Shown here in pieces: positions 1-64,000 of a stretch of 64,000 bases of DNA. Below the pieces are notes generated by a model, which was not told where the DNA came from, ran no database searches, and saw nothing but the letters and a program-made list of their open reading frames with translations. The stretch is from Arthrobacter sp. SLBN-100 (lineage in GTDB: Bacteria; Actinomycetota; Actinomycetes; Actinomycetales; Micrococcaceae): the NCBI RefSeq assembly GCF_006715305.1, contig NZ_VFMY01000001.1, forward strand, positions 2,356,001 to 2,420,000, in the 5' to 3' direction. Made by a program: the position numbers and the translations under genes. Each line of letters starts with the position of its first letter. Position 1 is the stretch's first letter.

Positions 1-256
1 GCAGGCCCACATCGCACACTACGAGGAACAACGCCTCCAAACCCTTCAAATGATCGAGACTCTCGAAGGGCGCACTCATGCCACACTTGCCCGTCGTCTT
101 ACCCGGCACCCCGAAGAGGAACGGGAGCAGATCGTCCGTTTCAAAATATTTGCCTACGAAGGGCAGCTTGCCGAGGCCGAACAGGAAATCGCTTGGGCAA
201 AGCGTGGTCTTCAGCTGCTCGAGGAACTCGAGAATTCAGGGACTGAACCCGTCTAA
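1..256 (+). CDS. PadR-family transcriptional regulator, C-terminal fragment
   Basis: Reading frame 2 is open from the window edge to the stop at 256, giving 84 residues with no start, so the gene begins outside the window. The visible part is charged and helical: an AHIAHYEEQRLQTL segment, then RFKIFAYEGQLAEAEQEI and AWAKRGLQLLEEL. This resembles the C-terminal helical dimerisation domain of PadR/virulence-activator-type regulators, which ends in a helix carrying a G-x-x-x-x-E-A-E-x-x-W-like pattern. The winged-helix DNA-binding part would lie upstream. A MerR-type coiled-coil tail is an alternative. There is no information on targets. Confidence 0.5.
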   Translation, partial: QAHIAHYEEQRLQTLQMIETLEGRTHATLARRLTRHPEEEREQIVRFKIFAYEGQLAEAEQEIAWAKRGLQLLEELENSGTEPV

Positions 257-562
257 GGAACCCTCAACTGCCCGAACGGATGCAGCTTGCTGGCACCAAG
301 CTTTCACTCCCTCTCGACCTCGTTCAGCTCCAGGGTATCGGAACTGAAATCGTCGCGTAGTTTCTCGTCAGCGCCGGCGATAACTCCTGTTGCGCTGCCC
401 ATCGGTGCCAGTCCATACACAGTGATGCTACGTCCCACTCGCGATCAAATGCCGCAGATCGCTCGTCGCTGCCATGAACAACAAAGTCCTCCGGCAGCGC
501 CTCTTCCGTGATGCTTCACGACCGGAACAGAGCGCCGGTGGTGCCAGTGTGCCGATTCCTGC
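257..562. other. Intergenic region without recognisable gene
   Basis: About 300 bases separate the PadR-like fragment from the convergent ABC gene. Short open frames exist here, but none has a good ribosome binding site or a recognisable product. No strong hairpin was found. Confidence 0.5.
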
Positions 563-2581
563 TTACATCTCCGCCACAGGAGCCGCGAACTGCGCCTCAT
601 ACAGCCGCGCGTAGGCCCCGCCGGCGGCCAGCAGCGACGCGTGCGTGCCCTGCTCCACGATCTGGCCGGCCTCCATCACCAGGATGAGGTCGGCGTCCCG
701 GATCGTGGACAGGCGGTGGGCGATCACAAAAGAAGTACGGTCCGACCGCAAAGCACTCATCGCCTTCTGCACCAGCACCTCCGTCCGGGTATCCACGGAA
801 GACGTCGCCTCATCCAGGATCAGCACGGAAGGCCGGGCCAGGAACGCCCGCGCAATCGTCAGCAGCTGCTTCTCCCCCGCGGACACGTTGGCGCCCTCGT
901 CATCCAGCACAGTGTCGTACCCGTCCGGCAGTGACCGCACGAACCGGTCCACGTACGTCGCCCGCGCCGCCTCCAGAATCTCGGATTCAGTAGCCGACGG
1001 CCGCCCGTACGCAATGTTGTCCCGGATGGTCCCGCCGAACAGCCACGTATCCTGCAGCACCATCCCCAGACGCGAGCGCAGCTCGCGCCGCGGCACTGAG
1101 GTGACGTCCACGCCGTCGAGCGTTATCCGCCCCGCGTCCAGCTCGTAGAACCGCATCATCAGGTTCACCAGCGTGGTCTTCCCCGCCCCGGTGGGCCCCA
1201 CAATCGCCACCGTCTGCCCCGGCTCCGCCACCAGGGAAAGCCCGCTAATCAGCGGCTTGTCCGACGAATACGAGAAGGACACATCCTCGAACACCAGTCG
1301 CCCCCCGCCAAAAACAGGAGAAGCAGAAGGAGCAGGCTCCGCAGACTCTTCGTCCTCATCCAACAGCGAGAACACCCGCTCTGCTGACGCCACCCCGGAC
1401 TGCAGCACGTTGGCCATGGACCCCAGCTGCGCCAGCGGCATGGTGAACTGCCGCGCGTACTGGATGAACGCCTGCACGTCGCCCAGCTGCATCGCCCCGG
1501 ACGCCACCTGCAGCCCGCCCACCACCGCGATCCCCACGTACACCAGGTTCCCGATGAACGTCATGGCCGGCATGATCAGCCCTGAAATGAACTGCGCTCC
1601 AAAACTGGCGGAATACAGCTCCGCGTTCTTCTGCCGGAACCGCTCCCCCACCTCCTGCTGCCGGCCGAACACCTTCACCAGCGCATGCCCGGTGTACGTC
1701 TCCTCGATCTGCCCGTTCAGCTCCCCCGTATGCTTCCACTGCGCCACGAACAGCTTCTGCGAGCGCTTGGCAATCAGCGCCGTGATCCCCAGCGTCAGCG
1801 GAATGGTCACCAGCGCGATCAGCGCCAGCGTGGGCGATAGGATCACCATCATCACCAGCACGCCCACCACCGTCAGCACCGACGTGACCGCCTGGCTGAT
1901 GGTCTGCTGCAGGCTCTGGGAGATGTTGTCCACGTCGTTGGTCACCCGGCTGAGCAGCTCACCGCGCTGGATCGAGTCGAAATACCGCAGCGGCAGCCGG
2001 TGGATCTTCGCCTCGATCTCCTCCCGCAGCCCGAACACCGTCCGCTGCACCACCCCGTTCAGCACATACGCCTGCACCCACATAAACGCGGACGACAGCA
2101 CATACAGCACCAGTGCCCACATCAGCACCGAGGACAGCGCGGCGAAGTCGATCCCCCGACCCGGCACCAGGTCCATAGCGCTGAGCATGTCCGCGCGCTG
2201 CCCCTCCCCGGACGCCCGCAGCTGCGCGATCACCTGCTCCTTGCTGGCCCCGGGCGGCAGTTCGCGGGAGACGACGCCGGCGAAGATCAGGTTCGTGCCC
2301 TCCCCCAGCAGCCGCGGCCCGATCACGGACAGCGCCACCCCTGCCACCGCCGTCAGAAACACCAGCAGCAGCCAGGCCCGTTCCGGCCGCAGCTTCGCCA
2401 GCAGGCGCTTGGCCGACGGCCAAAAGTTCATCGCCTTCTCCGCGGGGACGTTCATCCCCGCGAACGGGCCGCCGCGCCCCGGTCCGCCTGCGGGACGGGG
2501 AATGCGTACGACGTCGGCGCTTCCGGTTGTGGAGGCTGGCGCGGCTTTGGTGCCGGATGCTGGAGTTGGTTCCGGGCTCAT
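563..2581 (-). CDS. ABC exporter half-transporter, subunit 2 (TMD-NBD)
   Basis: This 672-residue half-exporter has a Pro/Gly-rich cytoplasmic N-terminus (about 1-65), a six-helix ABC type-1 membrane domain (about 70-375) and a nucleotide-binding domain. Walker A is GPTGAGKTT near residue 460. Walker B is [12 protein letters not shown], with the catalytic Glu present. The signature is VSAGEKQ rather than LSGGQ, so it is degenerate. The start overlaps the stop of the upstream half-transporter by 4 nt, so the two are translationally coupled and very probably form a heterodimer. In characterised heterodimeric exporters such as TM287/288, one composite ATP site is degenerate. Here it would combine this signature with the partner's Walker B. 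The substrate is unknown; drugs, lipids or peptides are possible. Confidence 0.9.
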
Positions 2582-4311
2582 ACCGTTTCCTCCGCCGCCA
2601 GCTGGGACGAGACGATCTCGCGGTACGTCTCCGACGTCTCCAGCAGCTCACTGTGCGTTCCGCGCCCTACGATCCTGCCGTCGTCGAGCACCAATATCTG
2701 GTCCGCATCCATGATGCTGGACACGCGCTGCCCGATGATCACCTGAGTGGCGCCGGCGGTGCTGTTCTTGAGGGCCTGACGGAGCCGGGCGTCGGTGCCG
2801 GTGTCCAGCGAGGAGAAGGAATCGTCAAAAATGTACAGTTCCGGCCGCTTCACCAGCGCCCGGGCGATGGCCAACCGCTGCCGCTGCCCGCCGGAAACGT
2901 TGGTGCCGCCCTGCGAGATGGCGGCATCCAGCCCGCCCTCCATCTCCTCTACAAAACCACGGGCCTGGGCAATCTCCAGCGCGGTCCACAGCTCGTCCTC
3001 GGTGGCGTCCGGCTTGCCGTACTGCAGGTTGCTGCGCACGGTGCCGCTGAACAGGTAGGGCCGCTGCGGGACCAGGCCGATGTGCCCCCAGAGCAGGTCC
3101 GGGTGCAGCTCGCGCACGTCCACGCCGTCGATCCGGACCGAGCCGGTGGTGGCATCGAACAGCCGGGGCATGAGGTTCACCAGGGTGGTCTTTCCGGAGC
3201 CGGTGCTGCCGATGATCGCCGTCGTCTGCCCCGCCCTGGCGGTGAAGCTGATCCCGGTGAGGACGGGCTGGTCGGCACCCGGGTAGGCGAATCCGACGTC
3301 GCGCATTTCCAGCTCTCCGGTGCGCACGCTGGTGCTGACGGGACGCTCCGGCGGCCGGACGCTGGACTCCGTCCCCAGCACCTGCCCAATCCGGTCACCC
3401 GAGACGGCCGCGCGCGGGATCATCACCGCCATGAAGGTTGCCATCATGACGGACATCAGGATCTGCAGCAGGTAGCTCAGGAACGCGATGAGCGTGCCCA
3501 CCTGCATGGAGCCGTCCTGGATGCGGAACGCGCCGAACCAGATCACGGCCACGCTGGAGACGTTCAGCACCAGCATCACGGTGGGAAACGCGAGCGCCAT
3601 CAGCCGGCCGGCGCGGAGGGCGGTGTCCGTGACGTCCTCGTTGGCCTGGCCGAAGCGTCCCGTCTCGATGTCCTCGCGGACGAAGGCGCGGACCACACGG
3701 ATGCCGGTGAGCTGCTCGCGGAGGACGCGGTTCACGGTGTCGATCCGCGTCTGCATCTTGCGGAACAGCGGCACCATCCGGGCGGTGATCAGGCCGACCG
3801 CGATGAGCAGCACCGGGACGGCGACGGCGATCAGCCAGGACAACTGCACGTCCTGCCTGACGGCCATGATCACCCCGCCGATGCTGAGCATGGGGGCGGT
3901 GACCAGCATGGTGGCGGACATCAGGACCAACTGCTGGACCTGCTGGACGTCGTTGGTGGAGCGGGTGATCAGGCTGGGCGCGCCGAATTTGGTGACCTCC
4001 TGCTCCGAGAACTCCCCCACCCTTGTGAAGATGGCGCCGCGGAGGTCACGCCCCACGCCCATCGCCGCCTTCGCCGCGAAGTAGACGGCGATGATGGCGC
4101 ACGCGATCTGCAGCAACGTAATCCCGAGCATCAGGCCGCCGAGGCGGAGGATGACCCCGGTGTCCCCCTTGGCCACGCCCTCATCGATGATGTCCGCGTT
4201 CAGGGTGGGCAGGTACAGGGACGCGATGGATTGCGCCAGCTGGAAAATGACGACGGCGGCGAGCAGCCTGCGGTGCGGCCGCAGGTATTCAACAAGCAGC
4301 TTCCAGAGCAT
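2578..4311 (-). CDS. ABC exporter half-transporter, subunit 1 (TMD-NBD)
   Basis: A 577-residue half-exporter with six predicted membrane helices in the first ~300 residues and a C-terminal ATPase. Walker A is GSTGSGKTT and the signature is a canonical [15 protein letters not shown]. The Walker B segment is [12 protein letters not shown], with Asp where the catalytic Glu normally sits. The non-catalytic Walker B here pairs with the aberrant signature of the downstream subunit, as expected for a heterodimer with one hydrolytic and one structural ATP site. It is the first gene of a two-gene unit whose second gene starts within its stop codon. No regulator is directly adjacent. Confidence 0.9.
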
Positions 4312-4468
4312 GGGGCTCCTGACACATTGTCCACAAGAGGTGATGCGAAGGTCAGTTTACGTCCGGAGGCTGGGTAGATCCTTGCCCGTGGAGGAGAAGT
4401 TGGGCGGGTTCACGGAGGGCGTACTTGCCGGCTCCGGGAGGTCTCGGGCGTAGACCGTGTGCTCGCAC

Positions 4469-4514
4469 CCGCGGGAGGAACGCGTCAGGATTGGGCGGTC
4501 CGCGGGAGGAACGC
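4469..4514. repeat. 15-bp perfect direct repeat flanking the stop of the ROK gene
   Basis: The sequence CCGCGGGAGGAACGC occurs at 4469-4483 and again at 4500-4514. The second copy encodes the last residues of the minus-strand ROK regulator; the first lies just beyond its stop codon. It looks like a small slippage or duplication at the 3' end. Confidence 0.7.
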
Positions 4515-5690
4515 TTGAGGTTCGGCCTTGATTTGTGTCAATGCGGACTCGATGGCGCCTTTGACTACGACCTCGGCCCCGAGCGTGCTGGCAACAAGTT
4601 CCGGGAGCGGCAAGCCGGTATCGGTGGGCAGCAGGCTGCGTGCGTGTTCAAGGACAGGCTCGATGGCCCGTGAGATGCCGCCTGCGATGACTACACGCTC
4701 AATGTCCAGGAGGCTGGAGAGCACAACCGCAATCCGCGCCAGCCGGGCGCCGAGCCGGGAGATTATGTCCTCTGCAAAGGGATCCCCCTCCCGGGCTGCC
4801 TGGAACACGTCCTCCGCGTTGATCTCCCCCTCGGGCATGTGCCGCAGCATGGTTTTTCCCTCGTAGGAATGAATGCGCGAGCGCGCCCACTTCCGGGCAA
4901 GTGCTCCAAACCCATCCGCACCCCCTTCGTCAGGCACGAACTTGCCGCCGCTCAGCGTATCGAGGAATCGCATCTCCCCTGCGCCGCCTCGAGGCCCCCG
5001 CAGCAGGCGCCCATCGACAATCAGGCCCGCACCGAATCGCTCCCCGGTCAACAACGTTGCCTGGTTAGCGGACGGCTCGTGTGCGCGTTCGGCAACAGCG
5101 GCAAGGTTGGCGTCATTCTCGACGACGACCCTGCCGTGAAGGTGTGAAGCAAAGCCGGAATTCATCAAGTGCCAGAATTCTCCTTCAGGAGACATGCCGT
5201 TTGCGTCGATCGGCGCGGGAACGCCGACGACCGTGAGTAGGACGTCATCGAGAGCCCGCCCGACGTCGTCGAGGGTCAGGGCGATCAGCTCACGTGCGCT
5301 GACACCGCGGCCGGCGCGGCCCAATGCGTGTGAGTCAATGCTCTGGCGGCGTGTGCCCAGCTCACGGCCGCGCAAATCCGCGACAATGACTGTGAAGTAG
5401 GTCTCCCCCGCATCCAGCCCAACAACAACACCGGCAGCTTCGCGCAATTGGTAGCGGCGGGCTGGGCGCCCCTTGTTCGTGCGGCCTGCGGCCTGACCGT
5501 CATCCACTTCCTCCAGCCATCCGGCTTCGACCAGACCATCGCAAACGCCGAGCACCGTGGCGCGCGTCAGCCCAGTCACGGCCATGGCCTCTCCAGCCGT
5601 GAACACTTGCTCCTGAAGACCGAAGCGCAACAATGCATCGGAGTTGATCTGCCGCAACAGCTGCGTTGACCTCGCCGTGGTCTCATTCAT
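4485..5690 (-). CDS. ROK-family transcriptional regulator
   Basis: This 401-residue protein has an N-terminal helix-turn-helix (about residues 22-75, including AGEAMAVTGLTRATVLGVCD) followed by a ROK sugar-kinase-like domain. The ATPase-fold signatures VVGLDAGETYFTVIVADL and VVENDANLAAVAERA are visible. The family's zinc motif (Gx-C-x-C-G-x-x-G-C) that should follow GGAGEMRFL is missing; the segment reads LSGGKFVPDEGG, with no cysteines. It is divergent from the sugar ABC transporter operon starting at 5780 and separated from it by 89 bp, so it probably represses that operon and itself, with an isomalto-oligosaccharide or glucose as likely inducer. Function is inferred from family and position. 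Confidence 0.85.
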   Translation of the reverse strand: MNETTARSTQLLRQINSDALLRFGLQEQVFTAGEAMAVTGLTRATVLGVCDGLVEAGWLEEVDDGQAAGRTNKGRPARRYQLREAAGVVVGLDAGETYFTVIVADLRGRELGTRRQSIDSHALGRAGRGVSARELIALTLDDVGRALDDVLLTVVGVPAPIDANGMSPEGEFWHLMNSGFASHLHGRVVVENDANLAAVAERAHEPSANQATLLTGERFGAGLIVDGRLLRGPRGGAGEMRFLDTLSGGKFVPDEGGADGFGALARKWARSRIHSYEGKTMLRHMPEGEINAEDVFQAAREGDPFAEDIISRLGARLARIAVVLSSLLDIERVVIAGGISRAIEPVLEHARSLLPTDTGLPLPELVASTLGAEVVVKGAIESALTQIKAEPQAFLPRTAQS

Positions 5691-5728
5691 CCCTTGACGA
5701 TATCGCCTCTATCCCTCATCCTCGTATA

Positions 5729-5747
5729 GGACCTAAATATAAGATCC
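5729..5747. promoter_or_regulatory. Candidate ROK operator between divergent genes
   Basis: Within the AT-rich 89-bp intergenic region, GGACCT at 5729-5734 and AGATCC at 5742-5747 form an imperfect inverted repeat (5 of 6 pairs) around an AAATATA centre. Flanking TATA-rich DNA at 5725-5755 would also hold promoter elements. The position suits a shared operator for the ROK gene and the ABC operon. Confidence 0.35.
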
Positions 5748-5779
5748 ATATAAATACCATGTGAGACCCCTAGGAGCCG

Positions 5780-7057
5780 ATGTTGCCACCTTTGACGTCC
5801 ATAGGGACGCGAGTCTCCCGACGCACTTTCCTTGCCGCTGCCGGGGGCGCCCTGGCCGCCTTCGGCCTGGCAGGGTGCGCCCCGGGAGGCACACGTCCCA
5901 CCGTCACGTTCCACCAGTCAAAACCGGAGGCCGTGCCGTACTTCCGCGACCTGGCGGCGAAATTTACCGCGTCGCAGGACCGCGTGCGCGTTCTGCACGA
6001 TATGGCGACAAATCTCTCCGCCAGCTTTGTGCGCAGCAGCCCGCCGGATCTCGGTTGCCTCAACTACAACCTTGAGATGGCGCGGTTCATGGAGCGCGGG
6101 GCACTCTCGGACCTTTCCGATCTCCCGGCAGCGGCTTCCATCCGCGACGACGTTCTGGACCTCACGAACTGGTACCCCACCTACCCGGGCCGTACGAGCG
6201 TCATCCCCTACTCGGTCATGGCCGCCTCGGTCATCTACAACCGCCGCATCTTCGAGCAGAACGGGCTGGCCGTCCCGACAACTTGGGACGGACTGATCGA
6301 GGTATGTGAGGTACTCAAAGCAGCCGGCATCACTCCGATCTACGGCACCTTCCGTGACCCTTGGACGGTCGCGCAGGGCCTGTTCGATTACACGGTGGGC
6401 GGCATGGTAAACGTGCGCGACTTCTACAAGACAATGCATGAGATTGGCGAGAACGTCGGACCGGATTCCGAAGTGTCGTTCCAGAAAACGATGCTTGAGC
6501 CCGTGCAGCGCATGGTCCAGCTGACGAAGTACATCAACCCTGATGCATCCAGCCGCGGCTATGGGGACGGCAACACTGCCATGGCCCAGGGCCAGGCGGC
6601 AATGTACTTCCAGGGTCCGTGGGCCTTCGGAGAGATTGAGAAGGCCGGCACCGATGTGGATCTTGGCACCTTCCCGCTGCCAATGACCAGCGACCCCGCC
6701 GATCTGAAAGTCCGCGTCAACATCGACCTTTCGCTCTGGGTTCCCGAAGCCGCCAACGCCCAGGAGGGTGCCCGCGACTTCCTTCAGTACCTCATGCAGC
6801 CGGAGATCCAAAACTCCTACAACGCCGAATTCCTGGGCTTCGGCACGAGCAAGGACGCACCAGCGGTGACTGACCCCCGAATCGTTGAGATGCAGAAGTA
6901 CTACGACGAGGGCCGCTTCTACATGGGTGCCTCACAGTTCATTCCGAACTCTATTCCCGCCGCCAACTACCTCCAGTCGATCATGGGTGGCGCCGACGCC
7001 GAGAGCACGTTGCGCCGAATGGACGCCGACTGGGCGCGCCTGGCCTTCCGCGCGTGA
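5780..7057 (+). CDS. ABC sugar transporter, solute-binding lipoprotein
   Basis: A 425-residue extracellular substrate-binding protein of the sugar ABC (MalE/UgpB-like) family. The N-terminus has a twin-arginine SRRTFLAAAGGALAAFGLAGC segment, combining an RR motif with a lipobox (LAGC, Cys at about residue 33). It should be exported, lipidated and anchored outside the membrane. Typical binding-protein motifs follow, including VIYNRRIFEQNGL and PTTWDGLIEVCEVLKAAG in the first lobe and QGQAAMYFQGPWAFGEI later. It leads an operon with two permeases and a GH13 glucosidase, so the ligand is probably an alpha-gluco-oligosaccharide. An AGGAG lies only 3 nt before the ATG, an unusually short spacing. 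No ATPase gene is present, so a shared MsiK-type ATPase is expected elsewhere. Confidence 0.9.
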   Translation: MLPPLTSIGTRVSRRTFLAAAGGALAAFGLAGCAPGGTRPTVTFHQSKPEAVPYFRDLAAKFTASQDRVRVLHDMATNLSASFVRSSPPDLGCLNYNLEMARFMERGALSDLSDLPAAASIRDDVLDLTNWYPTYPGRTSVIPYSVMAASVIYNRRIFEQNGLAVPTTWDGLIEVCEVLKAAGITPIYGTFRDPWTVAQGLFDYTVGGMVNVRDFYKTMHEIGENVGPDSEVSFQKTMLEPVQRMVQLTKYINPDASSRGYGDGNTAMAQGQAAMYFQGPWAFGEIEKAGTDVDLGTFPLPMTSDPADLKVRVNIDLSLWVPEAANAQEGARDFLQYLMQPEIQNSYNAEFLGFGTSKDAPAVTDPRIVEMQKYYDEGRFYMGASQFIPNSIPAANYLQSIMGGADAESTLRRMDADWARLAFRA

Positions 7058-7095
7058 TCACACTTCCGTTCTAATGCACGAAACGAGGACCCTTC

Positions 7096-8034
7096 ATGTC
7101 ATCGACGACTAAGCCTTCCACTGGAGCGGTGGTGACGGCCCCGGCAGCGACCAAAACGACAAGTGCGCGCAAGAGCCGTCTCGATCCGCTCTACTACTTT
7201 TTCCTGTTCCCTGCGCTGGCGATTTTCACCCTCGCCGTCACGCTGCCGGCCGTACTCGGATTCGTCTACAGCTTCACGAACTCCGTTGGCTTCGGTGAGT
7301 TCGACTTCATAGGTATTCGAAACTTTATCGCTGTCTTCCAGGATGAGGGGGTCCTCAGCGCCTACGGCTTCACGCTCGCCTTTGCGCTCGTGACCGTCAT
7401 CGTCGTCAACGCCGTGGCCTTCCTTCTGGCTCTGGGACTCACGTCCCGTGTCCGCTTCCGTGCCGCACTGCGCACGGTATTCGTGATCCCCATGGTGATC
7501 TCGGGCATCGTCATCGCGTTCGTCTTCCAGTACCTCTTTTCGAACTCGCTGCCACTCGTGGGCCAAGGCATGGGAATCGAACCGCTGGCGACGAGCATCC
7601 TCGCCAACCCCGACCTGGCGTGGCTGGCGATCGTCGTCGTCACGGCATGGCAGTCGATTCCGAGTGCGATGCTGATTTACATCGCAGGGCTCCTCACGGT
7701 TCCCGCCGAGGTTTACGAGGCAAGCTCCATCGACGGGGCAACGCCCTGGCACAACCTGCGGCACATCACCCTGCCGCTCGTCGCCGGTTACGCAGTCATC
7801 AATATGGTCCTTGGCTTCAAAAACTACCTCAACGCCTACGACATCATCGTCGGCCTTACCGACGGCGGCCCGGGCGTCGCCACGCGCAGCGTCGCGATGT
7901 CGATCTTCCGCGGCTTCGAAGGCGGCGACTACGCATACCAGATGGCCAATGCCGTGATCTTCTTCCTCATCAGCATCGTCATCGCACTCATCCAGCTTCG
8001 CTTCACACGTGGCAAAGGAGGGATCGCAGCATGA
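7096..8034 (+). CDS. ABC sugar transporter permease (MalF type)
   Basis: This 312-residue integral membrane protein has about six transmembrane helices, the first near residues 33-57 (YYFFLFPALAIFTLAVTLPA). The binding-protein-dependent permease EAA loop reads EASSIDGATPWHNLRHITLPL, at about residues 210-230. This loop docks on the cytoplasmic ATPase. A GAGGA ribosome binding site lies 6 nt before the ATG. The gene follows the binding-protein gene by 38 nt and overlaps the next permease by 4 nt, so the two permeases form a heterodimeric channel for a sugar, probably isomalto-oligosaccharides given the adjacent alpha-glucosidase. Confidence 0.93.
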   Translation: MSSTTKPSTGAVVTAPAATKTTSARKSRLDPLYYFFLFPALAIFTLAVTLPAVLGFVYSFTNSVGFGEFDFIGIRNFIAVFQDEGVLSAYGFTLAFALVTVIVVNAVAFLLALGLTSRVRFRAALRTVFVIPMVISGIVIAFVFQYLFSNSLPLVGQGMGIEPLATSILANPDLAWLAIVVVTAWQSIPSAMLIYIAGLLTVPAEVYEASSIDGATPWHNLRHITLPLVAGYAVINMVLGFKNYLNAYDIIVGLTDGGPGVATRSVAMSIFRGFEGGDYAYQMANAVIFFLISIVIALIQLRFTRGKGGIAA

Positions 8035-8921
8035 GCAGCGCACCCAGCACCATTCCCGCAGGACCCCCGGCAGCGGGGAAGAAACATCGGGTCCGTGGCC
8101 ACCAGGAGCGCAGCAACTGGCCCGCCACCATCGTCCTGATCGTCTGCACGCTCAGCGTGCTCGTCCCGCTCTACGTCACCATCAGCATGGCGTTCAAAAC
8201 CACCGGCCAGGCCGTGGACGGCAACGCCTTCTCGCTGCCGAGCCCGCTGACCTTCGATAGTTTCGTCCAGGCGTGGACGCTCACGAACTTCCCCCGCGGC
8301 TTCGCGATCTCCGTGTTCGTGTCCGTGACCGCGGTGGCGGGGGAAATCATCGTGTCGGCGCTGGCAGCCTACGCGATCGTCCGCAACTGGGACCGCCGTC
8401 TCTTCCGCTGGTCCTTCTTCTACCTGCTCGCGGCGATGTTCATCCCGTTCCCCGTGGTGGCGCTACCGCAGATCCAGCTCACCGGCCTCGTCGGACTGGA
8501 CAACCCACTCGGCGTCGCGATCCTGCACATCGTGTTTGCCCTGGCGTTCAACACAATGCTCTTTACCGCATTCCTGCGCTCCATCCCGCTCGAGCTGGAG
8601 GAAAGTATGCGCATCGACGGCGCCGGCACGTGGCAGGTGTTCTGGAGGCTCATCTTCCCCCTGCTCGCACCCATGAGCGCTACCGTAGGCATCTTCGCTT
8701 TCATCGCATCCTGGAACGACTTCATGATGCCGTCACTCATCATCTCCGACCCGGAAATGCAGACGATCCCGGTACTGCAGAAGATCTTCCAGACACAGTT
8801 CAGCAACAGCTACAACGTCGCCTTCGCCTCGTACCTGATGGCCATGGCGCCCGCGATCGTCGTCTACCTGTTTACCCAGCGCTGGGTCATGTCCGGCCTG
8901 ACCCAAGGGGCCGTGAAGTGA
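8031..8921 (+). CDS. ABC sugar transporter permease (MalG type)
   Basis: A 296-residue permease. The chosen ATG at 8031 overlaps the stop of the previous permease (ATGA) and follows AAAGGAGG at 8014-8021. The frame is open further upstream, but that part only shadows the previous gene. It has about six membrane helices and a MalG-type EAA loop (EESMRIDGAGTWQVFWRLIFP) near residue 190. The C-terminus ends in FTQRWVMSGLTQGAVK, a form typical of MalG/LacG permeases. It partners the MalF-type protein and is coupled to the downstream glucosidase gene through a GTGA overlap. Confidence 0.93.
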   Translation: MSSAPSTIPAGPPAAGKKHRVRGHQERSNWPATIVLIVCTLSVLVPLYVTISMAFKTTGQAVDGNAFSLPSPLTFDSFVQAWTLTNFPRGFAISVFVSVTAVAGEIIVSALAAYAIVRNWDRRLFRWSFFYLLAAMFIPFPVVALPQIQLTGLVGLDNPLGVAILHIVFALAFNTMLFTAFLRSIPLELEESMRIDGAGTWQVFWRLIFPLLAPMSATVGIFAFIASWNDFMMPSLIISDPEMQTIPVLQKIFQTQFSNSYNVAFASYLMAMAPAIVVYLFTQRWVMSGLTQGAVK

Positions 8922-10687
8922 CCCCAGCCGCGAAACCGACCACTAAGAACGAAGTAAAGGACCCAGTCTTGCCCTCCACCGTCACCAAGGCAACCAGCAC
9001 CGACTCCAAGAACATGGCCGACCCCAACTGGTGGCGCCAGGCCTCGGTCTACCAGATCTACCCCCGCAGCTTCGCCGACTCCAACGGTGACGGCATCGGC
9101 GACATCAACGGCATCACCGCCAAGGTCCCGTACCTGAAGGAGCTTGGAATCGACGCGGTCTGGCTGAGCCCCTTCTACCCTTCAGCCCTTGCCGACGGCG
9201 GCTATGACGTGGACGACTACCGCAACGTTGACCCGCGGCTCGGCACGCTGGAGGACTTCAACAACATGGCTTCCGCCCTGCACGCCGCGGGCATCAAGCT
9301 GATTGTGGACATCGTCCCCAACCACTCCTCGGACCGGCACGAGTGGTTCCAGGAAGCCCTCGCCGCGCCCAAGGGTTCCCCGGCCCGCGACCGCTACATC
9401 TTCCGCGACGGACTGGGCGAAAACGGTGAGCTGCCGCCGTCGGACTGGGACTCCGTGTTCGGCGGCCCCGCATGGGAACGCATCACCGAACCGGACGGCA
9501 TGCCGGGCCAGTGGTACATGCACATCTTCGCCAAGGAACAGCCGGACTTTAACTGGGACAACCCCGAAGTCCGCGACGACTTCCTGAAGACCCTGCGCTT
9601 CTGGTCCGACCGGGGCGTGGACGGATTCCGCATTGACGTCGCCCATGCCCTGACCAAGAACCTCGAAGAGTCCCTGCCCACCAAGGCAGACCTCGAAGCC
9701 CAGGGCGAGGCGCTCTACCTTGCCGGTGCGCATCCGTACTGGGACCGCGACGAAGTCCACGAGATCTACGCCGAGTGGCGCAAGGTCTTCAACGAATACA
9801 ACCCGCCGCGCACCGCCGTCGCTGAAGCCTGGGTCCACTCGGACCGCCGCGCCCGCTACGCCAGCCCCGAAGGCCTGGGCCAGGCGTTCAATTTCGACCT
9901 GCTGCAGGCAGACTTCGACGGGGCCCAGTTCCGGAAGATCATCACCAAAAACCTCGCCGAGGCTGAGGCGTCCGGCGCTTCCTCCACCTGGGTGTTCTCC
10001 AACCACGACGTCGTCCGGCACGCCACCCGCTACGGGCTCCCCGTGTCCGCACCTTCGGCCGAGGGCGAGATCATGGCCGGCGAGGCCGGCAAGCAGTGGC
10101 TGCTCGCCGGAGGCAAGCAGGAAGACGTCGACGTCGAACTCGGCCTGCGCCGCGCCCGCGCCGCATCCTTGCTGATGTTCGCCCTCCCGGGCTCCGCGTA
10201 CCTGTACCAAGGCGAGGAACTGGGCCTGCAGGAAGTCGGCAGCGAAATCCCCGACTCCGAGCGCCAAGACCCGGCCTTCTTCCGCAACAAAGGCGTGGAC
10301 ATCGGCCGCGACGGCTGCCGCGTCCCCTTGCCCTGGACAACCTCCGGCAACTCACTCGGTTTCGGGACCGGCGGCGCCCACTTGCCTCAGCCCGAATGGT
10401 TTGCCGGCTACTCAGTGGAAGCCCAGGAAGCCCAGGAAGACTCAACCCTGTCCCTCTACCGCCGGGCGCTGACCCTACGGTCACAGCTGCAAACCGCCGA
10501 AACGCTGGAATGGCTGGAAACCGGCCGGTCCGACGTCGTGGCCTTCCGCCGCCCCAACGGCTGGACCTCCGTAACGAACTTCGGCACGGAAGCCGTCAAA
10601 CTGCCCGCCGGCAAGGTACTGGTCTCCAGTTCGCCGCTCACGGCAGATTCCCTGCCCGGAGCGACCACTGCCTGGCTCCAGGCGTAG
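8918..10687 (+). CDS. GH13 alpha-glucosidase (oligo-1,6-glucosidase type)
   Basis: This is a cytoplasmic GH13 alpha-glucosidase of about 589 residues with no signal peptide. All GH13 motifs are present: WWRQASVYQIYPRSF at the start of the barrel, region I DIVPNHSS, region II GFRIDVAHAL with the Asp nucleophile, region III EAWV with the acid/base Glu, and region IV FSNHDVVRH. It should hydrolyse imported isomalto- or malto-oligosaccharides to glucose. The GTG at 8918 overlaps the permease stop and has AAGGGG 7 nt upstream. TTG at 8969, behind AAAGGA, is an alternative start that loses only a variable leader. It ends the ABC operon, and a strong hairpin follows. Confidence 0.9.
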   Translation: MTPAAKPTTKNEVKDPVLPSTVTKATSTDSKNMADPNWWRQASVYQIYPRSFADSNGDGIGDINGITAKVPYLKELGIDAVWLSPFYPSALADGGYDVDDYRNVDPRLGTLEDFNNMASALHAAGIKLIVDIVPNHSSDRHEWFQEALAAPKGSPARDRYIFRDGLGENGELPPSDWDSVFGGPAWERITEPDGMPGQWYMHIFAKEQPDFNWDNPEVRDDFLKTLRFWSDRGVDGFRIDVAHALTKNLEESLPTKADLEAQGEALYLAGAHPYWDRDEVHEIYAEWRKVFNEYNPPRTAVAEAWVHSDRRARYASPEGLGQAFNFDLLQADFDGAQFRKIITKNLAEAEASGASSTWVFSNHDVVRHATRYGLPVSAPSAEGEIMAGEAGKQWLLAGGKQEDVDVELGLRRARAASLLMFALPGSAYLYQGEELGLQEVGSEIPDSERQDPAFFRNKGVDIGRDGCRVPLPWTTSGNSLGFGTGGAHLPQPEWFAGYSVEAQEAQEDSTLSLYRRALTLRSQLQTAETLEWLETGRSDVVAFRRPNGWTSVTNFGTEAVKLPAGKVLVSSSPLTADSLPGATTAWLQA

Positions 10688-10715
10688 CTGCACCAGGCAC
10701 CGAAATTAGCCCCGT

Positions 10716-10745
10716 GCACGGAGGCGCTGGGAGGCGCCTCCGTGC
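10716..10745 (+). terminator. Transcription terminator after the ABC/glucosidase operon
   Basis: A perfect 12-bp stem, GCACGGAGGCGC pairing with GCGCCTCCGTGC, encloses a 6-nt loop. It starts 28 nt after the glucosidase stop. No T-tract follows, as is common in GC-rich actinobacteria. Confidence 0.7.
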
Positions 10746-10972
10746 CGCACGCACACCTCCAGAGCCAAAGGACTCTTAATGAAATTTCCTTTGAACGAGC
10801 CCCGCCCCTGGCCGCCCCGGTTCCTTAATAGCAAGTACCGGAGAGACGCTCGAGTTGAGGCACTGGTGCGGGGCGGTTCGGGAAACATAGGGATGCAATA
10901 CCGTCTTCATGCGGATGAAGTTGCGATGCACATACAAAGGGTGCGGGCGGTTACTGGATTAGGAGTAAATGC

Positions 10973-11851
10973 ATGTTGGAGAGACGACCGTTTGGTGACA
11001 CTGGTTTGAAGGTCTCTGTCGTCGGGCTGGGTGCCGGTCAAATTGGTGAAAGCAATGTCACCGAGGCGGAAGCCGCCGAGGTGCTCAACGGAGCAGTGGA
11101 TCTCGGAGTAACGCTTATAGATACCGCGGCTAGCTACGGGCTGAGCGAAGAGCGCATCGGCCGGCACCTCGGCCGACGCCGGGACGAGTTCGCGCTGTCA
11201 ACCAAAGGCGGTCCCGGCATCAACGGCCAACGGGACTGGACCCCAGGCAGCGTGTTGACCAGCATCGAGAAGTCCTTGCGCCTGACCCAGTCGGAACACA
11301 TCGACATCTTCTATTTGCACTCATGCCCGGTCGAGATTCTGAGGCGTGGCGACCTTCAGGACACCCTGGACAAGGCCATCGCCGCCGGGAAAATCGGTGT
11401 CGCCGGCTACAGCGGAGACAATGAGCCACTCGCGTTCGCTGTTGAGTCCGGCCGGTTCGGTTCCGTCGAAACCAGTGTCAACATCGCTGACCAGTGGAAC
11501 CTCAGAACCGTTCTTGGCCGGCGGCCAGAAGTAGGAGTAATCGCCAAGCGCCCGATCGCGAACGCGCCGTGGCGGTTCGTCGACCGGCCGACCGGGCACT
11601 ACGCAGAACTCTATTGGGAACGGCTACAGGCACTCGAACTTGATCCAGGCGACATGGATTGGACCGAGTTCGCTCTGCGCTTCACGGCGTACGCGCCTGG
11701 TGTTCATACCGCGATTGTCGGCACGGCGAAACTGGCCCATCTGCGCCGGAACATCACCGTAGTCAGCCGAGGACCCCTTCCGGCTGCAGCGCTGGAAGGC
11801 ATTGACCGCGCTTGGCGCGAAGTTGGTTTTGACTGGTCAGCCTCGACCTAA
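10973..11851 (+). CDS. Aldo/keto reductase
   Basis: A 292-residue aldo/keto reductase with the NAD(P)H-dependent TIM-barrel fold. The catalytic tetrad is visible: Asp and Tyr in LIDTAASYG, Lys in LSTKGG and His in YLHSC. The N-terminus, RPFGDTGLKVSVVGLGAGQIG, is typical of the family. AGGAG lies 7 nt before the ATG. The gene sits alone between the sugar-transport operon's terminator and a convergent ROK gene. A role in oxidising or reducing a sugar released by the neighbouring enzymes is plausible but not shown. The 10746-10972 stretch upstream contains only unconvincing short frames. Confidence 0.88.
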   Translation: MLERRPFGDTGLKVSVVGLGAGQIGESNVTEAEAAEVLNGAVDLGVTLIDTAASYGLSEERIGRHLGRRRDEFALSTKGGPGINGQRDWTPGSVLTSIEKSLRLTQSEHIDIFYLHSCPVEILRRGDLQDTLDKAIAAGKIGVAGYSGDNEPLAFAVESGRFGSVETSVNIADQWNLRTVLGRRPEVGVIAKRPIANAPWRFVDRPTGHYAELYWERLQALELDPGDMDWTEFALRFTAYAPGVHTAIVGTAKLAHLRRNITVVSRGPLPAAALEGIDRAWREVGFDWSAST

Positions 11852-11888
11852 CGGGCAGAGCTCAGTGGAGTGAGAGGACGTTGCCCAG

Positions 11889-13118
11889 CTAGTGGAGCAG
11901 GGTAGCCAGAGCGCGGTCAAGCGCGATGCGCACGGCTCCCTGCAGCGGGGCACGGCCGGCCAGCGTTGAAGCGGCAATGCGGGGCCGGGCGGACTTGAGC
12001 CGTTCAAGTTCTTCTTCCAGCCGCGGGATCAGGACGTCCCCAGCCCCCGCGGGCCCCCCGGACAGCACCAGCAGCTGCGGATCCAACAGCGTGGCGACGA
12101 TGGCGATAGCTCGTGCGGTGCGCTCCGTGACAACCTCCACCACATCGAGTGCCGCCCGGTCCCCCTTCCGTGCGGCTCCAAGCACCATCTCAGCGTCCAC
12201 GGCGGCCGGGACCCGGCCGCAGAGGCGCAGCAACTCGCTACCGCCGGGCGGTTCCGGCCGGTCCCCGTCCAGGATTTCCGCAGCGGCTATTGCGCCAAGT
12301 TCCCGGCACATGCCGCCTATCGCATCTGTGTTTCCGACGCCTTCCACTAATTCCAGAAACCTCATTTCACCGGCGGATCCACCGCCGCGGATAAGTTGAC
12401 CGCCGAGGTAGATTCCGGCACCCAGCCGTTCTCCGGAGAGGAGTACCACGACGTCGTCAACGTCCTGGGCGACGCCAAGCCAGCGTTCGGCGATAACAGC
12501 GAGGTTGGCGTCATTGTCGACGATCAGCGGCCAGTCGAAATCCGGGCGAAGTGCGAGACGCAGATCCAAGGCGGCAAGCCCAGGCAGGTAGGACTCGAGC
12601 GCAACCGCATGCCCGTTTGGTTTGACGGGGGCAGGTACTGCCATTCCGGCCGCCATTACCATGGACGCTTCCACGCCCGACTTGGCCAGGACCTCCCGTG
12701 CGGCCTGCCGGGCAACCAGTAGACGTTCGGGTGCCCCGACATGCTCATCGCGCCACCTTTCAGACCATTCACCGACGATGGTGCCAGCAAGGTTCGACAA
12801 GCAGAGCTGCAGTTTTGTGGCTCCAAGATCGATCCCCAGCACGTACCCGGCACCGGCATTCAGCGCGAATCTTCGTGAGGGGCGCCCGCTTCGTAGGGCC
12901 GATCCGGAAGACGTCTCGATTTCGGTCACCCAGCCAAGCTTGAGTAGTTCGTCGCAGACTGTCAGAACAGTGGGCCGGGAAAGCCCAGTCGCCGCCATCA
13001 GTTCGCTAGCGTCCAGCCTGTCACCGAGAACGAGAGCCCCGATAACCGCGGAAGCGGAAATCCTGCGGAGCACGGGGACCGTGGCCTCTGTTTTTCTTGT
13101 GCTGCTTTTCAACGCCAC
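11889..13118 (-). CDS. ROK-family transcriptional regulator
   Basis: This 409-residue ROK repressor/activator has an N-terminal winged helix (about residues 15-75, including ATGLSRPTVLTVCDELLKLG) and a sugar-kinase-like domain with VLGIDLGATKLQLCLSNL and VDNDANLAVIAERWLG. As in the other ROK regulator of this locus (4485-5690), the cysteine-rich zinc motif is absent after GGSAGEMRFLELVEG, so the pair forms a shared subtype. It is divergent from the glucodextranase-like gene, with 115 bp between the starts. It probably controls that gene and itself in response to glucose or isomaltose. Confidence 0.85.
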   Translation of the reverse strand: MALKSSTRKTEATVPVLRRISASAVIGALVLGDRLDASELMAATGLSRPTVLTVCDELLKLGWVTEIETSSGSALRSGRPSRRFALNAGAGYVLGIDLGATKLQLCLSNLAGTIVGEWSERWRDEHVGAPERLLVARQAAREVLAKSGVEASMVMAAGMAVPAPVKPNGHAVALESYLPGLAALDLRLALRPDFDWPLIVDNDANLAVIAERWLGVAQDVDDVVVLLSGERLGAGIYLGGQLIRGGGSAGEMRFLELVEGVGNTDAIGGMCRELGAIAAAEILDGDRPEPPGGSELLRLCGRVPAAVDAEMVLGAARKGDRAALDVVEVVTERTARAIAIVATLLDPQLLVLSGGPAGAGDVLIPRLEEELERLKSARPRIAASTLAGRAPLQGAVRIALDRALATLLH

Positions 13119-13121
13119 CCC

Positions 13122-13151
13122 TTGACCGATTCAACTGCTTCTCCCCATACT
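13122..13151 (+). promoter_or_regulatory. Candidate promoter of the secreted GH15 gene
   Basis: TTGACC at 13122-13127 is separated by 18 bp from CATACT at 13146-13151, a reasonable SigA-type promoter reading toward the GH15 gene. Confidence 0.45.
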
Positions 13152-13162
13152 AAGGGGGCATT

Positions 13163-13179
13163 TATTAACGGCGTTTATA
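13163..13179. promoter_or_regulatory. Candidate operator, 17-bp imperfect palindrome
   Basis: TATTAACGGCGTTTATA is palindromic at 14 of 16 arm positions around a central G. It lies just downstream of the candidate -10, where a repressor would block initiation, and midway between the divergent ROK and GH15 genes. The ROK protein is the obvious candidate ligand. Confidence 0.5.
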
Positions 13180-13233
13180 TATTCCCGCCGGTCGTGCTGG
13201 CGCGACCAAAACGCCCAAATCTTCAGGAGAGCA

Positions 13234-16200
13234 ATGAAGCATCACCTCAGAACAACGTGTGCTGCGGCAGCCATCGCCGTCGCAGCATCGGCTGCCGCCT
13301 TCTCCCCCGCCAGTGCCCAGGCAGAACCTGCACCGGGCGCGCCGGGAGCTTCCGCAACATGGACGAAAGGCGACAAGGAGGGCGTTGGAACGTCCGTCAG
13401 TACGGCGTCGAAAGTCTGGTACACCCTGACAGAGGGAACGCTCAGCGAGGTGTATTACCCGCGAGCCGATACACCCAATACCCGCGAACTCCAGTTCGCC
13501 GTCAGCGACGGTTCCCGCTCCCAACGTGAAAATGAGGATACGACCCGACGGGTGGAGCTCGCAGACCCGCAAGCGCTGAGCTACCGGCAAATTACTGAAG
13601 ACAGCGCTGGCCGCTGGCGGCTCACTAAGACTTATGTGACGGACCCGGAGCGGTCTGCCGTGACGCTCGGCGTCACTTTCGAGGCACTCGACGGCGGTGA
13701 TTACCAGCTCTTTGCCCTGTTTGATCCTTCCCTGGCCGGAACCTCTGGCGGAGACTCCGGCAGGACGGTCGGCGATGACCTGGTGGCAGAGGACCTCTCC
13801 ATCCCGGACACGCCCGTCGCCTCGGCACTGGTGTCGAGCTCAGGGTTCAGCGCTACCAGCACCGGATACGTCGGTACCAGCGACGGCGGAACGGACCTTG
13901 CCGCCGACGGGAAACTCGACGGCGCATACCCCGAGGCGGGGCCCGGAAATATTGCCCAGACGGGAAGGATCCCCCTGACAGGGGCGAAGACGGAATTCGC
14001 CCTTGCCCTCGGCTTTGGTGCGAACGCCGAGGAGGCTATCAATACCGCAAACGCAAGCGTGAACCGCGGGTTCCCCAATGTTTCCAAGGACTACACCAAG
14101 GAATGGAAGAAGTACCTGCAGTCCCTGGACAAGCCAGCCAAGGCCTTGGATGGTGAACTCCGGACGCAGTATGACGTATCTCTGATGACGGTCAAAGCCC
14201 ATGAAGATAAGACCTTCCCAGGTGCCTTCATCGCATCACTGACCACGCCCTGGGGCCAGGTGGCGAACGCTGAGCAGCACCGCGAGGGTTACCACGCGGT
14301 CTGGGCACGTGACATGTACCAGTCGGTGTCCGCGCTGCTCGCCGCCGGGGACAAGGACGCTGCCCGCCGCGGAGTGGAATGGCTGTTCAAGTACCAGCAG
14401 CAGCCGGACGGCCACTTCCCCCAGACGTCCAAGGTCGACGGGACGGTGGGCCAGAACGGCATCCAGCTGGATGAAACAGCATTCCCCATCCTGCTCGCCA
14501 ACCAGATTGGGCGCACCGACGCGGACTTCTACGCCAACGAGCTCAAGCCCGCCGCGGACTACCTCGTTGCCGCCGGGCCCAAGACCCCGCAGGAACGCTG
14601 GGAAGAGACCGGGGGGTACTCGACATCGACCCTCGCTTCACAGATTGCCGCACTGGCTGCTGCCGGTGATATCGCCGAAAAGAACGGTGACGCCGGTTCC
14701 GCCGCAATTTATCGGGCCACCGCCGACGAGTGGCAGCGCAACACGGAAAAGTGGATGTTCACGACCAATGGACCGGTCGGCGACGGCAACTACTACCTGC
14801 GCATCAGCGGAAGCGGCAATCCCAACGACGGCGCCGTCCGGGACTGGGGCAACGGAGCAGGCACCCATCCGGAAAACGCTGTATTGGACGGCGGTTTCCT
14901 TGAATTTGTGAGGCTGGGTGTGAAACCCCCCGCAGACGCCCACGTAGCAGACTCCATTGCCGAAACAGACGCCTCCATCTCACAGGAAACTCCAGGCGGC
15001 CGCATGTGGCACCGCTACACCTACGACGGATACGGCGAGAAGGCCGACGGCTCGCCCTGGGACGGCACCGGCGTCGGACGGCTCTGGCCGCTGCTGACCG
15101 GTGAACGCGGGGAGTACGCCCTGGCGAACGGCCAGGACGCACTGCCCTACCTGGCCACCATGCACTCCGCAGCCAATGACGGCTTCATGATCCCCGAACA
15201 GGTCTGGGACCAGGACGAACCGACATCCTACGGCCACGCCCTGGGCCGCAGCACCGGCTCCGCCTCCCCGCTGTCCTGGGCCATGGCCCAATACGTCCGG
15301 CTTGCAGCGGGCATGAAGCACGGCTCACCCGTGGAGACCCCGCAGAACGTCGCCAGCCGCTACGCTGGCGGCGCCGTCGCAGAGCCCGCCCTTGAGATCA
15401 CGTCCCCGGCGCAGCTGATCACTTCAGATTCGGACAGCACCACAGTGTCCGGTACCACGGCCGCGGCCGAGGTGTTCATCTCCGTCAACGGCAAGGTGGT
15501 GGAGGCCCCGCTGACCCCGGCCGCGAACGGAACCTCAGCCTTCTCGGTGGACGTCGCGTTGCCTGGAACCAAGAACACGGTAACGGTAGCCGCAGTGGGC
15601 GCCGACGGAGGTACCGCAGTCGAGGAACGGACCGTGCTGCACTACGGCAACCGCATCGGCGGGCTGACGGACCCCTCGGGAGATGACAACGGCCCCGGCA
15701 GCTACACCTATCCGACCAACCCGGTCTACGTGCCCGGCGCCTTCGACCTCACCGCTGTCGACGTGTACGACGCCGGTGACAAGTATGCATTCGTGAGCAC
15801 CATTGCCGGTGACGTCACCAACCCCTGGGGCGGTCAGGGTATCTCGCACCAGCGCATCAACGTCTACCTCAGCAACGGCGACGCAACCGCCACCCCTGCC
15901 CTGCCCGGCACGAACGTCAACGTTGAGCACGCCTGGGATTCCGTCATCGTCACCGACGGCCGGTTTGATGGTGCCGGCGTATACAGCCCGCACGGCACCC
16001 GCACCTCGGCGGTCAGTCTGCTGGCAGTACCCGAAGCCAAGCAGATTGTGACCATGGTGCCCAAGGAGGCACTCGGAACCCTCGAGCCGGCGTCGGCAAA
16101 GTTCGCCGTGGCCATGTTCGGCAACGCCGAAGCCGGCGAGGGCATCGGCAACGTCCGCCCCGTCTATGACGGCGCGTACTGGGCAGCCGGCGACCCGTCC

Positions 16201-16389
16201 TGGATCAAGGAGTGGCGCTTCGGCGGCGGAGCCGGTGTCTTCGACGGCGGCATCGCCTCCCGGGATACGGACACCAGCGATCCGAACGCACTGGACGTGA
16301 TTGTCCGTGACGGCCAAAGCCAGGCCGACGTGCTCAACTGGCAGGCGGGCTCGCCCGTGGTGATTCCCATGGTGGGAATGACGCCGTAA
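13234..16389 (+). CDS. Secreted GH15 glucodextranase/glucoamylase-like enzyme
   Basis: This 1051-residue exoenzyme starts with a signal peptide (cleavage likely at ASA|QA, residue 28). A beta-rich GH15 N-domain (about 30-290) is followed by the (alpha/alpha)6 catalytic barrel (about 300-705), then two beta-rich domains (about 715-800 and 800-1045). The general acid is predicted as E457 in RWEETGGYSTS and the base as E655 in MIPEQVWD. Length, N-A-B-C domain order and motif spacing match what I recall of Arthrobacter glucodextranase, which releases beta-glucose from dextran ends; a starch-type glucoamylase is the alternative. AGGAGA precedes the ATG by 3-4 nt. The product would feed the ABC importer and glucosidase encoded at 5780-10687. 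Confidence 0.88.
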   Translation: MKHHLRTTCAAAAIAVAASAAAFSPASAQAEPAPGAPGASATWTKGDKEGVGTSVSTASKVWYTLTEGTLSEVYYPRADTPNTRELQFAVSDGSRSQRENEDTTRRVELADPQALSYRQITEDSAGRWRLTKTYVTDPERSAVTLGVTFEALDGGDYQLFALFDPSLAGTSGGDSGRTVGDDLVAEDLSIPDTPVASALVSSSGFSATSTGYVGTSDGGTDLAADGKLDGAYPEAGPGNIAQTGRIPLTGAKTEFALALGFGANAEEAINTANASVNRGFPNVSKDYTKEWKKYLQSLDKPAKALDGELRTQYDVSLMTVKAHEDKTFPGAFIASLTTPWGQVANAEQHREGYHAVWARDMYQSVSALLAAGDKDAARRGVEWLFKYQQQPDGHFPQTSKVDGTVGQNGIQLDETAFPILLANQIGRTDADFYANELKPAADYLVAAGPKTPQERWEETGGYSTSTLASQIAALAAAGDIAEKNGDAGSAAIYRATADEWQRNTEKWMFTTNGPVGDGNYYLRISGSGNPNDGAVRDWGNGAGTHPENAVLDGGFLEFVRLGVKPPADAHVADSIAETDASISQETPGGRMWHRYTYDGYGEKADGSPWDGTGVGRLWPLLTGERGEYALANGQDALPYLATMHSAANDGFMIPEQVWDQDEPTSYGHALGRSTGSASPLSWAMAQYVRLAAGMKHGSPVETPQNVASRYAGGAVAEPALEITSPAQLITSDSDSTTVSGTTAAAEVFISVNGKVVEAPLTPAANGTSAFSVDVALPGTKNTVTVAAVGADGGTAVEERTVLHYGNRIGGLTDPSGDDNGPGSYTYPTNPVYVPGAFDLTAVDVYDAGDKYAFVSTIAGDVTNPWGGQGISHQRINVYLSNGDATATPALPGTNVNVEHAWDSVIVTDGRFDGAGVYSPHGTRTSAVSLLAVPEAKQIVTMVPKEALGTLEPASAKFAVAMFGNAEAGEGIGNVRPVYDGAYWAAGDPSWIKEWRFGGGAGVFDGGIASRDTDTSDPNALDVIVRDGQSQADVLNWQAGSPVVIPMVGMTP

Positions 16390-16401
16390 ACCCAAATCCC
16401 C

Positions 16402-16433
16402 AAGGCGGGGCCGGAAATCTCCGGCCCCGCCTT
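16402..16433 (+). terminator. Terminator after the GH15 gene
   Basis: A perfect 14-bp stem (AAGGCGGGGCCGGA pairing with TCCGGCCCCGCCTT) with a 4-nt loop lies 12 nt past the stop and ends in TTT. Confidence 0.85.
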
Positions 16434-16637
16434 TCCCGTATATGGACGCCATTGGAACCAGAAAGAAAGACCAATAGTTATATCCGGAATGATTTGGAAC
16501 GGGGGAAAGCAATGAAGCATTACTTCGACTTATCTGACAGCTTCGGCGCGGCGGATTGGGCCGGCACTCAAGCAGATAGCGGCAGCATTCCTGACGACTG
16601 CTCGACACTTTTGGGGCTCGTGAACGAGCAGAAGCTG

Positions 16638-17588
16638 TTAGGCAAGCCGCACATCAAACCGCCGCCTGTACTCCGTCGGAGTCGTGGAGAACGCAGCCGC
16701 AAAGTTCTGCCGGAGGGTGACGGCGTTCCCGAATCCGCAGTCGGTGGAAACCTGGTCTATCGACAGGTCCGTGGTCTCAAGCAGCCGCCGGGCTGCGTCA
16801 AGGCGGCGGGCGCGGATCCAGGCGGCCGGCGTCGTCCCGGTTGCCGCCCGGAAGGACCGGACGAATGTGCGGCGGCTCAGGTGTGCCTGCGCCGCGAGCC
16901 GGTCGATGGTAAGCGGTTCACCCAGGCGGGCCAAGGCCCATTCCAGAAGGCGCGAGATCGGGTCATCGGAGGAGCGCTCCGGCACCGGGCGCTCAATGTA
17001 TTGCGCCTGTCCGCCCTCCCGGTGCGGAGCGATGACCAGGCTGCGTGCCACCCGGTTCGCCGCCTCCGCTCCAAGCCGGGCGCGCACCAGGTGCAGGCAC
17101 GCGTCCAGCGCGGAGGCCGTACCGGCCGAGGTCAGCACGTCACCGTGGTCTATATAGAGCACGGACTGGTCAAGCGGGACATCGGGGTGCCGCGCAGCAA
17201 GCGAATCGAAGGCCTGCCAGTGGGTGACGGCCCGGCGCCCGGCGAGCAGGCCGGCATCGGCAACGGGAATCGCACCAAGGCACAAACCCAAGATGGGCAC
17301 CCCACGCCCGTGTGCCCCTTGGAGCACCTGCCGCAGCGAATCGCTGGGGACGCGCCCGTCGTCGAACCATGAAGGCACCACCACGACGTCCGCTGCTTCC
17401 GCGGCCGCCGGCCCTTTCACCTCGCCCAGCCGATAACCCTCAGCAGTTGTGATCCCGCCTTCCTGGTCAGAGAAAAGGACCGTCTTCCACGCGGCAAGGC
17501 CTTGACGGGCCACCTCGTCAAAAACCATCTGCGGAACCGCGAGGTGAAACATCGTTGCGCCATCGAAGGCGTACACCGCGATCCTCAT
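16638..17588 (-). CDS. GlxA-family AraC-type transcriptional regulator
   Basis: This is a 316-residue regulator with an N-terminal DJ-1/PfpI-like domain (about 1-170) and a C-terminal AraC double helix-turn-helix (about 215-316). The nucleophile-elbow region reads GLCLGAIPVADAGLLAG, typical of GlxA regulators. The DNA-binding end contains LSRRTFVRSFRAATGTTPAAW and the second motif DCGFGNAVTLRQNF. The start was set at 17588 because MRIAVYAFDG matches the family N-terminus and AAGGG lies about 8 nt upstream; a longer frame to 17744 has no family support. It is divergent from the isochorismatase-like hydrolase, a common pairing, and probably controls it. Confidence 0.88.
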   Translation of the reverse strand: MRIAVYAFDGATMFHLAVPQMVFDEVARQGLAAWKTVLFSDQEGGITTAEGYRLGEVKGPAAAEAADVVVVPSWFDDGRVPSDSLRQVLQGAHGRGVPILGLCLGAIPVADAGLLAGRRAVTHWQAFDSLAARHPDVPLDQSVLYIDHGDVLTSAGTASALDACLHLVRARLGAEAANRVARSLVIAPHREGGQAQYIERPVPERSSDDPISRLLEWALARLGEPLTIDRLAAQAHLSRRTFVRSFRAATGTTPAAWIRARRLDAARRLLETTDLSIDQVSTDCGFGNAVTLRQNFAAAFSTTPTEYRRRFDVRLA

Positions 17589-17722
17589 TCTGGCCCTTCC
17601 TCTACTTTGGCCCGAATCCATCGTATACGCGCCTTCGTGCCACTGTTGGTAAACATCGCCAGCGGGAAGAGTGGAACAGTTGCCAGAAGGCAGCCCAAAG
17701 AACCACCAGGGAGAACAAAAAT

Positions 17723-18361
17723 ATGAGCACCCCCCGCCGCGCACTCATCCTCATCGACGTCCAGCAGCAGTACTTTGGCGGCCCCCTCGAAATCCAGTAC
17801 CCGCCCCACCAGGAATCCCTTCCCGCCATTGCCAAGGCAGTTGACGCAGCCACCGCCGCCGGCATTCCGATCGCCGTGGTCCAGCACTCCGCGGGCGAAG
17901 GCGCGCCCGTGTTTGCGCCCGGCACACCCGGCTTCGAGCTGCATCCGGAAATTGATCGCCGCAAGACGGGTGCATGGAAGTCGTTGGTTAAGCAGTACGG
18001 CTCTGTCTACGCCGGTACGGATCTCGCCGAATGGCTGCGGAAGCACGACGTCGACACGGTCACCTTGGCGGGCTACATGACCAACAATTGCGTGCTCGCC
18101 TCAGCCGTGGAGGCAGAGTTCCTTGGCTTCACCACCGAAGTCCTCCCAGACGCCACCGGCGCCATCAATCTCGCCAATGACGCAGGCTCCGTCGACGCCA
18201 AGACCGTGCACGCAACGCTCCTCGCACTGCTGAACTCGAACTGGGCAGCAGTGGCCGATACGGATGCATGGATCAATGCGTTGGACACCCGGCAGGCCCT
18301 GTCAAGGAGTGACCTCGGCACCTCCGCAACCGCGGGCCTGGAACTCGTCCCCCAGGCGTAA
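17723..18361 (+). CDS. Isochorismatase-family cysteine hydrolase
   Basis: A 212-residue cysteine hydrolase of the isochorismatase/nicotinamidase superfamily. The catalytic Asp is in LILIDVQQQYF, the nucleophile Cys is in GYMTNNCVLAS and a Lys in the RRKTGAWKS segment fits the third position. The substrate cannot be deduced; amides such as nicotinamide or N-carbamoyl compounds are hydrolysed by relatives. The start is at the ATG giving MSTPRRALILID. It is divergent from the GlxA-type regulator at 17588, which is its likely controller. The frame is open upstream, but that part overlaps the regulator and looks non-coding. Confidence 0.88.
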   Translation: MSTPRRALILIDVQQQYFGGPLEIQYPPHQESLPAIAKAVDAATAAGIPIAVVQHSAGEGAPVFAPGTPGFELHPEIDRRKTGAWKSLVKQYGSVYAGTDLAEWLRKHDVDTVTLAGYMTNNCVLASAVEAEFLGFTTEVLPDATGAINLANDAGSVDAKTVHATLLALLNSNWAAVADTDAWINALDTRQALSRSDLGTSATAGLELVPQA

Positions 18362-18490
18362 ACAGGGCGTAACCAACTGTCCTGGGCTTCCCGCCTGTCT
18401 CCGTTGGGTGGGAAGGCAGGGAACATCACCGGCAGTCCCGCCGTTGCAAACACGGGGACCAAGCCCCGCCAAATCTCAAGGACTGTTTAC
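18362..18490 (+). promoter_or_regulatory. Structured leader before the SMR pair, unclassified
   Basis: The 129-nt region before the first SMR gene can fold into TTCCCGCC pairing (one G-U) with GGTGGGAA around an 11-nt loop, and further on CGGGG pairing with CCCCG. SMR genes are often preceded by guanidine riboswitches, but I could not match this leader to the consensus of the ykkC, mini-ykkC or class III types. It may be a terminator for the upstream hydrolase gene plus a promoter. Confidence 0.25.
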
Positions 18491-18847
18491 ATGAAGTGGA
18501 TTCTTCTCGCCGGCGCGATCCTGAGTGAGGTGACGGCGTCCCTCTCCTTGAAAGCCGCCCTTGACGATTCTGCTTTCTTCATCGTGGTTGTTGTCGGCTA
18601 CTCCGCGTCCTTCGCCTTCCTCGCAGGAGTCCTCCGCAAAGGACTTGGCCTTGGAGTCGCCTATGGCATCTGGGCCGCGCTGGGAGTGACACTCACCGTG
18701 CTGCTGGCCGCCCTCATCTTCGGCGAGGCGCTGACCCCGATGATGCTGATCGGCGTCACCATGGTCATCGGCGGCGTGCTGTGCGTTGAACTCGGATCAC
18801 ATAAAGAGCCGGCTGAAGAGCCCACCAAAGAAATGGCCGGCTCATGA
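18491..18847 (+). CDS. SMR-family efflux protein, subunit 1
   Basis: A 118-residue four-helix small multidrug resistance protein. The essential membrane Glu is E13 in LLAGAILSEVTASLSLK, equivalent to EmrE E14. Helix 3 carries LGVAYGIWAALGVTLTV. The C-terminus has a short acidic tail (KEPAEEPTKEMAGS). The ATG at 18491 gives the usual MKWILL N-terminus; an upstream in-frame start would add an implausible 29-residue leader. It overlaps the next SMR gene by 4 nt, so the two probably form an obligate heterodimer like EbrAB or YkkCD. Substrates are likely cationic amphiphiles or guanidinium compounds. Confidence 0.9.
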   Translation: MKWILLAGAILSEVTASLSLKAALDDSAFFIVVVVGYSASFAFLAGVLRKGLGLGVAYGIWAALGVTLTVLLAALIFGEALTPMMLIGVTMVIGGVLCVELGSHKEPAEEPTKEMAGS

Positions 18848-19164
18848 TGTGGCTCTTGTTGTCGGCGGCAATCCTCACCGAGGTGACCGCCACCTTGTTC
18901 CTGCGTGTCGCTTCCACCGGCAAGCGACACTGGTACATACCCGTCGCCGTCGGGTACTTCCTGGCGTTCACGCTCCTCACCCTGACCCTGGAGCAGGGGA
19001 TGAATCTCGGGGTTGCCTACGGCATCTGGGCCGCGGCCGGAGTAGCACTGACCGCCGTTGCCAGCCGAGTCTTCTTCAAGGAGACCATCACCCCCGTCAT
19101 GATGCTCGGGCTGGGACTCATCATCGGCGGAGTCCTGCTCATCGAACTGGGCGCAGCGCACTAG
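18844..19164 (+). CDS. SMR-family efflux protein, subunit 2
   Basis: This 106-residue four-helix SMR protein has the conserved E13 in LLLSAAILTEVTATLFLRVA, the helix-3 motif LGVAYGIWAAAGVALTAV and a final helix GLGLIIGGVLLIELGAAH. It starts inside the stop of its partner (ATGA). Paired SMR genes with this overlap usually encode asymmetric dimers in which the two subunits insert with opposite topology. Confidence 0.9.
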   Translation: MMWLLLSAAILTEVTATLFLRVASTGKRHWYIPVAVGYFLAFTLLTLTLEQGMNLGVAYGIWAAAGVALTAVASRVFFKETITPVMMLGLGLIIGGVLLIELGAAH

Positions 19165-19184
19165 GCGCCCCGATTTCAGACGTA

Positions 19185-19197
19185 GCGGCTTAGCCGC
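19185..19197. terminator. Weak stem-loop between convergent genes
   Basis: GCGGC and GCCGC flank a 3-nt loop between the SMR pair and the convergent transporter gene. Only 5 bp long, so support is weak. Confidence 0.25.
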
Positions 19198-19279
19198 AGC
19201 AGGCACTTCGCGAGCGGAGCGTCGACGTCGGGAGCTGTGCCGCTGCCTCCACGGGCAGGCAGGGGCACAACGCCGGCAG

Positions 19280-20635
19280 TCAGGCCTTCCGGGTCTCGAG
19301 GTCCTCAAGCGACTTGCCCTTGGTGTCGGAGGACAGGAAGGTGGCCAGCGCCGCAGCGATACTGATGCCGAAGGTGATCAGCCCGATGACCAGCGGGACA
19401 TTGGTGGAGCCAGGAGGCGCCACTGCCGTGAAGATGCTCGGGAAGAACGAGGCGATCATCAGGCCGATGTTCTGTGACACTGCAAAGCCGGTCACCCGGA
19501 TCCGCATGGGGAACTGTTCCTGGAAGAAGGTGGCGAACGTGGCGTTCCACATCTGGAAGAAGATTCCCTGCACGATCAGCACGCACACAAAGACGAGGAA
19601 CAGGCTTCGCTGGTCGATCGCCCACAGGTAGCCCCAGGTCAGGAGACCGCCGCCCAGGCCGCCGGCCAGCATGAGGGTTTTGCGTCCAATCCTGTCGGAC
19701 AAGGCGCCGAAGACCGGGATGGTTATCACTGCGGCGATGTTGGCCACGAGCGTCACCCAGAGGAATTCGCTGCTGGAGAATCCGATGCCGTAGCCCTTCT
19801 GGGTGGCGTAGGAGACGCCGAAAATCAGGGTGGCCATGCCGATCACGTTGGTGAAGGTCATGATGATGCAGCGGATCAGGACGCGTGGGTGGGTGCGCAT
19901 GAGCTCGACGAGCGGGAACCGGCGCTTCTCTTTGCCCGCTTCGGACTGGGCCAGGTACGCCGGGGGCTCCTGGACCCGGCGGCGGATGATGTATCCCGCC
20001 AGGATCACGAAGGCGCTGAGCAGGAACGGGATGCGCCAGCCCCACGTCTCGAACTGGTCTTTGGGGAGAAGTGCGGACAGCGGAAGCAGCACTGCGGTGG
20101 CGAGGATGGAGCCCACCTGCGTTCCCTGGAGGCTGAAGCTCGCGAAGAAGCCGCGCCTGGCGTCAGGCGAATGCTCAACGATCATCGCGCTGGCACCGCC
20201 CAACTCGCCGGCAACCGCGAAGCCCTGGACCAGGCGGAGGACCACCAGCAGGGCGGGGGCGAGGATGCCCACCTGGCCATACGTTGGCAGCAGCCCCACT
20301 GCGAAGGTAGCGAAACCCATGAGCAGCATCGCGAAGACGAGGACATTCTTCCGGCCATGCTTGTCACCGATGGCCCCCAGGACGACAGCTCCCACCGGGC
20401 GGGAGACATACCCCACGGCATACGTCGCCAGCGAGGCGATGATTGCAACGGTTGAATTCCCGCTGGGGAAGAAGATGGCCGGGAAGATGAGCGTCGCGGC
20501 CAGCGAGTACAGCGCGAAGTCGTAATACTCCAGGGCGCCTCCGATCCAGCCGCTCATCGCGGCTTTCTTCGGGTCCCTGCCCTGATGGCCGGCGTCGAGC
20601 TTGGGACGGATGTCCGTTGCGGGAATGGTGGTCAT
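19280..20635 (-). CDS. MFS transporter, metabolite:H+ symporter (MHS) type
   Basis: This 451-residue, 12-helix major facilitator has the MHS-family hallmarks: SGWIGGALEYYDFALYSLAA in helix 1, the cytoplasmic loop GAIGDKHGRKNVL after helix 2 and a second loop FGALSDRIGRKTLML. The family moves carboxylates, proline/betaine, shikimate or alpha-ketoglutarate with protons; the substrate here is unknown. The start at 20635 (MTTIPATDIRP) was chosen because AAGGA lies upstream and the extra 45 residues of the longer frame are unrelated to transporters. A good promoter at 20773-20801 gives a leader of about 130 nt. Confidence 0.88.
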   Translation of the reverse strand: MTTIPATDIRPKLDAGHQGRDPKKAAMSGWIGGALEYYDFALYSLAATLIFPAIFFPSGNSTVAIIASLATYAVGYVSRPVGAVVLGAIGDKHGRKNVLVFAMLLMGFATFAVGLLPTYGQVGILAPALLVVLRLVQGFAVAGELGGASAMIVEHSPDARRGFFASFSLQGTQVGSILATAVLLPLSALLPKDQFETWGWRIPFLLSAFVILAGYIIRRRVQEPPAYLAQSEAGKEKRRFPLVELMRTHPRVLIRCIIMTFTNVIGMATLIFGVSYATQKGYGIGFSSSEFLWVTLVANIAAVITIPVFGALSDRIGRKTLMLAGGLGGGLLTWGYLWAIDQRSLFLVFVCVLIVQGIFFQMWNATFATFFQEQFPMRIRVTGFAVSQNIGLMIASFFPSIFTAVAPPGSTNVPLVIGLITFGISIAAALATFLSSDTKGKSLEDLETRKA

Positions 20636-20772
20636 GCGATGGTTTCCTTCGGCGTCTTTGGCAAGGAGCCGGAACTCTTCCGTTCCGGCGTGGCTTTTTC
20701 GTCGCGACTGCTGGTGGGTTTGAAGGGACAGGCAACTCTCGGGTCCGCCTGTGTTCTTGAATCGTTTCATAA

Positions 20773-20801
20773 ATTTTACAGAGTGATGGGCAACACGTCA
20801 A
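20773..20801 (-). promoter_or_regulatory. Promoter of the MHS transporter gene
   Basis: On the minus strand, TTGACG (20801-20796) and TAAAAT (20778-20773) are separated by exactly 17 bp, a near-consensus SigA promoter. The remaining 20636-20986 intergenic sequence shows no gene and no FurA-type regulator before katG. Confidence 0.65.
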
Positions 20802-20974
20802 AGCCACCCCGGCGAAGCGCAGCACGGCAACCTGAAAGACACTTTTGATGGCTATCGCGGGGAGAAAATCCGCCGATTCCCAGATGGCTTAAGGGCTCTC
20901 CCCCGCACGTCCGCTCATGGTCAAATAGGAGGGTTGCACCGGCTGCCCGAGTCCAACCACGGCCTCGGCCATAG

Positions 20975-23281
<2,307 letters not shown>

Positions 23282-23306
23282 GCCCGGTTTACTGATTAGG
23301 GCGCCT

Positions 23307-23333
23307 GGGCCGGCTGCTTCCTGCGGCCGGCCC
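23307..23333 (+). terminator. katG terminator
   Basis: GGGCCGGC pairs with GCCGGCCC around an 11-nt loop, 25 nt after the katG stop. Confidence 0.6.
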
Positions 23334-23360
23334 GGACTGCTCATCATGCCGTTTCAAGTA

Positions 23361-23437
23361 GGGTGATTGCCCGCAAAGAAAGGGGAGATTGCCCGAATTA
23401 AGGGGGGTTATTGCCCGTTAAAAGGGGTGTTTTCCCG
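23361..23437. repeat. Four phased copies of a 13-bp GGG..CCCG element
   Basis: Four near-identical 13-mers occur: GGGTGATTGCCCG (23361), GGGAGATTGCCCG (23383), GGGTTATTGCCCG (23405) and GGGTGTTTTCCCG (23425). Start-to-start distances are 22, 22 and 20 bp, close to two helical turns, so all copies face the same side of DNA. Each has GGG/CCC dyad symmetry and lies in A-rich linkers. A TTGAGG (23438-23443) and CAGAAT (23462-23467) 18 bp apart follow directly and could be a promoter. The array lies 360-435 bp before the glucan operon. It is probably a multi-site operator, but this is inference. Confidence 0.75.
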
Positions 23438-23700
23438 TTGAGGACAAACAGTTCCCTATGCCAGAATGGGCATGGTTTCGCTTGTTCACGATAGGAAATT
23501 CGTAGAAAGCAAAGTATCTGGCCGCCTGACTCAGCTCTTACGCGGCCGGTTCGGTCCCCGCGATACCGGGGACGTGCCGGGTTGCGGGTGGCAACTCAGC
23601 ATTCTCCTACAGTCATGGCCCCCCGTGAGCCTGAATAAGGCGTCCCCAGTAATCGGAACTGGCGGTGGACCCGTTCCGATCGATGATGGGAACGGCGATC

Positions 23701-23799
23701 ATGACCCGGTTCCTCCGCCTAGGCATTGACGTTGGCTCGAAGACGAACCACACCGGAATAACCGAAGTGGTTCTCCACCCGCCCAGGATGCCAGCGTGA
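23701..23799 (+). CDS. Possible 32-residue leader ORF or gene remnant
   Basis: ATG at 23701 opens a 32-codon frame (MTRFLRLGIDVGSKTNHTG and further residues). Its TGA stop overlaps the GTG start of the glycogen synthase fusion, like the other junctions in this operon. The RLGIDVGSKTNHTG segment resembles the first strand of ASKHA or RNase H-fold proteins, including IS110-type transposases, so it may be a remnant rather than a real leader peptide. No good ribosome binding site was seen. The rest of 23438-23700 contains no convincing gene. Confidence 0.2.
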   Translation: MTRFLRLGIDVGSKTNHTGITEVVLHPPRMPA

Positions 23800-26700
23800 T
23801 GCTTACTGATCTGTCTGTCCCCACCAACGGGACCAAGGACGGCGTCCTCCTAAAGGTGGAACCGCCGGAGGTCGCTTTCACTGCCCCGGCCCTTACGCGG
23901 CAACGGGTGCTCTTCGCCAGTGCCGAGGCGTACCCGTTCATGAAGGTGGGCGGACTGGCTGATGTCAGCAGTGCTCTGCCGAAGAGATTATCCGAGCTGG
24001 GCTTTGACGTCCGTCTGGTGATCCCGGCTTACAAAGGCCTCGGAGGCAGCCCGGTGCTGACGATCGATGTGCCGTTCGGTCCGATCGCCGAGCGCGTCAC
24101 TGTTCGCCGGCTCCCGTCCTTGGGCGCAGTGGACGTACTCGCACTTGACGCTCCGGGGTGGTTCGACCGGGAGTTACCGTACAGCTACCAGGACAACGAT
24201 GTCATGCCGTTTGTGCTGTTCTCCAAAGCAGTCACAGCGCTGGCTGCTCAGGGAGAGTGGCGTCCGAACATCATTCACTGCAACGACTGGCATTGCGGGC
24301 TCGTGGCGCAGGAAGCCCGGCAGGGAGTGCACAGGCAGGCGTTAGCAAGTACTGGGATCGTCTTCACCATCCACAACATCGCCTATCAGGGGCCTGTGGG
24401 GGCGGCGACCGACCGACTGATAGGACTGCCGCAGGGCGGAAGTTTGCTCGAACGGGGTATCGCGTTCGCAGACCGGATTAACACCGTTAGTCCCCGTTAC
24501 ATGGAGGAGATCCTCACCCCGGCCCAGGGAGCGGGTTTGGACGGGCTGCTGCGCGCCCGCAGGGGCGCCGCCCGCGGCATTCTTAATGGCGTCGACTACG
24601 CCGAGTTCAGCCCCGGGCTGGACCCGTGGATCGACACCCGCTACAACGGCGACTTTGTCGCAGGCAAGGGCGCGAACAAGAAAGTCCTGCAGAAGCTGAG
24701 CAACCTGGAGCCCGCTCCAGACCGGCCGCTCTTCGGCATGGTCGCCCGGCTGGTATCGCAGAAAGGGATTAGCCTGCTGACTTCCGCCTTGGAGCAGTTT
24801 GTCGCCCGGGGAGCCCAGGTGGTGGTGATGGGTGAGGGCGCGCCCCGGTACAGGCGCCAACTGCAGTTGGCCACCCGGTGTTACCCCGGAAGCGTGAGCT
24901 ACCATCCCACTTCGAGCGAGTCCCTGGCCCGGCAGGTCTACGCCGGCAGTGACTTCTTCCTTGCCCCGTCCGTTTTCGAGCCGTGCGGGCTGACGCCGCT
25001 GATCGCCCTGAAATACGGCACCATCCCCATCGTGCGTCGCACCGGCGGCCTCGCGGACACCGTGACGGATTACGTCGAGGATCCCGCCGAAGGTCTGGGG
25101 TTCGTCTTCGTGCAACGCCGCGTAGCGTCCATGCTGTCGGCTGTGGACAACGCACTGGCAGTCTACTCACGGATGCCTGAAATGAACCATCTCCAGCGGA
25201 GGGCAATGAGGGCAGATTTCTCCTGGCGGGTGCCTGCGCGTGAGTATGTGGCCGTGTACGAGGAGGCTCTGCACTCACGCAGTAACATCGAGGTCAGCCG
25301 GAGCACCGAACAGACCAGCCAGCCGGGACTGCGGTCGAGGCCGGCTTCCGCTCCGCTTCCCCTGGCGCTCGTCCACCATGCCAATCAGTTCCTGATTACC
25401 GACGGCTATCAGGACCGGGAGGGCCTGACCTCGCTCATTAGGGGGTACAGTGCGCTGCTGCGGATGCACGAGAAGTACCGCGTCCCGCTGAACCTCCACT
25501 TGTCAGGGACACTGATTGAAGCCGCAGCCTGGCAGCACCCTTGGTTCCTGGCGGAGGTCCGTCGGCTCCGCGACGTCGGCCTGGTCTCACTCACGGGCGG
25601 GACGTACTCCGAAAACGTCCTTACCGCCTTCGACAGGGAATACAACCGGCGGCAACTGCAGGAGCTGTTTTGGCTCTACCGGCACCACCTCGGGTGCGCG
25701 TCGAGCGATCTGGAGATCTGCTGGGTCCCTGAGCGGGTGTGGGATACGGACCGCCTTGCCAAGGTCCTGACCGACCCCCGGCTGCCAAATGGCGGATATC
25801 GTTACGTCCTGCTCGATGACCGGCTGCTGTATCCCTCCGATGGTGCCCACGGAGTCAGCGACAGGCTTGAATTTGACGGGGCCGACCCGGCCAGCCCTCC
25901 TCCTTCGGATGCCCTCCGCCCATACCGCATCAAGGGCGGCAAGGGCCTGCAGGTCGTGCCGATGTCGACCCGGCTGCGCTACTGGATTCCTCCTGATGAC
26001 AGGAGCCACTGGCGTAGCCTGTCCCGGGCCGCCGAGCTTCCAACGGCTCCCGGTGATGACAGCATCCTGGTCTATGCGGACGACATGGAAAAGAGCGCGG
26101 GAGTGGGGGCGTGGCATCCCAGTGCCCTTGGTCGGTATGAGGAATTCCTGCGCTGGCTTGCCACCCAGCCCAAGCTTTTACCTGTGGACCTATCATCGTG
26201 GCTTCGCCAGCGCCGGAGGAGCCCCGGTGTCCGGGTTGTGGAACGCGGAACCTTCGTGGAGCTGGCTAAGGATTGGCACGCGGGAGAAGACTACAGCGGC
26301 TGGTGCAAGGACGAAGCGTGGGCCCCTTACCAGGAGCACCTCGCCCGGGCCCGCCGTGTAGTGGCCGACGCAGAGCGGGCGGGCGCAGAACACCGGCTGA
26401 CGGCGCTGGCCTGGAAGCATGTGCTTGCTTCCGGGTATGAGACGGCATGGCACGACACTGCCCACCCCGACCGGCTGCCGGCCGCCTGGGCCAAGGCTGT
26501 GGCCAGCCATGTGCGAGCCGCCTGCGTGTTGGCCGCCGCCGCGGGATGGTTCGGCCGGCAGGCCCGCCCGCTGGAGGCCGAAATGATTGACATTGACGAC
26601 GACGGCGCCGAGGAGCTGGTGCTGCGAAGCGAGCACCTGTTCGCCGTGCTCGCCCCGGAGCGTGGCGGTCGGCTGGTCTACCTGGCGTACCGGGGCTCTA

Positions 26701-27329
26701 ACGGGGGCGTTTTGGTGATCGGCAATCCCACTGACGACTGGAACCGCCAGGAGGAGCTGAACACTTACATGGACGTCCCAGCCAACCACCCCGGGGGCCT
26801 TGCCGACGGCGGAGGCGTCCACGACCGATACGAAGTCAGCATCGATTGGGGGGACGGAATAGTCGTATCGGAGCTGAGGAATGTGCAGGAGGACAGCCCT
26901 CTGTTCGGGTTGTGCAAAAGGGTGGCCCTTGCTGGCGCTGTCCCTTCCCTGCTGGTGGCCTACGACCTGCCCCCGGGCGCAGACGGGGTCACCGTCCATA
27001 CGTGCCTGTCGCCGGACTACTACCGGTTACTCCGCCACGGCGTGGCAGCGCTGCAGCGCACTGGAGGAACCAGCTGGCAGGGCGCCTCCAGCAGGGCAAC
27101 CCACGTATGGGTAGCGCTGGCCGACGACGAAGACAGCGCGTGGTGCGACCCGGAAGCACAGGAACCGGGGCACGGCGTCCTCATCAGCCTGCGTGCACAA
27201 GCAAGATCCTTCCACCTGCTCATCGGTCTGGGTGAGATCGACGAGAAGGTCGCCCAGGAAACGGTGAAGTCGGCCCGGGAACGGCTCGCCGTCCTGGCTG
27301 CACGCGAGCTGACGGGAGACCGGGCGTGA
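23796..27329 (+). CDS. Glycogen synthase (GT5) fused to a GH57 domain
   Basis: This 1177-residue cytosolic protein joins two enzymes. Residues about 35-495 are a GT5 glycogen/starch synthase that adds ADP-glucose (or UDP-glucose) to alpha-glucans: KVGGLADV at 50-57, IIHCNDWHCGL, and FEPCGLTPLIALKYGT near the C-terminal nucleotide site. Residues about 520-890 form a GH57 catalytic domain (motif 1 LALVHHANQF; motif 3 CWVPERVW with the predicted nucleophile E646; motif 4 VYADDMEKSAG with the acid D762 or D763). A beta-rich C-terminal part resembles the domain of 4-alpha-glucanotransferases (HLFAVLAPERGGRLVYLAY). GH57 members hydrolyse, transfer or branch alpha-1,4-glucan. GTG at 23796 follows AGGAT. 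It leads a tightly coupled operon with kinases and an exporter. Confidence 0.85.
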   Translation: MMLTDLSVPTNGTKDGVLLKVEPPEVAFTAPALTRQRVLFASAEAYPFMKVGGLADVSSALPKRLSELGFDVRLVIPAYKGLGGSPVLTIDVPFGPIAERVTVRRLPSLGAVDVLALDAPGWFDRELPYSYQDNDVMPFVLFSKAVTALAAQGEWRPNIIHCNDWHCGLVAQEARQGVHRQALASTGIVFTIHNIAYQGPVGAATDRLIGLPQGGSLLERGIAFADRINTVSPRYMEEILTPAQGAGLDGLLRARRGAARGILNGVDYAEFSPGLDPWIDTRYNGDFVAGKGANKKVLQKLSNLEPAPDRPLFGMVARLVSQKGISLLTSALEQFVARGAQVVVMGEGAPRYRRQLQLATRCYPGSVSYHPTSSESLARQVYAGSDFFLAPSVFEPCGLTPLIALKYGTIPIVRRTGGLADTVTDYVEDPAEGLGFVFVQRRVASMLSAVDNALAVYSRMPEMNHLQRRAMRADFSWRVPAREYVAVYEEALHSRSNIEVSRSTEQTSQPGLRSRPASAPLPLALVHHANQFLITDGYQDREGLTSLIRGYSALLRMHEKYRVPLNLHLSGTLIEAAAWQHPWFLAEVRRLRDVGLVSLTGGTYSENVLTAFDREYNRRQLQELFWLYRHHLGCASSDLEICWVPERVWDTDRLAKVLTDPRLPNGGYRYVLLDDRLLYPSDGAHGVSDRLEFDGADPASPPPSDALRPYRIKGGKGLQVVPMSTRLRYWIPPDDRSHWRSLSRAAELPTAPGDDSILVYADDMEKSAGVGAWHPSALGRYEEFLRWLATQPKLLPVDLSSWLRQRRRSPGVRVVERGTFVELAKDWHAGEDYSGWCKDEAWAPYQEHLARARRVVADAERAGAEHRLTALAWKHVLASGYETAWHDTAHPDRLPAAWAKAVASHVRAACVLAAAAGWFGRQARPLEAEMIDIDDDGAEELVLRSEHLFAVLAPERGGRLVYLAYRGSNGGVLVIGNPTDDWNRQEELNTYMDVPANHPGGLADGGGVHDRYEVSIDWGDGIVVSELRNVQEDSPLFGLCKRVALAGAVPSLLVAYDLPPGADGVTVHTCLSPDYYRLLRHGVAALQRTGGTSWQGASSRATHVWVALADDEDSAWCDPEAQEPGHGVLISLRAQARSFHLLIGLGEIDEKVAQETVKSARERLAVLAARELTGDRA

Positions 27330-28333
27330 GTGCACCAAACCCTGACACTGATACACGTGCGCAGAAGCAAGCGATTGCCGAGGCCCTGCTCGCGTCGCCG
27401 CCACCGCTTGATGCCCTGCCTCCGGGACGGGTGCAGGTGCTCACACGCTCGGTTGTGCACGCCTCCCGCAGCCGGCCGGTTGTCCGGTGGACCGTAGCCC
27501 TTGACTCCGGGTCCGGCGCCTCGACTCTGCTGGCAGTGATCGGCAAGGGCTACCGTGCCGGCGGCGGCGAGCAGGCATGGCGGCTGCTCAGGAGCCTGCG
27601 TCAGGCTGGCTTGGATGACGCAGAGCTTAGGGTCCCTGCACCCTACGGGTTTGACCCGTCCCGTCAGCTTCTCGCACAGGAGGAGGCCCCGAACACCACG
27701 CTGCATTCACTCTTGGACGGCGACCCACAATCCGCCGCGCCCGAAGCCGGCCGAGCAGGGCGCTGGCTGGCCCGCCTGCACCATGTCAGGGGTGTTTATG
27801 CGCCCGACCTGGCGGCAGACTTCGAGCGGCTAAAGCTGGCCGAGTATGCCGAGGCGTTGGCCGAGCTCTTGCCCCGGTCCGCCGCGAGAGTGGCAGAGCT
27901 CACCGCAGCCACCGTTGAGGAGCTGGCCAGGGCCGATGGGCCCCGCGTGCTCACACACGGCGACTTCCAACCCAAGAACATCCACTTGGACCGGTACCGT
28001 CTCGTGGTCATCGACTTCGACCGCGCCGCATGGGCCCCTGCCGGGCGGGACCTCGGCCATTTCATTGGGCAGACACTGACCATGGGCGCCTACCGGCACG
28101 GAAACCTCACGGCCGCCGTGCCCTGGGTGGACAGGTTCCTGGAAGACTACTCGGCTGCCGGCGGCGATGAAGGTGCAGTCCGGTCCGTCCCCGCCTACGT
28201 TGCCCGCACCTTCGCCGAGGTCCTTTTCTACCGCCTCGTAGTTCGCCCGGTCCGGGACTCCTCGTTCGTCCCTGACTGGTTGGACGCTTGGGAAGGGGCC
28301 GTCAGCGCCGCCGCGGGAGGGAGGTCCAGGTGA
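27326..28333 (+). CDS. APH-fold phosphotransferase (intact catalytic motif)
   Basis: A 335-residue kinase of the aminoglycoside/choline phosphotransferase fold. The catalytic loop is intact, VLTHGDFQPKNIHLD, with Asp as base and Asn as magnesium ligand, followed by VVIDFDRAAWAPAGRDLGHF, where the Asp corresponds to the DFG position. The N-lobe is short and variable. It starts at a GTG overlapping the stop of the GT5-GH57 gene (GTGA) and ends in the same way on the ABC gene, so it belongs to the operon. The substrate is probably a sugar or oligosaccharide made by the fusion enzyme. Maltokinases belong to a related fold family, but this is not a recognisable Mak. Confidence 0.8.
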   Translation: MSAPNPDTDTRAQKQAIAEALLASPPPLDALPPGRVQVLTRSVVHASRSRPVVRWTVALDSGSGASTLLAVIGKGYRAGGGEQAWRLLRSLRQAGLDDAELRVPAPYGFDPSRQLLAQEEAPNTTLHSLLDGDPQSAAPEAGRAGRWLARLHHVRGVYAPDLAADFERLKLAEYAEALAELLPRSAARVAELTAATVEELARADGPRVLTHGDFQPKNIHLDRYRLVVIDFDRAAWAPAGRDLGHFIGQTLTMGAYRHGNLTAAVPWVDRFLEDYSAAGGDEGAVRSVPAYVARTFAEVLFYRLVVRPVRDSSFVPDWLDAWEGAVSAAAGGRSR

Positions 28334-30324
28334 GACGAACCAGCGGACGCCAGACTCCCATCGCCGCCGCAGCGGCGCACCCGTCGGGCACTGCTATTCC
28401 GGTCATGCATGCCCACATGATCCTGCGTACCTTCGGACCGTTCCTGCGCCCGCAATGGCCCGGCTGCGTGCTGGCCGCGCTGCTCGCGGTCGCCGGGACG
28501 GGCATCGCGCTGCTCAAGCCATGGCCACTGAAGTATCTCTTCGACGAAGTGCTGTTGCCCAGCGGGAACCCCACCAGCCAGGACATCCAGTACATCCTGG
28601 TCCTGGTCGTCGTGGCGCTGGCCGGCATCGCCGTCCTGGACTCCCTGGTGGGCGCAGCCCGAAGCTATGTCCTGACCGTGGTCGGGGAACGGGTCGCCGC
28701 ATCAATCCGCACCCAGCTCTATGATCACCTGCAGCGGCTGCCCCTTGCATACCACGAAGGGACACCAACAGGTGAACTGACCACCCGCCTGACCGGAGAC
28801 GTCGACAAGGTGCGGGCACTGCTTACCGTGACGTTCGTTGACGCCTCAACGCACGTGCTCACACTGGCCGGCATGACCGGGGTGCTGCTGGTCATGGACT
28901 GGCAACTCAGCCTGGCACTGCTGTTGGTGCTGCCACTGTTGCTCCTCACGGTGTCCAGCTTTCGAGCCCGCATCCGCACAGTGGAGGAAAGCGCGCGCGA
29001 CAGTGAGGGCGACCTGGCGGCGGTAGCGCAGGAGTCACTGGTAGCGATCAAGCTGGTCAAGGCCGCAGGACGGGAAGAGCATGAATCCAAGCGCTTCCGT
29101 CGCCACTCCGATGCCTCAGTCTCTGCAGTGCTGCGCTCGTCGCGCACCAGCGCCACGTTTGGCGCCGCCGTGGACGCTGTCGTGGCTGTAGCCACCACAG
29201 GTCTGATCTGGCTCGGCGCCCAGCGTGTGCTCGAAGGTGCGCTAACACCAGGAGACCTGGTCATCTTCACCTCGTACCTGCGTGACTTCTTCGGCCCAAC
29301 ACGCGCCCTGTCCAAGCTGCCGGCCCAGCTGGCCCGTGCGGGGGTGCGCGCGGCACGCATCGCGGACACCCTCCGGCGCAGCCCTGACATCCAGGACAAA
29401 CCTGGTGCCCGTCCCGCCGGCCCACCGCGGAAGCAGCTGAGCCTGGATGGGGTTGGATTTGCCTACACCCAGGACCGCCCCGTCCTGCGGGATGTGGACC
29501 TGACGGTCCCGGTGGGCAGCACCCTGGCAGTTGTCGGACCCACCGGGGCAGGGAAGTCCACAATCGCTGCCCTTTTGTGCCGGCTGCAGGACCCCACCAT
29601 CGGCCGGGTCCTTCTGGACGGCACGGACCTGCGTGACCTGACTGGCGCGAGCCTGCACGCCCAGGTGGGGCTGGTTACCCAGGACGCCGTGCTGTTCCGG
29701 GCATCCGTAAGGGAGAACATTGCGTACGGCCGGCCAGATGCCTCGCTGGAAGAGGTCCAGGACGCAGCCCGCGCTGCCCAGGCCCACAGCTTCGTGGAGG
29801 CGCTGCCCCGCGGCTACGACACCGTGCTGGCGGAGCGCGGGGCAACGCTGTCCGGAGGCCAGAAACAGCGGTTGGCGCTGGCGCGCGGATTGCTGCAGGG
29901 CTGCCCGGTCCTCGTGCTCGACGAACCGACGACGGGTCTGGATGCCCAATCCGAGCACGCGCTGCTGGAGGCCCTCCTGCAGGTGGCATCCGGGCGGACC
30001 ACAGTGATCATCACGCATCGCATGGCTGCGGCCATGGCAGCCGATGAGATCGTCGTCCTTGATGCGGGCCGGGTAGTGGAACGCGGCACCCACCACCGGC
30101 TCATCGCCGGCGGCGGCCTCTACACCGCGATGTGCCGTCTACAGGGCATCACCGGCTTAGGCCCCACGTGGAACGGCACCAGCCACGGCAATGGGCGCCA
30201 CCCCTCACCACAGTCCGAAGTCGAAGCTGACCAGCCCGCTACCTACCCGAGAGAGGAAGCCGACCGTGACGGAGCCCAGTTTCCAGCCGGACCCCACCAA
30301 CTTGATAGTTGGCGTCACCGGTAG
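28330..30324 (+). CDS. ABC exporter, TMD-NBD half-transporter
   Basis: This 664-residue ABC type-1 exporter half has six membrane helices (about 40-330) and a nucleotide-binding domain with Walker [11 protein letters not shown], signature LSGGQKQRLALARGL and Walker B VLVLDEPTTGLD. All catalytic positions are intact, so a homodimer is expected. It has a roughly 50-residue polar C-terminal extension. The GTG at 28330 overlaps the preceding kinase stop and is preceded by GGAGGGAGG. Placement in an alpha-glucan operon recalls ABC exporters of cyclic or capsular glucans, so export of an oligosaccharide is a reasonable inference, not a demonstrated function. Confidence 0.88.
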   Translation: MRRTSGRQTPIAAAAAHPSGTAIPVMHAHMILRTFGPFLRPQWPGCVLAALLAVAGTGIALLKPWPLKYLFDEVLLPSGNPTSQDIQYILVLVVVALAGIAVLDSLVGAARSYVLTVVGERVAASIRTQLYDHLQRLPLAYHEGTPTGELTTRLTGDVDKVRALLTVTFVDASTHVLTLAGMTGVLLVMDWQLSLALLLVLPLLLLTVSSFRARIRTVEESARDSEGDLAAVAQESLVAIKLVKAAGREEHESKRFRRHSDASVSAVLRSSRTSATFGAAVDAVVAVATTGLIWLGAQRVLEGALTPGDLVIFTSYLRDFFGPTRALSKLPAQLARAGVRAARIADTLRRSPDIQDKPGARPAGPPRKQLSLDGVGFAYTQDRPVLRDVDLTVPVGSTLAVVGPTGAGKSTIAALLCRLQDPTIGRVLLDGTDLRDLTGASLHAQVGLVTQDAVLFRASVRENIAYGRPDASLEEVQDAARAAQAHSFVEALPRGYDTVLAERGATLSGGQKQRLALARGLLQGCPVLVLDEPTTGLDAQSEHALLEALLQVASGRTTVIITHRMAAAMAADEIVVLDAGRVVERGTHHRLIAGGGLYTAMCRLQGITGLGPTWNGTSHGNGRHPSPQSEVEADQPATYPREEADRDGAQFPAGPHQLDSWRHR

Positions 30325-30439
30325 CGCGGTACCCCGGCAATCCAAGGACGCCCTCAGCTTTCCGCTGCTGCTGAAGCGCGAGTGCGCACGAGTGCGCTGG
30401 ATTACCGATAACCCCTTCCCAGTAAAGGATGACGCATGA
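30266..30439 (+). CDS. Possible 57-residue linking ORF in the glucan operon
   Basis: A GTG at 30266, inside the end of the ABC gene, opens a 57-codon frame after GAGAGGAAG. Its stop overlaps the ATG of the next phosphotransferase gene (ATGA at 30436-30439), the junction type used elsewhere in this operon. Without it there would be an atypical 111-nt gap. The peptide (VTEPSFQPDPTNLIVG..., ending DNPFPVKDDA) matches no family I know. It may serve translational coupling or be chance. Confidence 0.3.
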   Translation: MTEPSFQPDPTNLIVGVTGSAVPRQSKDALSFPLLLKRECARVRWITDNPFPVKDDA

Positions 30440-31467
30440 ACCGCACCGAAATCCGATCCCAGTACCGCCGTATCAAGGAGCAGCAGGTCAATCGTGTCGA
30501 ACGGGTCTGTGCACCGGAGTTCCTCAACCGGTATGTCCGCCCACATTTGAATCGGGCGGTTGCGGGCGCCTCGGACGGAGGCACGTGGACAACAGACGTG
30601 ATTCAGCTGGACGGATCCGGGGCCGCCACTGTAAAGATCAATCTCGACGGCGGCCCCCCTGTTTTCGCCAAGCTGTTCCCCTTCGAGGATGGGCCTGCCG
30701 TGCACGCAAAATTGCAGGCCTTGCGCAATGCCGGGCTGGGGGCCGGCTCCCCGTTCCAGGCTGTTGAGCCGCTGGCGTGGTGCGCGGACGAAAAGGTCCT
30801 GCTGTGCCAGGGAGCTCCGGGCAAGGCACTGTCGGAAGTGCTCGACGACGGCGCTGAACTCACCGAGGGCTGTGCCCGGGCCGGATCATGGCTGGCCCAC
30901 CTGCATAAGGTGGATCTCCGGATCGGGGCTCCACACTCCCTACTCGTGACAGGGGAACTGACGAGCTTGGCAAGACGCCTTGTCAAAGCGGCGGCTGACC
31001 GTCCTGGTTACGCTGAGGTGGCATTGGGCATGCTCGAACGGTTGGACGACCTCACCCATGGCACCGTGGACAGCGTCCATGCCCAAAGCCACGGGCAGTA
31101 CCGGCCGATCCACGTCTTCCTGACCGAGGAAACCGTTACGGTGATCGACCTCGACCGTAGTGCCCCGGCGGACCCCGCCCGCGATGTGGCCGAGTTCCTC
31201 CACCGGCTGCGCCAAGGCGTTCACTCAGCCACCGGCGACATTTCCCGGGCCGACCAGCCGTGCAATGCTTTCCTCGGCGCGTATCGGGAGGCAGCCGGCG
31301 TCGAGCGGCTGCGAAACCTGCAGTTTCACTGGGCCCGGTATATATTCCACAGCCTCAACGGCGAGGTGAAAAACGCGGACGCTGACTGGCACAACGCTGG
31401 AAACGATGTCTTCCGGCGCTACCGGGAGGAGTTCTATAGGGTGGCAGAAGGGCGGGCAGGCGCATGA
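30436..31467 (+). CDS. APH-fold protein with degenerate catalytic motif
   Basis: A 343-residue protein with the C-lobe pattern of phosphotransferases: SWLAHLHKVD, then the catalytic-loop equivalent SHGQYRPIHVFL and VTVIDLDRSAPADPARDVAEFL. The usual HGDxxxxN reads HGQxxxxH, so both the catalytic Asp and the metal-binding Asn are replaced, while the later IDLD Asp is kept. It may be a pseudokinase or binding partner of the intact kinase, or use altered chemistry. It overlaps the next, also degenerate, family member by 4 nt. Assignment to the fold is by pattern; function is unknown. Confidence 0.65.
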   Translation: MNRTEIRSQYRRIKEQQVNRVERVCAPEFLNRYVRPHLNRAVAGASDGGTWTTDVIQLDGSGAATVKINLDGGPPVFAKLFPFEDGPAVHAKLQALRNAGLGAGSPFQAVEPLAWCADEKVLLCQGAPGKALSEVLDDGAELTEGCARAGSWLAHLHKVDLRIGAPHSLLVTGELTSLARRLVKAAADRPGYAEVALGMLERLDDLTHGTVDSVHAQSHGQYRPIHVFLTEETVTVIDLDRSAPADPARDVAEFLHRLRQGVHSATGDISRADQPCNAFLGAYREAAGVERLRNLQFHWARYIFHSLNGEVKNADADWHNAGNDVFRRYREEFYRVAEGRAGA

Positions 31468-32462
31468 CGTCAACTCTGGGCGTCCTGCTGGACCGTGCAG
31501 GGGTGGAGCTCCCGCTGTCCGAGCTCGCGAGTCTGTGGCCACTGGGTGGTTGGAACTCGGTTGCCCCCGTGCCAGCCGGCAAAAACGAGCACCTGCGCGT
31601 TGCAGCCGCGGATGGTGTCCACTACCTGCGCCGCTCGTACCGATCCAAACCGCACGAGGAACTTGCGCGCCAACTCCACCTGATGCGGCTGCTTCGGGAT
31701 CGGGGATTCCCCGCACCGGAGGTGGCCTCCGCCAGCTCCGGCAAGGACCACGCAGAGCTGGACGGCCGGTTATGGATCGCCACGCGGGGAGTCGAAGGGA
31801 CACCGTTCAGCGATGCATCACCGGCGCACGTGCAGGCTATGGGACGAACACTTGCACGGTACCACCAGACCGTGGCCGACCTTCCAGCGGCAGTGACCGA
31901 ACCCGCCGTGCTGGTGGAATTGCGCACGCGGGCAAATGAGGAAGGGGTAGAGTCCGCCCTGAGAACCCGGACCGCGCTCCTGGTCGCACAATTAACCGCA
32001 GTCCTGCCACACCTGCCCCGGGTGGTAGTGCACGGCGGCGCCCGACGAGGCAGCCTGGTATTCAACGGCAGCAAGGTAGCGGGCGTCCTGGACTTCGACA
32101 GTGCCCACGCGGACGTGCGCGTCCTGGATCTTGCCGTCGCCGTCCACGACGTCGGCAAGGTCTACACCCGCCCAGGCGAAGCCGATAATAAGGTCGCCCT
32201 CGACCTCGGCCGGGTCACTGAACTGCTGGCCGCTTACAGCCGGGATTTGCGGCCTACGGAGGCAGAGATCGAGGCGCTGCCGCTGCTGCTGGAGGCCAAA
32301 CGGTTGAAGCGCGGCCTGGGGCGGCTCAGCCGGTCACGGCACGGCGAAAGGCTCTCCGACAATGACTACACCAAGATCCGGTTGGAAGACCAGCGGATTG
32401 CTTGGCTGGACGAGCACCGCAGCGCGTTGGCGGCCGCTTTCCGGAAAGCCCTGGCGGGATAG
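31464..32462 (+). CDS. APH-fold protein with degenerate catalytic motif
   Basis: A 332-residue protein of the aminoglycoside phosphotransferase/homoserine-kinase-II-like fold. The N-lobe contains NEHLRVAAADGVHYLRRSYR and the C-lobe MGRTLARYHQTV. The catalytic loop reads VVHGGARRGSLVFNG followed by VAGVLDFDSAHADVRVLDLA. The expected HGDxxxxN is HGGxxxxS, so the base and metal ligand are lost, although the fold-defining DFD is present. It is the last gene of the block beginning at 23796. With the preceding gene it forms a pair of probable pseudokinases beside one intact kinase. No strong terminator was seen after it. Confidence 0.65.
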   Translation: MTSTLGVLLDRAGVELPLSELASLWPLGGWNSVAPVPAGKNEHLRVAAADGVHYLRRSYRSKPHEELARQLHLMRLLRDRGFPAPEVASASSGKDHAELDGRLWIATRGVEGTPFSDASPAHVQAMGRTLARYHQTVADLPAAVTEPAVLVELRTRANEEGVESALRTRTALLVAQLTAVLPHLPRVVVHGGARRGSLVFNGSKVAGVLDFDSAHADVRVLDLAVAVHDVGKVYTRPGEADNKVALDLGRVTELLAAYSRDLRPTEAEIEALPLLLEAKRLKRGLGRLSRSRHGERLSDNDYTKIRLEDQRIAWLDEHRSALAAAFRKALAG

Positions 32463-32600
32463 GCGGGATAAGAACCAGCCCGCACGGAGCACAGGGAAAA
32501 ACTGCTCAGGGCAGGCCGGCTCGTGCCACTTCTTGGGGTGGTTCCCGCCCTGCCGTCCTACGCTGCAGCAATCACGGCTTTCGTGAAGTCCCTGCTTTCG

Positions 32601-32630
32601 TTGACACTGCCAACCTTCCGAATTTAGGCT
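32601..32630 (+). promoter_or_regulatory. Promoter of the aldo/keto reductase gene
   Basis: TTGACA at 32601-32606 and TAGGCT at 32625-32630 are separated by 18 bp. This is a near-consensus actinobacterial SigA promoter, placing the transcript start about 40 nt before the GTG at 32675. Confidence 0.7.
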
Positions 32631-32674
32631 CCTGCCAATGTGCGCCGAAGGATACGGAAGCAAAGGGGCAGTGC

Positions 32675-33661
32675 GTGGACCAGGACAACAGGCAGTTACA
32701 GGACCAGCTTGGCCGGCTCGGCTTTGGCGGTACCGGAGTGGGCAACCTGTACCGCGCCATCTCCGACGAGCAGGCGGCCGGCACCCTGGCGGCGGCCTGG
32801 AATGCGGGTATCCGCTACTTCGATACCGCACCCCACTACGGGCTGGGCCTCTCGGAGCGGCGGATGGGCGAGGCCTTGGCCAGGAAACCCCGGCAAGAAT
32901 TTGTCCTGTCCACCAAGGTAGGAAGGGTCCTCGTACCCTCACCGGCAACCGAAGATGCGCGGGACCCGGAGGGCTTTGACGTGCCCGCTGCGCTGCGGCG
33001 CGAGTGGGATCCCTCCGAGGCCGGCGTGAGGCGCAGCATCGAAGACTCGCTGGAACGGCTGGGCCTCGACTACATCGATATCGCCTACCTGCACGATCCC
33101 GATGTCTACAGCATGGAAGATGCAGTGAAGTCTGCACTGCCGGCATTGGAGAAAGTACGGTCTGAAGGCCTGGTGCGTGCCATCGGCGTCGGCACGAACA
33201 CCGCCGGGGCTGCGCTGCAATGCGTGGAAGCGGCCACCCTGGACTTCCTCATGCTGGCCGGCAGGTTCACCCTGCTGGAACAGCCCGGCTCGGACGCCCG
33301 CCCCGGCGAGGGCTTGCTGGACCGCTGCCTGGAGCTGGGCACCGGGGTGGTGAGCGTCGGCGTCTACAACTCCGGCATCCTCGCCAAGCCCGAGCTGCCC
33401 TCCGATGCGCACTACAACTACTCCCAAGCCAGCGAAGACATCCTGGAACGGGCCAGGCTGCTGGCCCAGGTCTGCAAGGAACACGGCGTCGAGCTTCCCA
33501 CCGCGGCCATCCAGTTCCCCTTCCGGCACCCCGCCGTCGTCAATGTCACCGTGGGGGCCAGCAATCCGGAACAGATCAGCCAAAGCGCGGAGCGCATGTC
33601 CATGGAGGTTCCCGAGGAATTGTGGCAGGACCTGCAGGAGCGCGGACTGATCCCGGCCTAA
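32675..33661 (+). CDS. Aldo/keto reductase, D-threo-aldose (L-fucose) dehydrogenase-like
   Basis: This 328-residue aldo/keto reductase resembles bacterial D-threo-aldose 1-dehydrogenases, which oxidise L-fucose, D-arabinose or L-galactose to lactones with NAD(P). The N-terminus is RLGFGGTGVGNLYR. The tetrad is Asp/Tyr in YFDTAPHYG, Lys in LSTKVGR and His in YLHDPD. The GTG at 32675 was chosen because AAGGGG precedes it by 6 nt and a promoter lies at the right distance; the longer frame upstream overlaps the previous gene and is rich in unlikely residues. No other fucose genes are adjacent, so the substrate stays open. Confidence 0.82.
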   Translation: MDQDNRQLQDQLGRLGFGGTGVGNLYRAISDEQAAGTLAAAWNAGIRYFDTAPHYGLGLSERRMGEALARKPRQEFVLSTKVGRVLVPSPATEDARDPEGFDVPAALRREWDPSEAGVRRSIEDSLERLGLDYIDIAYLHDPDVYSMEDAVKSALPALEKVRSEGLVRAIGVGTNTAGAALQCVEAATLDFLMLAGRFTLLEQPGSDARPGEGLLDRCLELGTGVVSVGVYNSGILAKPELPSDAHYNYSQASEDILERARLLAQVCKEHGVELPTAAIQFPFRHPAVVNVTVGASNPEQISQSAERMSMEVPEELWQDLQERGLIPA

Positions 33662-33804
33662 CCGGAAATCCAAGCGGGCGCAGCGGGCCCGGTCCTTTCT
33701 GGTGAAACAGCCAAAATCTTGTCGAATTCCCACAAAATGGCGGCAGGAAGGGAGAACTAGCGTCGGCTGTGAGGAACTTCCACGGCAAGCGCAAAGGACC
33801 ATCA

Positions 33805-34869
33805 ATGACGATTCAGGCGAATGTACCCACCAGCCCGAACTCCGCGAGCGCCGGCAAGGGTTGCGACGGCAAGGGTAAGCGCATCCTGGACATCGCCCGC
33901 CAGCAGGTTCTCGAGGACGGCATGGGCCTGACCCAGGCTCAGCTCGAAGAGGTGCTTCGCCTCCCGGATGATGCGGTTCCCGCCGCCTTGGAGTTGGCAC
34001 ACCAGGTCCGGCTCCGGCACTGCGGCGAGGAGGTGGAGGTGGAGGGCATCATCTCCATCAAGACCGGCGGCTGCCCGGAAGACTGCCACTTCTGCAGCCA
34101 GTCGGGCCTCTTCGACTCCCCCGTCCGCGGCGTCTGGCTGGACATCCCCGAGCTGGTCAAGGCCGCCAAGGAAACGGCCGCCACCGGAGCCACCGAGTTC
34201 TGCATCGTGGCTGCTGTCCGCGGGCCCGACATCAAACTGATGAACCAGATCAAGTTCGCCATTGACCGCATCAATGAGGAAGTGGATATCAACATCGCCT
34301 GCTCGCTGGGCATGCTCACCCAGCGCCAGGTCGACCAGCTCAAGGACTGGGGCGTCCACCGCTACAACCACAACCTCGAAACAGCGCGCAGCTACTTCCC
34401 CGAAGTCGTCACCACCCACGGCTACGAGGAACGGCTCGAGACCTGCAACATGGTCAAGGACGCCGGCATGGAACTGTGCTGCGGCGCCCTGATCGGCATG
34501 GGCGAAAGCCTGGAGCAGCGGGCAGAACTCGCCGCCCAGCTCGCAGCCCTGGAACCCCACGAAGTCCCGCTGAACTTCCTCAACCCCCGGCCCGGAACCC
34601 CGCTGGAAAACCAGGGCATCATGGACGGCAAGGACGCCCTCCGCGCCATCGCCGCCTTCCGGCTGGCCATGCCCCGCACCGTGCTCCGCTACGCCGGCGG
34701 ACGCGAACTCACGCTCGGCGACCTCGGCACCCGCGACGGCCTGCTCGGCGGAATCAACGCCGTCATCGTCGGCAACTACCTCACCACCCTCGGCCGCCCC
34801 GCCACCGCAGACCTGAACCTGCTCGTGGACCTCAACATGCCCATCAAGGAACTCCAGAAGACGCTATGA
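33805..34869 (+). CDS. bioB: Biotin synthase
   Basis: A 354-residue radical SAM enzyme that inserts sulfur into dethiobiotin. The SAM [4Fe-4S] motif CPEDCHFC uses C90, C94 and C97. The downstream CSLGMLT, NHNLET and [10 protein letters not shown] segments match BioB, including cysteines expected to ligate the second [2Fe-2S] cluster. AAAGGA lies 6 nt before the ATG at 33805; the longer frame to 33769 has no such site. The stop overlaps the start of the small cysteine-rich gene that follows, as in other actinobacterial bioB-bsaP pairs. No bioA, bioD or bioF is in the window. Confidence 0.95.
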
Positions 34870-35150
34870 GCAGGGTTTCGCTCCCCAACCGCTCCCTACC
34901 CTCGCAAGCTCGGCCAGGGAACCCGGCGGTCGTGGGCCCAGCGTCAACCAGCGGGAACTTTTGCGGGAACTGCGGAGAGCCGTCCGACGGCGGCGACGGC
35001 CCGCCGTCGGACGTTCACCAACGCTGCGGCGAGCGCCTGGCAATGGAACCGCCGCGGTACTGCGCCGCATGCCGGCGCCGGATGAAGGTCCAGGTGACGC
35101 CGCTGGGCTGGAGAGCGGAGTGCTCCCGGCATGGGGTGATTGCCTCGTGA
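34866..35150 (+). CDS. bsaP: Biotin synthase auxiliary protein (BsaP-like)
   Basis: A 94-residue cysteine-rich protein starting inside the bioB stop (ATGA). It has two CxxC-type pairs, FCGNCG near residue 33 and [10 protein letters not shown] near residue 66, and a C-terminal [14 protein letters not shown]. This matches my memory of the small actinobacterial protein encoded after bioB (mycobacterial Rv1590 type, named BsaP), reported to support biotin synthase, probably through its iron-sulfur cluster. The first ~30 residues are low-complexity and not conserved. Direct coupling to bioB supports the call. Confidence 0.75.
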
Positions 35151-35215
35151 GGGACACCAAGGAACACAAGGACTGACCCGCTGACGCTGGACGCACCTTT
35201 CTAAAACCACTGTGC

Positions 35216-35244
35216 TTGTTTAAAAGCCCCGAGCCTTCTAAAAT
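35216..35244 (+). promoter_or_regulatory. Promoter of the membrane protein/GH15/DUF2231 operon
   Basis: TTGTTT at 35216-35221 and TAAAAT at 35239-35244 are spaced by 17 bp. The -10 lies inside the left arm of a long inverted repeat, so the promoter should be controlled by whatever binds there. Confidence 0.6.
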
Positions 35245-35266
35245 TAGAGAACCTACTTTTAGAAGG
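35234..35266. promoter_or_regulatory. 10-bp inverted repeat overlapping the -10 (operator candidate)
   Basis: CCTTCTAAAA (35234-35243) and TTTTAGAAGG (35257-35266) form a perfect inverted repeat with a 13-nt spacer. A further direct copy of the half-site, CTTTCTAAAA, lies at 35197-35206, upstream of the -35. A dimeric regulator binding here would cover the -10 and start site. Confidence 0.6.
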
Positions 35267-35274
35267 AGTCCACG

Positions 35275-35340
35275 ATGCAGTGGCGGAGTCCGGCTCGAAT
35301 GTTCCGGCGTTTTCAGCGCTTAGGCGCCAGGGCAAGGTGA
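35275..35340 (+). CDS. Possible 21-residue leader peptide
   Basis: ATG at 35275 follows AGAAGGAG by 7 nt and opens a 21-codon frame, MQWRSPARMFRRFQRLGARA plus Arg, very rich in Arg. It ends at 35340, 6 nt before the next gene. The strong ribosome binding site suggests it is translated; a leader or coupling role is possible. Confidence 0.35.
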   Translation: MQWRSPARMFRRFQRLGARAR

Positions 35341-35346
35341 TCTGGA

Positions 35347-35823
35347 ATGGACTGGCAAGGTTGGGCCGTGTTCGGGCTGTTGGCAACCTCCGTGCTGACC
35401 GCGGTGATGATCGCCGCCCAGATGGCGGGGTTGACCAGGCTGGACCTTCCGCTGGTGCTGGGAACCCTGGTCACGCCTGACCCGGATAAAGCCCGGGTGG
35501 CAGGCTTCTTTATCCATCTCGCTGCGGGGCAGGCATTCGCCCTGGGCTACGCCGCCGTGTTCGCACTCCTGGGGCAGGCAACCTGGTGGCTCGGTGCACT
35601 GCTGGGACTGCTTCACGTGGCGGTTGCCTTAACGGTCATCCTGCCCCTGATGCCCGGCGTCCACCGGAGAATGGCGACCACCAGGGCGGGACTCAGCACG
35701 ACGGCGGCGCTGGAACCACCCGGCCTGCTCGGCCTGAACTACGGCATCCAGACTCCGGCCGTCGCCGTGGTGGCCCACGTGATCTACGGTGCAGTGCTTG
35801 GGCTCCTTTTGGGGGCACGATGA
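35347..35823 (+). CDS. Small integral membrane protein, function unknown
   Basis: A 158-residue hydrophobic protein with four probable membrane helices (about 5-27, 52-75, 79-101 and 136-157). The N-terminal segment is WAVFGLLATSVLTAVMIAAQ, and ALGYAAVFALLG and GALLGLLHVAVALTVILPLM are further core helices. I do not recognise the family. AAGGTGA precedes the ATG. The gene overlaps the GH15 gene by 4 nt, so both are produced together. It may sense or shape the membrane in a stress response, but nothing in the sequence shows this. Confidence 0.75.
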   Translation: MDWQGWAVFGLLATSVLTAVMIAAQMAGLTRLDLPLVLGTLVTPDPDKARVAGFFIHLAAGQAFALGYAAVFALLGQATWWLGALLGLLHVAVALTVILPLMPGVHRRMATTRAGLSTTAALEPPGLLGLNYGIQTPAVAVVAHVIYGAVLGLLLGAR

Positions 35824-37700
35824 GCGCTAATCACCAAGCCGCCGCGGCCCCGCAGCAGAGTGACATCCTCGTTCAGGCGCCGCCGGCGCGTCCCACCCCC
35901 ATCGCGGATTATGGGCTCCTTGGCGACACGCGGACCGCCGCGCTTGTCTCGGCCGCCGGGTCCGTTGACTGGCTCTGCGCTCCCGCGTTCGACGGCGAGC
36001 CTCTCTTCGGTGCCTTGCTGGGAGGACCGGAGGCAGGCAGGTTCCTTGCAGGGCCGGCAGAGGACGCCCCGGTGGTCTTCCGCAGGTACCGCGAGAACAC
36101 GGCGACGCTGGAGACGGTGTGGGCTGCCGGGAACGGCCGGCTCGTTCTCACCGAGGCCATGATCGCGGAAGTGGCCGGCGAGCTGCTGCCCACCACCATC
36201 CTGGTCAGGCGGCTGGCCGCGGAAGGGTCATCAGTGCCCGTCACGATACTTTTCGACCCGCGGGTTGGCGAAAACCATCGCCTTCCGCGGGTGCGGCGCG
36301 GGCCCGGCGTCGTCTGCGACTGGGGTCCACTGGCAGCCTCCTTGGGAACGATCCCCCACCTCGATCTTGAGCCGGGGCGTCCCCTTACCTTCGACATCGC
36401 TCCGGGAAAACCCCTGACACTTGTCCTGGCGCTGGCCTTCGGCGAACCCCTGATCCACGTGGATCCGGCGGCGGCGTGGGACCTCGTTGGGAGGGACGAA
36501 GCCAGCTGGCGGGCTTGGACGGAGGAGATTGACGGCGCCCTCCCCTACCGCCAGGAGGTGGTGCGCAGCCTGCTCACACTCCGGCTGCTCACCTACTCAC
36601 CCTCGGGAGCTCCGGTGGCAGCTCCCACCACCTCGCTGCCCGAGGACCCTGGCGGCATTCGCAACTGGGACTACAGGTACGCCTGGCCCCGGGACGCCAG
36701 CATCGGCGTCGGCGCTTTCCTCCGGGCAGGGAAAACACAGGAAGCAGAGAACTTCCTTGGCTGGCTCCTCCATGCCAGCCGCCTCCAGCGGCCCCACCTC
36801 CCCGCCCTCCTCACCCTGACTGGAGGACAGGTTCCGGCGGAGCGGCAGCTGTCCCGCTGGCCCGGTTACGCCGGCAGCAGCCCGGTGCGGACGGGCAACC
36901 TCGCCGCCTCACAGCACCAGCTTGACGGCTACGGCTGGGTCATTGACGCCGCCTGGGCGTTTGTGGACAGCGGCCGCAGGCTGACCTCGGAAACGTGGCG
37001 GGCCATGCGGGGCTTCGCGGATCTGGTCGCCGCCACGTGGGAGAAGCCCGACGCCGGCATCTGGGAAATACGCGGTGACCCCGCCCAGCACGTGCACTCC
37101 AAAGTCATGGCCTGGCTCGCGCTGGACCGGGCCCTGCGCATCGCCGCCACCCACCGGCTCAGCAGGCGGCGCCAACTTCGCTGGGAATCGGCACGCGGCC
37201 AGATCGTGGCGGAACTCCGCACGAACGGCTACAACGAAGCTCTGAATTCGTACACACGCTCTTACGGTTCGAAAGACCTTGACGCAGCCCTGCTGGTCCT
37301 GCCGCTCACCGGCCTGGAAAAGCCAGGTTCACCGCGCCTTAGGGGAACGGTAGATGCGGTCCGCAGGGAATTGTCGGCCGGGTTCCCGCTGCTCTACCGC
37401 TATCCGCCGGGACAGGACGGCCTCCCCGGGACGGAGGGGGCGTTCCTGCCCTGCTCCTTCTGGCTGGTTCAAGCCCTGGCGAATACCGGCCGGCACGAGG
37501 AAGCCTCCGCCCTGTTTGAGGCGCTGCTGGAGAAGGGCTCACCGCTGGGGCTCTTCAGCGAGGAGATGGAACCGTCCTCCGGCATGTTTCTGGGCAACTT
37601 TCCGCAAGCCCTCACGCATTCCGCGCTGGTGCAGGCCGCACTTGCCCTCCGCGACAACCAGCCCGCCCTCAACCGAACAAACAGCGCACCAACCGAATAA
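35820..37700 (+). CDS. Cytosolic GH15 glucoamylase/trehalase-like glycosidase
   Basis: A 626-residue GH15 enzyme without signal peptide. The N-terminal beta domain (about 25-250) opens with the family motif ADYGLLGDTRTAALVSAAGS. The (alpha/alpha)6 barrel includes RNWDYRYAWPRDASIG. The predicted acid is the Glu of GIWEIRG and the base lies in LFSEEMEPSSGMFLGNFPQA. Related actinobacterial cytosolic proteins act on alpha-glucans or, in mycobacteria, on trehalose. It starts at an ATG overlapping the membrane-protein stop; a longer frame upstream only shadows that gene. It is distinct from the secreted GH15 enzyme at 13234. Confidence 0.88.
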   Translation: MSANHQAAAAPQQSDILVQAPPARPTPIADYGLLGDTRTAALVSAAGSVDWLCAPAFDGEPLFGALLGGPEAGRFLAGPAEDAPVVFRRYRENTATLETVWAAGNGRLVLTEAMIAEVAGELLPTTILVRRLAAEGSSVPVTILFDPRVGENHRLPRVRRGPGVVCDWGPLAASLGTIPHLDLEPGRPLTFDIAPGKPLTLVLALAFGEPLIHVDPAAAWDLVGRDEASWRAWTEEIDGALPYRQEVVRSLLTLRLLTYSPSGAPVAAPTTSLPEDPGGIRNWDYRYAWPRDASIGVGAFLRAGKTQEAENFLGWLLHASRLQRPHLPALLTLTGGQVPAERQLSRWPGYAGSSPVRTGNLAASQHQLDGYGWVIDAAWAFVDSGRRLTSETWRAMRGFADLVAATWEKPDAGIWEIRGDPAQHVHSKVMAWLALDRALRIAATHRLSRRRQLRWESARGQIVAELRTNGYNEALNSYTRSYGSKDLDAALLVLPLTGLEKPGSPRLRGTVDAVRRELSAGFPLLYRYPPGQDGLPGTEGAFLPCSFWLVQALANTGRHEEASALFEALLEKGSPLGLFSEEMEPSSGMFLGNFPQALTHSALVQAALALRDNQPALNRTNSAPTE

Positions 37701-37710
37701 GGAGCAGATG

Positions 37711-38250
37711 ATGGAAAACCTCACCGCCCACCAACGGTCCAAGCACCCCAAGACCCCACTGGCGGGACCCTACGGGCACCCGCTCCACCCCACCCTGGTG
37801 GCCATCCCCATCGGGGCGTGGACGGCGAGCCTTGTCTTCGACGTCGTGGCACTGCTCGGAAGCGACGACGCGCCCTTCCTGATCGGTGCACAGTGGCTCG
37901 TGGGAATCGGCATCCTCGGGGCCCTCGCCGCCGCAGTCTTCGGCTTAATGGATTTTATGACCCTGAGCCGCGGAACACCTGCCCACCGGACAGCACTCGT
38001 CCACATGTCGCTGAACCTGACCGCCGTGGCCCTCTTTGCCCTCAGCTTCTTCCTCAGGCTTGGGACCGATAAGCAGGACTTCAGCCTGTTTCCCTTCATT
38101 CTCAGCCTCGTGGGCTACCTGATCGTGGGCGCCTCCGGCTACCTCGGCGGGAAACTCGCCTACCACTACGGAGTGAGGGTGGCCGACGAAAAGACGCAGA
38201 GCGGAGGGTTCAGGTCAGCGTCGAAGAAAAATCTGACCCGGCGATCCTGA
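37711..38250 (+). CDS. DUF2231 membrane protein
   Basis: A 179-residue membrane protein with the DUF2231 hallmark GHPLHPTLVAIPIGAWTASL (about residues 22-41) and four predicted helices. The His residues in GHPLHP are conserved in the family and may bind metal or heme, as in the Rieske fusion near the window end. AAGGAG lies 6 nt before the ATG at 37711; ATG at 37708 is the alternative. It is probably the third gene of the promoter-palindrome-controlled operon starting near 35216. Confidence 0.82.
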   Translation: MENLTAHQRSKHPKTPLAGPYGHPLHPTLVAIPIGAWTASLVFDVVALLGSDDAPFLIGAQWLVGIGILGALAAAVFGLMDFMTLSRGTPAHRTALVHMSLNLTAVALFALSFFLRLGTDKQDFSLFPFILSLVGYLIVGASGYLGGKLAYHYGVRVADEKTQSGGFRSASKKNLTRRS

Positions 38251-38251
38251 A

Positions 38252-38638
38252 TCAACCGGCCACGAGGAACGCGATGATCCCGACGAGAGGCAGCGACGCC
38301 TGACCGAGTGCGCTCCGCCACAGCCGGTGCTCGGTGACCCACAGCCACGGGCCGAGGATGAGGTGCGCCGCAAGGGCGGCGAGGACGATGCCAATGCCCG
38401 CAGCCCGGGCATCGCCCCCCGAAGTGGCAAGCCAGATCCCGACGCCGATCCCGAGCGCCGTCACGATGTTGTACATGCCAACATTCATCGCCCACATGCG
38501 GACGGCGCCTTCGGTCCCCGGTTCCACGTAGAAGATGGAACGGAATCGCTGGTCGCCGTGGAAGAAGATTTCCAACGTCCCGACGGTTACGAGGCCAACA
38601 GCGTAGAGCCCTGCCGCTATCTGGGTGACAAGGTTCAT
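38252..38638 (-). CDS. DUF1304-like membrane protein
   Basis: A 128-residue protein with four membrane helices. The N-terminal helix is followed by LEIFFHGDQRFRSIFYVEP, and then NVGMYNIVTALGIGVGIWL and a final LPLVGIIAFLVAG. The layout matches small DUF1304-type membrane proteins, in which an aromatic/charged loop precedes a conserved N-x-x-x-Y-N helix. Start at 38638 (MNLVTQ), after AAGGA; the longer frame upstream is unsupported. It converges with the DUF2231 gene, with only 1 nt between the stops. Confidence 0.6.
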   Translation of the reverse strand: MNLVTQIAAGLYAVGLVTVGTLEIFFHGDQRFRSIFYVEPGTEGAVRMWAMNVGMYNIVTALGIGVGIWLATSGGDARAAGIGIVLAALAAHLILGPWLWVTEHRLWRSALGQASLPLVGIIAFLVAG

Positions 38639-38702
38639 GCTTCTGCGCTTCCTTACGTCTGGGATAGCGGAGGTACTTCGCAGCCATCTCTGCAAGAGTG
38701 AC

Positions 38703-38743
38703 GAAAGCCCCCGCGCGAGTTGAACTCCAGCACGGGGGCTTTC
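38703..38743. terminator. Bidirectional hairpin
   Basis: GAAAGCCCCCG at 38703-38713 and CGGGGGCTTTC at 38733-38743 pair perfectly over 11 bp around a 19-nt loop, ending in CTTTC. It lies between two minus-strand genes, so it may end transcription of the small acidic gene (38892-39077) before the DUF1304-like gene. Confidence 0.65.
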
Positions 38744-38891
38744 TGCGCTTCCGTGTTGGGGGAACTAACGTGGAAACAGAGAGAAATTTACCGGCTCGCA
38801 ACCCTCGAGAAAGCCGGTTTGGGGCTCGCTGCGCGAATCTTGATTAAACCTTGAGCCGACGTGCTACCGACAGCACGACGTCGCCGGGAGT

Positions 38892-39077
38892 TCAGTCGGT
38901 CTCGGGCCCGCCGGTTGCGTCCGGATCCTCTTCGGGCTCGAAGGTGTTCGGCTCTCCATCAGCGCCGATTCCCACGCCGTCCGCGCCGCCGGGGACACCG
39001 CCGTCGTCCTTGCCCTTGGAACCTTCGGCGCCTTGCTGCCCGTCGTCTGGCAGTGAATCAGGCGAGTTGATCGTCAT
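38892..39077 (-). CDS. Small acidic Gly/Asp-rich protein
   Basis: A 61-residue protein (MTINSPDSLPDDGQQGAEGS... to DATGGPETD) that is acidic, Gly/Pro-rich and probably disordered. GGAGGAG lies 2-3 nt before the ATG, a strong ribosome binding site that argues for translation. Two other small acidic proteins in the window (43311-43466, 53792-54052) share the composition but not an obvious alignment. Function unknown. Confidence 0.6.
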   Translation of the reverse strand: MTINSPDSLPDDGQQGAEGSKGKDDGGVPGGADGVGIGADGEPNTFEPEEDPDATGGPETD

Positions 39078-39288
39078 TGCTCCTCCTTCAGTGGCCGGGC
39101 CTCCACGCTAACAGCCCGCACCCCCAAAGGCGCCTGTCAGGGCCAAAGATTTTGCTTCCGACGGCGGGCGTGGCCCGAGGGCGCGGACGCCTTACCGCCT
39201 TAGCGGCCAAGACCATCGGCCTAAAGGCCCTGCCAAATCCCAGTTCTATTTGCGAAGATTTCCGGACAGGGATCAGGGGCTGAACGCT

Positions 39289-40683
39289 ATGGGTTTGAAG
39301 ACATTTTTGGGACGGGAGGGCCCGGAGCGGCTCTCGGCTTTAGACCTTAGCAACCTGCGGGTGGAGGACCAGGGCCAACCGATGCATGTGGCTGCCCTTG
39401 CGTTCCTGGATGCGGGGCCGCTCCTCGATCCAGCCGGGAAGCTGCGTTTGCAGGACATCCGGGACCACATCGACCGCCGGACCCACCGGAGCCCCCGGCT
39501 CCGCCAGCATCTTGTCTGGCCGCGGCCGGGATTGGGCCCCCCGTTCTGGGCTGACGACCCCGCTTTCGATGTCTCGCGCCATGTGAAGACCCGTCAAGTG
39601 CCCGCCCCAAGCGATGAGGAATCGGTCCTCGCCCTCTGCGCGGAGTTGAACCAACCAGCGCTTGACCGCTCACGGCCGCTCTGGGAAATCTGGCTCCTCA
39701 CGGGGATGGCCGGGAACCGTGCCGCCCTCCTGGTCCGCCTGCACCACGCCCTGGCCGACGGCCTTGCCGCGCAGACGCTGCTGGCCGCGCTCTTCGATAC
39801 GAATACCATGGCCCCCGAGGGTAAGCCTCCTGTAACAGAAGAAGATCCGGGACAAATCCGGCCCAGTCCACGTGACAGGCAACTCCTGGCGGCCAATGTC
39901 CGGGATCATTGGCGGAGCGTGGCGAGGTTCGCCTCTGCCCTGGCCCGCCCGCGCCACACTGCCATGTCCGCCGCGGCGGGGCTGGAGGCACTGGCGTCCG
40001 TTATCCGCACCGGCCGCGCCCCTGCGGTGTCACTGAACCGGCCAGTGGGCGCCCGCCGCCGGCTGCTTCTGGTGCGGGCCGACTTCGCGCGCATCAGGGC
40101 CTACGCGCACCTGCACGATGCGGGAATCACAGACCTTCTGCTGACCGCCTATTCGGAAGGCTGCCGGCAATTACTGGCAGCCCGGGGCGAGCTGTCACCA
40201 GGCCTGGAATTAAAGGTGTCCGTTGCAGTATCGCTGCGCGGCTCAGCCGACTCCGGCGAAGGCAACCGCGTAGGCGTACGGGTGGTCCCCATTCCGGTCA
40301 CGGAACCCGACATCCGGCAGCGCCTGGATCGCATTGCACACACAACGTCGGCGCAGCGCCGCCGGCCGCCCTACCAGCCTGGTGGACGGGTCCTGCAACG
40401 CTGGATGGCGCGGGCCATGTTCCATCAGCGGCTGGTGAACCTGCTGATGAGCAACCTTCCCGGGCCGCCGGCTCCCGTCCACTTCTCCGGAGCGGAAGTT
40501 CTCGAGCTTTTCCAGATCGGTGTGGTGCAGGGCAACATCACGCTAGGCCTCAGCGTCCTCACCTACGCGGGCCAGCTCAATATCGCCGTCGTAGCGGATG
40601 CGGACGCCAACCCGGATGTGGAGGCGTTCGGCCGCGGTCTTTCAGAGGCCTTGGCCCAGTTCAACCACAGACATCCGGACTGA
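39289..40683 (+). CDS. Wax ester synthase/diacylglycerol acyltransferase (WS/DGAT)
   Basis: A 464-residue acyltransferase of the WS/DGAT family, which transfers acyl groups from acyl-CoA to fatty alcohols or diacylglycerol to make wax esters or storage triacylglycerol. The catalytic HHxxxDG motif is HHALADG at residues 152-158, in an LLVRLHHALADGLAAQ context. The C-terminal half contains the family segments NRVGVRVVPIPV and LLMSNLPGPPAPVHFSGAEV, the latter close to the conserved ND/SNVPGP motif. Start at the ATG 39289, giving MGLKTFLGREGPERLSALD. It appears monocistronic. Confidence 0.9.
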   Translation: MGLKTFLGREGPERLSALDLSNLRVEDQGQPMHVAALAFLDAGPLLDPAGKLRLQDIRDHIDRRTHRSPRLRQHLVWPRPGLGPPFWADDPAFDVSRHVKTRQVPAPSDEESVLALCAELNQPALDRSRPLWEIWLLTGMAGNRAALLVRLHHALADGLAAQTLLAALFDTNTMAPEGKPPVTEEDPGQIRPSPRDRQLLAANVRDHWRSVARFASALARPRHTAMSAAAGLEALASVIRTGRAPAVSLNRPVGARRRLLLVRADFARIRAYAHLHDAGITDLLLTAYSEGCRQLLAARGELSPGLELKVSVAVSLRGSADSGEGNRVGVRVVPIPVTEPDIRQRLDRIAHTTSAQRRRPPYQPGGRVLQRWMARAMFHQRLVNLLMSNLPGPPAPVHFSGAEVLELFQIGVVQGNITLGLSVLTYAGQLNIAVVADADANPDVEAFGRGLSEALAQFNHRHPD

Positions 40684-40734
40684 CCATCAGCATCCAGAAG
40701 CAAAAGCTCACGGAAACCTCACAAAATCTCTTGA

Positions 40735-40750
40735 CCCTCCTTGTTGAGGG
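40735..40750. terminator. Weak hairpin between convergent genes
   Basis: CCCTC and GAGGG flank a 6-nt loop between the WS/DGAT and ZIP genes. Confidence 0.3.
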
Positions 40751-40841
40751 CTGTTGGCGGAGGACCTGGCCCGGCAGGGCCTCTGACCAAAGCAATGACG
40801 GCGGCGGGGCCCGCGGCAACCAGCCGCATCCCGCCGTCGTC

Positions 40842-41597
40842 CTATCCGCCGAGGTGGTGCACGGTGAACGCCGTGAGGAAGCCAACGGAAGCCGTGAGCC
40901 CTGTGAGGTTGTGGTGCTCCTCGAAAGCCTCGGGGATCATGGTGTCTGCCAGCATGGCGAGGATGCCCCCGGCCGCCACAGCGGTAATGAACGCCACCAG
41001 CTCTCCCGGCGCGTTTTCGAGGGCTGTGTAGCCGATGAGCGAGGCCACCCCGCTGAGCAGGGCGATGCCGCCCCACAGGCCAAAGACGTAACCGGCGCTC
41101 CTGCCGGCCCTCTTCATTCCCGCGGTTCCGGACAACCCCTCGGGAACGTTGGAGATAAAGACGGCCGCCATCATCGCCGGGCTCACCGCGCCGCCTGCCA
41201 GCATCCCCACGCCAAGTACCACTGATTCCGGCACCCCGTCCAGCAGTGCGCCCACTGCAATGGCGGTGCCGCTGCCCGGGTCCTCGGATTCGGAGGGCTG
41301 CTGGCTCCCCGACCGTTTGCGGTGTTTGGCGCCTGCCCGTGCCAGCAGCATGTTGGCCCCGACATACACCACGGATCCGGCCAGGAATCCCATCGCCGTC
41401 GGCCAGAGTCCGCCGCCCTGCACGGCCTCGTCCACCAATTCGAAGGCAAGGGCGGAAATCAGCACGCCCGCCCCGAAGGACATGATCGAGGAGACCAGTT
41501 TGGGCGGCAACTTCCAACGCCAGGACAACGCCGCACCCAGGACCAGCGCTGCCCCGGCGGCCGTGCCCCACAACAGGGCCTGCACCCAAACGGGCAT
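40842..41597 (-). CDS. ZIP-family metal transporter
   Basis: A membrane protein of about 251 residues with eight predicted helices and the ZIP metal-site helices: AVGALLDGVPESVVLG (helix 4) and FISNVPEGLSGTAG (helix 5), which carry the conserved acidic and polar ligands. ZIP proteins import zinc or other divalent metals. The cytoplasmic loop before helix 4 is basic (RAGAKHRKRSGSQQ) but lacks the His-rich stretch of many members. I chose the start at 41597 (MPVWVQALLWG) because GGGAG lies 5 nt upstream. The frame is open to 41768, and ATG 41645 is another option. Confidence 0.82.
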   Translation of the reverse strand: MPVWVQALLWGTAAGAALVLGAALSWRWKLPPKLVSSIMSFGAGVLISALAFELVDEAVQGGGLWPTAMGFLAGSVVYVGANMLLARAGAKHRKRSGSQQPSESEDPGSGTAIAVGALLDGVPESVVLGVGMLAGGAVSPAMMAAVFISNVPEGLSGTAGMKRAGRSAGYVFGLWGGIALLSGVASLIGYTALENAPGELVAFITAVAAGGILAMLADTMIPEAFEEHHNLTGLTASVGFLTAFTVHHLGG

Positions 41598-41938
41598 GTG
41601 CTCCCACTTCCCGGGTTCCCACCGGAAACCCCCGTAGCCAGTCATTGGCGGCGCCGGCAGTACACCGGCACGGGCCCCAAAACAGCCAGCGTAGTACAGG
41701 CAGCCAGCCAGGAAGCGCAGCCGGCCGGGTTGACGCAGGACGTTGTTGAAAGCGGCAACCGACGCCACAGCTCACCATCGGAAGCGGGTATGCGTTGTTT
41801 AAGTGGGTGCACGCGGGTAGGGCGGCCCGTCCGCCGCGCAGAATTGACGGGATCTTGAGGGAAACCTTGCTGCCTGTTGAAGTTGCAGGTCCACGCTGGA
41901 GGCATCGGACCAAATCAGCTTGTGGGGAGCAGGAAGTC

Positions 41939-42412
41939 ATGGGAAACGAAGTAGATTCTGATCAAGTCACCGCGGTGGGAGGCTTGCTCACGGATCAGCA
42001 TCCGCTCGACTTCTACGCCTTAGGGCTGGCCGGTTGCATCGACCGGCTCACCGGGCCCCTCCGCCAACTCGGCACCGCGGTCCGCTGGGATACCCCGCAC
42101 TGGGGCATCGAGATTCCGGCGGATTGCGCCACCCTTCTCTACCAGTCAGCGCGCGAAGCGCTCAGCAACGCCTTCAAATATGCCCAAGCGTCACAACTTA
42201 CCCTGCAGCTCGCCGCCGTGGACCACGGGATCCGGCTGGTAGTGGCCGACGACGGCAAAGGCTTTGACAGTGACCTCGCCAGAAGCGGGCGGCACCACGG
42301 TTACGGCCTGCGGCTTATGTCCGTGGCCGTCCACGAGGCAGGCGGAACCATTGACATCCGCTCCACCCCGGGGCGGGGCACCAGCGTGACGGTAACCATG
42401 CCGCTGGACTAA
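41939..42412 (+). CDS. Orphan histidine-kinase-type ATPase domain protein
   Basis: A 157-residue protein consisting of a HATPase_c domain preceded by a short helix resembling the end of a NarL-type dimerisation domain (HPLDFYALGLAGCIDRLTG). The N box is REALSNAFKYAQAS, G1 is VVADDGKGFD and G2 is GYGLRLMSVAVHEAGG, so ATP binding should be intact. The phosphoacceptor His helix and any sensor are absent, and no response regulator is adjacent. It is either a 5'-truncated sensor kinase or a stand-alone ATPase. AGGAAG precedes the ATG, so it is probably expressed. Sequence upstream to 41598 gives no rest of a kinase. Confidence 0.75.
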   Translation: MGNEVDSDQVTAVGGLLTDQHPLDFYALGLAGCIDRLTGPLRQLGTAVRWDTPHWGIEIPADCATLLYQSAREALSNAFKYAQASQLTLQLAAVDHGIRLVVADDGKGFDSDLARSGRHHGYGLRLMSVAVHEAGGTIDIRSTPGRGTSVTVTMPLD

Positions 42413-42416
42413 AGCT

Positions 42417-42451
42417 CGGATGCCCGCCGTTGCTGGGACGGCGGGCATCCG
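42417..42451. terminator. Bidirectional terminator
   Basis: A perfect 14-bp stem, CGGATGCCCGCCGT with ACGGCGGGCATCCG, with a 7-nt loop, between convergent genes. Confidence 0.8.
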
Positions 42452-42484
42452 TACGCCTGGGCTGCCTGAATCAGGGGCCCCGGC

Positions 42485-43096
42485 CTACCTGGAAAGCTTC
42501 TCCTCGTCAGGTTCCAGGTCGCCGATGTGGCCGGGTGCATTCGCGGCGAGGACACGGGCAACGAAGGCGCCGTACTCGTCCATGTAATGCCTCAGGAATT
42601 TGGCGGTGCCCTCATTCTTGACCTCGCCATCCTCACCGAACACTGCGGCATCGTAGTGGATGTAGGCCTCCGGGGCGTTCAGCTGCGGGGCATCCAGGAA
42701 GCTGAGAACGCTGCGGAACGAGGACTGCATCACTGCGGTGCCGATGCTGCCCACGGAGGCGCCAATAATGCCGGTGGGCTTGCGGGCAAACGAATTGCTC
42801 CCCCACGGCCGCGAGCCCCAGTCGATGGCGTTCTTGAGGGCCCCGGGAATGGAACGGTTGTACTCCGGGGACACGAACAGGATTCCGTCGGAAGCTTCGA
42901 TGGCCTCCTTGAGGGCGCGGCCTTCGGGCGGAAAATCGGCGTCGTAGTCGTAGCTGTACAGGGGTAGGTCTTTGATGGGGATCTCCGTGAACTCCAGGTC
43001 CTCCGGAGCCAGTTTGATCAATGCTTGGGAGAGAACCCGGTTGATGGAGCCGGTAGCGAGGCTCCCTACGAAGTATCCGATCTTGAACGGTGCCAT
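42485..43096 (-). CDS. NADPH-dependent FMN reductase
   Basis: A 203-residue flavodoxin-like quinone/azo-type reductase. The FMN phosphate loop lies at GSLATGSINRVL near residue 11, and the family signature SPEYNRSIPGALKNAIDW is at about residues 76-93. It should reduce FMN, quinones or chromate-like oxidants with NADPH. GGAAGGAA precedes the ATG at 43096. The frame is open to 43540, but that part lacks family similarity. It stands alone, with a small acidic gene divergent upstream. Confidence 0.88.
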   Translation of the reverse strand: MAPFKIGYFVGSLATGSINRVLSQALIKLAPEDLEFTEIPIKDLPLYSYDYDADFPPEGRALKEAIEASDGILFVSPEYNRSIPGALKNAIDWGSRPWGSNSFARKPTGIIGASVGSIGTAVMQSSFRSVLSFLDAPQLNAPEAYIHYDAAVFGEDGEVKNEGTAKFLRHYMDEYGAFVARVLAANAPGHIGDLEPDEEKLSR

Positions 43097-43310
43097 GAGT
43101 GTTCCTTCCAATGGCCGGGCAGCGCGCGGCCGTCCATGTGCTGTTTTGGGAAAGATGCCGCCCGTGGCTGGACGGCGCTTGGTGCCACTGCCCCACCAGT
43201 CCAGCACAGAAGGTCCGCCCCGGCCAGAGCAGGGGAAGATCCTTGACAGGCCGGGCCGGGGAGCGCTGAATGATCTGTAGCGAAGTCCCCCGGCCTGGTC
43301 AGGAGCAGTG

Positions 43311-43466
43311 ATGAGCGAGAATCCAATGCAGGATGAGCGGGTCCACACGGAGGCGCCCGCCGAGGGCGACCCGGATGCGGACGTCACGGAAATCAGGGTC
43401 CACACGCAGGATCCGGCCGAAGGGGCAGACATGCCGGACTTTCCGGCTGCTGACAAGACCGAATAG
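43311..43466 (+). CDS. Small acidic protein, 51 residues
   Basis: ATG at 43311 follows AGGAG by 5 nt and opens a 51-codon frame (MSENPMQDERVHTEAPAEGD..., ending DFPAADKTE). The segments RVHTEAPAEGD and RVHTQDPAEGA form an internal repeat of about 20 residues. The protein is strongly acidic and probably disordered. The good ribosome binding site and internal repeat favour a real gene. Function unknown. Confidence 0.5.
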   Translation: MSENPMQDERVHTEAPAEGDPDADVTEIRVHTQDPAEGADMPDFPAADKTE

Positions 43467-43516
43467 CCGCACGGCCAAGCCCCACCGCCCGTAGCCTGCC
43501 GTATTCCGGCCACCCC

Positions 43517-43546
43517 TTGCACGCGCACCGTCACGCACACTAGGTT
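43517..43546 (+). promoter_or_regulatory. Promoter of the lyase-family gene
   Basis: TTGCAC at 43517-43522 and TAGGTT at 43541-43546 are spaced by 18 bp and read toward the gene at 43623. Confidence 0.5.
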
Positions 43547-43560
43547 TTAACCCGCACTGA

Positions 43561-43572
43561 GAAAGCGCTTTC
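43561..43572. promoter_or_regulatory. LacI-family operator
   Basis: GAAAGCGCTTTC is a perfect 12-bp palindrome with the central CG typical of LacI/GalR-family operators. It lies about 14 bp after the candidate -10, a repressing position. A near copy lies before the rhamnogalacturonan lyase gene (50356-50367). Confidence 0.7.
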
Positions 43573-43622
43573 CCGCAACGAGCGGATGACTGGCGCATCA
43601 ATCCCCAGCGGAATTGGATCAC

Positions 43623-46280
43623 ATGACGGACAAGACCCTCATCAGGTGGATCGACGGCGAGGCACCTGCGGAGATCAGCGGCGGAACGACGTGGGGCATG
43701 CCTTTTGCCCGCGGAAGAGTAGCGGATTCGGGCGGAATTTCGGTCCGTGACGCCGACGGCGATGTGGTGGCCAGCCAGGCCTGGCCGCTGGCCACCTGGC
43801 CTGACGGCTCCCTCAAGTGGGCCGGCCTCGCGTTGCCCGCCACGGATGCGCCCTCGCGGGCCTACGAGGTGACGGCCGACGGCGGTGCGTCACCTCGAGA
43901 AGGCAGCCTCCCGGCGTCGGGCGCCACCAGCGTCACCGTCACCGAGACCGCCGAGGCACTCACGGTGGACACTGGGACACTGCAGATGGTGATCGGCCGC
44001 AGTGGCTCGCACCTCTTTACCAGCCTCACGCGTGGCGGCATCGAGGTAGCGCGGAACGCCCGCCTGGTCAGCCTCCTGCAGGACAACATCCCCGAGGGTC
44101 CTGGCAGTGCCGGCGCTTTCAGCCGCGAAGCCTTCACCGGCGAGGTCACCGCCGTCGTGCTTGAACAGAACGGTCCGGTACGCGCGGTGGTACGGCTGGA
44201 AGGACACCACCGCCCGGACGCGGCGGGCAGCGGCAAACAGGGCTGGCTGCCGTTCGTAGTCCGGTTCTCTTTCCATGCCAGCGCCCGCAGCGTCAGGATG
44301 GTGCATTCGTTCATCTGGGACGGGGACGCGGAGGAGGACTTCCTGGCCGGGCTCGGCGTCCGGTTTAGCGTCCCGCTTGAGGCTGAGCTCCACGACCGGC
44401 ACGTCCGGATCGCCGGCGCGGACGGCGGGTTCCTTCTCGAAGGCGTCCGCGGGCTGACCGGCCTCCGCCGGGACCCCGGCGAGGACGTCCGCTCGGCGCA
44501 GGTGGACGGCCGCGCCACCCCGCCCCTGGCCGAATGGAACCCCGAGGTGTCAGAACGCCTGCACCTGATCCCCGCCTGGAACGACTACACGCTCAGCCAG
44601 CTCAGCGCGGACGGCTTCGAACTGCGCAAGCGCACCGCAACGGGCCACGGCTGGGTGGGCATCTCCGGCGGGACCAGGTCGGCCGGATTCTGTTCCCTGA
44701 CGGATACGCGCGGCGGATTCGGGGTGGGCGTCAAGGACTTCTGGCAGTCCCATCCCGGCCAGCTGGACATCCGCAATGCGGCCACGGCCGAAGCATCCCT
44801 GACCGCCTGGCTGTACTCCCCCGAAGCGCAGCCCATGGACCTGCGCTTCTACCATGACGGGTTGGGCCAGGACACCTTCGAGGAACAGCTCGAGGGGCTC
44901 GAAATCACCTATGAGGACTACGAGCCGGGCTTCGGCAACGCCACCGGGATTGCCCGCACGCATGAGTTAACTCTCTTCGCCTACGAAAGCACCCCGGGCA
45001 CGGAAAGCCTCGCCGCAGACGCGGCAGCAGCTTCCGCTCCCGCCCTGCTGCAGGCCACCCCCGAATACCTGCATTCCGTGGGCGTCTTCGGCGACTGGGA
45101 CCCCGTGGACCGCAGCACACCTGCCCGCGCCGAGCTGGAAGACCACTTGGACTTCCTCTTCGACTTCTACGCCGGCCAGGTGGAGCAGCGCCGCTGGTAC
45201 GGCTTCTGGAACTACGGCGATGTGATGCATACATACGATCACGACCGGCACGTGTGGCGATATGACGTGGGCGGCTACGCGTGGGACAACTCCGAGCTCT
45301 CCCCCGACCTCTGGCTCTGGTACTCCTACCTGCGCTCCGGCCGGGCGGACATCTTCCGCTTTGCCGAGGCCATGACTCGGCACACCGGCGAAGTGGACGT
45401 CTACCATCTGGGACCCTGGCGCGGCCTGGGCTCCCGGCACAACGTCCAGCACTGGGGCTGCAGCGCCAAGCAGCTCCGGATCAGCACGCCCGCCTACCGC
45501 CGCTTCTACTACTACCTGACGGCGGACGAGCGCACCGGAGACCTGCTCACCGAACTCGTGGACAGCGACCAGAACTTCCTGGGGCTGGATCCGGTACGCA
45601 AAGTCCGGCCGGACGCTGAGAGCTACCGGCCGAACCGGAACGCCTTGGGTGTGGGACTGGGCACGGACTGGGGTTCGCTCGCCGCCACCTGGCTCACGGA
45701 TTGGGAACGCACGGGCAACCCGCGGTCCCGAGACCGGCTCCTGGGCACCATGGCGGACATCGGGGCCCTCAAGTACGGCTTCCTCACAGGCGAGGCCCTG
45801 TACGACCTTGACAAGGGGCGGTTCGACGCCGGCCGCGAACTTATCCAGGTTTCCCACCTGAGTGCGGTGTTCGGTTTGGTGGAAATCTGCAGCGAACTGG
45901 TGGATCTGGTTCCGGACCCGGACTTTGAACGCGCGTGGCTGCAGTACTGCCGGCTCTTCCTGGCTACGAAGGAGGAGCAAGTGGAGGCCGTGGGCCAGCC
46001 GTTGCCGGGCATCTACCTCACCCAGGCGCACAGCCGCCTGACGGCGTACGCGGCCGCGCGGCTGGATGATCCGGACCTGGCCGCCCGGGCGTGGGAAAGC
46101 TTTGCCGAGGGCGGGGAGCACCTGAACCACGGGTCCGCCTTCACGCTGCGGACCCTTGAACCGCCGCATGTGCTGCTGCCCGTGGACGAGGCACCCACCG
46201 TGTCCACCAACGACGCGTCCCAGTTCGGCCTCGCCGTGATCCAGAACCTGGCGCTGATCGGCAAGCACCTGGCCTCTTAA
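43623..46280 (+). CDS. Putative exo-rhamnogalacturonan lyase-family protein
   Basis: An 885-residue protein without signal peptide. The first ~470 residues are beta-rich (WPDGSLKWAGLALPA; VTADGGASPREG), and the C-terminal half is an alpha-barrel-like region with RRWYGFWNYGDVMHTYD, YDVGGYAWDNSELSPDLWLWY and LGSRHNVQHWGCSAKQLRIS. This matches large proteins I know as exo-rhamnogalacturonan lyase family proteins; I cannot assign a catalytic residue from sequence alone. A LacI-type operator shared with the PL11 gene downstream supports a role in degrading the pectin rhamnogalacturonan-I backbone. TTG at 43614 is an alternative start. Confidence in the gene is high, in the activity moderate. Confidence 0.65.
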   Translation: MTDKTLIRWIDGEAPAEISGGTTWGMPFARGRVADSGGISVRDADGDVVASQAWPLATWPDGSLKWAGLALPATDAPSRAYEVTADGGASPREGSLPASGATSVTVTETAEALTVDTGTLQMVIGRSGSHLFTSLTRGGIEVARNARLVSLLQDNIPEGPGSAGAFSREAFTGEVTAVVLEQNGPVRAVVRLEGHHRPDAAGSGKQGWLPFVVRFSFHASARSVRMVHSFIWDGDAEEDFLAGLGVRFSVPLEAELHDRHVRIAGADGGFLLEGVRGLTGLRRDPGEDVRSAQVDGRATPPLAEWNPEVSERLHLIPAWNDYTLSQLSADGFELRKRTATGHGWVGISGGTRSAGFCSLTDTRGGFGVGVKDFWQSHPGQLDIRNAATAEASLTAWLYSPEAQPMDLRFYHDGLGQDTFEEQLEGLEITYEDYEPGFGNATGIARTHELTLFAYESTPGTESLAADAAAASAPALLQATPEYLHSVGVFGDWDPVDRSTPARAELEDHLDFLFDFYAGQVEQRRWYGFWNYGDVMHTYDHDRHVWRYDVGGYAWDNSELSPDLWLWYSYLRSGRADIFRFAEAMTRHTGEVDVYHLGPWRGLGSRHNVQHWGCSAKQLRISTPAYRRFYYYLTADERTGDLLTELVDSDQNFLGLDPVRKVRPDAESYRPNRNALGVGLGTDWGSLAATWLTDWERTGNPRSRDRLLGTMADIGALKYGFLTGEALYDLDKGRFDAGRELIQVSHLSAVFGLVEICSELVDLVPDPDFERAWLQYCRLFLATKEEQVEAVGQPLPGIYLTQAHSRLTAYAAARLDDPDLAARAWESFAEGGEHLNHGSAFTLRTLEPPHVLLPVDEAPTVSTNDASQFGLAVIQNLALIGKHLAS

Positions 46281-46392
46281 ACGCCACTTCGTCCTACCCG
46301 GTTGGGGTGGTTTGGGGGTGGTGCCAGGACTATCGTGAAGCTACTGATGACCTCAGTTTTCCCATCAATTCAGTGCAGTCGAAGGAGACATG

Positions 46393-47058
46393 ATGAGCAC
46401 GAAAGTGGAGAAACGGATTGTGGTCGATGTACCGGTCAACACCGCCTACAACCAGTGGACCCAGTTCGAGGATTTTCCGCACTTTATGAGGGGCGTGGAG
46501 AGCGTGACGCAGCTCAGCGACGACCGCCTCAGGTGGGTGGCCCACATCGGCGGGGTCCGCCGGCAGTGGGAAGCGAAGATCCTTGAGCAGGTCCCGGACC
46601 GCAGGGTGGCCTGGGCATCCACCGAAGGAGCAACCAACTCCGGAAAAGTCGAATTCCGTGATGCTGGTGCGAACAAGACCGAACTGGCACTCACGCTGGA
46701 CTACCAGCCGGCAGGCGTGGTGGAAAAGGTTGGCGACCTGCTCCACGTGGTGGGCCGGCAGGCGGAACACGACCTGAAGAAGTTCAAGGAGTTCATCGAG
46801 CACGAGGGCCACGCCACCGGGGCCTGGCGTGAAGCAATTCCGGGGACGGCGGCGGCCGGAACGGAAGAGCCTGCTGCAGCGCCGCGCCCCTACAACAGGT
46901 TCGAGCACCCGTTCGACCAGACCGGCGGCCTGGTGGACTTCGAAGGAGAGTCGGACGAGACGGCTGACGGCGAGAACTACAGCTCCGCTGAACGCCGGAA
47001 CCGCCGGCATGATGAAGGCAACCTTCCACCCTTCAGCGGCACCTTGGGACAGCACTGA
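46393..47058 (+). CDS. SRPBCC (START-fold) family protein, copy 1
   Basis: A 221-residue protein whose first ~145 residues form a cyclase/dehydrase-type SRPBCC domain: VDVPVNTAYNQWTQFEDFPHFM at the start and GGVRRQWEAKILEQVPDRRVAW in the middle. The tail is polar and ends in FDQTGGLVDFEGESDETADG and LPPFSGTLGQH. GGAGAC precedes the ATG at 46393; ATG 46390 is also in frame. It is a tandem paralogue of the gene at 47196, with both domain and tail motifs conserved. Such proteins bind hydrophobic ligands; the ligand is unknown. Confidence 0.82.
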   Translation: MSTKVEKRIVVDVPVNTAYNQWTQFEDFPHFMRGVESVTQLSDDRLRWVAHIGGVRRQWEAKILEQVPDRRVAWASTEGATNSGKVEFRDAGANKTELALTLDYQPAGVVEKVGDLLHVVGRQAEHDLKKFKEFIEHEGHATGAWREAIPGTAAAGTEEPAAAPRPYNRFEHPFDQTGGLVDFEGESDETADGENYSSAERRNRRHDEGNLPPFSGTLGQH

Positions 47059-47141
47059 CAGGACGCCACAGCATAAGCAGCGCCGCCATCGCACTTCCGG
47101 CTCTGGAAACCCGCCCGCCCAAAAGGTATGTTGGTAAGCAT

Positions 47142-47168
47142 GCTGATGATTTTTACCGACTCATCAGC
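47142..47168. promoter_or_regulatory. Inverted repeat before SRPBCC copy 2
   Basis: GCTGATGA (47142-47149) and TCATCAGC (47161-47168) form a perfect 8-bp inverted repeat with an 11-nt spacer, 28 nt before the ATG. It could be an operator or a leader hairpin. Confidence 0.45.
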
Positions 47169-47195
47169 TTCCGGTAACAAAGCGAAGGAGACGTT

Positions 47196-48119
47196 ATGAG
47201 CACGAAGGTGGAAAAACGCATTCTGGTGAACGTACCGGTAAGCACCGCTTACAACCAGTGGACCCAGTTCGAGGAATTTCCGCACTTCATGGGCGGCGTC
47301 AAGAGCGTTACGCAGCTCAGTGATGACCGGCTGCAGTGGGTAGCCGAGATCGGCGGCGTCCGCAGGCAGTGGGAAGCCAGGATTCTGGAGCAGATCCCGG
47401 ACCGCAAGGTCGCTTGGGCGGCCACGGAAGGCGCCACCAACGCCGGTGCCGTCGAGTTCGAGGACATCGGGGGAGGCCAGACCTCCATCCAGCTGACGCT
47501 CGACTACGAGCCCGAAGGACTCATCGAAAAGGTGGGCGACAAGCTCCACGTGGTGGACCGCCAGGCTGAGGCAGACCTCAAGCGGTTCAAGGAATTCATC
47601 GAGGCTGAGGGCTACGCCAGTGGCGCTTGGCGCGGCAGCGTCAGCTCCGGGGCCCCTGCCGGCACGCCGGGAGTCGAGGATGCGGCAGGATCGCGCGGCG
47701 ACTCGGGCAAGGCCGGCGTATCCGGCAAGGTGGCGGCTGGGCTGGGCGTTGCCGCGGCCGCGGGTGCAGCGGCGGCCATGGCCGGGGGCAAGAAGGAAAC
47801 AGCGGAGGGTGCTGATGAGACGATAACTCCGGTGGTTCCCGGTGAGCCCGTCACCGTCACGCCGCTGACGACGGACACCACCACAGACACCACCACGGCC
47901 GGAACGACGGCGGCAGCCGGGTCCACCGGTTCGGTGGCTGACCTGGGCGATGACCGGATCGGACATGCTTTTGACCAGACGAACGGCCTGGTGGACACCA
48001 CCGGCGAGTCGGACGAGACGCTGGAGGGCGAGAACCTGAGCGCCGGCGAACGCCGCGAAAACGAACGGCGGCCCGACGGCGGCCTGCCGCCCGTTGGCGG
48101 CAACCTCGGCCAGCACTGA
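47196..48119 (+). CDS. SRPBCC (START-fold) family protein, copy 2
   Basis: A 307-residue paralogue of the preceding protein. The SRPBCC domain (about 1-145: NVPVSTAYNQWTQFEEFPHF, GGVRRQWEARILEQIPDRKV) is very similar to copy 1. The linker here is much longer, with a hydrophobic Ala-rich stretch (KVAAGLGVAAAAGAAAAMAG, about residues 179-198) that could be a membrane segment, and a Thr-rich run. The tail motif FDQTNGLVDTTGESDET and final GGNLGQH match copy 1. It probably arose by tandem duplication followed by linker expansion. A very strong terminator follows. Confidence 0.82.
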   Translation: MSTKVEKRILVNVPVSTAYNQWTQFEEFPHFMGGVKSVTQLSDDRLQWVAEIGGVRRQWEARILEQIPDRKVAWAATEGATNAGAVEFEDIGGGQTSIQLTLDYEPEGLIEKVGDKLHVVDRQAEADLKRFKEFIEAEGYASGAWRGSVSSGAPAGTPGVEDAAGSRGDSGKAGVSGKVAAGLGVAAAAGAAAAMAGGKKETAEGADETITPVVPGEPVTVTPLTTDTTTDTTTAGTTAAAGSTGSVADLGDDRIGHAFDQTNGLVDTTGESDETLEGENLSAGERRENERRPDGGLPPVGGNLGQH

Positions 48120-48184
48120 CCGGAACCTGACCGCCTGAGGAACGTTCCGGCGTCGGACGTTCCGCGTCAGACGTTCGCAGGAAA

Positions 48185-48228
48185 GCAAAGCGCCGCCCGC
48201 CTCTCCCCCGAGGCGGGCGGCGCTTTGC
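48185..48228. terminator. Strong bidirectional terminator
   Basis: A perfect 19-bp stem (GCAAAGCGCCGCCCGCCTC and its complement) with a 6-nt loop lies between the convergent SRPBCC and lyase genes. Confidence 0.9.
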
Positions 48229-48243
48229 CGTTGCTGCCTGGTG

Positions 48244-50241
48244 TTACTGCTGGTCCGCGCCGGCGTAGAAGACAGCCGGCGCTGCGGGGGTTTCCATGCC
48301 CTCGCCGATGAAGAAGCTCGGGTGCGGCGGCTGGTTGTAGGCGACGGCCTCGCGGGCAACGCCAGTGCGGTACATGGGATCGTGCATCAGCGTGCGGAGC
48401 CGGACCTCGGTGGGCGAGGTGCTCGTGTAGATCCGCAGCTCAGTGCTGTCCGACGACGGGAAGGCCAGTTCCTCGCGCCAGTCACCCAGCAGGTCCGCCT
48501 GGACCGACGGGTTGCCCTTGGTGCCGTTGTTGGTCTTTGCACCGGTGGCGGTCAGGAGCCTGTCGCTGGCTTCGGTTTCCCAGTTCCACTTCGAGATGGT
48601 GGGCACACCTACACCGGCTGCAGCGTCGAAGTCGTGGTCAACAATTTCCCGGAGAAGGTCGCCGTCCCACCAGGCCAGGAAGTTGGCGGCCGGGATCTTC
48701 TCGGCAATCCGTTCCCCCTTGGCGGACATCAGGTATCCCACCGGGGAGTTCCAGGCGGCATCCCCGCCAACAGCCCAACCTTCAGCACCGGAATGGCGCG
48801 GGTCGATGTCCCCGGCAGCGCCGCGGCCGGTATCCCGGGTGGCGGGAATGCTCCAGAGGATTTCACCGGTAGCAGCGTCCCGGAAAGTGGCGCCGCGATT
48901 GCCGCTCTGGCTCATGCTCTCGTGCACGGCGAAGGTCTCCAGGCCCGGGCGGGACGGATCCCAGTCGCTGGTGTGGATGGCGTCGCCGTGGCCCAGCTTC
49001 GTGTTGTAGAGCGGCCTGCCGTCGTCGTCGATGGTCATCGAACCAAAGACGAACTCGTCCTTACCGTCCTGGTCCACGTCAGCCACGGAGAGGTTGTGGT
49101 TGCCCTGGCCCTTGTATTCGGCACCGGTGATGTCTGAGTCGAAGGACCAGCGTTTCACCAGCTTGCCGTTTACCAGGTCGTAGGTCACCAGGACGGTGCG
49201 GGTGTAGTAGCCGCGGCTGAACATCATGGAGGGGTGTTCGCCGTCGAGGTAGGCGACGCCGGCGAGGAAGCGGTCCACGCGGTTGCCGTAGCTATCGCCC
49301 CAGGCCGCTACGGAACCGCGAGCCGGCTCGTAGGGCACCGTGTCCATGATGGTGCCGGTGGCGCCGCTGAACACGGTGAGGAATTCCGGCCCGGACAGGA
49401 CATAGCCGGCGTTGGTCCGGTGGTCCGCCGCCGGGTCGCCGATCACGGTCCCTGCCCCGTCCGTGGTGCCGTCCGCCGTCTTCATGGACACCTCGGCCTT
49501 GCCGTCGCCGTCGAAGTCGTAGGCGAGGATCTGGGTGTAGTGGGCTCCGGCCCGGATGTTGCGGCCCAAGTCGATGCGCCACAGCTTGGTGCCGTCCATC
49601 TTGTAGGCGTCCACGTACACGTTGCCGGTGTAGCCGGACTTCGAGTTGTCCTGTGCGTTGGTGGGGTTCCACAGCTGGATGATTTCGTAGGTGCCGTCGC
49701 CGTCCAGGTCCGCGACGCTTGAGTCATTGGCCGTGTAGCTGTAGGCCTGCCCGGTTGGGGTGACGCCGTCGGCCGGCTTGTCCAGCTTGATGGCCAGGTA
49801 ATTCTGGGCCAGCGGCGTGAACTCGGAACTGAGCTTGTCCTGGCCGTTGCCGTTGCCCACCGTTTGGATAACGTACTTCGACGCCGCAGTGCCCTCCGGG
49901 TCAACGTATGTGGTGGTCTGGCGGATGGGCTCTTCTGTGAGCTGGACGCCGTCGCGGATCACATGGAAGCCAACGCTGTCCTTGTCCAGGCCAAGCATGC
50001 GCCAGCCCAGGGTAACGCCCTGGTCCGTCAGCACTGCCACCGGGGCTCGGTCCAGGTTCTCCACCTGGCGCTTGAGCTCTACGCCGGACTGCCCGGGTGT
50101 GGTTCCGGGTTCTGCCTGCGCCAGTGGGACGCCGGTAAAAGCGAGTGCGGCGGCCGTCAGTGATGCTGCTGCGGCGAAGGGAGCCGCTTTCCAGGCACGG
50201 CCGGCCCGGGATGAGGGGGAACATTTCGAGTGATAAACCAA
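48244..50241 (-). CDS. Secreted rhamnogalacturonan lyase (PL11, YesW/YesX type)
   Basis: A 665-residue secreted polysaccharide lyase. The signal peptide (about 1-43, ending PLAQA) is followed by a small beta domain and an eight-bladed propeller with repeated calcium-binding loops: DSSVADLDGDGTYEIIQLWN, YDFDGDGKAEVSMK, VADVDQDGKDEFVFG and DLLGDWREEL. This is the arrangement of PL11 lyases, which cleave the rhamnose-galacturonate backbone of rhamnogalacturonan-I by beta-elimination. The long 5' region carries two LacI-type boxes and a promoter, and one box is nearly identical to that of the lyase-family gene at 43623, suggesting co-regulation. Confidence 0.92.
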   Translation of the reverse strand: MVYHSKCSPSSRAGRAWKAAPFAAAASLTAAALAFTGVPLAQAEPGTTPGQSGVELKRQVENLDRAPVAVLTDQGVTLGWRMLGLDKDSVGFHVIRDGVQLTEEPIRQTTTYVDPEGTAASKYVIQTVGNGNGQDKLSSEFTPLAQNYLAIKLDKPADGVTPTGQAYSYTANDSSVADLDGDGTYEIIQLWNPTNAQDNSKSGYTGNVYVDAYKMDGTKLWRIDLGRNIRAGAHYTQILAYDFDGDGKAEVSMKTADGTTDGAGTVIGDPAADHRTNAGYVLSGPEFLTVFSGATGTIMDTVPYEPARGSVAAWGDSYGNRVDRFLAGVAYLDGEHPSMMFSRGYYTRTVLVTYDLVNGKLVKRWSFDSDITGAEYKGQGNHNLSVADVDQDGKDEFVFGSMTIDDDGRPLYNTKLGHGDAIHTSDWDPSRPGLETFAVHESMSQSGNRGATFRDAATGEILWSIPATRDTGRGAAGDIDPRHSGAEGWAVGGDAAWNSPVGYLMSAKGERIAEKIPAANFLAWWDGDLLREIVDHDFDAAAGVGVPTISKWNWETEASDRLLTATGAKTNNGTKGNPSVQADLLGDWREELAFPSSDSTELRIYTSTSPTEVRLRTLMHDPMYRTGVAREAVAYNQPPHPSFFIGEGMETPAAPAVFYAGADQQ

Positions 50242-50290
50242 AAGAACATCTCCTTTGATGCGTCGGCAGCTGAGTCCGCCGTCCGACAGT

Positions 50291-50302
50291 TGGAACGTTT
50301 CA
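50291..50302. promoter_or_regulatory. Second LacI-type box before the PL11 gene
   Basis: TGGAACGTTTCA is palindromic at 10 of 12 positions with a central CG. It lies 65 bp from the stronger box at 50356, so the two could be bridged by a LacI-family tetramer or act independently. Confidence 0.45.
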
Positions 50303-50355
50303 CTCCTCGTCGCAATCGAACCTTTCTGGGGGTTCGGACGGTGTGAAGCAGGAGG

Positions 50356-50367
50356 GAAAACGCTTTC
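50356..50367. promoter_or_regulatory. LacI-type operator of the PL11 gene
   Basis: GAAAACGCTTTC differs at one position from the perfect palindrome GAAAGCGCTTTC at 43561. It lies just downstream of the candidate minus-strand -10. Confidence 0.6.
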
Positions 50368-50376
50368 TGCCCTTTA

Positions 50377-50406
50377 GGTTTATCAGCGTGCTGATGTTCG
50401 GGTCAA
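50377..50406 (-). promoter_or_regulatory. Candidate promoter of the PL11 gene
   Basis: On the minus strand TTGACC (50406-50401) and TAAACC (50382-50377) are 18 bp apart. The spacer contains ATCAGC-GT-GCTGAT (50382-50395), a second palindrome that may bind a regulator. Confidence 0.4.
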
Positions 50407-50498
50407 GGATTTTCCGTTACAAAGTGGGCGTATTTGTTCTATTGCGTTTCGTTATTGGTAAAACGGGAGTTCACCGGCTGACGGAACCACGAGGGCGC

Positions 50499-50525
50499 CC
50501 TGCCGCCACGCACGTAGGCGGCAGG
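50499..50525 (+). other. Stem-loop in the leader of the 50608 gene
   Basis: CCTGCCGCC pairs with GGCGGCAGG around a 9-nt loop, with a possible extension (GGCG with CGCC) beyond a bulge. It may block read-through toward the plus-strand gene or act as an attenuator. The rest of 50403-50607 shows no gene. Confidence 0.4.
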
Positions 50526-50607
50526 ACGCCGTCGTACATTTTTCGAGCAGCCTTTATTCCCGGAATCCACCTGAAATATCTGCGGAGGCGCGGCTGTTGG
50601 GGCCGAT

Positions 50608-51249
50608 ATGACAACAATCGGAATCATCGGTGCAGGACACATTGGAAGCGCAATTGCCCGGAAGGCGGTGGAGTTGGGCTACGACGTGGTCATCAGCAAC
50701 TCCCGCGGTCCGGAAACGTTGGCGGGCCTTGTTGCGGAACTGGGCCCGAACGCGCGGGCGGCCACGGCTGCGCAAGCGGCCAAGGCCGGCGATTTCGCCG
50801 TCGTCACTGTGCCGCTCAAGAACTACAGGGACGTCCCGGTGGAGCCGCTGGCCGGCAAGATCGTGATCGACACCAACAACTACTACTGGGAACGTGACGG
50901 GCGCATCCCGGCGCTGGACAATGGCGAGGCCACCACCTCGGGGTTGCTCCAGGAGCACCTGCCTGATTCGAAGGTGGCCAAGGGCTTCAACCACATCATG
51001 GCCTCCCAGATCGCCACTGACGGAACCCCCTCCGGGACCGAAAACCGGCGCGCCCTGGCAACAGCAAGCGACTACCCGGAAGCGGCGGAACTGGTCACCC
51101 GCCTGTACGACGAATTCGGCTTCGACACCATAAACATCGGCGACCTCGAGGAGAGCTGGCGCGTGGAGCGCGATCGCCCGGCCTACGTGGTGCGGCAGAA
51201 CGCCCAGGAGCTGAAGGACAACCTGGCCAAGGCGCCAAGGACCGTCTAA
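50608..51249 (+). CDS. NADP oxidoreductase, coenzyme F420-dependent family-like
   Basis: A 213-residue Rossmann-fold protein with an N-terminal dinucleotide motif GIIGAGHIGSAIARKAVELG and the NADP-type strand end DVVISNSRGPETL (Ser-Arg favouring NADP). Further segments, AVVTVPLKNYRDVP and VIDTNNYYWERDG, match bacterial relatives of the F420-dependent NADP reductase/ProC-like family. Whether it uses F420 or only NADPH cannot be told. It is alone, convergent with a secreted beta-propeller gene. Confidence 0.8.
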   Translation: MTTIGIIGAGHIGSAIARKAVELGYDVVISNSRGPETLAGLVAELGPNARAATAAQAAKAGDFAVVTVPLKNYRDVPVEPLAGKIVIDTNNYYWERDGRIPALDNGEATTSGLLQEHLPDSKVAKGFNHIMASQIATDGTPSGTENRRALATASDYPEAAELVTRLYDEFGFDTINIGDLEESWRVERDRPAYVVRQNAQELKDNLAKAPRTV

Positions 51250-51269
51250 CCCTTACCCCGAACGCAAGA

Positions 51270-51329
51270 AACCGGCTGGCAGCTGACGTCGCGAAACGGT
51301 ATTTTGACGACGCTACCTGCCAGCCAGTT
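51270..51329. terminator. Long inverted repeat between convergent genes
   Basis: AACCGGCTGGCAG (51270-51282) and CTGCCAGCCAGTT (51317-51329) pair over 13 positions with one mismatch around a 34-nt loop, a probable bidirectional terminator. Confidence 0.6.
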
Positions 51330-51338
51330 TGGCCCTAA

Positions 51339-52277
51339 CTAGTCACGCGCCGGGACCAGGACCACTTCATATTGGGGTGCCTGCTTGCCGAACTTCGCGT
51401 TGACCGCGGCGAGGGTGTTCCCAAACCTGGCCACCGTCGTCGGGACGTCGAAGCGCCCGCTCTTGATCACGTCCTCAACCGTGAACCTGGACAGGTCATC
51501 GGAAAGCTTGAGCCGGCTGATCCGGTTGGAGATGTTCTGGACCGCCCATAGCGTGTGGCCTTTTACCAGGATCCCGTCCACAAACTCCAGGTCCCGGCCT
51601 TTGATTTTGTCGCTCTTTCCTGTTTCGGGGTCCACGGCAAAGAGGGCCTGTTGCTGTGTGTGGGCGACAATGAGCGTGTCTCCGTCTTCGGCTACTGCGA
51701 TCCCGTTGAATCCGAACTCGCCCGGTTGCAAGGGTTTGGCTGCCCTCCCGTAGACTTTCAGGGTCTTGACGTCTTTGGCTTCTCCCAGCTTCCCGTGGCT
51801 GCCCACGGGGACAAAGTACAGCTCGGCAGCAGCGGAATTGGTAAACCAGGCGCCGTCGTCGGTAAGGGTCACGTCATTGATGAAGCCGGGGGCCAGGCGG
51901 TATTCCTTCACCGGCTTGCGGGTGTCGGTGTTGTAGACGTAGGCCTTGCCCGTGGCACCGCCCGCCACAAAAAGCAGATCATTGCTGACATCCGCCTTCA
52001 TTCCGACAGCCATCCGGCCTTCCGGCGCGTCGATGAAACGCTTGGCCTTGTCCTCCCGGATGTCGCCGCGGAAGATATCGCCGGTCATCAGGTCCCCGGC
52101 ATAGAAGGTCTTCCCTTCTCCCGCCGCGATGCCCTCGGCGGAGGTGGCGCCCTGGAGGACAATGATGTCGTCGTCATTGGAAGTCGACGAGGCCGCTGCC
52201 GGCAGTGCTGAGGGTAAGAACAAGGTCAGAAGAGCGATGAATCCGACGGCTGTACGGCATTGCACTGCTTGGCGCAT
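51339..52277 (-). CDS. Secreted SMP-30/ScyD-like beta-propeller protein
   Basis: A 312-residue exported protein. The signal peptide (about 1-29, FIALLTLFLPSALPAAAS) is followed by repeated blades such as SAEGIAAGEGKTFYAGD, GFINDVTLTDDGAWFTN and GFNGIAVAEDGDTLIVAHT. These resemble SMP-30/gluconolactonase and ScyD-type six-bladed propellers. The start was set at 52277 (MRQAVQ), after AGGAAG. No catalytic site is evident, so it may bind a ligand or be a lactonase. Confidence 0.75.
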   Translation of the reverse strand: MRQAVQCRTAVGFIALLTLFLPSALPAAASSTSNDDDIIVLQGATSAEGIAAGEGKTFYAGDLMTGDIFRGDIREDKAKRFIDAPEGRMAVGMKADVSNDLLFVAGGATGKAYVYNTDTRKPVKEYRLAPGFINDVTLTDDGAWFTNSAAAELYFVPVGSHGKLGEAKDVKTLKVYGRAAKPLQPGEFGFNGIAVAEDGDTLIVAHTQQQALFAVDPETGKSDKIKGRDLEFVDGILVKGHTLWAVQNISNRISRLKLSDDLSRFTVEDVIKSGRFDVPTTVARFGNTLAAVNAKFGKQAPQYEVVLVPARD

Positions 52278-52381
52278 GATGCTTCCTAGATGTGGATTAA
52301 TGCGCGGGGCCAAACTGCGGCAGCTCCGCACCATGGTGCTGCCAGTTTAAGTAGCTGCAGGAAGCCCCGCCAGAGCCTGAG

Positions 52382-52404
52382 GCCCCCTTCATAGAGGAGG
52401 GGGC
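52382..52404. terminator. Small hairpin upstream of the lipoprotein gene
   Basis: GCCCCCT and AGGGGGC pair around a 9-nt loop in the 199-nt gap between the divergent propeller and lipoprotein genes. Its role is unclear. Confidence 0.35.
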
Positions 52405-52476
52405 ATCGCACCCGGAACGGCATTCGCCTCGGGGTTCTGCTTACAATCAAAACCTCAATCAACTACTGAGGGACCC

Positions 52477-52815
52477 ATGAAGAAACTCGCCACAGCCTTG
52501 ATCGCCGCCGGACTCGTAGTCTCCGCCACGGCATGCACCGCCTCGAACCAGCTCACCACCGCCGAAACGTGCGAGCGGATCCAGAGCGTGGTATCCAACC
52601 CGGCCAACAACGCAGGCAAGACGGGCATGAACCGCCTCGCCAACCAGATCCGCCCCATTCACGAGGTTGCGTCCGATGACCTCAAGCCCGCCCTCGAGTC
52701 CATCCTTGAATACACGGATGAGCAGGCCAAGGAAACGCCGGACGAAGGCAAGCTCGCAGAACTGCAGGCCGGTTACCAGGAAGCCGGCAGCACCTACAGC
52801 AAGTTCTGCAGCTAG
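52477..52815 (+). CDS. Small predicted lipoprotein
   Basis: A 112-residue exported protein. The N-terminus MKKLATALIAAGLVVSATAC looks like a lipoprotein signal with Cys20 as lipid site, although Ala at -3 is atypical. The mature part is helical and polar and has further Cys residues (TCERIQ and the C-terminal KFCS) that could form a disulfide. GAGGGA lies about 6 nt before the ATG. I do not recognise the family. Confidence 0.75.
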   Translation: MKKLATALIAAGLVVSATACTASNQLTTAETCERIQSVVSNPANNAGKTGMNRLANQIRPIHEVASDDLKPALESILEYTDEQAKETPDEGKLAELQAGYQEAGSTYSKFCS

Positions 52816-52857
52816 CCTTCATTCGCGTGCCGTTTTCTGCTGACCGGACCCGGCTGC

Positions 52858-53790
52858 CTACAAGGTGGCCGGGTCCGTGTTCGCTCCGCAGAGAATGACG
52901 GCCACGCGCTCCCCCGCTGTTGGCACGAAGGCGCCCGAGGTGAGGGCAGCGAACGCCGCAGCGGCGCCATGTTCCACCACCAGCCGGTAGTCGTTCCACA
53001 GGAGCGCGCGTGCGGCGATGATGTGGTCGTCGGACACCAGGACGCTTTCGACGCCGGTGCGGACCGCGACGGAGAAGCCGATGTCGCCGATGCGGCGGGC
53101 TCCCAGGGAGTCTGCCGCGACGCCCGATACTGCGACATCAACGGGTTCCTTCGCGGCCAGGGCGGCATGAAGCGTCGGCGCGTTGTCGGGCTCCACACCC
53201 ACCACCCGGGCATGGCCTTCTACCGCGGCCGCGATCCCAGCCATCAGTCCACCGCCGCCCACCGCCACCAGCACGGTGTCCACGCCGGCGATCTGCTCCA
53301 GCAGTTCCGTACCCACCGTCCCGGCACCGGCTGCGATCTCAGGTTGATCATAGGCGTGGCAGTAAACAGCTCCGGTACGTTGGGCATATTCCACTGCGGC
53401 CTGGTACGCCTCGGCATATTCAGCCCCGCCCTGAATCACGGTGGCACCGATCGCCTCGAGCTTTCGAACCTTCACGGCCGGAGCGGCAGCAGGTACGAAC
53501 ACCGTGGCCGGCACGCCCAGTTGGGCTGCCGCGTATGCGTTGGCCAAACCGGCGTTGCCGCCCGAAGCAACCACCACACCCGAGGTGGAGTCCAGCTCAC
53601 CGCGCTCTTTGCTGGCCAGGATGCGGTTCAGTGCGCCGCGGGCCTTGAAAGTGCCGGTGTGCTGCATGAACTCGCACTTGAACCACACTTCACCGGGGAA
53701 TGCGTCCGCGTCCGCTTTTAGCATCGGCGTCAGCCGGGTAAGCCCGGCAATGCGTTGGGCCGCGTCATCAACATCGGCACGGGTAATCAT
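52858..53790 (-). CDS. Threonine/serine dehydratase (PLP-dependent)
   Basis: A 310-residue fold-type II PLP enzyme. The Schiff-base Lys is in HTGTFKARGALNR. The phosphate loop is in VGGGGLMAGIAAA and the substrate loop is VVASGGNAGLANAYAAA. It lacks the C-terminal regulatory domain of biosynthetic IlvA, so it resembles catabolic threonine/serine ammonia-lyases. The start at 53790 (MITRADVDDAAQRIAG) fits the family; an Arg-rich extension to 54039 would be out of character and overlaps the preceding gene. It follows the small acidic gene, with 1 nt between stop and start, so the two are coupled. Confidence 0.88.
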   Translation of the reverse strand: MITRADVDDAAQRIAGLTRLTPMLKADADAFPGEVWFKCEFMQHTGTFKARGALNRILASKERGELDSTSGVVVASGGNAGLANAYAAAQLGVPATVFVPAAAPAVKVRKLEAIGATVIQGGAEYAEAYQAAVEYAQRTGAVYCHAYDQPEIAAGAGTVGTELLEQIAGVDTVLVAVGGGGLMAGIAAAVEGHARVVGVEPDNAPTLHAALAAKEPVDVAVSGVAADSLGARRIGDIGFSVAVRTGVESVLVSDDHIIAARALLWNDYRLVVEHGAAAAFAALTSGAFVPTAGERVAVILCGANTDPATL

Positions 53791-53791
53791 G

Positions 53792-54052
53792 TCAGACTTC
53801 GTCGTCCCACGTTCCCGGCTCATCAATGGCTTCCTCAGGCTTGTGCTCCTGCGGCGGCTCACCACTTCCGGTGTAGGACGCCGGCACGGTTCCGGCCGCG
53901 TGGGCCTGCTGCTCCTCGCGGATGTTGCTGGCGCCCGGGAGCTCCGGATGCTGGCCGCTCTGCGGCGCCTGCGCCGCCTGCTTGGCTTCGTCGGGGTCAC
54001 CCGGGCCGCGAAGATCGGCGGTGTTCCGAGGCTCTTCATTGGATGTGGTCAT
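53792..54052 (-). CDS. Small acidic disordered protein
   Basis: An 86-residue protein (MTTSNEEPRNTADLRGPGDP...) that is acidic, Pro/Gln-rich and probably disordered, ending PGTWDDEV. AGGAC lies about 7 nt before the ATG at 54052. The stop is 1 nt from the threonine dehydratase ATG, so they are cotranscribed. Function unknown. Confidence 0.6.
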   Translation of the reverse strand: MTTSNEEPRNTADLRGPGDPDEAKQAAQAPQSGQHPELPGASNIREEQQAHAAGTVPASYTGSGEPPQEHKPEEAIDEPGTWDDEV

Positions 54053-54197
54053 TGGGGTCCTGCCTTTCAATGGATACCGGTCGTACTCTGCCGCGGGCAT
54101 GTGCCCGGGCCAGGACTCCAGCCTACGGTTACCACGGTCGCAATCGATTTGTTTAGCCGCGGACCGGCAGCACCCTGCCGAATAACGGCAAACCGGT

Positions 54198-54239
54198 CAG
54201 AAAAGCGGGCAGGACCATCAGGTCCCGCCCGCCTTTCTG
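54198..54239. terminator. Hairpin between the lipoprotein gene and the acidic-protein gene
   Basis: CAGAAAAGCGGGC-AGGACC and GGTCCCGCCCGCCTTTCTG pair with small bulges around an ATCA loop. It should end the minus-strand lipoprotein transcript. Confidence 0.55.
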
Positions 54240-54266
54240 CTGCCCGCGTTTCTGCTGCCTCAGGAG

Positions 54267-55124
54267 CTAACGCGAAGGGGTCGGTGTTGCCGACGACATC
54301 TCGCTGTCCTCAGTCTCGGTCGCCGTTGGGGTGGCGGCAGGCGACGCCGACCGGTTCGCTGGAGATGTGCTCGTGGAGCCGGAGGTGCTGGCGGACGTGG
54401 GACTGGAAGTTCCGGTGCCGCTCTCGGCCTGCTTCAGCACGTCATTGACCAGGTCCTCGAGCTCCTTCTGGTCAGGGTCCCCCAGGTTGGCGCCGCTCTT
54501 GGTGGCCACCACCAGCAGCCTGCCTTCGGCTGCGGAGACCTGCATCAGCTTCTGCTGGTTTTCGCCGCTGCGTGTGCTGAGGGTGGCGAAGGTCTTTTCG
54601 GCGTCCGTGTCAGCCTGAAGCTCCTCGCTGTTGACCTCATACGTCTGGCCCAGCGCGGTCACGGAGAACTTGTCGCACTGGCCCATCTTGCCGCTGATCC
54701 TGTTGAGGAGCTCGACGGCGTCCGGCCCGTCACTGCCCGACTGCGCGGACAGGGTGCGCGGCTGGTCGCCCTCGGAAAGCGCGACAGCGACTTCGCCGCT
54801 TTCCACCTTGTCCAGCAGTCCCGCCGTGGCAATGTCCTTGCAGTCCGACGGGTCCACAGTTGCCGTGCTCAGGAGCAGGTTAGCGAGGTTGCCTCCCTGG
54901 TCCACCTGTTCCTTGGAGTAGAGCTTCAGTTCGTTGCCGTCGTCATCCTTCATTCCGGAGATGATCCCGCGGAGCTCATCCTCGGTGTAGACCTTGGCTT
55001 GCGCCGTTTCGGAGGTGGGCGCGGCCGTAGCAGAGGGAGTTGCCGTGCCCCCGCCGCCGCCCGTGCAGCCCGCCAGGGCAATCATTGCCGCCGCCATCAC
55101 TCCAAGCGCAGGAACTTTTCGCAT
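54267..55124 (-). CDS. Lipoprotein, function unknown
   Basis: A 285-residue lipoprotein with signal MRKVPALGVMAAAMIALAGC (lipobox LAGC, Cys20). A Thr/Pro/Ala linker and a globular domain (about 45-235) contain ELRGIISGMKDDDGNEL and a Cys pair (DPSDCKDI and GQCDKF) likely to be disulfide bonded. The tail (about 240-285) is Ser/Thr/Pro-rich. The layout resembles actinobacterial extracellular sensor-like lipoproteins, but I cannot name the family. AAAGGGG is 9 nt upstream of the ATG at 55124; an in-frame TTG at 55133 is less likely. Confidence 0.75.
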   Translation of the reverse strand: MRKVPALGVMAAAMIALAGCTGGGGGTATPSATAAPTSETAQAKVYTEDELRGIISGMKDDDGNELKLYSKEQVDQGGNLANLLLSTATVDPSDCKDIATAGLLDKVESGEVAVALSEGDQPRTLSAQSGSDGPDAVELLNRISGKMGQCDKFSVTALGQTYEVNSEELQADTDAEKTFATLSTRSGENQQKLMQVSAAEGRLLVVATKSGANLGDPDQKELEDLVNDVLKQAESGTGTSSPTSASTSGSTSTSPANRSASPAATPTATETEDSEMSSATPTPSR

Positions 55125-55628
55125 CAGGTACAACCCCTTTTGAAACTAGAAAGCATGCTTAGCGTTTCCAGCTTAAGGCTATGTCCGGGGCTTGGGAAAT
55201 AACTAAGCCTGACTTTTTACTTTTCCCTAATCCAGGCAGCGATATCAGGCCGGCCGGGCTCCCGCCTCACGGGAGGGATGCCGCCACGCCCCGCTTGCCG
55301 TCGCCTGATGGCCCAGGCTGCGGGAGATGGCGCGGGCTGCGGCGCGCACCAAGGAACCAATTCATGGGCGGGGGCCTCCACATCCGGGAATCCCGGCAGG
55401 CTGCGCGAGCAACTCCTCCAGCGCGTCGGGAGCGGAGCAGGCCCGCAGGACCTGCCCGAGGGCGGTGGTGCGCAGGGGCACCTTGCCTGCGGAGGCGGGT
55501 GGCCAGGCGTTCCATAGCCCAGGAAGCGGAGCTCGTGGCTTGACCTGCCGCTTGCCGGACCGGCCCGTGTGAAATAATTCGAATCAGTGGTCCTCACCGG
55601 ACCGCTCCACGGATCGAAGGGGCCTTTC
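55125..55628. other. 504-bp intergenic region, no convincing gene
   Basis: The GC-rich stretch between the lipoprotein gene and the GntR gene has open frames on both strands, but none has family similarity or a good start. One minus-strand frame around 55380-55540 (VPLRTTALGQVLRACSAPDA) is protein-like and is broken by stops, so it may be a decayed gene. Promoters for both flanking genes should lie here. Confidence 0.4.
55586..55606. promoter_or_regulatory. Candidate autoregulatory operator of the GntR gene
   Basis: AGTGGTCC (55586-55593) and GGACCGCT (55599-55606) form an inverted repeat with 7 of 8 pairs and a 5-nt spacer, 23 nt before the chosen start. The half-site TGGTC matches DasR-type dre elements, though the spacing is longer. 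Confidence 0.4.
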
Positions 55629-56387
55629 GTGCCAGCCACAGCACCATCAGGGAGCAGCGCTCCGACGGCGAGCGCGACCATCAACAACACCCAGGTCCCC
55701 AAGCATGAGCAACTGCGCCTGATCATCCTCAAGCTGGCCAAGGAGGATCTGGAGCCCGGCGCTCGGCTCCCCAGCGAGCGCACCCTCATGGACTCCTACG
55801 GCGTCAGCCGCATCACCGTGCGTGCCGCGATTGGACGGCTGGTCAACGAGGGGCACCTGGTACGGGTTCCGGCCAAGGGCACGTTCGTGGCGGACTCCCC
55901 CGTGCAGTCCACCCTGCACCTGGCCTCCTTTACCCAGGAGATGGAGTCGATGGGGCACGTTCCCAGCACCGTGGTGCTGGTGGCGGAGGCCGCCGCGGCC
56001 CCGGACGATACAGCCGAGGCGCTCAGCCTGGCTCCGGGTTCGGAGGCCATCCACCTCAAGCGCCTCCGGCTGGCGGACGGACGGCCGGTCAGTGTTGATG
56101 ATGCCTGGTACAACCCCGAGCATGCACCCGGCCTGCTGGATATCGACCTGACAGGGTCGGTTTACAAGGCCCTGGCGGCACAGTTCGGGCACCAGATTGA
56201 CCGCGCCCGGCAGAGCGTCAAGTCCGAGGGCGCCCCGGCAGACGTCGGGGCGCTCCTCGGCACCGGAACAGGAGCGCCGGTGCTCGCGTTCGACCGCGTT
56301 TCCTATTCAGGCCACCTGGCCATCGAGCATTCGCGCTCCTGGTACCGCTCCGACCGCTACTCCCTGAACATGGAAGTCCGGCTCTAG
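55629..56387 (+). CDS. GntR/UTRA transcriptional regulator (DasR/NagR-like)
   Basis: A 252-residue HutC-subfamily regulator. The winged helix (about 22-92) contains LPSERTLMDSYGVSRITVRAAI followed by the wing HLVRVPAKGTFVAD. The UTRA effector domain (about 100-250) has YNPEHAPGLLDIDLTGSVYKAL and FDRVSYSGHLAIEHSRSWYR. DasR/NagR proteins bind GlcN-6-P or GlcNAc-6-P and release operators. AAGGGG lies 6 nt before the GTG at 55629; a GTG at 55587 has no such site. The adjacent nag/PTS genes and a dre-like site at 57250 make this their probable regulator. Confidence 0.88.
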   Translation: MPATAPSGSSAPTASATINNTQVPKHEQLRLIILKLAKEDLEPGARLPSERTLMDSYGVSRITVRAAIGRLVNEGHLVRVPAKGTFVADSPVQSTLHLASFTQEMESMGHVPSTVVLVAEAAAAPDDTAEALSLAPGSEAIHLKRLRLADGRPVSVDDAWYNPEHAPGLLDIDLTGSVYKALAAQFGHQIDRARQSVKSEGAPADVGALLGTGTGAPVLAFDRVSYSGHLAIEHSRSWYRSDRYSLNMEVRL

Positions 56388-56402
56388 GAGCGGCTCCCCT
56401 CG

Positions 56403-56861
56403 CTAGTCCAGCGAGAACAGTTCCTCACCTGCGGCGACAGTGCCGGCTCCAACCAGGGTCGCGGTGTCCGGCTTGGTGTCGAGGACGACGACGGGACTCA
56501 CCATTGAGTAACCGGCAGCCAGCGCGGCGGCGGGATCCACGCGCATCACGGGGGCACCGGCGTCGACCGTGTCGCCTTGGGCGATGAGCAGCTTGAAGCC
56601 TTCGCCCTTGAGCTTGACCGTATCGATGCCCACGTGCGTCAGGACGCCGCGCCCTGACCCCTCCACCACCACAAAGGCGTGCGGCAGGAGCTTAATCACC
56701 TTCCCCGCCACCGGGGACACGACGTCGAACATCTCGCCTGCCGGGGGTTCCACCGCGGCGCCGGAACCCACCATCTGGCCGGCGAAAACAGGGTCCGGGA
56801 CCTCGGCGAGGGGAACCACGGTACCGGACATGGGTGCGAGGACCACGAGGGACTGCGCCAC
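56403..56861 (-). CDS. PTS glucose/GlcNAc-type EIIA component
   Basis: A 152-residue EIIA of the glucose family. The phosphorylated His is H76 in VLTHVGIDTVKLKG, and the second conserved His is H61 in LPHAFVVVEG. It accepts phosphate from HPr and passes it to EIIB. The N-terminus VLAPMSGTVVPLAEVPDPVFAGQMVG is typical. Its GTG start shares one base with the stop of the EIIB gene (TAGTG), so the two are coupled. EIIA, EIIB and EIIC are separate proteins here, unlike the fused NagE of enterobacteria. Confidence 0.92.
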   Translation of the reverse strand: MAQSLVVLAPMSGTVVPLAEVPDPVFAGQMVGSGAAVEPPAGEMFDVVSPVAGKVIKLLPHAFVVVEGSGRGVLTHVGIDTVKLKGEGFKLLIAQGDTVDAGAPVMRVDPAAALAAGYSMVSPVVVLDTKPDTATLVGAGTVAAGEELFSLD

Positions 56862-57091
56862 TAGAGGAGGTCCTCGATGTCTTCGGCCAGGGTGTCGGCC
56901 TCGGGACCAACGATGACCTGGACGGCCGTGCCGGACGCCAGTACGCCGTGGGCTCCGGCGGCTTTCAGGGAGGCTTCGTTCACCAGGGAACCGTCTTTGA
57001 CCTCAGTGCGGAGGCGAGTGATGCAGGCTTCAATCTCCACGATGTTGCCGGCTCCGCCCAGGCCTTCAATGATCTTTTCTGCTTTGGACAT
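56861..57091 (-). CDS. PTS glucose/GlcNAc-type EIIB component
   Basis: A 76-residue EIIB. The phosphorylated Cys is C23 in VEIEACITRLRTEVKDGS, the family signature, and the C-terminus HGVLASGTAVQVIVGPEADTL is conserved. It carries phosphate from EIIA to the sugar bound in EIIC. It is divergent from the EIIC gene, with a DasR-type site in the intergenic region, so all three components share control. Confidence 0.92.
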   Translation of the reverse strand: MSKAEKIIEGLGGAGNIVEIEACITRLRTEVKDGSLVNEASLKAAGAHGVLASGTAVQVIVGPEADTLAEDIEDLL

Positions 57092-57249
57092 GGTTGCCCT
57101 TTCTGACGGTGCCCGCTGGCGAGCACTGCTTCCTCACCGGGGCCGGCGGCCCAAGTGCGACCAATTATGGCTTCCACCGCCGGCCATTTGGATAGTCCGG
57201 CAGCATTTGCAATTGCCTTGACAGGCACTCGTGGGATGGATCACACTGA

Positions 57250-57265
57250 GCTGGTCATAACCAGA
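57250..57265. promoter_or_regulatory. DasR-type dre operator between PTS genes
   Basis: GCTGGTCATAACCAGA contains CTGGT and ACCAG, a perfect 5-bp inverted repeat with a 4-nt centre. It matches the remembered dre consensus ACTGGTCTAGACCAGT at 12 of 16 positions. Its place between the divergent EIIB-EIIA and EIIC genes suits repression of both. Confidence 0.7.
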
Positions 57266-57323
57266 CAGTACCGGCTGGAACCCCTCCTTTACAAGCCCCA
57301 TCCGAACCCGCAGAGGTGCAACC

Positions 57324-58574
57324 ATGTCAACATCCGAGACCGCCGCCTTGGCTCCCGAGAAGAAGCCAAACAAGGCGTTTGCCACCCTGCAGCGCCTGGG
57401 CCGCACCCTGATGCTGCCCATCGCTGTTCTTCCCGCCGCAGGCATCCTCCTGCGCATCGGCCAGGCCGACCTGCTCGGCGCCATACCTGGATTCGAAGGC
57501 GGCGCCGCCGTCATCTCCGCAGCCGGCAGTGCCGTCTTCACCTGGCTGCCGCTCATCTTCGCAGTTGGCATTGCCATCGGCTGGGCCAAAAAGGCCGACG
57601 GGTCAACCGCACTGGCCGCTGTGGTGGGCTACATGGTGATCGACGGCGTCTTCAAGGCCATGTCCCCGCTGGTACTGGCCGGACAGGTTGACCCCGTCGG
57701 CAAGCCGGCGATGATCAACTACGGCGTCCTCGCCGGCATCGTAGTGGGCCTGCTGTCCGCCACGCTGTGGCAGCGGTTCTACCGCACCAAACTGCCGGAC
57801 TTCCTGGGCTTCTTCAGCGGCCGCCGCCTGGTGCCCATCCTGACCTCCGTCGCCAGCCTGGCGGCCGGCGTCGTCCTTGCCCTGGCCTACCCGCTGTTCA
57901 ACGCCGGCCTCTCTGCAGTGGGCCAGGCCGTGGCCAGTAACGCCGTAGCCGGCGGCGGCATCTATGGCTTCGCCAACCGCATGCTGATCCCCGCCGGACT
58001 GCACCACATCCTGAACTCCGGCGTCTGGTTCCTCATCGGCGACTACACCGACGCCTCGGGCCACCTGGTCCGCGGTGACCTCAGCCGCTTCTTCGCCGGC
58101 GACCCCAGCGCGGGCATCTTCATGACCGGCTTCTTCCCCATCATGATGTTCGGCCTGCCGGCAGCAGCGCTTGCCATCTGGCGCCACGCCAAGCCCTCGC
58201 AGAAGAAAATCGTGGGCGGCATCATGCTCTCCACAGCCCTGACCGCGTTCTTCACCGGCATCACTGAACCGCTTGAGTATTCCTTTATGTTCGTGGCTTT
58301 CCCGCTCTACATCGTCCACGCCGCCCTGACCGGAACCTCCATGGCACTGGTCAACGCGCTGGGCATCCATCACGGGTTCACGTTCTCCGCAGGCCTGATC
58401 GACTTCATCCTCAACTTCGGGAAATCGCAGAACGGCTGGCTGCTCATCCCCATCGGCCTGGGCTACGCCGTGGTCTACTACTTCCTCTTCTCCTTCGTGA
58501 TCAAGCGCTGGAACCTGCGCACCCCTGGCCGGGAGGACGACGAGGTCACCGTGGAGACCGAAGCCGCGAAGTAG
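57324..58574 (+). CDS. nagE: PTS N-acetylglucosamine-type EIIC permease
   Basis: A 416-residue EIIC of the glucose/GlcNAc family with about ten membrane segments. The N-terminus [28 protein letters not shown] and the active loop [14 protein letters not shown] (about residue 312, Glu contacting sugar) are diagnostic. The [17 protein letters not shown] segment is typical of GlcNAc-type members. It imports and, with EIIB, phosphorylates GlcNAc. Followed by nagB, a cutC-like gene and nagA, which supports GlcNAc specificity. Confidence 0.9.
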
Positions 58575-58632
58575 GAACCCAGCACCTGCCTGCCCCGTAC
58601 ACAGAACACCGCAACCGAAAGCGCCTTCACCC

Positions 58633-59412
58633 ATGGAAATCGTCATCCTCCCCACCCCTGCAGACGTGGCCCGCACGGCAGCGGACGCCATCGAGCAGCA
58701 GGTCCGCAGTGGCCCGTCAGTCCTTGGCCTCGCCACCGGGTCAACGCCCCTTGGCACCTACCAGGAACTCATAGGGCGGCACCGCAATGACGGGCTTAGC
58801 TTTGCGGGGGCACAGGCCTTCCTCCTCGATGAGTACGTGGGCCTGCCAAGCGGGCATCCGCAGTCCTACCACTGGGTGATCCGGGAGGAATTCGTGGACA
58901 GTGTGGACTTCGCGGCGGGGGCAGTGCATGGGCTGGACGGCGTGGCCGAGGACCTCGAAGCAGAGACCGGGCGGTACGAGGCGGCTATTGCAGCCGCCGG
59001 TGGAGTGGATATCCAGATCCTGGGAATCGGCACCGACGGCCACGTGGGCTTCAACGAGCCCATGTCCTCGCTGGCTTCCCGGACCCGGATCAAGACGCTG
59101 ACCCAGCAGACCCGCCAGGACAACGCCCGCTTCTTTGAAGATTCCGCGAGTGTTCCCGACCATGTCCTGACGCAGGGCCTGGGCACCATCCGGGAGGCGC
59201 GGCACGTTCTCCTGCTGGCCATGGGTGAGGCCAAGGCAGAGGCTATTGCGGCGGCGGTTGAGGGCCCGGTTGCGGCCGTCTGCCCCGCCTCAGCGCTCCA
59301 GCTGCATCCGCACGTCACGGTTCTCGTGGACGAGGCTGCGGCGTCCAGGCTCGCGCACCGGGAGTACTACCAGGACACGTTCGGGCGGAAGCCCGCCTGG
59401 CAAGGGCTCTGA
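58633..59412 (+). CDS. nagB: Glucosamine-6-phosphate deaminase
   Basis: A 259-residue enzyme converting glucosamine-6-phosphate to fructose-6-phosphate and ammonia. Typical motifs are [17 protein letters not shown] near the N-terminus, [10 protein letters not shown] with the catalytic Asp region, [13 protein letters not shown], and the segment [14 protein letters not shown]. Length matches the monodomain family. It lies 58 nt after nagE and 2 nt before the CutC-like gene, in one operon. Confidence 0.96.
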
Positions 59413-59414
59413 GG

Positions 59415-60167
59415 GTGGCAGGGATTCGAAGCGACGTGGCGCAGCCGCAGCTCGAGCTGGCGGTGGAGAGTGCCGAGGGCGTACGGCTTGCAGCCTCTGT
59501 CGGCGCTGCCCGGGTGGAACTGTGCGCCGCCCTCGCCGAAACGGACGGGATCACACCGAGCATCGGCACGGTGGAGCAGGCGTGCCGGGTGGGCCTGCCC
59601 ATCCACGTTCTGGTCCGCCCGCGCCCCGGTAGCTTCACCTACACGGCTGAAGAGCTTGAGGTGGTGGAGCGTGACGTGGAGGCGGCATTGGACGCAGGGG
59701 CGGCGGGCATCGTGGTGGGGGTTTTAGCGGCCGACGGCGGACCGGACGTTCCGGCGCTTCAGCGACTTTCCGAGGTGGCCCGCCGTCGTCATCCCGCTGT
59801 TGAAGTAACGTTCCACCGGGCGTTCGACGCCGCCCTCGCGGCGGGCGTCGATCCTGCTGATGCTTTGGCCAGGCTGGAGCGGGCCGGCGTTAACCGCGTG
59901 CTGACCAGCGGCGGAAGCCCCGATTGCACGGCTGGACTCCCCATGCTGGCGCGGCTGGTGGAGCTGGGACGGAACCACGCGCCGTCGGTACAGATCATGG
60001 CCGGCGGCGGAGTGCGCCTGGAACTGCTGCCAGAATTGGTCCGCAGCGGCGTCCATGCCGTTCACACGTCGGCACGGGGACTGGATCCTTCCAGCGGGTC
60101 CAGGGCACGTGCCGCGGACCCCTCACTCGCTGCCGGCATGGCAGCGGCTCTGCGAAAGGCCGCATGA
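59415..60167 (+). CDS. CutC-family protein in the GlcNAc operon
   Basis: A 250-residue TIM-barrel protein of the CutC family. It has the hallmark VELCAALAETDGITPSIG, IHVLVRPRPGSFTYTAEEL and VEVTFHRAFDAAL. Although annotated as copper homeostasis in E. coli, its role there is disputed. Lying between nagB and nagA suggests a function in amino-sugar metabolism. The GTG start is 2 nt after the nagB stop, and its end overlaps nagA. Confidence 0.88.
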   Translation: MAGIRSDVAQPQLELAVESAEGVRLAASVGAARVELCAALAETDGITPSIGTVEQACRVGLPIHVLVRPRPGSFTYTAEELEVVERDVEAALDAGAAGIVVGVLAADGGPDVPALQRLSEVARRRHPAVEVTFHRAFDAALAAGVDPADALARLERAGVNRVLTSGGSPDCTAGLPMLARLVELGRNHAPSVQIMAGGGVRLELLPELVRSGVHAVHTSARGLDPSSGSRARAADPSLAAGMAAALRKAA

Positions 60168-61384
60168 TGGGCGAGGAATTCATACTTCGGGGCCGGATCG
60201 TGTCCGCAAGCATGGACATCGACGACGGGCTCATCGCGGTGGCGGGCGGCCGAATCACCTATGCAGGGCCGGCGTCGGAATTCCCTGGCAGCCCCGGTGA
60301 TGCCCCAGAGCCCGGGCGCATTCTGTTGCCGGGCCTGGTGGACCTCCACTGCCACGGCGCCCATGGCTCGGACTTCGCCCAAGGTTCTTTGGAGGGCGCC
60401 CGGGCTGCTGCCCGCTACCTGCACAGCCGGGGCACCACCACGCTGCTGGCCAGCCTGGTCACCGGAGCGCCGGCGGACCTCGTCCGGAACCTCAAGGTGC
60501 TGCGTTCGGTGGCGGAGGAGGGGATGGTTGCCGGCTCACATCTTGAAGGCCCCTTCCTCTCCGGCCAACAGTGCGGCGCGCACGACCCCGCGCTGCTGCT
60601 GGAACCGGATGCCCGCCTCATGGGCGAACTCTTCGAAGCGGCGGGGTCCACTCTGGCTTCCATGACTCTGGCCGCCGAACTGCCGGGTGCATCCGAACTG
60701 GTGGACTTGCTCACTCACCGCGGCGTGCTGCCTTCGCTTGGGCACACCGCAGCTGATCACTCCGGCGCGGCTGCCTTCCTGGAGCGGGCCGCCGTCGGGC
60801 TTGCGGAAGCATTCAACGGTGAGGATTCGGTCAAGGGGCGGAGGCCTACGGCCACCCACCTCTTCAATGCCATGCCCATCATGCACCACCGAGCCCCGGG
60901 TCCCGTGTCCGCCTGCCTCAGCGCAGCGCGCGCCGGCAATGCCGTGGTGGAACTGATCGCCGACGGCGTCCACCTCGCCCCGGAAACGGTCAAGACAGTC
61001 TTCGAACTGGTGGGCCCGGACAACATCGCACTGGTCACGGACTCCATGGCCGCGACGGGCCTGGCGGATGGCCATTACCGGCTCGGCACTCTGGCAGTGA
61101 CAGTTGACGGAAGTGTAGCCCGGGTGGACAACACTGGTGCCATCGCCGGCGGAACGTCGACGTTGCTGGACGTTGTCCGGTCCACGGTTGCAGCCGGCGT
61201 CCCGATGCAGGACGCCGTCACGTCAGCGACCGCAGTCCCGGCGGCGGTCCTGGGACTGTCGCGGCAGGCGGGTGATCTGGTCGCAGGGATGCCGGCCGAC
61301 GTCGTCGTCGTCGACACCGAACTGAATCTGGCCGGGGTCTTGCGGCGGGGCGAGTGGGTGACTGAGCCGCAGCTGCCTGACTAG
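60164..61384 (+). CDS. nagA: N-acetylglucosamine-6-phosphate deacetylase
   Basis: A 406-residue amidohydrolase that removes acetate from GlcNAc-6-phosphate, feeding NagB. Metal and catalytic motifs are LPGLVDLHCHGAHGSDF, HLEGPFLSGQQCGAH with the metal-binding Glu, LGHTAADH, HLFNAMPIMHH and VTDSMAATG with the catalytic Asp. It starts at ATG 60164 within the stop of the CutC-like gene; ATG 60167 gives a better-spaced ribosome binding site and is equally possible. It completes the uptake-to-fructose-6-P pathway. Confidence 0.95.
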   Translation: MMGEEFILRGRIVSASMDIDDGLIAVAGGRITYAGPASEFPGSPGDAPEPGRILLPGLVDLHCHGAHGSDFAQGSLEGARAAARYLHSRGTTTLLASLVTGAPADLVRNLKVLRSVAEEGMVAGSHLEGPFLSGQQCGAHDPALLLEPDARLMGELFEAAGSTLASMTLAAELPGASELVDLLTHRGVLPSLGHTAADHSGAAAFLERAAVGLAEAFNGEDSVKGRRPTATHLFNAMPIMHHRAPGPVSACLSAARAGNAVVELIADGVHLAPETVKTVFELVGPDNIALVTDSMAATGLADGHYRLGTLAVTVDGSVARVDNTGAIAGGTSTLLDVVRSTVAAGVPMQDAVTSATAVPAAVLGLSRQAGDLVAGMPADVVVVDTELNLAGVLRRGEWVTEPQLPD

Positions 61385-61432
61385 CCCTTGCCCCCATCTG
61401 TATTTCGCACCAGGCACCATGCACCCCACACA

Positions 61433-61603
61433 AAATTGTCAGACCCCCCCAGCGATGATGTTGGTATGGGACCGGACAAGGGAATTGGTGGCAAGGCGGT
61501 AAGTGCGGCAACGCTGTTTGCTGCCGCACCGGCTGCTCCGATGCGCCCTTCAGCCGCTCCTACTCAAATTGTCAGTGCCTCGATGGAGGATGTTGGTATG
61601 GGA
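61433..61603 (+). repeat. Duplicated leader segment of the DUF222-HNH gene
   Basis: Two copies of an about 38-nt element (61433-61471 and 61566-61603) both begin AAATTGTCAG and end GATGTTGGTATGGGA. Each ends in an ATG in the same frame (61466 and 61598). Only the second has GGAGG in front (61585-61589). Confidence 0.75.
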
Positions 61604-63217
61604 AACGGCGCGGGCACGGCAGCAGTGATGGAGGGCATTCATGCCTCTGTTGCCGGCGTGAATGCGTTGTTCCTCGAGGATGTTTCTCTGGCCGGTGCCG
61701 ACGCAGGGGTGGATGTGCTGGAACGCCAGTATGAGATCCGGCTGGAAAGGATTGAGCTGCTGTCGCGGCTGGATGCCCAGGTTTCTGCGCTCAAGGCCCA
61801 GGACGTGGCCGAGGCCGTTGAAATCCAGCTCGCCATGACCCCGCCGGAAGCACCATTGCACGAGCGGACCTATGCCGAGATGTCCGCGGTTGAGGAAATC
61901 GCGGGTGTCCTGACCATCAGCTCCGCCGCAGCGGGAGCGCTCGTCAGCCAGTCCCGCCAATTGTGTTCCCTGCCGCCGGCCATGGAGGCCTTGTCCGCCG
62001 GGACCATCTCCTGGATGCACGCCAGGATCATCGCCGACGAAACCGAGGGGCTTGCCCCAGCCGGCGCCGCCGCCCTGGTCGCGCATTTCCTGGATCCGGA
62101 CGCGCCCAACCCGGCCCGGGGAGCCTTCGCCGGTGACCTGGTGCCCGCACGGTTCCGCACCAGGGTGCGTGGCTGGCGCGAACGCCACCACCCCGAAACC
62201 CTGGAAAAACGCCACGCCAAGAGTGCCGCGGACCGGCGGATGGAGTACACCCCGGACCGGGACGGCATGGGATGGGTCTCGCTGTACATGCCCGGCGACA
62301 CCGCTTGCGCTATCTGGAACCGCACCACCGCCCTCGCCCGCGGCCTCCAAGGCCCCGAAGAGCCCCGGACAATGACACAATTACGCCCCGACATCGCCGC
62401 CGGCCTACTGCTCAACGCTCCTATTACGGGCAGCGCCCGCAACGATGATCTTGCAGAAGCGGGCACTGCGGGAAGGGACACTGCAAACAGGGGCATCGCA
62501 GAACGGAACACTGCAGAAGGGGACACTGGAAGTGGTGACGTTGCAAAAGAGGCCATCGCAGAACGCGACCCTGCAGACGGGAACGTTGCGGGCGTCGGAC
62601 AGGTCCCTGCACCAAAGGTGGACGTCCTGGTCACGGTCCCGGTGTTCGCGCTGCTGGGCCTCACGGATGAACCCGCTCTGCTGGACGGTTTCGGCCCGAT
62701 CCCCGCCTCCATGGCACGCAAACTCGTCACGGACGGGGCCAGCTCCTTCCACCGGGTGCTCGTCGACCCCCGGGACGGGGCACCACTGGAAATCGGGCGC
62801 ACCCACTACCGGCTCACCAAAGCCATGAAACAAGCCATCCGCCTCAGAGACGGAAAATGCACCTTCCCCGGCTGCAACAACCCCTCCCTCGACAACGACA
62901 CCGACCACCTCACCGCCTGGCAACATGGCGGAACCACCGGAATCAGCAACCTTGCCCAACTCTGCCCCAAGCACCATCGCCTCAAACACGCCACCGGCTG
63001 GACACCCACCCCAGCCACCCACAACGAACCACCCGGCTGGACCTCACCCACGGGCCGACACTACAAAAGCGAACAACCCGACAGGGAACCACCACAATGG
63101 CCGCCCGGACTCCTACCCGCCGAAACGCCCAAGTTCCAGCCCGCTGAAACGCCCAGCTTCCTGCCCGCGGAACAGAGCCTCTTAGAACACGCCCTTATGG
63201 ACTTGTTGACCGGCTGA
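61598..63217 (+). CDS. DUF222 domain HNH endonuclease
   Basis: A 539-residue protein of the large actinobacterial DUF222-HNH family (13E12-repeat-like). The DUF222 region spans about residues 30-260. A low-complexity linker (about 285-335) consists of five-residue repeats ending in Ala (GRDTA, NRGIA, ERNTA, and so on). The C-terminal HNH domain is complete: RDGKCTFPGCNNPSLDNDTD, then TDHLTAWQHGG, ISNLAQLCPKHHRLKH, with CxxC and the HNH triad. Biological role unresolved; the family is probably mobile and often multi-copy. The start at 61598 was chosen for its GGAGG; earlier in-frame starts (61466, 61388) lie before or in the duplicated leader. Confidence 0.85.
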   Translation: MGNGAGTAAVMEGIHASVAGVNALFLEDVSLAGADAGVDVLERQYEIRLERIELLSRLDAQVSALKAQDVAEAVEIQLAMTPPEAPLHERTYAEMSAVEEIAGVLTISSAAAGALVSQSRQLCSLPPAMEALSAGTISWMHARIIADETEGLAPAGAAALVAHFLDPDAPNPARGAFAGDLVPARFRTRVRGWRERHHPETLEKRHAKSAADRRMEYTPDRDGMGWVSLYMPGDTACAIWNRTTALARGLQGPEEPRTMTQLRPDIAAGLLLNAPITGSARNDDLAEAGTAGRDTANRGIAERNTAEGDTGSGDVAKEAIAERDPADGNVAGVGQVPAPKVDVLVTVPVFALLGLTDEPALLDGFGPIPASMARKLVTDGASSFHRVLVDPRDGAPLEIGRTHYRLTKAMKQAIRLRDGKCTFPGCNNPSLDNDTDHLTAWQHGGTTGISNLAQLCPKHHRLKHATGWTPTPATHNEPPGWTSPTGRHYKSEQPDREPPQWPPGLLPAETPKFQPAETPSFLPAEQSLLEHALMDLLTG

Positions 63218-63237
63218 GGCAGCAGCGGCCGAAACGC

Positions 63238-64000
63238 TCAGTCGGCGCCGGGAAGGTTCACTTCCACGAGCCCGGCGGTGACTCGGGTTTCGAACCGTGG
63301 CTGCCTGGACGTGGCGGGCCCGGCCTGCACCTCGCCCGTCCGCAGGGAGAAAGTGCTGCCGTGCCACGGGCACACGACGCACGGTTCGTCATTACCAGCC
63401 GACCCGTCCACCGCACCCACCGCACTGCCGCCCTTGAGCTTTCCCTCGTGCAGCGGTCCGGAGAGGTGGCTGCAGACGTCGGATAGCACGTTAACTGTTT
63501 CCGCTTCCCGGAACACGAGCAGCGGAATTCCGGCGACTACTCGCTGGTGGAGCTTCCCGTCGGGCAGGTCCTCCAAGGGTGCGAGGGACTGCCATCCGCT
63601 CGGGAAGCGGTGCGGAATATCCTCGCTATGGTTTACGCCGGCGGCCTGCCGGTAGCTGAGGTGGCCGCCCAGGAAGCCGCCAAAACTGACTACCCCCAGG
63701 CCCAGATAGGCGAGCACCTTGCCCGCACCCTGCTGCCCCTGCGCGCGCACCACCAGCGACGCTGTGTAGAGGCTGACGGCGGTGATGTTGGCGGTTGCAT
63801 GGACCAGCCCCACTCTCTGCTGCTGGCTGTGCAGCTGCGACCAATCCATAAAACCGGCCACCGCAGCAGGCACGGCGGACGCGCTTCCCACGCCGATCAG
63901 GACACTGGCCGCCCTGTCGTTGCCGGGGAGCGCGTCCAGGACTGCCGCCGAAAGCCAGGAACCCAGCGGAACCTGGACGGCCAGCGGATGAACCGGGTGC
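63238..64000 (-). CDS. DUF2231-Rieske fusion protein, 5' end outside window
   Basis: The frame is open to the window edge, giving about 253 visible residues with no start. The N-terminal part is a DUF2231 membrane domain (HPVHPLAVQVPLGSWLSAAV at the edge; later GFMDWSQLHSQQQRVGLVHA). A soluble Rieske [2Fe-2S] domain follows with CSHLSGPLHEGKL and CVVCPWHGSTFSLRTGEV, providing the CxH and CxxH ligands. The fusion suggests membrane-linked electron transfer. The last residues end EVNLPGAD. An internal GTG at 63891 would lose the HPVHP motif. Confidence 0.85.
   Translation of the reverse strand, partial: HPVHPLAVQVPLGSWLSAAVLDALPGNDRAASVLIGVGSASAVPAAVAGFMDWSQLHSQQQRVGLVHATANITAVSLYTASLVVRAQGQQGAGKVLAYLGLGVVSFGGFLGGHLSYRQAAGVNHSEDIPHRFPSGWQSLAPLEDLPDGKLHQRVVAGIPLLVFREAETVNVLSDVCSHLSGPLHEGKLKGGSAVGAVDGSAGNDEPCVVCPWHGSTFSLRTGEVQAGPATSRQPRFETRVTAGLVEVNLPGAD

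Follow-up and report, generated by a model that had tools for sequence, protein, structure and literature searches.

A five-gene operon in Arthrobacter sp. SLBN-100 encodes a fusion of a GT5 domain with a GH57 domain, an intact kinase of the APH fold (APH1), an ABC exporter, and two APH-fold proteins that have lost catalytic residues (APH2 and APH3). Our tentatively favored reading is that these genes might form a dedicated pathway by which a modified alpha-1,4-glucan or malto-oligosaccharide is made and exported. This proposal is built on gene content, conservation, gene fusions, the retention or loss of catalytic residues, selection, and the fold of the GH57 domain. From these observations, we infer a donor, a product, a phosphoryl acceptor, a role for the degenerate APH-fold proteins, and a cargo for the exporter.

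Organization of the operon

The window, which is the whole stretch of 64,000 nucleotides that was analyzed (G000:C1:2356001-2420000), carries the operon at window positions 23796-32462. Its features are as follows.

23796..27329, + strand: GT5-GH57 fusion, 1177 aa, with GT5 at residues ~37-492 and GH57 at residues ~519-1177
27326..28333, + strand: intact kinase of the APH fold (APH1), 335 aa, motifs HGDFQPKN...IDFD, overlapping the fusion gene by 4 nt
28330..30324, + strand: ABC exporter of the MsbA type, a single half-transporter chain of 664 aa, overlapping APH1 by 4 nt
30266..30439, + strand: 57-codon ORF, deletion scar of an APH4 gene, with the first ~17 and last ~37 codons left
30436..31467, + strand: degenerate but conserved protein of the APH fold (APH2), 343 aa, motifs HGQYRPIH...IDLD, with Lys79 of the N-lobe retained
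31464..32462, + strand: degenerate protein of the APH fold resembling homoserine kinase (APH3), 332 aa, motifs HGGARRGS...LDFD, overlapping APH2 by 4 nt

The five same-strand genes fall into two overlapping blocks, the first comprising the fusion, APH1, and ABC genes and the second APH2 and APH3. A sequence-only reading of this DNA had described a GT5-GH57 fusion, an APH-fold kinase, two degenerate relatives, and an ABC exporter, and both the ORFs and the Pfam/NCBIfam matches agree with that description. The 4-nt overlaps it placed at 27326 (GTGA), 28330 (GTGA), and 31464 (ATGA) are also present, although the operon has five main genes rather than the four it counted. No gene begins at its starting point of 23361, which instead opens a short tandem array (23361-23443) upstream of the operon. 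We considered the upstream repeat as a recurrent operator and set this idea aside; TTGCCCGN5AGGGG occurs 17 times with at most two mismatches compared with 13.6 expected by chance. The ABC gene has a longer alternative ORF that starts at 28288. Scans of the window for tRNAs and for Rfam families at gathering thresholds returned no matches.

The 57-codon ORF that lies between the two blocks extends 59 nt into the end of the ABC gene and 4 nt into the start of APH2, and it had been suggested to bridge this junction. At this site, Arthrobacter sp. AK04 (L002) has a 397-codon APH-fold gene (APH4, positions 16463-17656) whose product carries HGSYGQSA in place of the HGDxxxxN motif of active kinases. 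The window ORF aligns in frame with the first ~17 and last ~37 codons of APH4, and the middle is missing. By this alignment, the ORF is what an in-frame deletion left of a fourth degenerate APH gene, and neither a functional bridging gene nor a peptide precursor. A tblastn search of the 15 other loci that encode the fusion found APH4 at approximately full length in nine, as a remnant in L004, and absent from five (L007, L011, L012, L014, and L072), and therefore an ancestral operon of six genes is probable. In L002 and L003, neighboring genes overlap by 4 nt at each of the five junctions. Furthermore, the window ABC protein has a longer C-terminal tail than four relatives, which fits a disturbed junction.

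A putative glucan synthase-transferase fusion

The GT5 domain scores 437.7 bits with TIGR02095, above the glgA subfamily cut-off of 328.45. Among 10 aligned fusions, all have the KVGGLADV and NDWH motifs, and the third motif is FEPCGL in nine and YEPCGL in one; we take these three motifs to be catalytic. This domain would extend an alpha-1,4-glucan from ADP-glucose. The fusion is the one match to PF08323 in the whole genome. However, glgC (447.5 bits) and glgM (TIGR02149, 564 bits) adjoin each other at C1:602791-605238, and thus the genome has the usual actinobacterial pair in addition to the fusion. A tblastn search for plasmid carriage in PLSDB gave 533 records, none with 80% query coverage, and the 30 matches listed are all inside residues 10-562 of the fusion, mainly in the GT5 part.

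The GH57 domain is matched by PF03065 with 47.3 bits (cut-off 21.2). Its two predicted catalytic residues, whose presence had been proposed from the sequence, are E646 and D763, and they are invariant in 20/20 and 31/31 aligned rows, the window protein included. These positions and those of the specificity fingerprint were mapped onto the window protein in our own analysis. The modeled GH57 region comprises a barrel, a helical bundle, and a C-terminal beta-sandwich, and structure comparison (VIA-align 2) places it nearest to the 4-alpha-glucanotransferase of Thermococcus litoralis. In the fingerprint described in section 10 of PMC6037648, 4-alpha-glucanotransferases have Lys at logo position 23, and Trp at position 12 is common to most specificities. 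The predicted counterparts in the window protein are K766 and W643; at position 766, 22 of 31 rows have K, eight have R, and one has I. The fingerprint lysine, the nearest solved structure, and the common C-terminal domain thus point to a putative 4-alpha-glucanotransferase, which would cut and re-join the glucan and thereby set chain length or close rings.

One intact kinase and its degenerate relatives

APH1 has the features of an active APH-fold kinase in its family score (PF01636, 61.6 bits with a cut-off of 23.2), in its catalytic Asp, Asn, and DxD residues, and in its fold. HGD and the first D of IDFD are invariant in 27/27 rows, and the N is present in at least 90%. Its model (pLDDT 92.0) gave 50 listed fold matches, which are kinases of the APH fold. 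As to its acceptor, sequence searches return weak matches to varied kinases, and the fold search places PsiK, LxmK, and the kinases of methylthioribose, homoserine, malto-oligosaccharides, and glucosamine within ~3 Z units of one another. Perhaps APH1 places a phosphate on the product or on an attached acceptor.

APH2 also belongs to the family by score (PF01636, 40.3 bits), but the position of the catalytic Asp holds Q or R in all 21 aligned rows, which are drawn from five phyla or groups. Among the 120 homologous matches listed (of 198 found), a pattern search finds HGQ together with His at the place of the Asn in 114. Of the other six, P0178, P0215, P0221, and P0226 retain this Gln and His but differ in a neighboring residue or are missing the first His. 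P0189, where the pattern hit a wrong site, aligns as HGQYRPIHV, and P0240 is a partial sequence. Lys79, His226, and Asp238 are invariant across the same 21 rows, and it is therefore reasonable to speculate that nucleotide binding may persist even though the catalytic base is gone. APH3 (PF01636, 87.9 bits, above the cut-off) lacks the catalytic Asp as well, since the window protein has HGG. APH3 and APH4 have HGG and HGS/HAS motifs; the class-3 protein of L030 retains HGDYRRQN.

We rejected the possibility that the degenerate genes are decaying pseudogenes. In three pairwise comparisons, dN/dS is 0.17-0.23 for APH2 and APH3, near the 0.14-0.25 of the other three genes, and thus the two show no sign of decay. 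Perhaps these proteins bind nucleotide and/or glucan without phosphotransfer and serve as a scaffold, regulator, or loading factor.

Conservation, gene fusions, and spread

One scan of genome contigs found 44 loci with a relative encoded. Besides the window, the fusion is present in 15 loci overall (L002-L015 and L072), whose sources are Arthrobacter, Pseudarthrobacter, Pseudonocardia, Geodermatophilus, Nocardioides, Cellulomonas, and a putative Rubrobacter. Conservation of the neighboring genes had been named beforehand as the test that could refute the proposal, and the neighbors are conserved: APH1, ABC, and APH3 each occur in 15/15 of these loci, and APH2 occurs in 14/15 (L011 is without it). 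The reading frame of the fusion is broken in L014, L015, and L072.

Beyond the fusion, 30 loci were considered (L016-L044 and L073, with L045, a 46-bit fragment, excluded). An APH-fold gene is near the GH57 gene in 22 of the 30, although that of L073 is weak, and an ABC exporter gene is in the same gene run in 10 (L016, L017, L019, L023, L024, L038, L040, L043, L044, and L073). The ABC genes of L032-L035 differ in kind (that of L033, which was inspected, is double), and that of L030 is ~8 kb away. For this count, L031, L041, and L042 are truncated loci, and L036, L037, and L039 have no ABC gene. In nine Bacillota loci, GH57 and APH genes are present and no comparable ABC gene lies within the flanks examined, with L026 having a 73-bit match 4 kb off. 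Thus, export is not part of every form.

Several relatives are joined in single chains. GH57 is fused to an intact APH domain in P0117, P0118, P0122, and P0124, and to both an intact and a degenerate APH domain in P0119 and P0120; L044 carries the intact and degenerate APH domains in one chain. In another actinobacterium (L085), a 1289-aa frame combines an ABC exporter with an APH domain and adjoins GT4 and further APH-fold genes, and no GH57 or GT5 match is present within the 16,000 bases read. The existence of separate GH57-APH and ABC-APH fusions suggests that the partners act together.

The distribution of the trait is sporadic. The GH57 profile finds at least 4 of 295 family genomes and at least 2 of 396 phylum genomes, the genome of the window being counted in both. 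The APH2 profile finds at least 3 of the 295, all among the four GH57-positive genomes, and at least 3 of the 396, which are the same two and G335 at 109 bits (the source of L085). All of these counts are lower bounds, as few candidates were scored per genome. Three of the genomes found, G268, G007, and G488, are represented in the set of 15 fusion loci by L013, L015, and L072. In a GH57 tree of 37 rows (L014, L015, L017, L018, L031, L041, and L042 were left out), Pseudonocardia and Geodermatophilus group with Arthrobacter, and Cellulomonas, which is of the same order as Arthrobacter, lies outside (fork support 100/100). This arrangement points to horizontal transfer, short of proof, and the gene set has probably moved in this way.

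The exporter and its neighbors

The ABC protein unites both exporter domains in one chain (PF00664, 177.4 bits, cut-off 28; PF00005, 110.7 bits, cut-off 25). Against P0003, the nearest other exporter of the same genome scores 292 bits, whereas scores of 331-555 bits are reached by the exporters of the clusters in Chloroflexi, Acidobacteria, Geobacteraceae, and Myxococcota; that of L030, a gene cut by the end of the locus, scores 255. Because Sav1866 reaches 350 bits, scores alone leave L024 and L040 (331) undistinguished. In a tree of 17 cluster exporters and a small set of five controls, the cluster rows fall on one side with support of 89/89 and in 86% of bootstrap trees.

The Geobacteraceae locus L023 has the order GH57, APH1, degenerate APH, sulfotransferase, and ATP sulfurylase/APS kinase, followed by 880 nt with an opposite-strand ORF call and then ABC. 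Next come a TolC-like gene, which overlaps ABC by 4 nt according to coordinates, and an HlyD-like gene cut by the contig end. This arrangement lends support to export. L044 also has HlyD/MacA-, MacB-, and TolC-like genes downstream of ABC, but these may represent a separate MacAB system. Other neighbors include sulfatase-family, phosphodiesterase-family, and ELWxxDGT-repeat genes between ABC and APH1 in L072, and a dual-specificity phosphatase-like gene downstream of ABC in L024, with a similar one in L040. Although each comes from one or two loci, the sulfotransferase, sulfatase, phosphodiesterase, and phosphatase-like genes suggest that the exported product might carry anionic groups.

The sequence-only reading had inferred a pathway that builds, remodels, phosphorylates, and exports or anchors an alpha-glucan or cyclic oligosaccharide. 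This idea is strengthened by the conservation of the gene set, the gene fusions, and the TolC- and HlyD-like genes of Geobacteraceae, but its export step does not extend to those forms that lack a comparable exporter. Where present, the ABC protein would carry the product across the membrane, with HlyD/TolC-type parts joining it in some Gram-negative relatives.

Alternative explanations

The operon could instead be an intracellular side branch of glycogen metabolism, in which the fusion makes and trims storage glucan, APH1 makes sugar phosphates for it or tags it, and the ABC protein transports another cargo or serves simply to balance the process. Storage glucan is phosphorylated in plants, and such a role would suit both a GT5 domain above the glgA subfamily cut-off and the nine Bacillota loci. 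We regard this alternative as unlikely, however, because ABC accompanies all 15 other fusion loci and is fused to APH in L085, L023 has TolC- and HlyD-like genes, and the genome already has the glgC-glgM pair. Moreover, only 4 of the 295 family genomes, a lower-bound count, are positive, unlike a core storage route.

A cluster for a specialized exported metabolite, either a peptide or a pseudo-oligosaccharide, seems quite improbable. The APH-fold proteins would then act on the metabolite, as does LxmK for class V lanthipeptides or as do the sugar kinases of acarbose-type clusters. APH1 (39.6 bits) and APH2 (30.6 bits) both fall below the LxmK cut-off of 315 bits (NF038156), and the sole precursor-like ORF examined inside the operon is the deletion scar. 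Also, no aminocyclitol synthase is found among the neighbors scanned, which are part of all neighbors.

Least plausible is a GlgE-like route in which APH1 is a malto-oligosaccharide 1-kinase (Pep2/Mak-like) and GH57 uses a phosphorylated sugar donor in place of GlgE. Against it, 13 rows of other kinases stand above maltokinase in the APH1 fold listing, where a match in any case shows no function. A PDB search with the sequence profile of APH1 returns no maltokinase at an E-value of 0.01 or lower, and APH1 has 335 residues compared with 451 in 4u94.

Comparison with known systems

For the dedicated synthesis and export pathway that we favor, the individual parts are of known kinds, and their combination would be a variant of alpha-glucan synthesis and export for which we found no description. 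Neither this operon nor any fusion of GT5 with GH57 is described in what our literature searches on the fusion, the gene set, and related matters returned. Because inactive APH-fold proteins are conserved in it, the system could also lie further from known kinds. In this bolder and rather doubtful version, an undescribed class of export system would bring a kinase module of one live and several conserved dead APH-fold proteins into physical association with the ABC exporter and with a synthase-transferase for alpha-glucan. A phosphorylated, and in some lineages sulfated, alpha-glucan would be built, capped, and exported, via TolC in Gram-negative relatives, with the dead APH-fold proteins (conserved Gln/Arg, invariant His) serving not as kinases but as a new kind of glycan-export cofactor. 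These proteins also offer a natural experiment on pseudokinases, since dead members lie beside a live one across phyla and in some cases share its chain.

The fusion resembles GlgA (TIGR02095) in passing the subfamily cut-off and in mostly retaining the three GT5 motifs. It differs in being joined to GH57 in a genome whose glgC-glgM pair is elsewhere. With the T. litoralis GH57 enzyme (1K1W/1K1X), it shares the barrel, helical bundle, beta-sandwich, nucleophile, proton donor, and fingerprint Lys, but at ~20% identity, and here the domain is fused to GT5 in an operon with APH kinases and an exporter. Relative to the GlgE pathway with Pep2/Mak, GH57 replaces the GH13 enzyme GlgE, the kinase is shorter and distant in sequence, and the exporter and degenerate kinases are extra.

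ChvA/NdvA is a single-chain ABC exporter of a remodeled, phospho-substituted cyclic glucan, and in that sense it is similar to the present system. However, its cargo is a beta-glucan whereas an alpha-glucan is proposed here, and the window protein scores 248.6 bits, well below the ChvA cut-off of 585.4 (TIGR01192). Acarbose-type clusters likewise bring together a 4-alpha-glucanotransferase, a sugar kinase, and an exporter, although that transferase is of GH77 rather than GH57, and no cyclitol synthase lies among the neighbors scanned here. Judging from the title of entry 9dk1, the class V lanthipeptide protein LxmKY is a further case of an APH-fold kinase in complex with a partner. Here, the kinase misses the LxmK cut-off, and the partner is glucan-related by fusion.

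Other fusions of alpha-glucan enzymes are known, such as glgA-glgB in chlamydiae and glgB-malQ in Neisseria suica, and like the present fusion they place two such enzymes in one chain (PMC11046441). Their partners are different, the chlamydial branching domain is described as inactive, and the passages of PMC11046441 on fusions mention neither GT5-GH57 nor an operon with a kinase or exporter. A further comparison is with the alpha-glucan capsule of mycobacteria, which is made intracellularly and whose dedicated secretion transporters are described as yet to be identified (PMC4981310). There, as proposed here, an alpha-glucan made inside an actinobacterium requires an exporter, and the operon, found in cultivable actinobacteria from soil, provides a concrete candidate exporter beside a synthase of alpha-glucan.

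Gene neighborhood of the operon

Several genes and one repeat array accompany the operon in the window:

563-4311, minus strand: two adjacent ABC exporter genes with a 4-nt overlap
7096-16389: genes for the use of alpha-glucosides, encoding a sugar ABC permease, GH13, a ROK-family protein, and a 1051-aa glucoamylase
20987-23281: KatG catalase-peroxidase gene, upstream of the operon
23361-23443: tandem array preceding the operon, made up of four imperfect 22-nt units whose consensus is GGGTGATTGCCCGTTAAGGG
33769-34869: BioB-like radical SAM gene, downstream of the operon
35586-37700: GH15/trehalase-like gene, downstream of the operon

The paired exporters separate from the operon exporter in the tree of 17 cluster exporters and five controls, and the 1051-aa glucoamylase matches TIGR01535 with 1031 bits. 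KatG is also found upstream in two other fusion loci, L002 (Arthrobacter sp. AK04) and L003, and the operon of L002 is likewise preceded by degenerate units that resemble the 22-nt repeat.

Exporter genes

The C-terminal tail of the operon's ABC protein (30255-30324), which adjoins the scar that an in-frame deletion left of the APH4 gene, is longer than the tails encoded in fusion loci L002, L003, L004, and L013 and differs from them in sequence. Two further loci carry the exporter in other arrangements:

L085 (another actinobacterium), 11168-15037: ABC exporter and APH domain in a single 1289-aa frame
L023 (Geobacteraceae), 8856-16575: genes for a sulfotransferase and an ATP sulfurylase/APS kinase, followed by ABC, TolC-like, and HlyD-like genes

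The single-frame gene of L085 lies in an APH-rich cluster with GT4, and this cluster yielded no GH57 match.

Homologs of the fusion

The reading frame of the fusion is interrupted in the deposited sequences of three related loci (L014, L015, and L072), where errors and decay are indistinguishable. The Bacillota loci (L018, L020-L022, and L025-L029) have GH57 together with an intact APH. Locus L020 additionally encodes GT4 (TIGR02149, 142 bits), a HipA_2-like protein, a weak RIO-like protein, and a 217-aa protein with no Pfam match.

When PLSDB was queried with the fusion, 533 plasmid records matched, including 281 from Klebsiella and 79 from Sinorhizobium. Among the matches listed, it is mainly the GT5 part that is covered, and many carry a glgA annotation.
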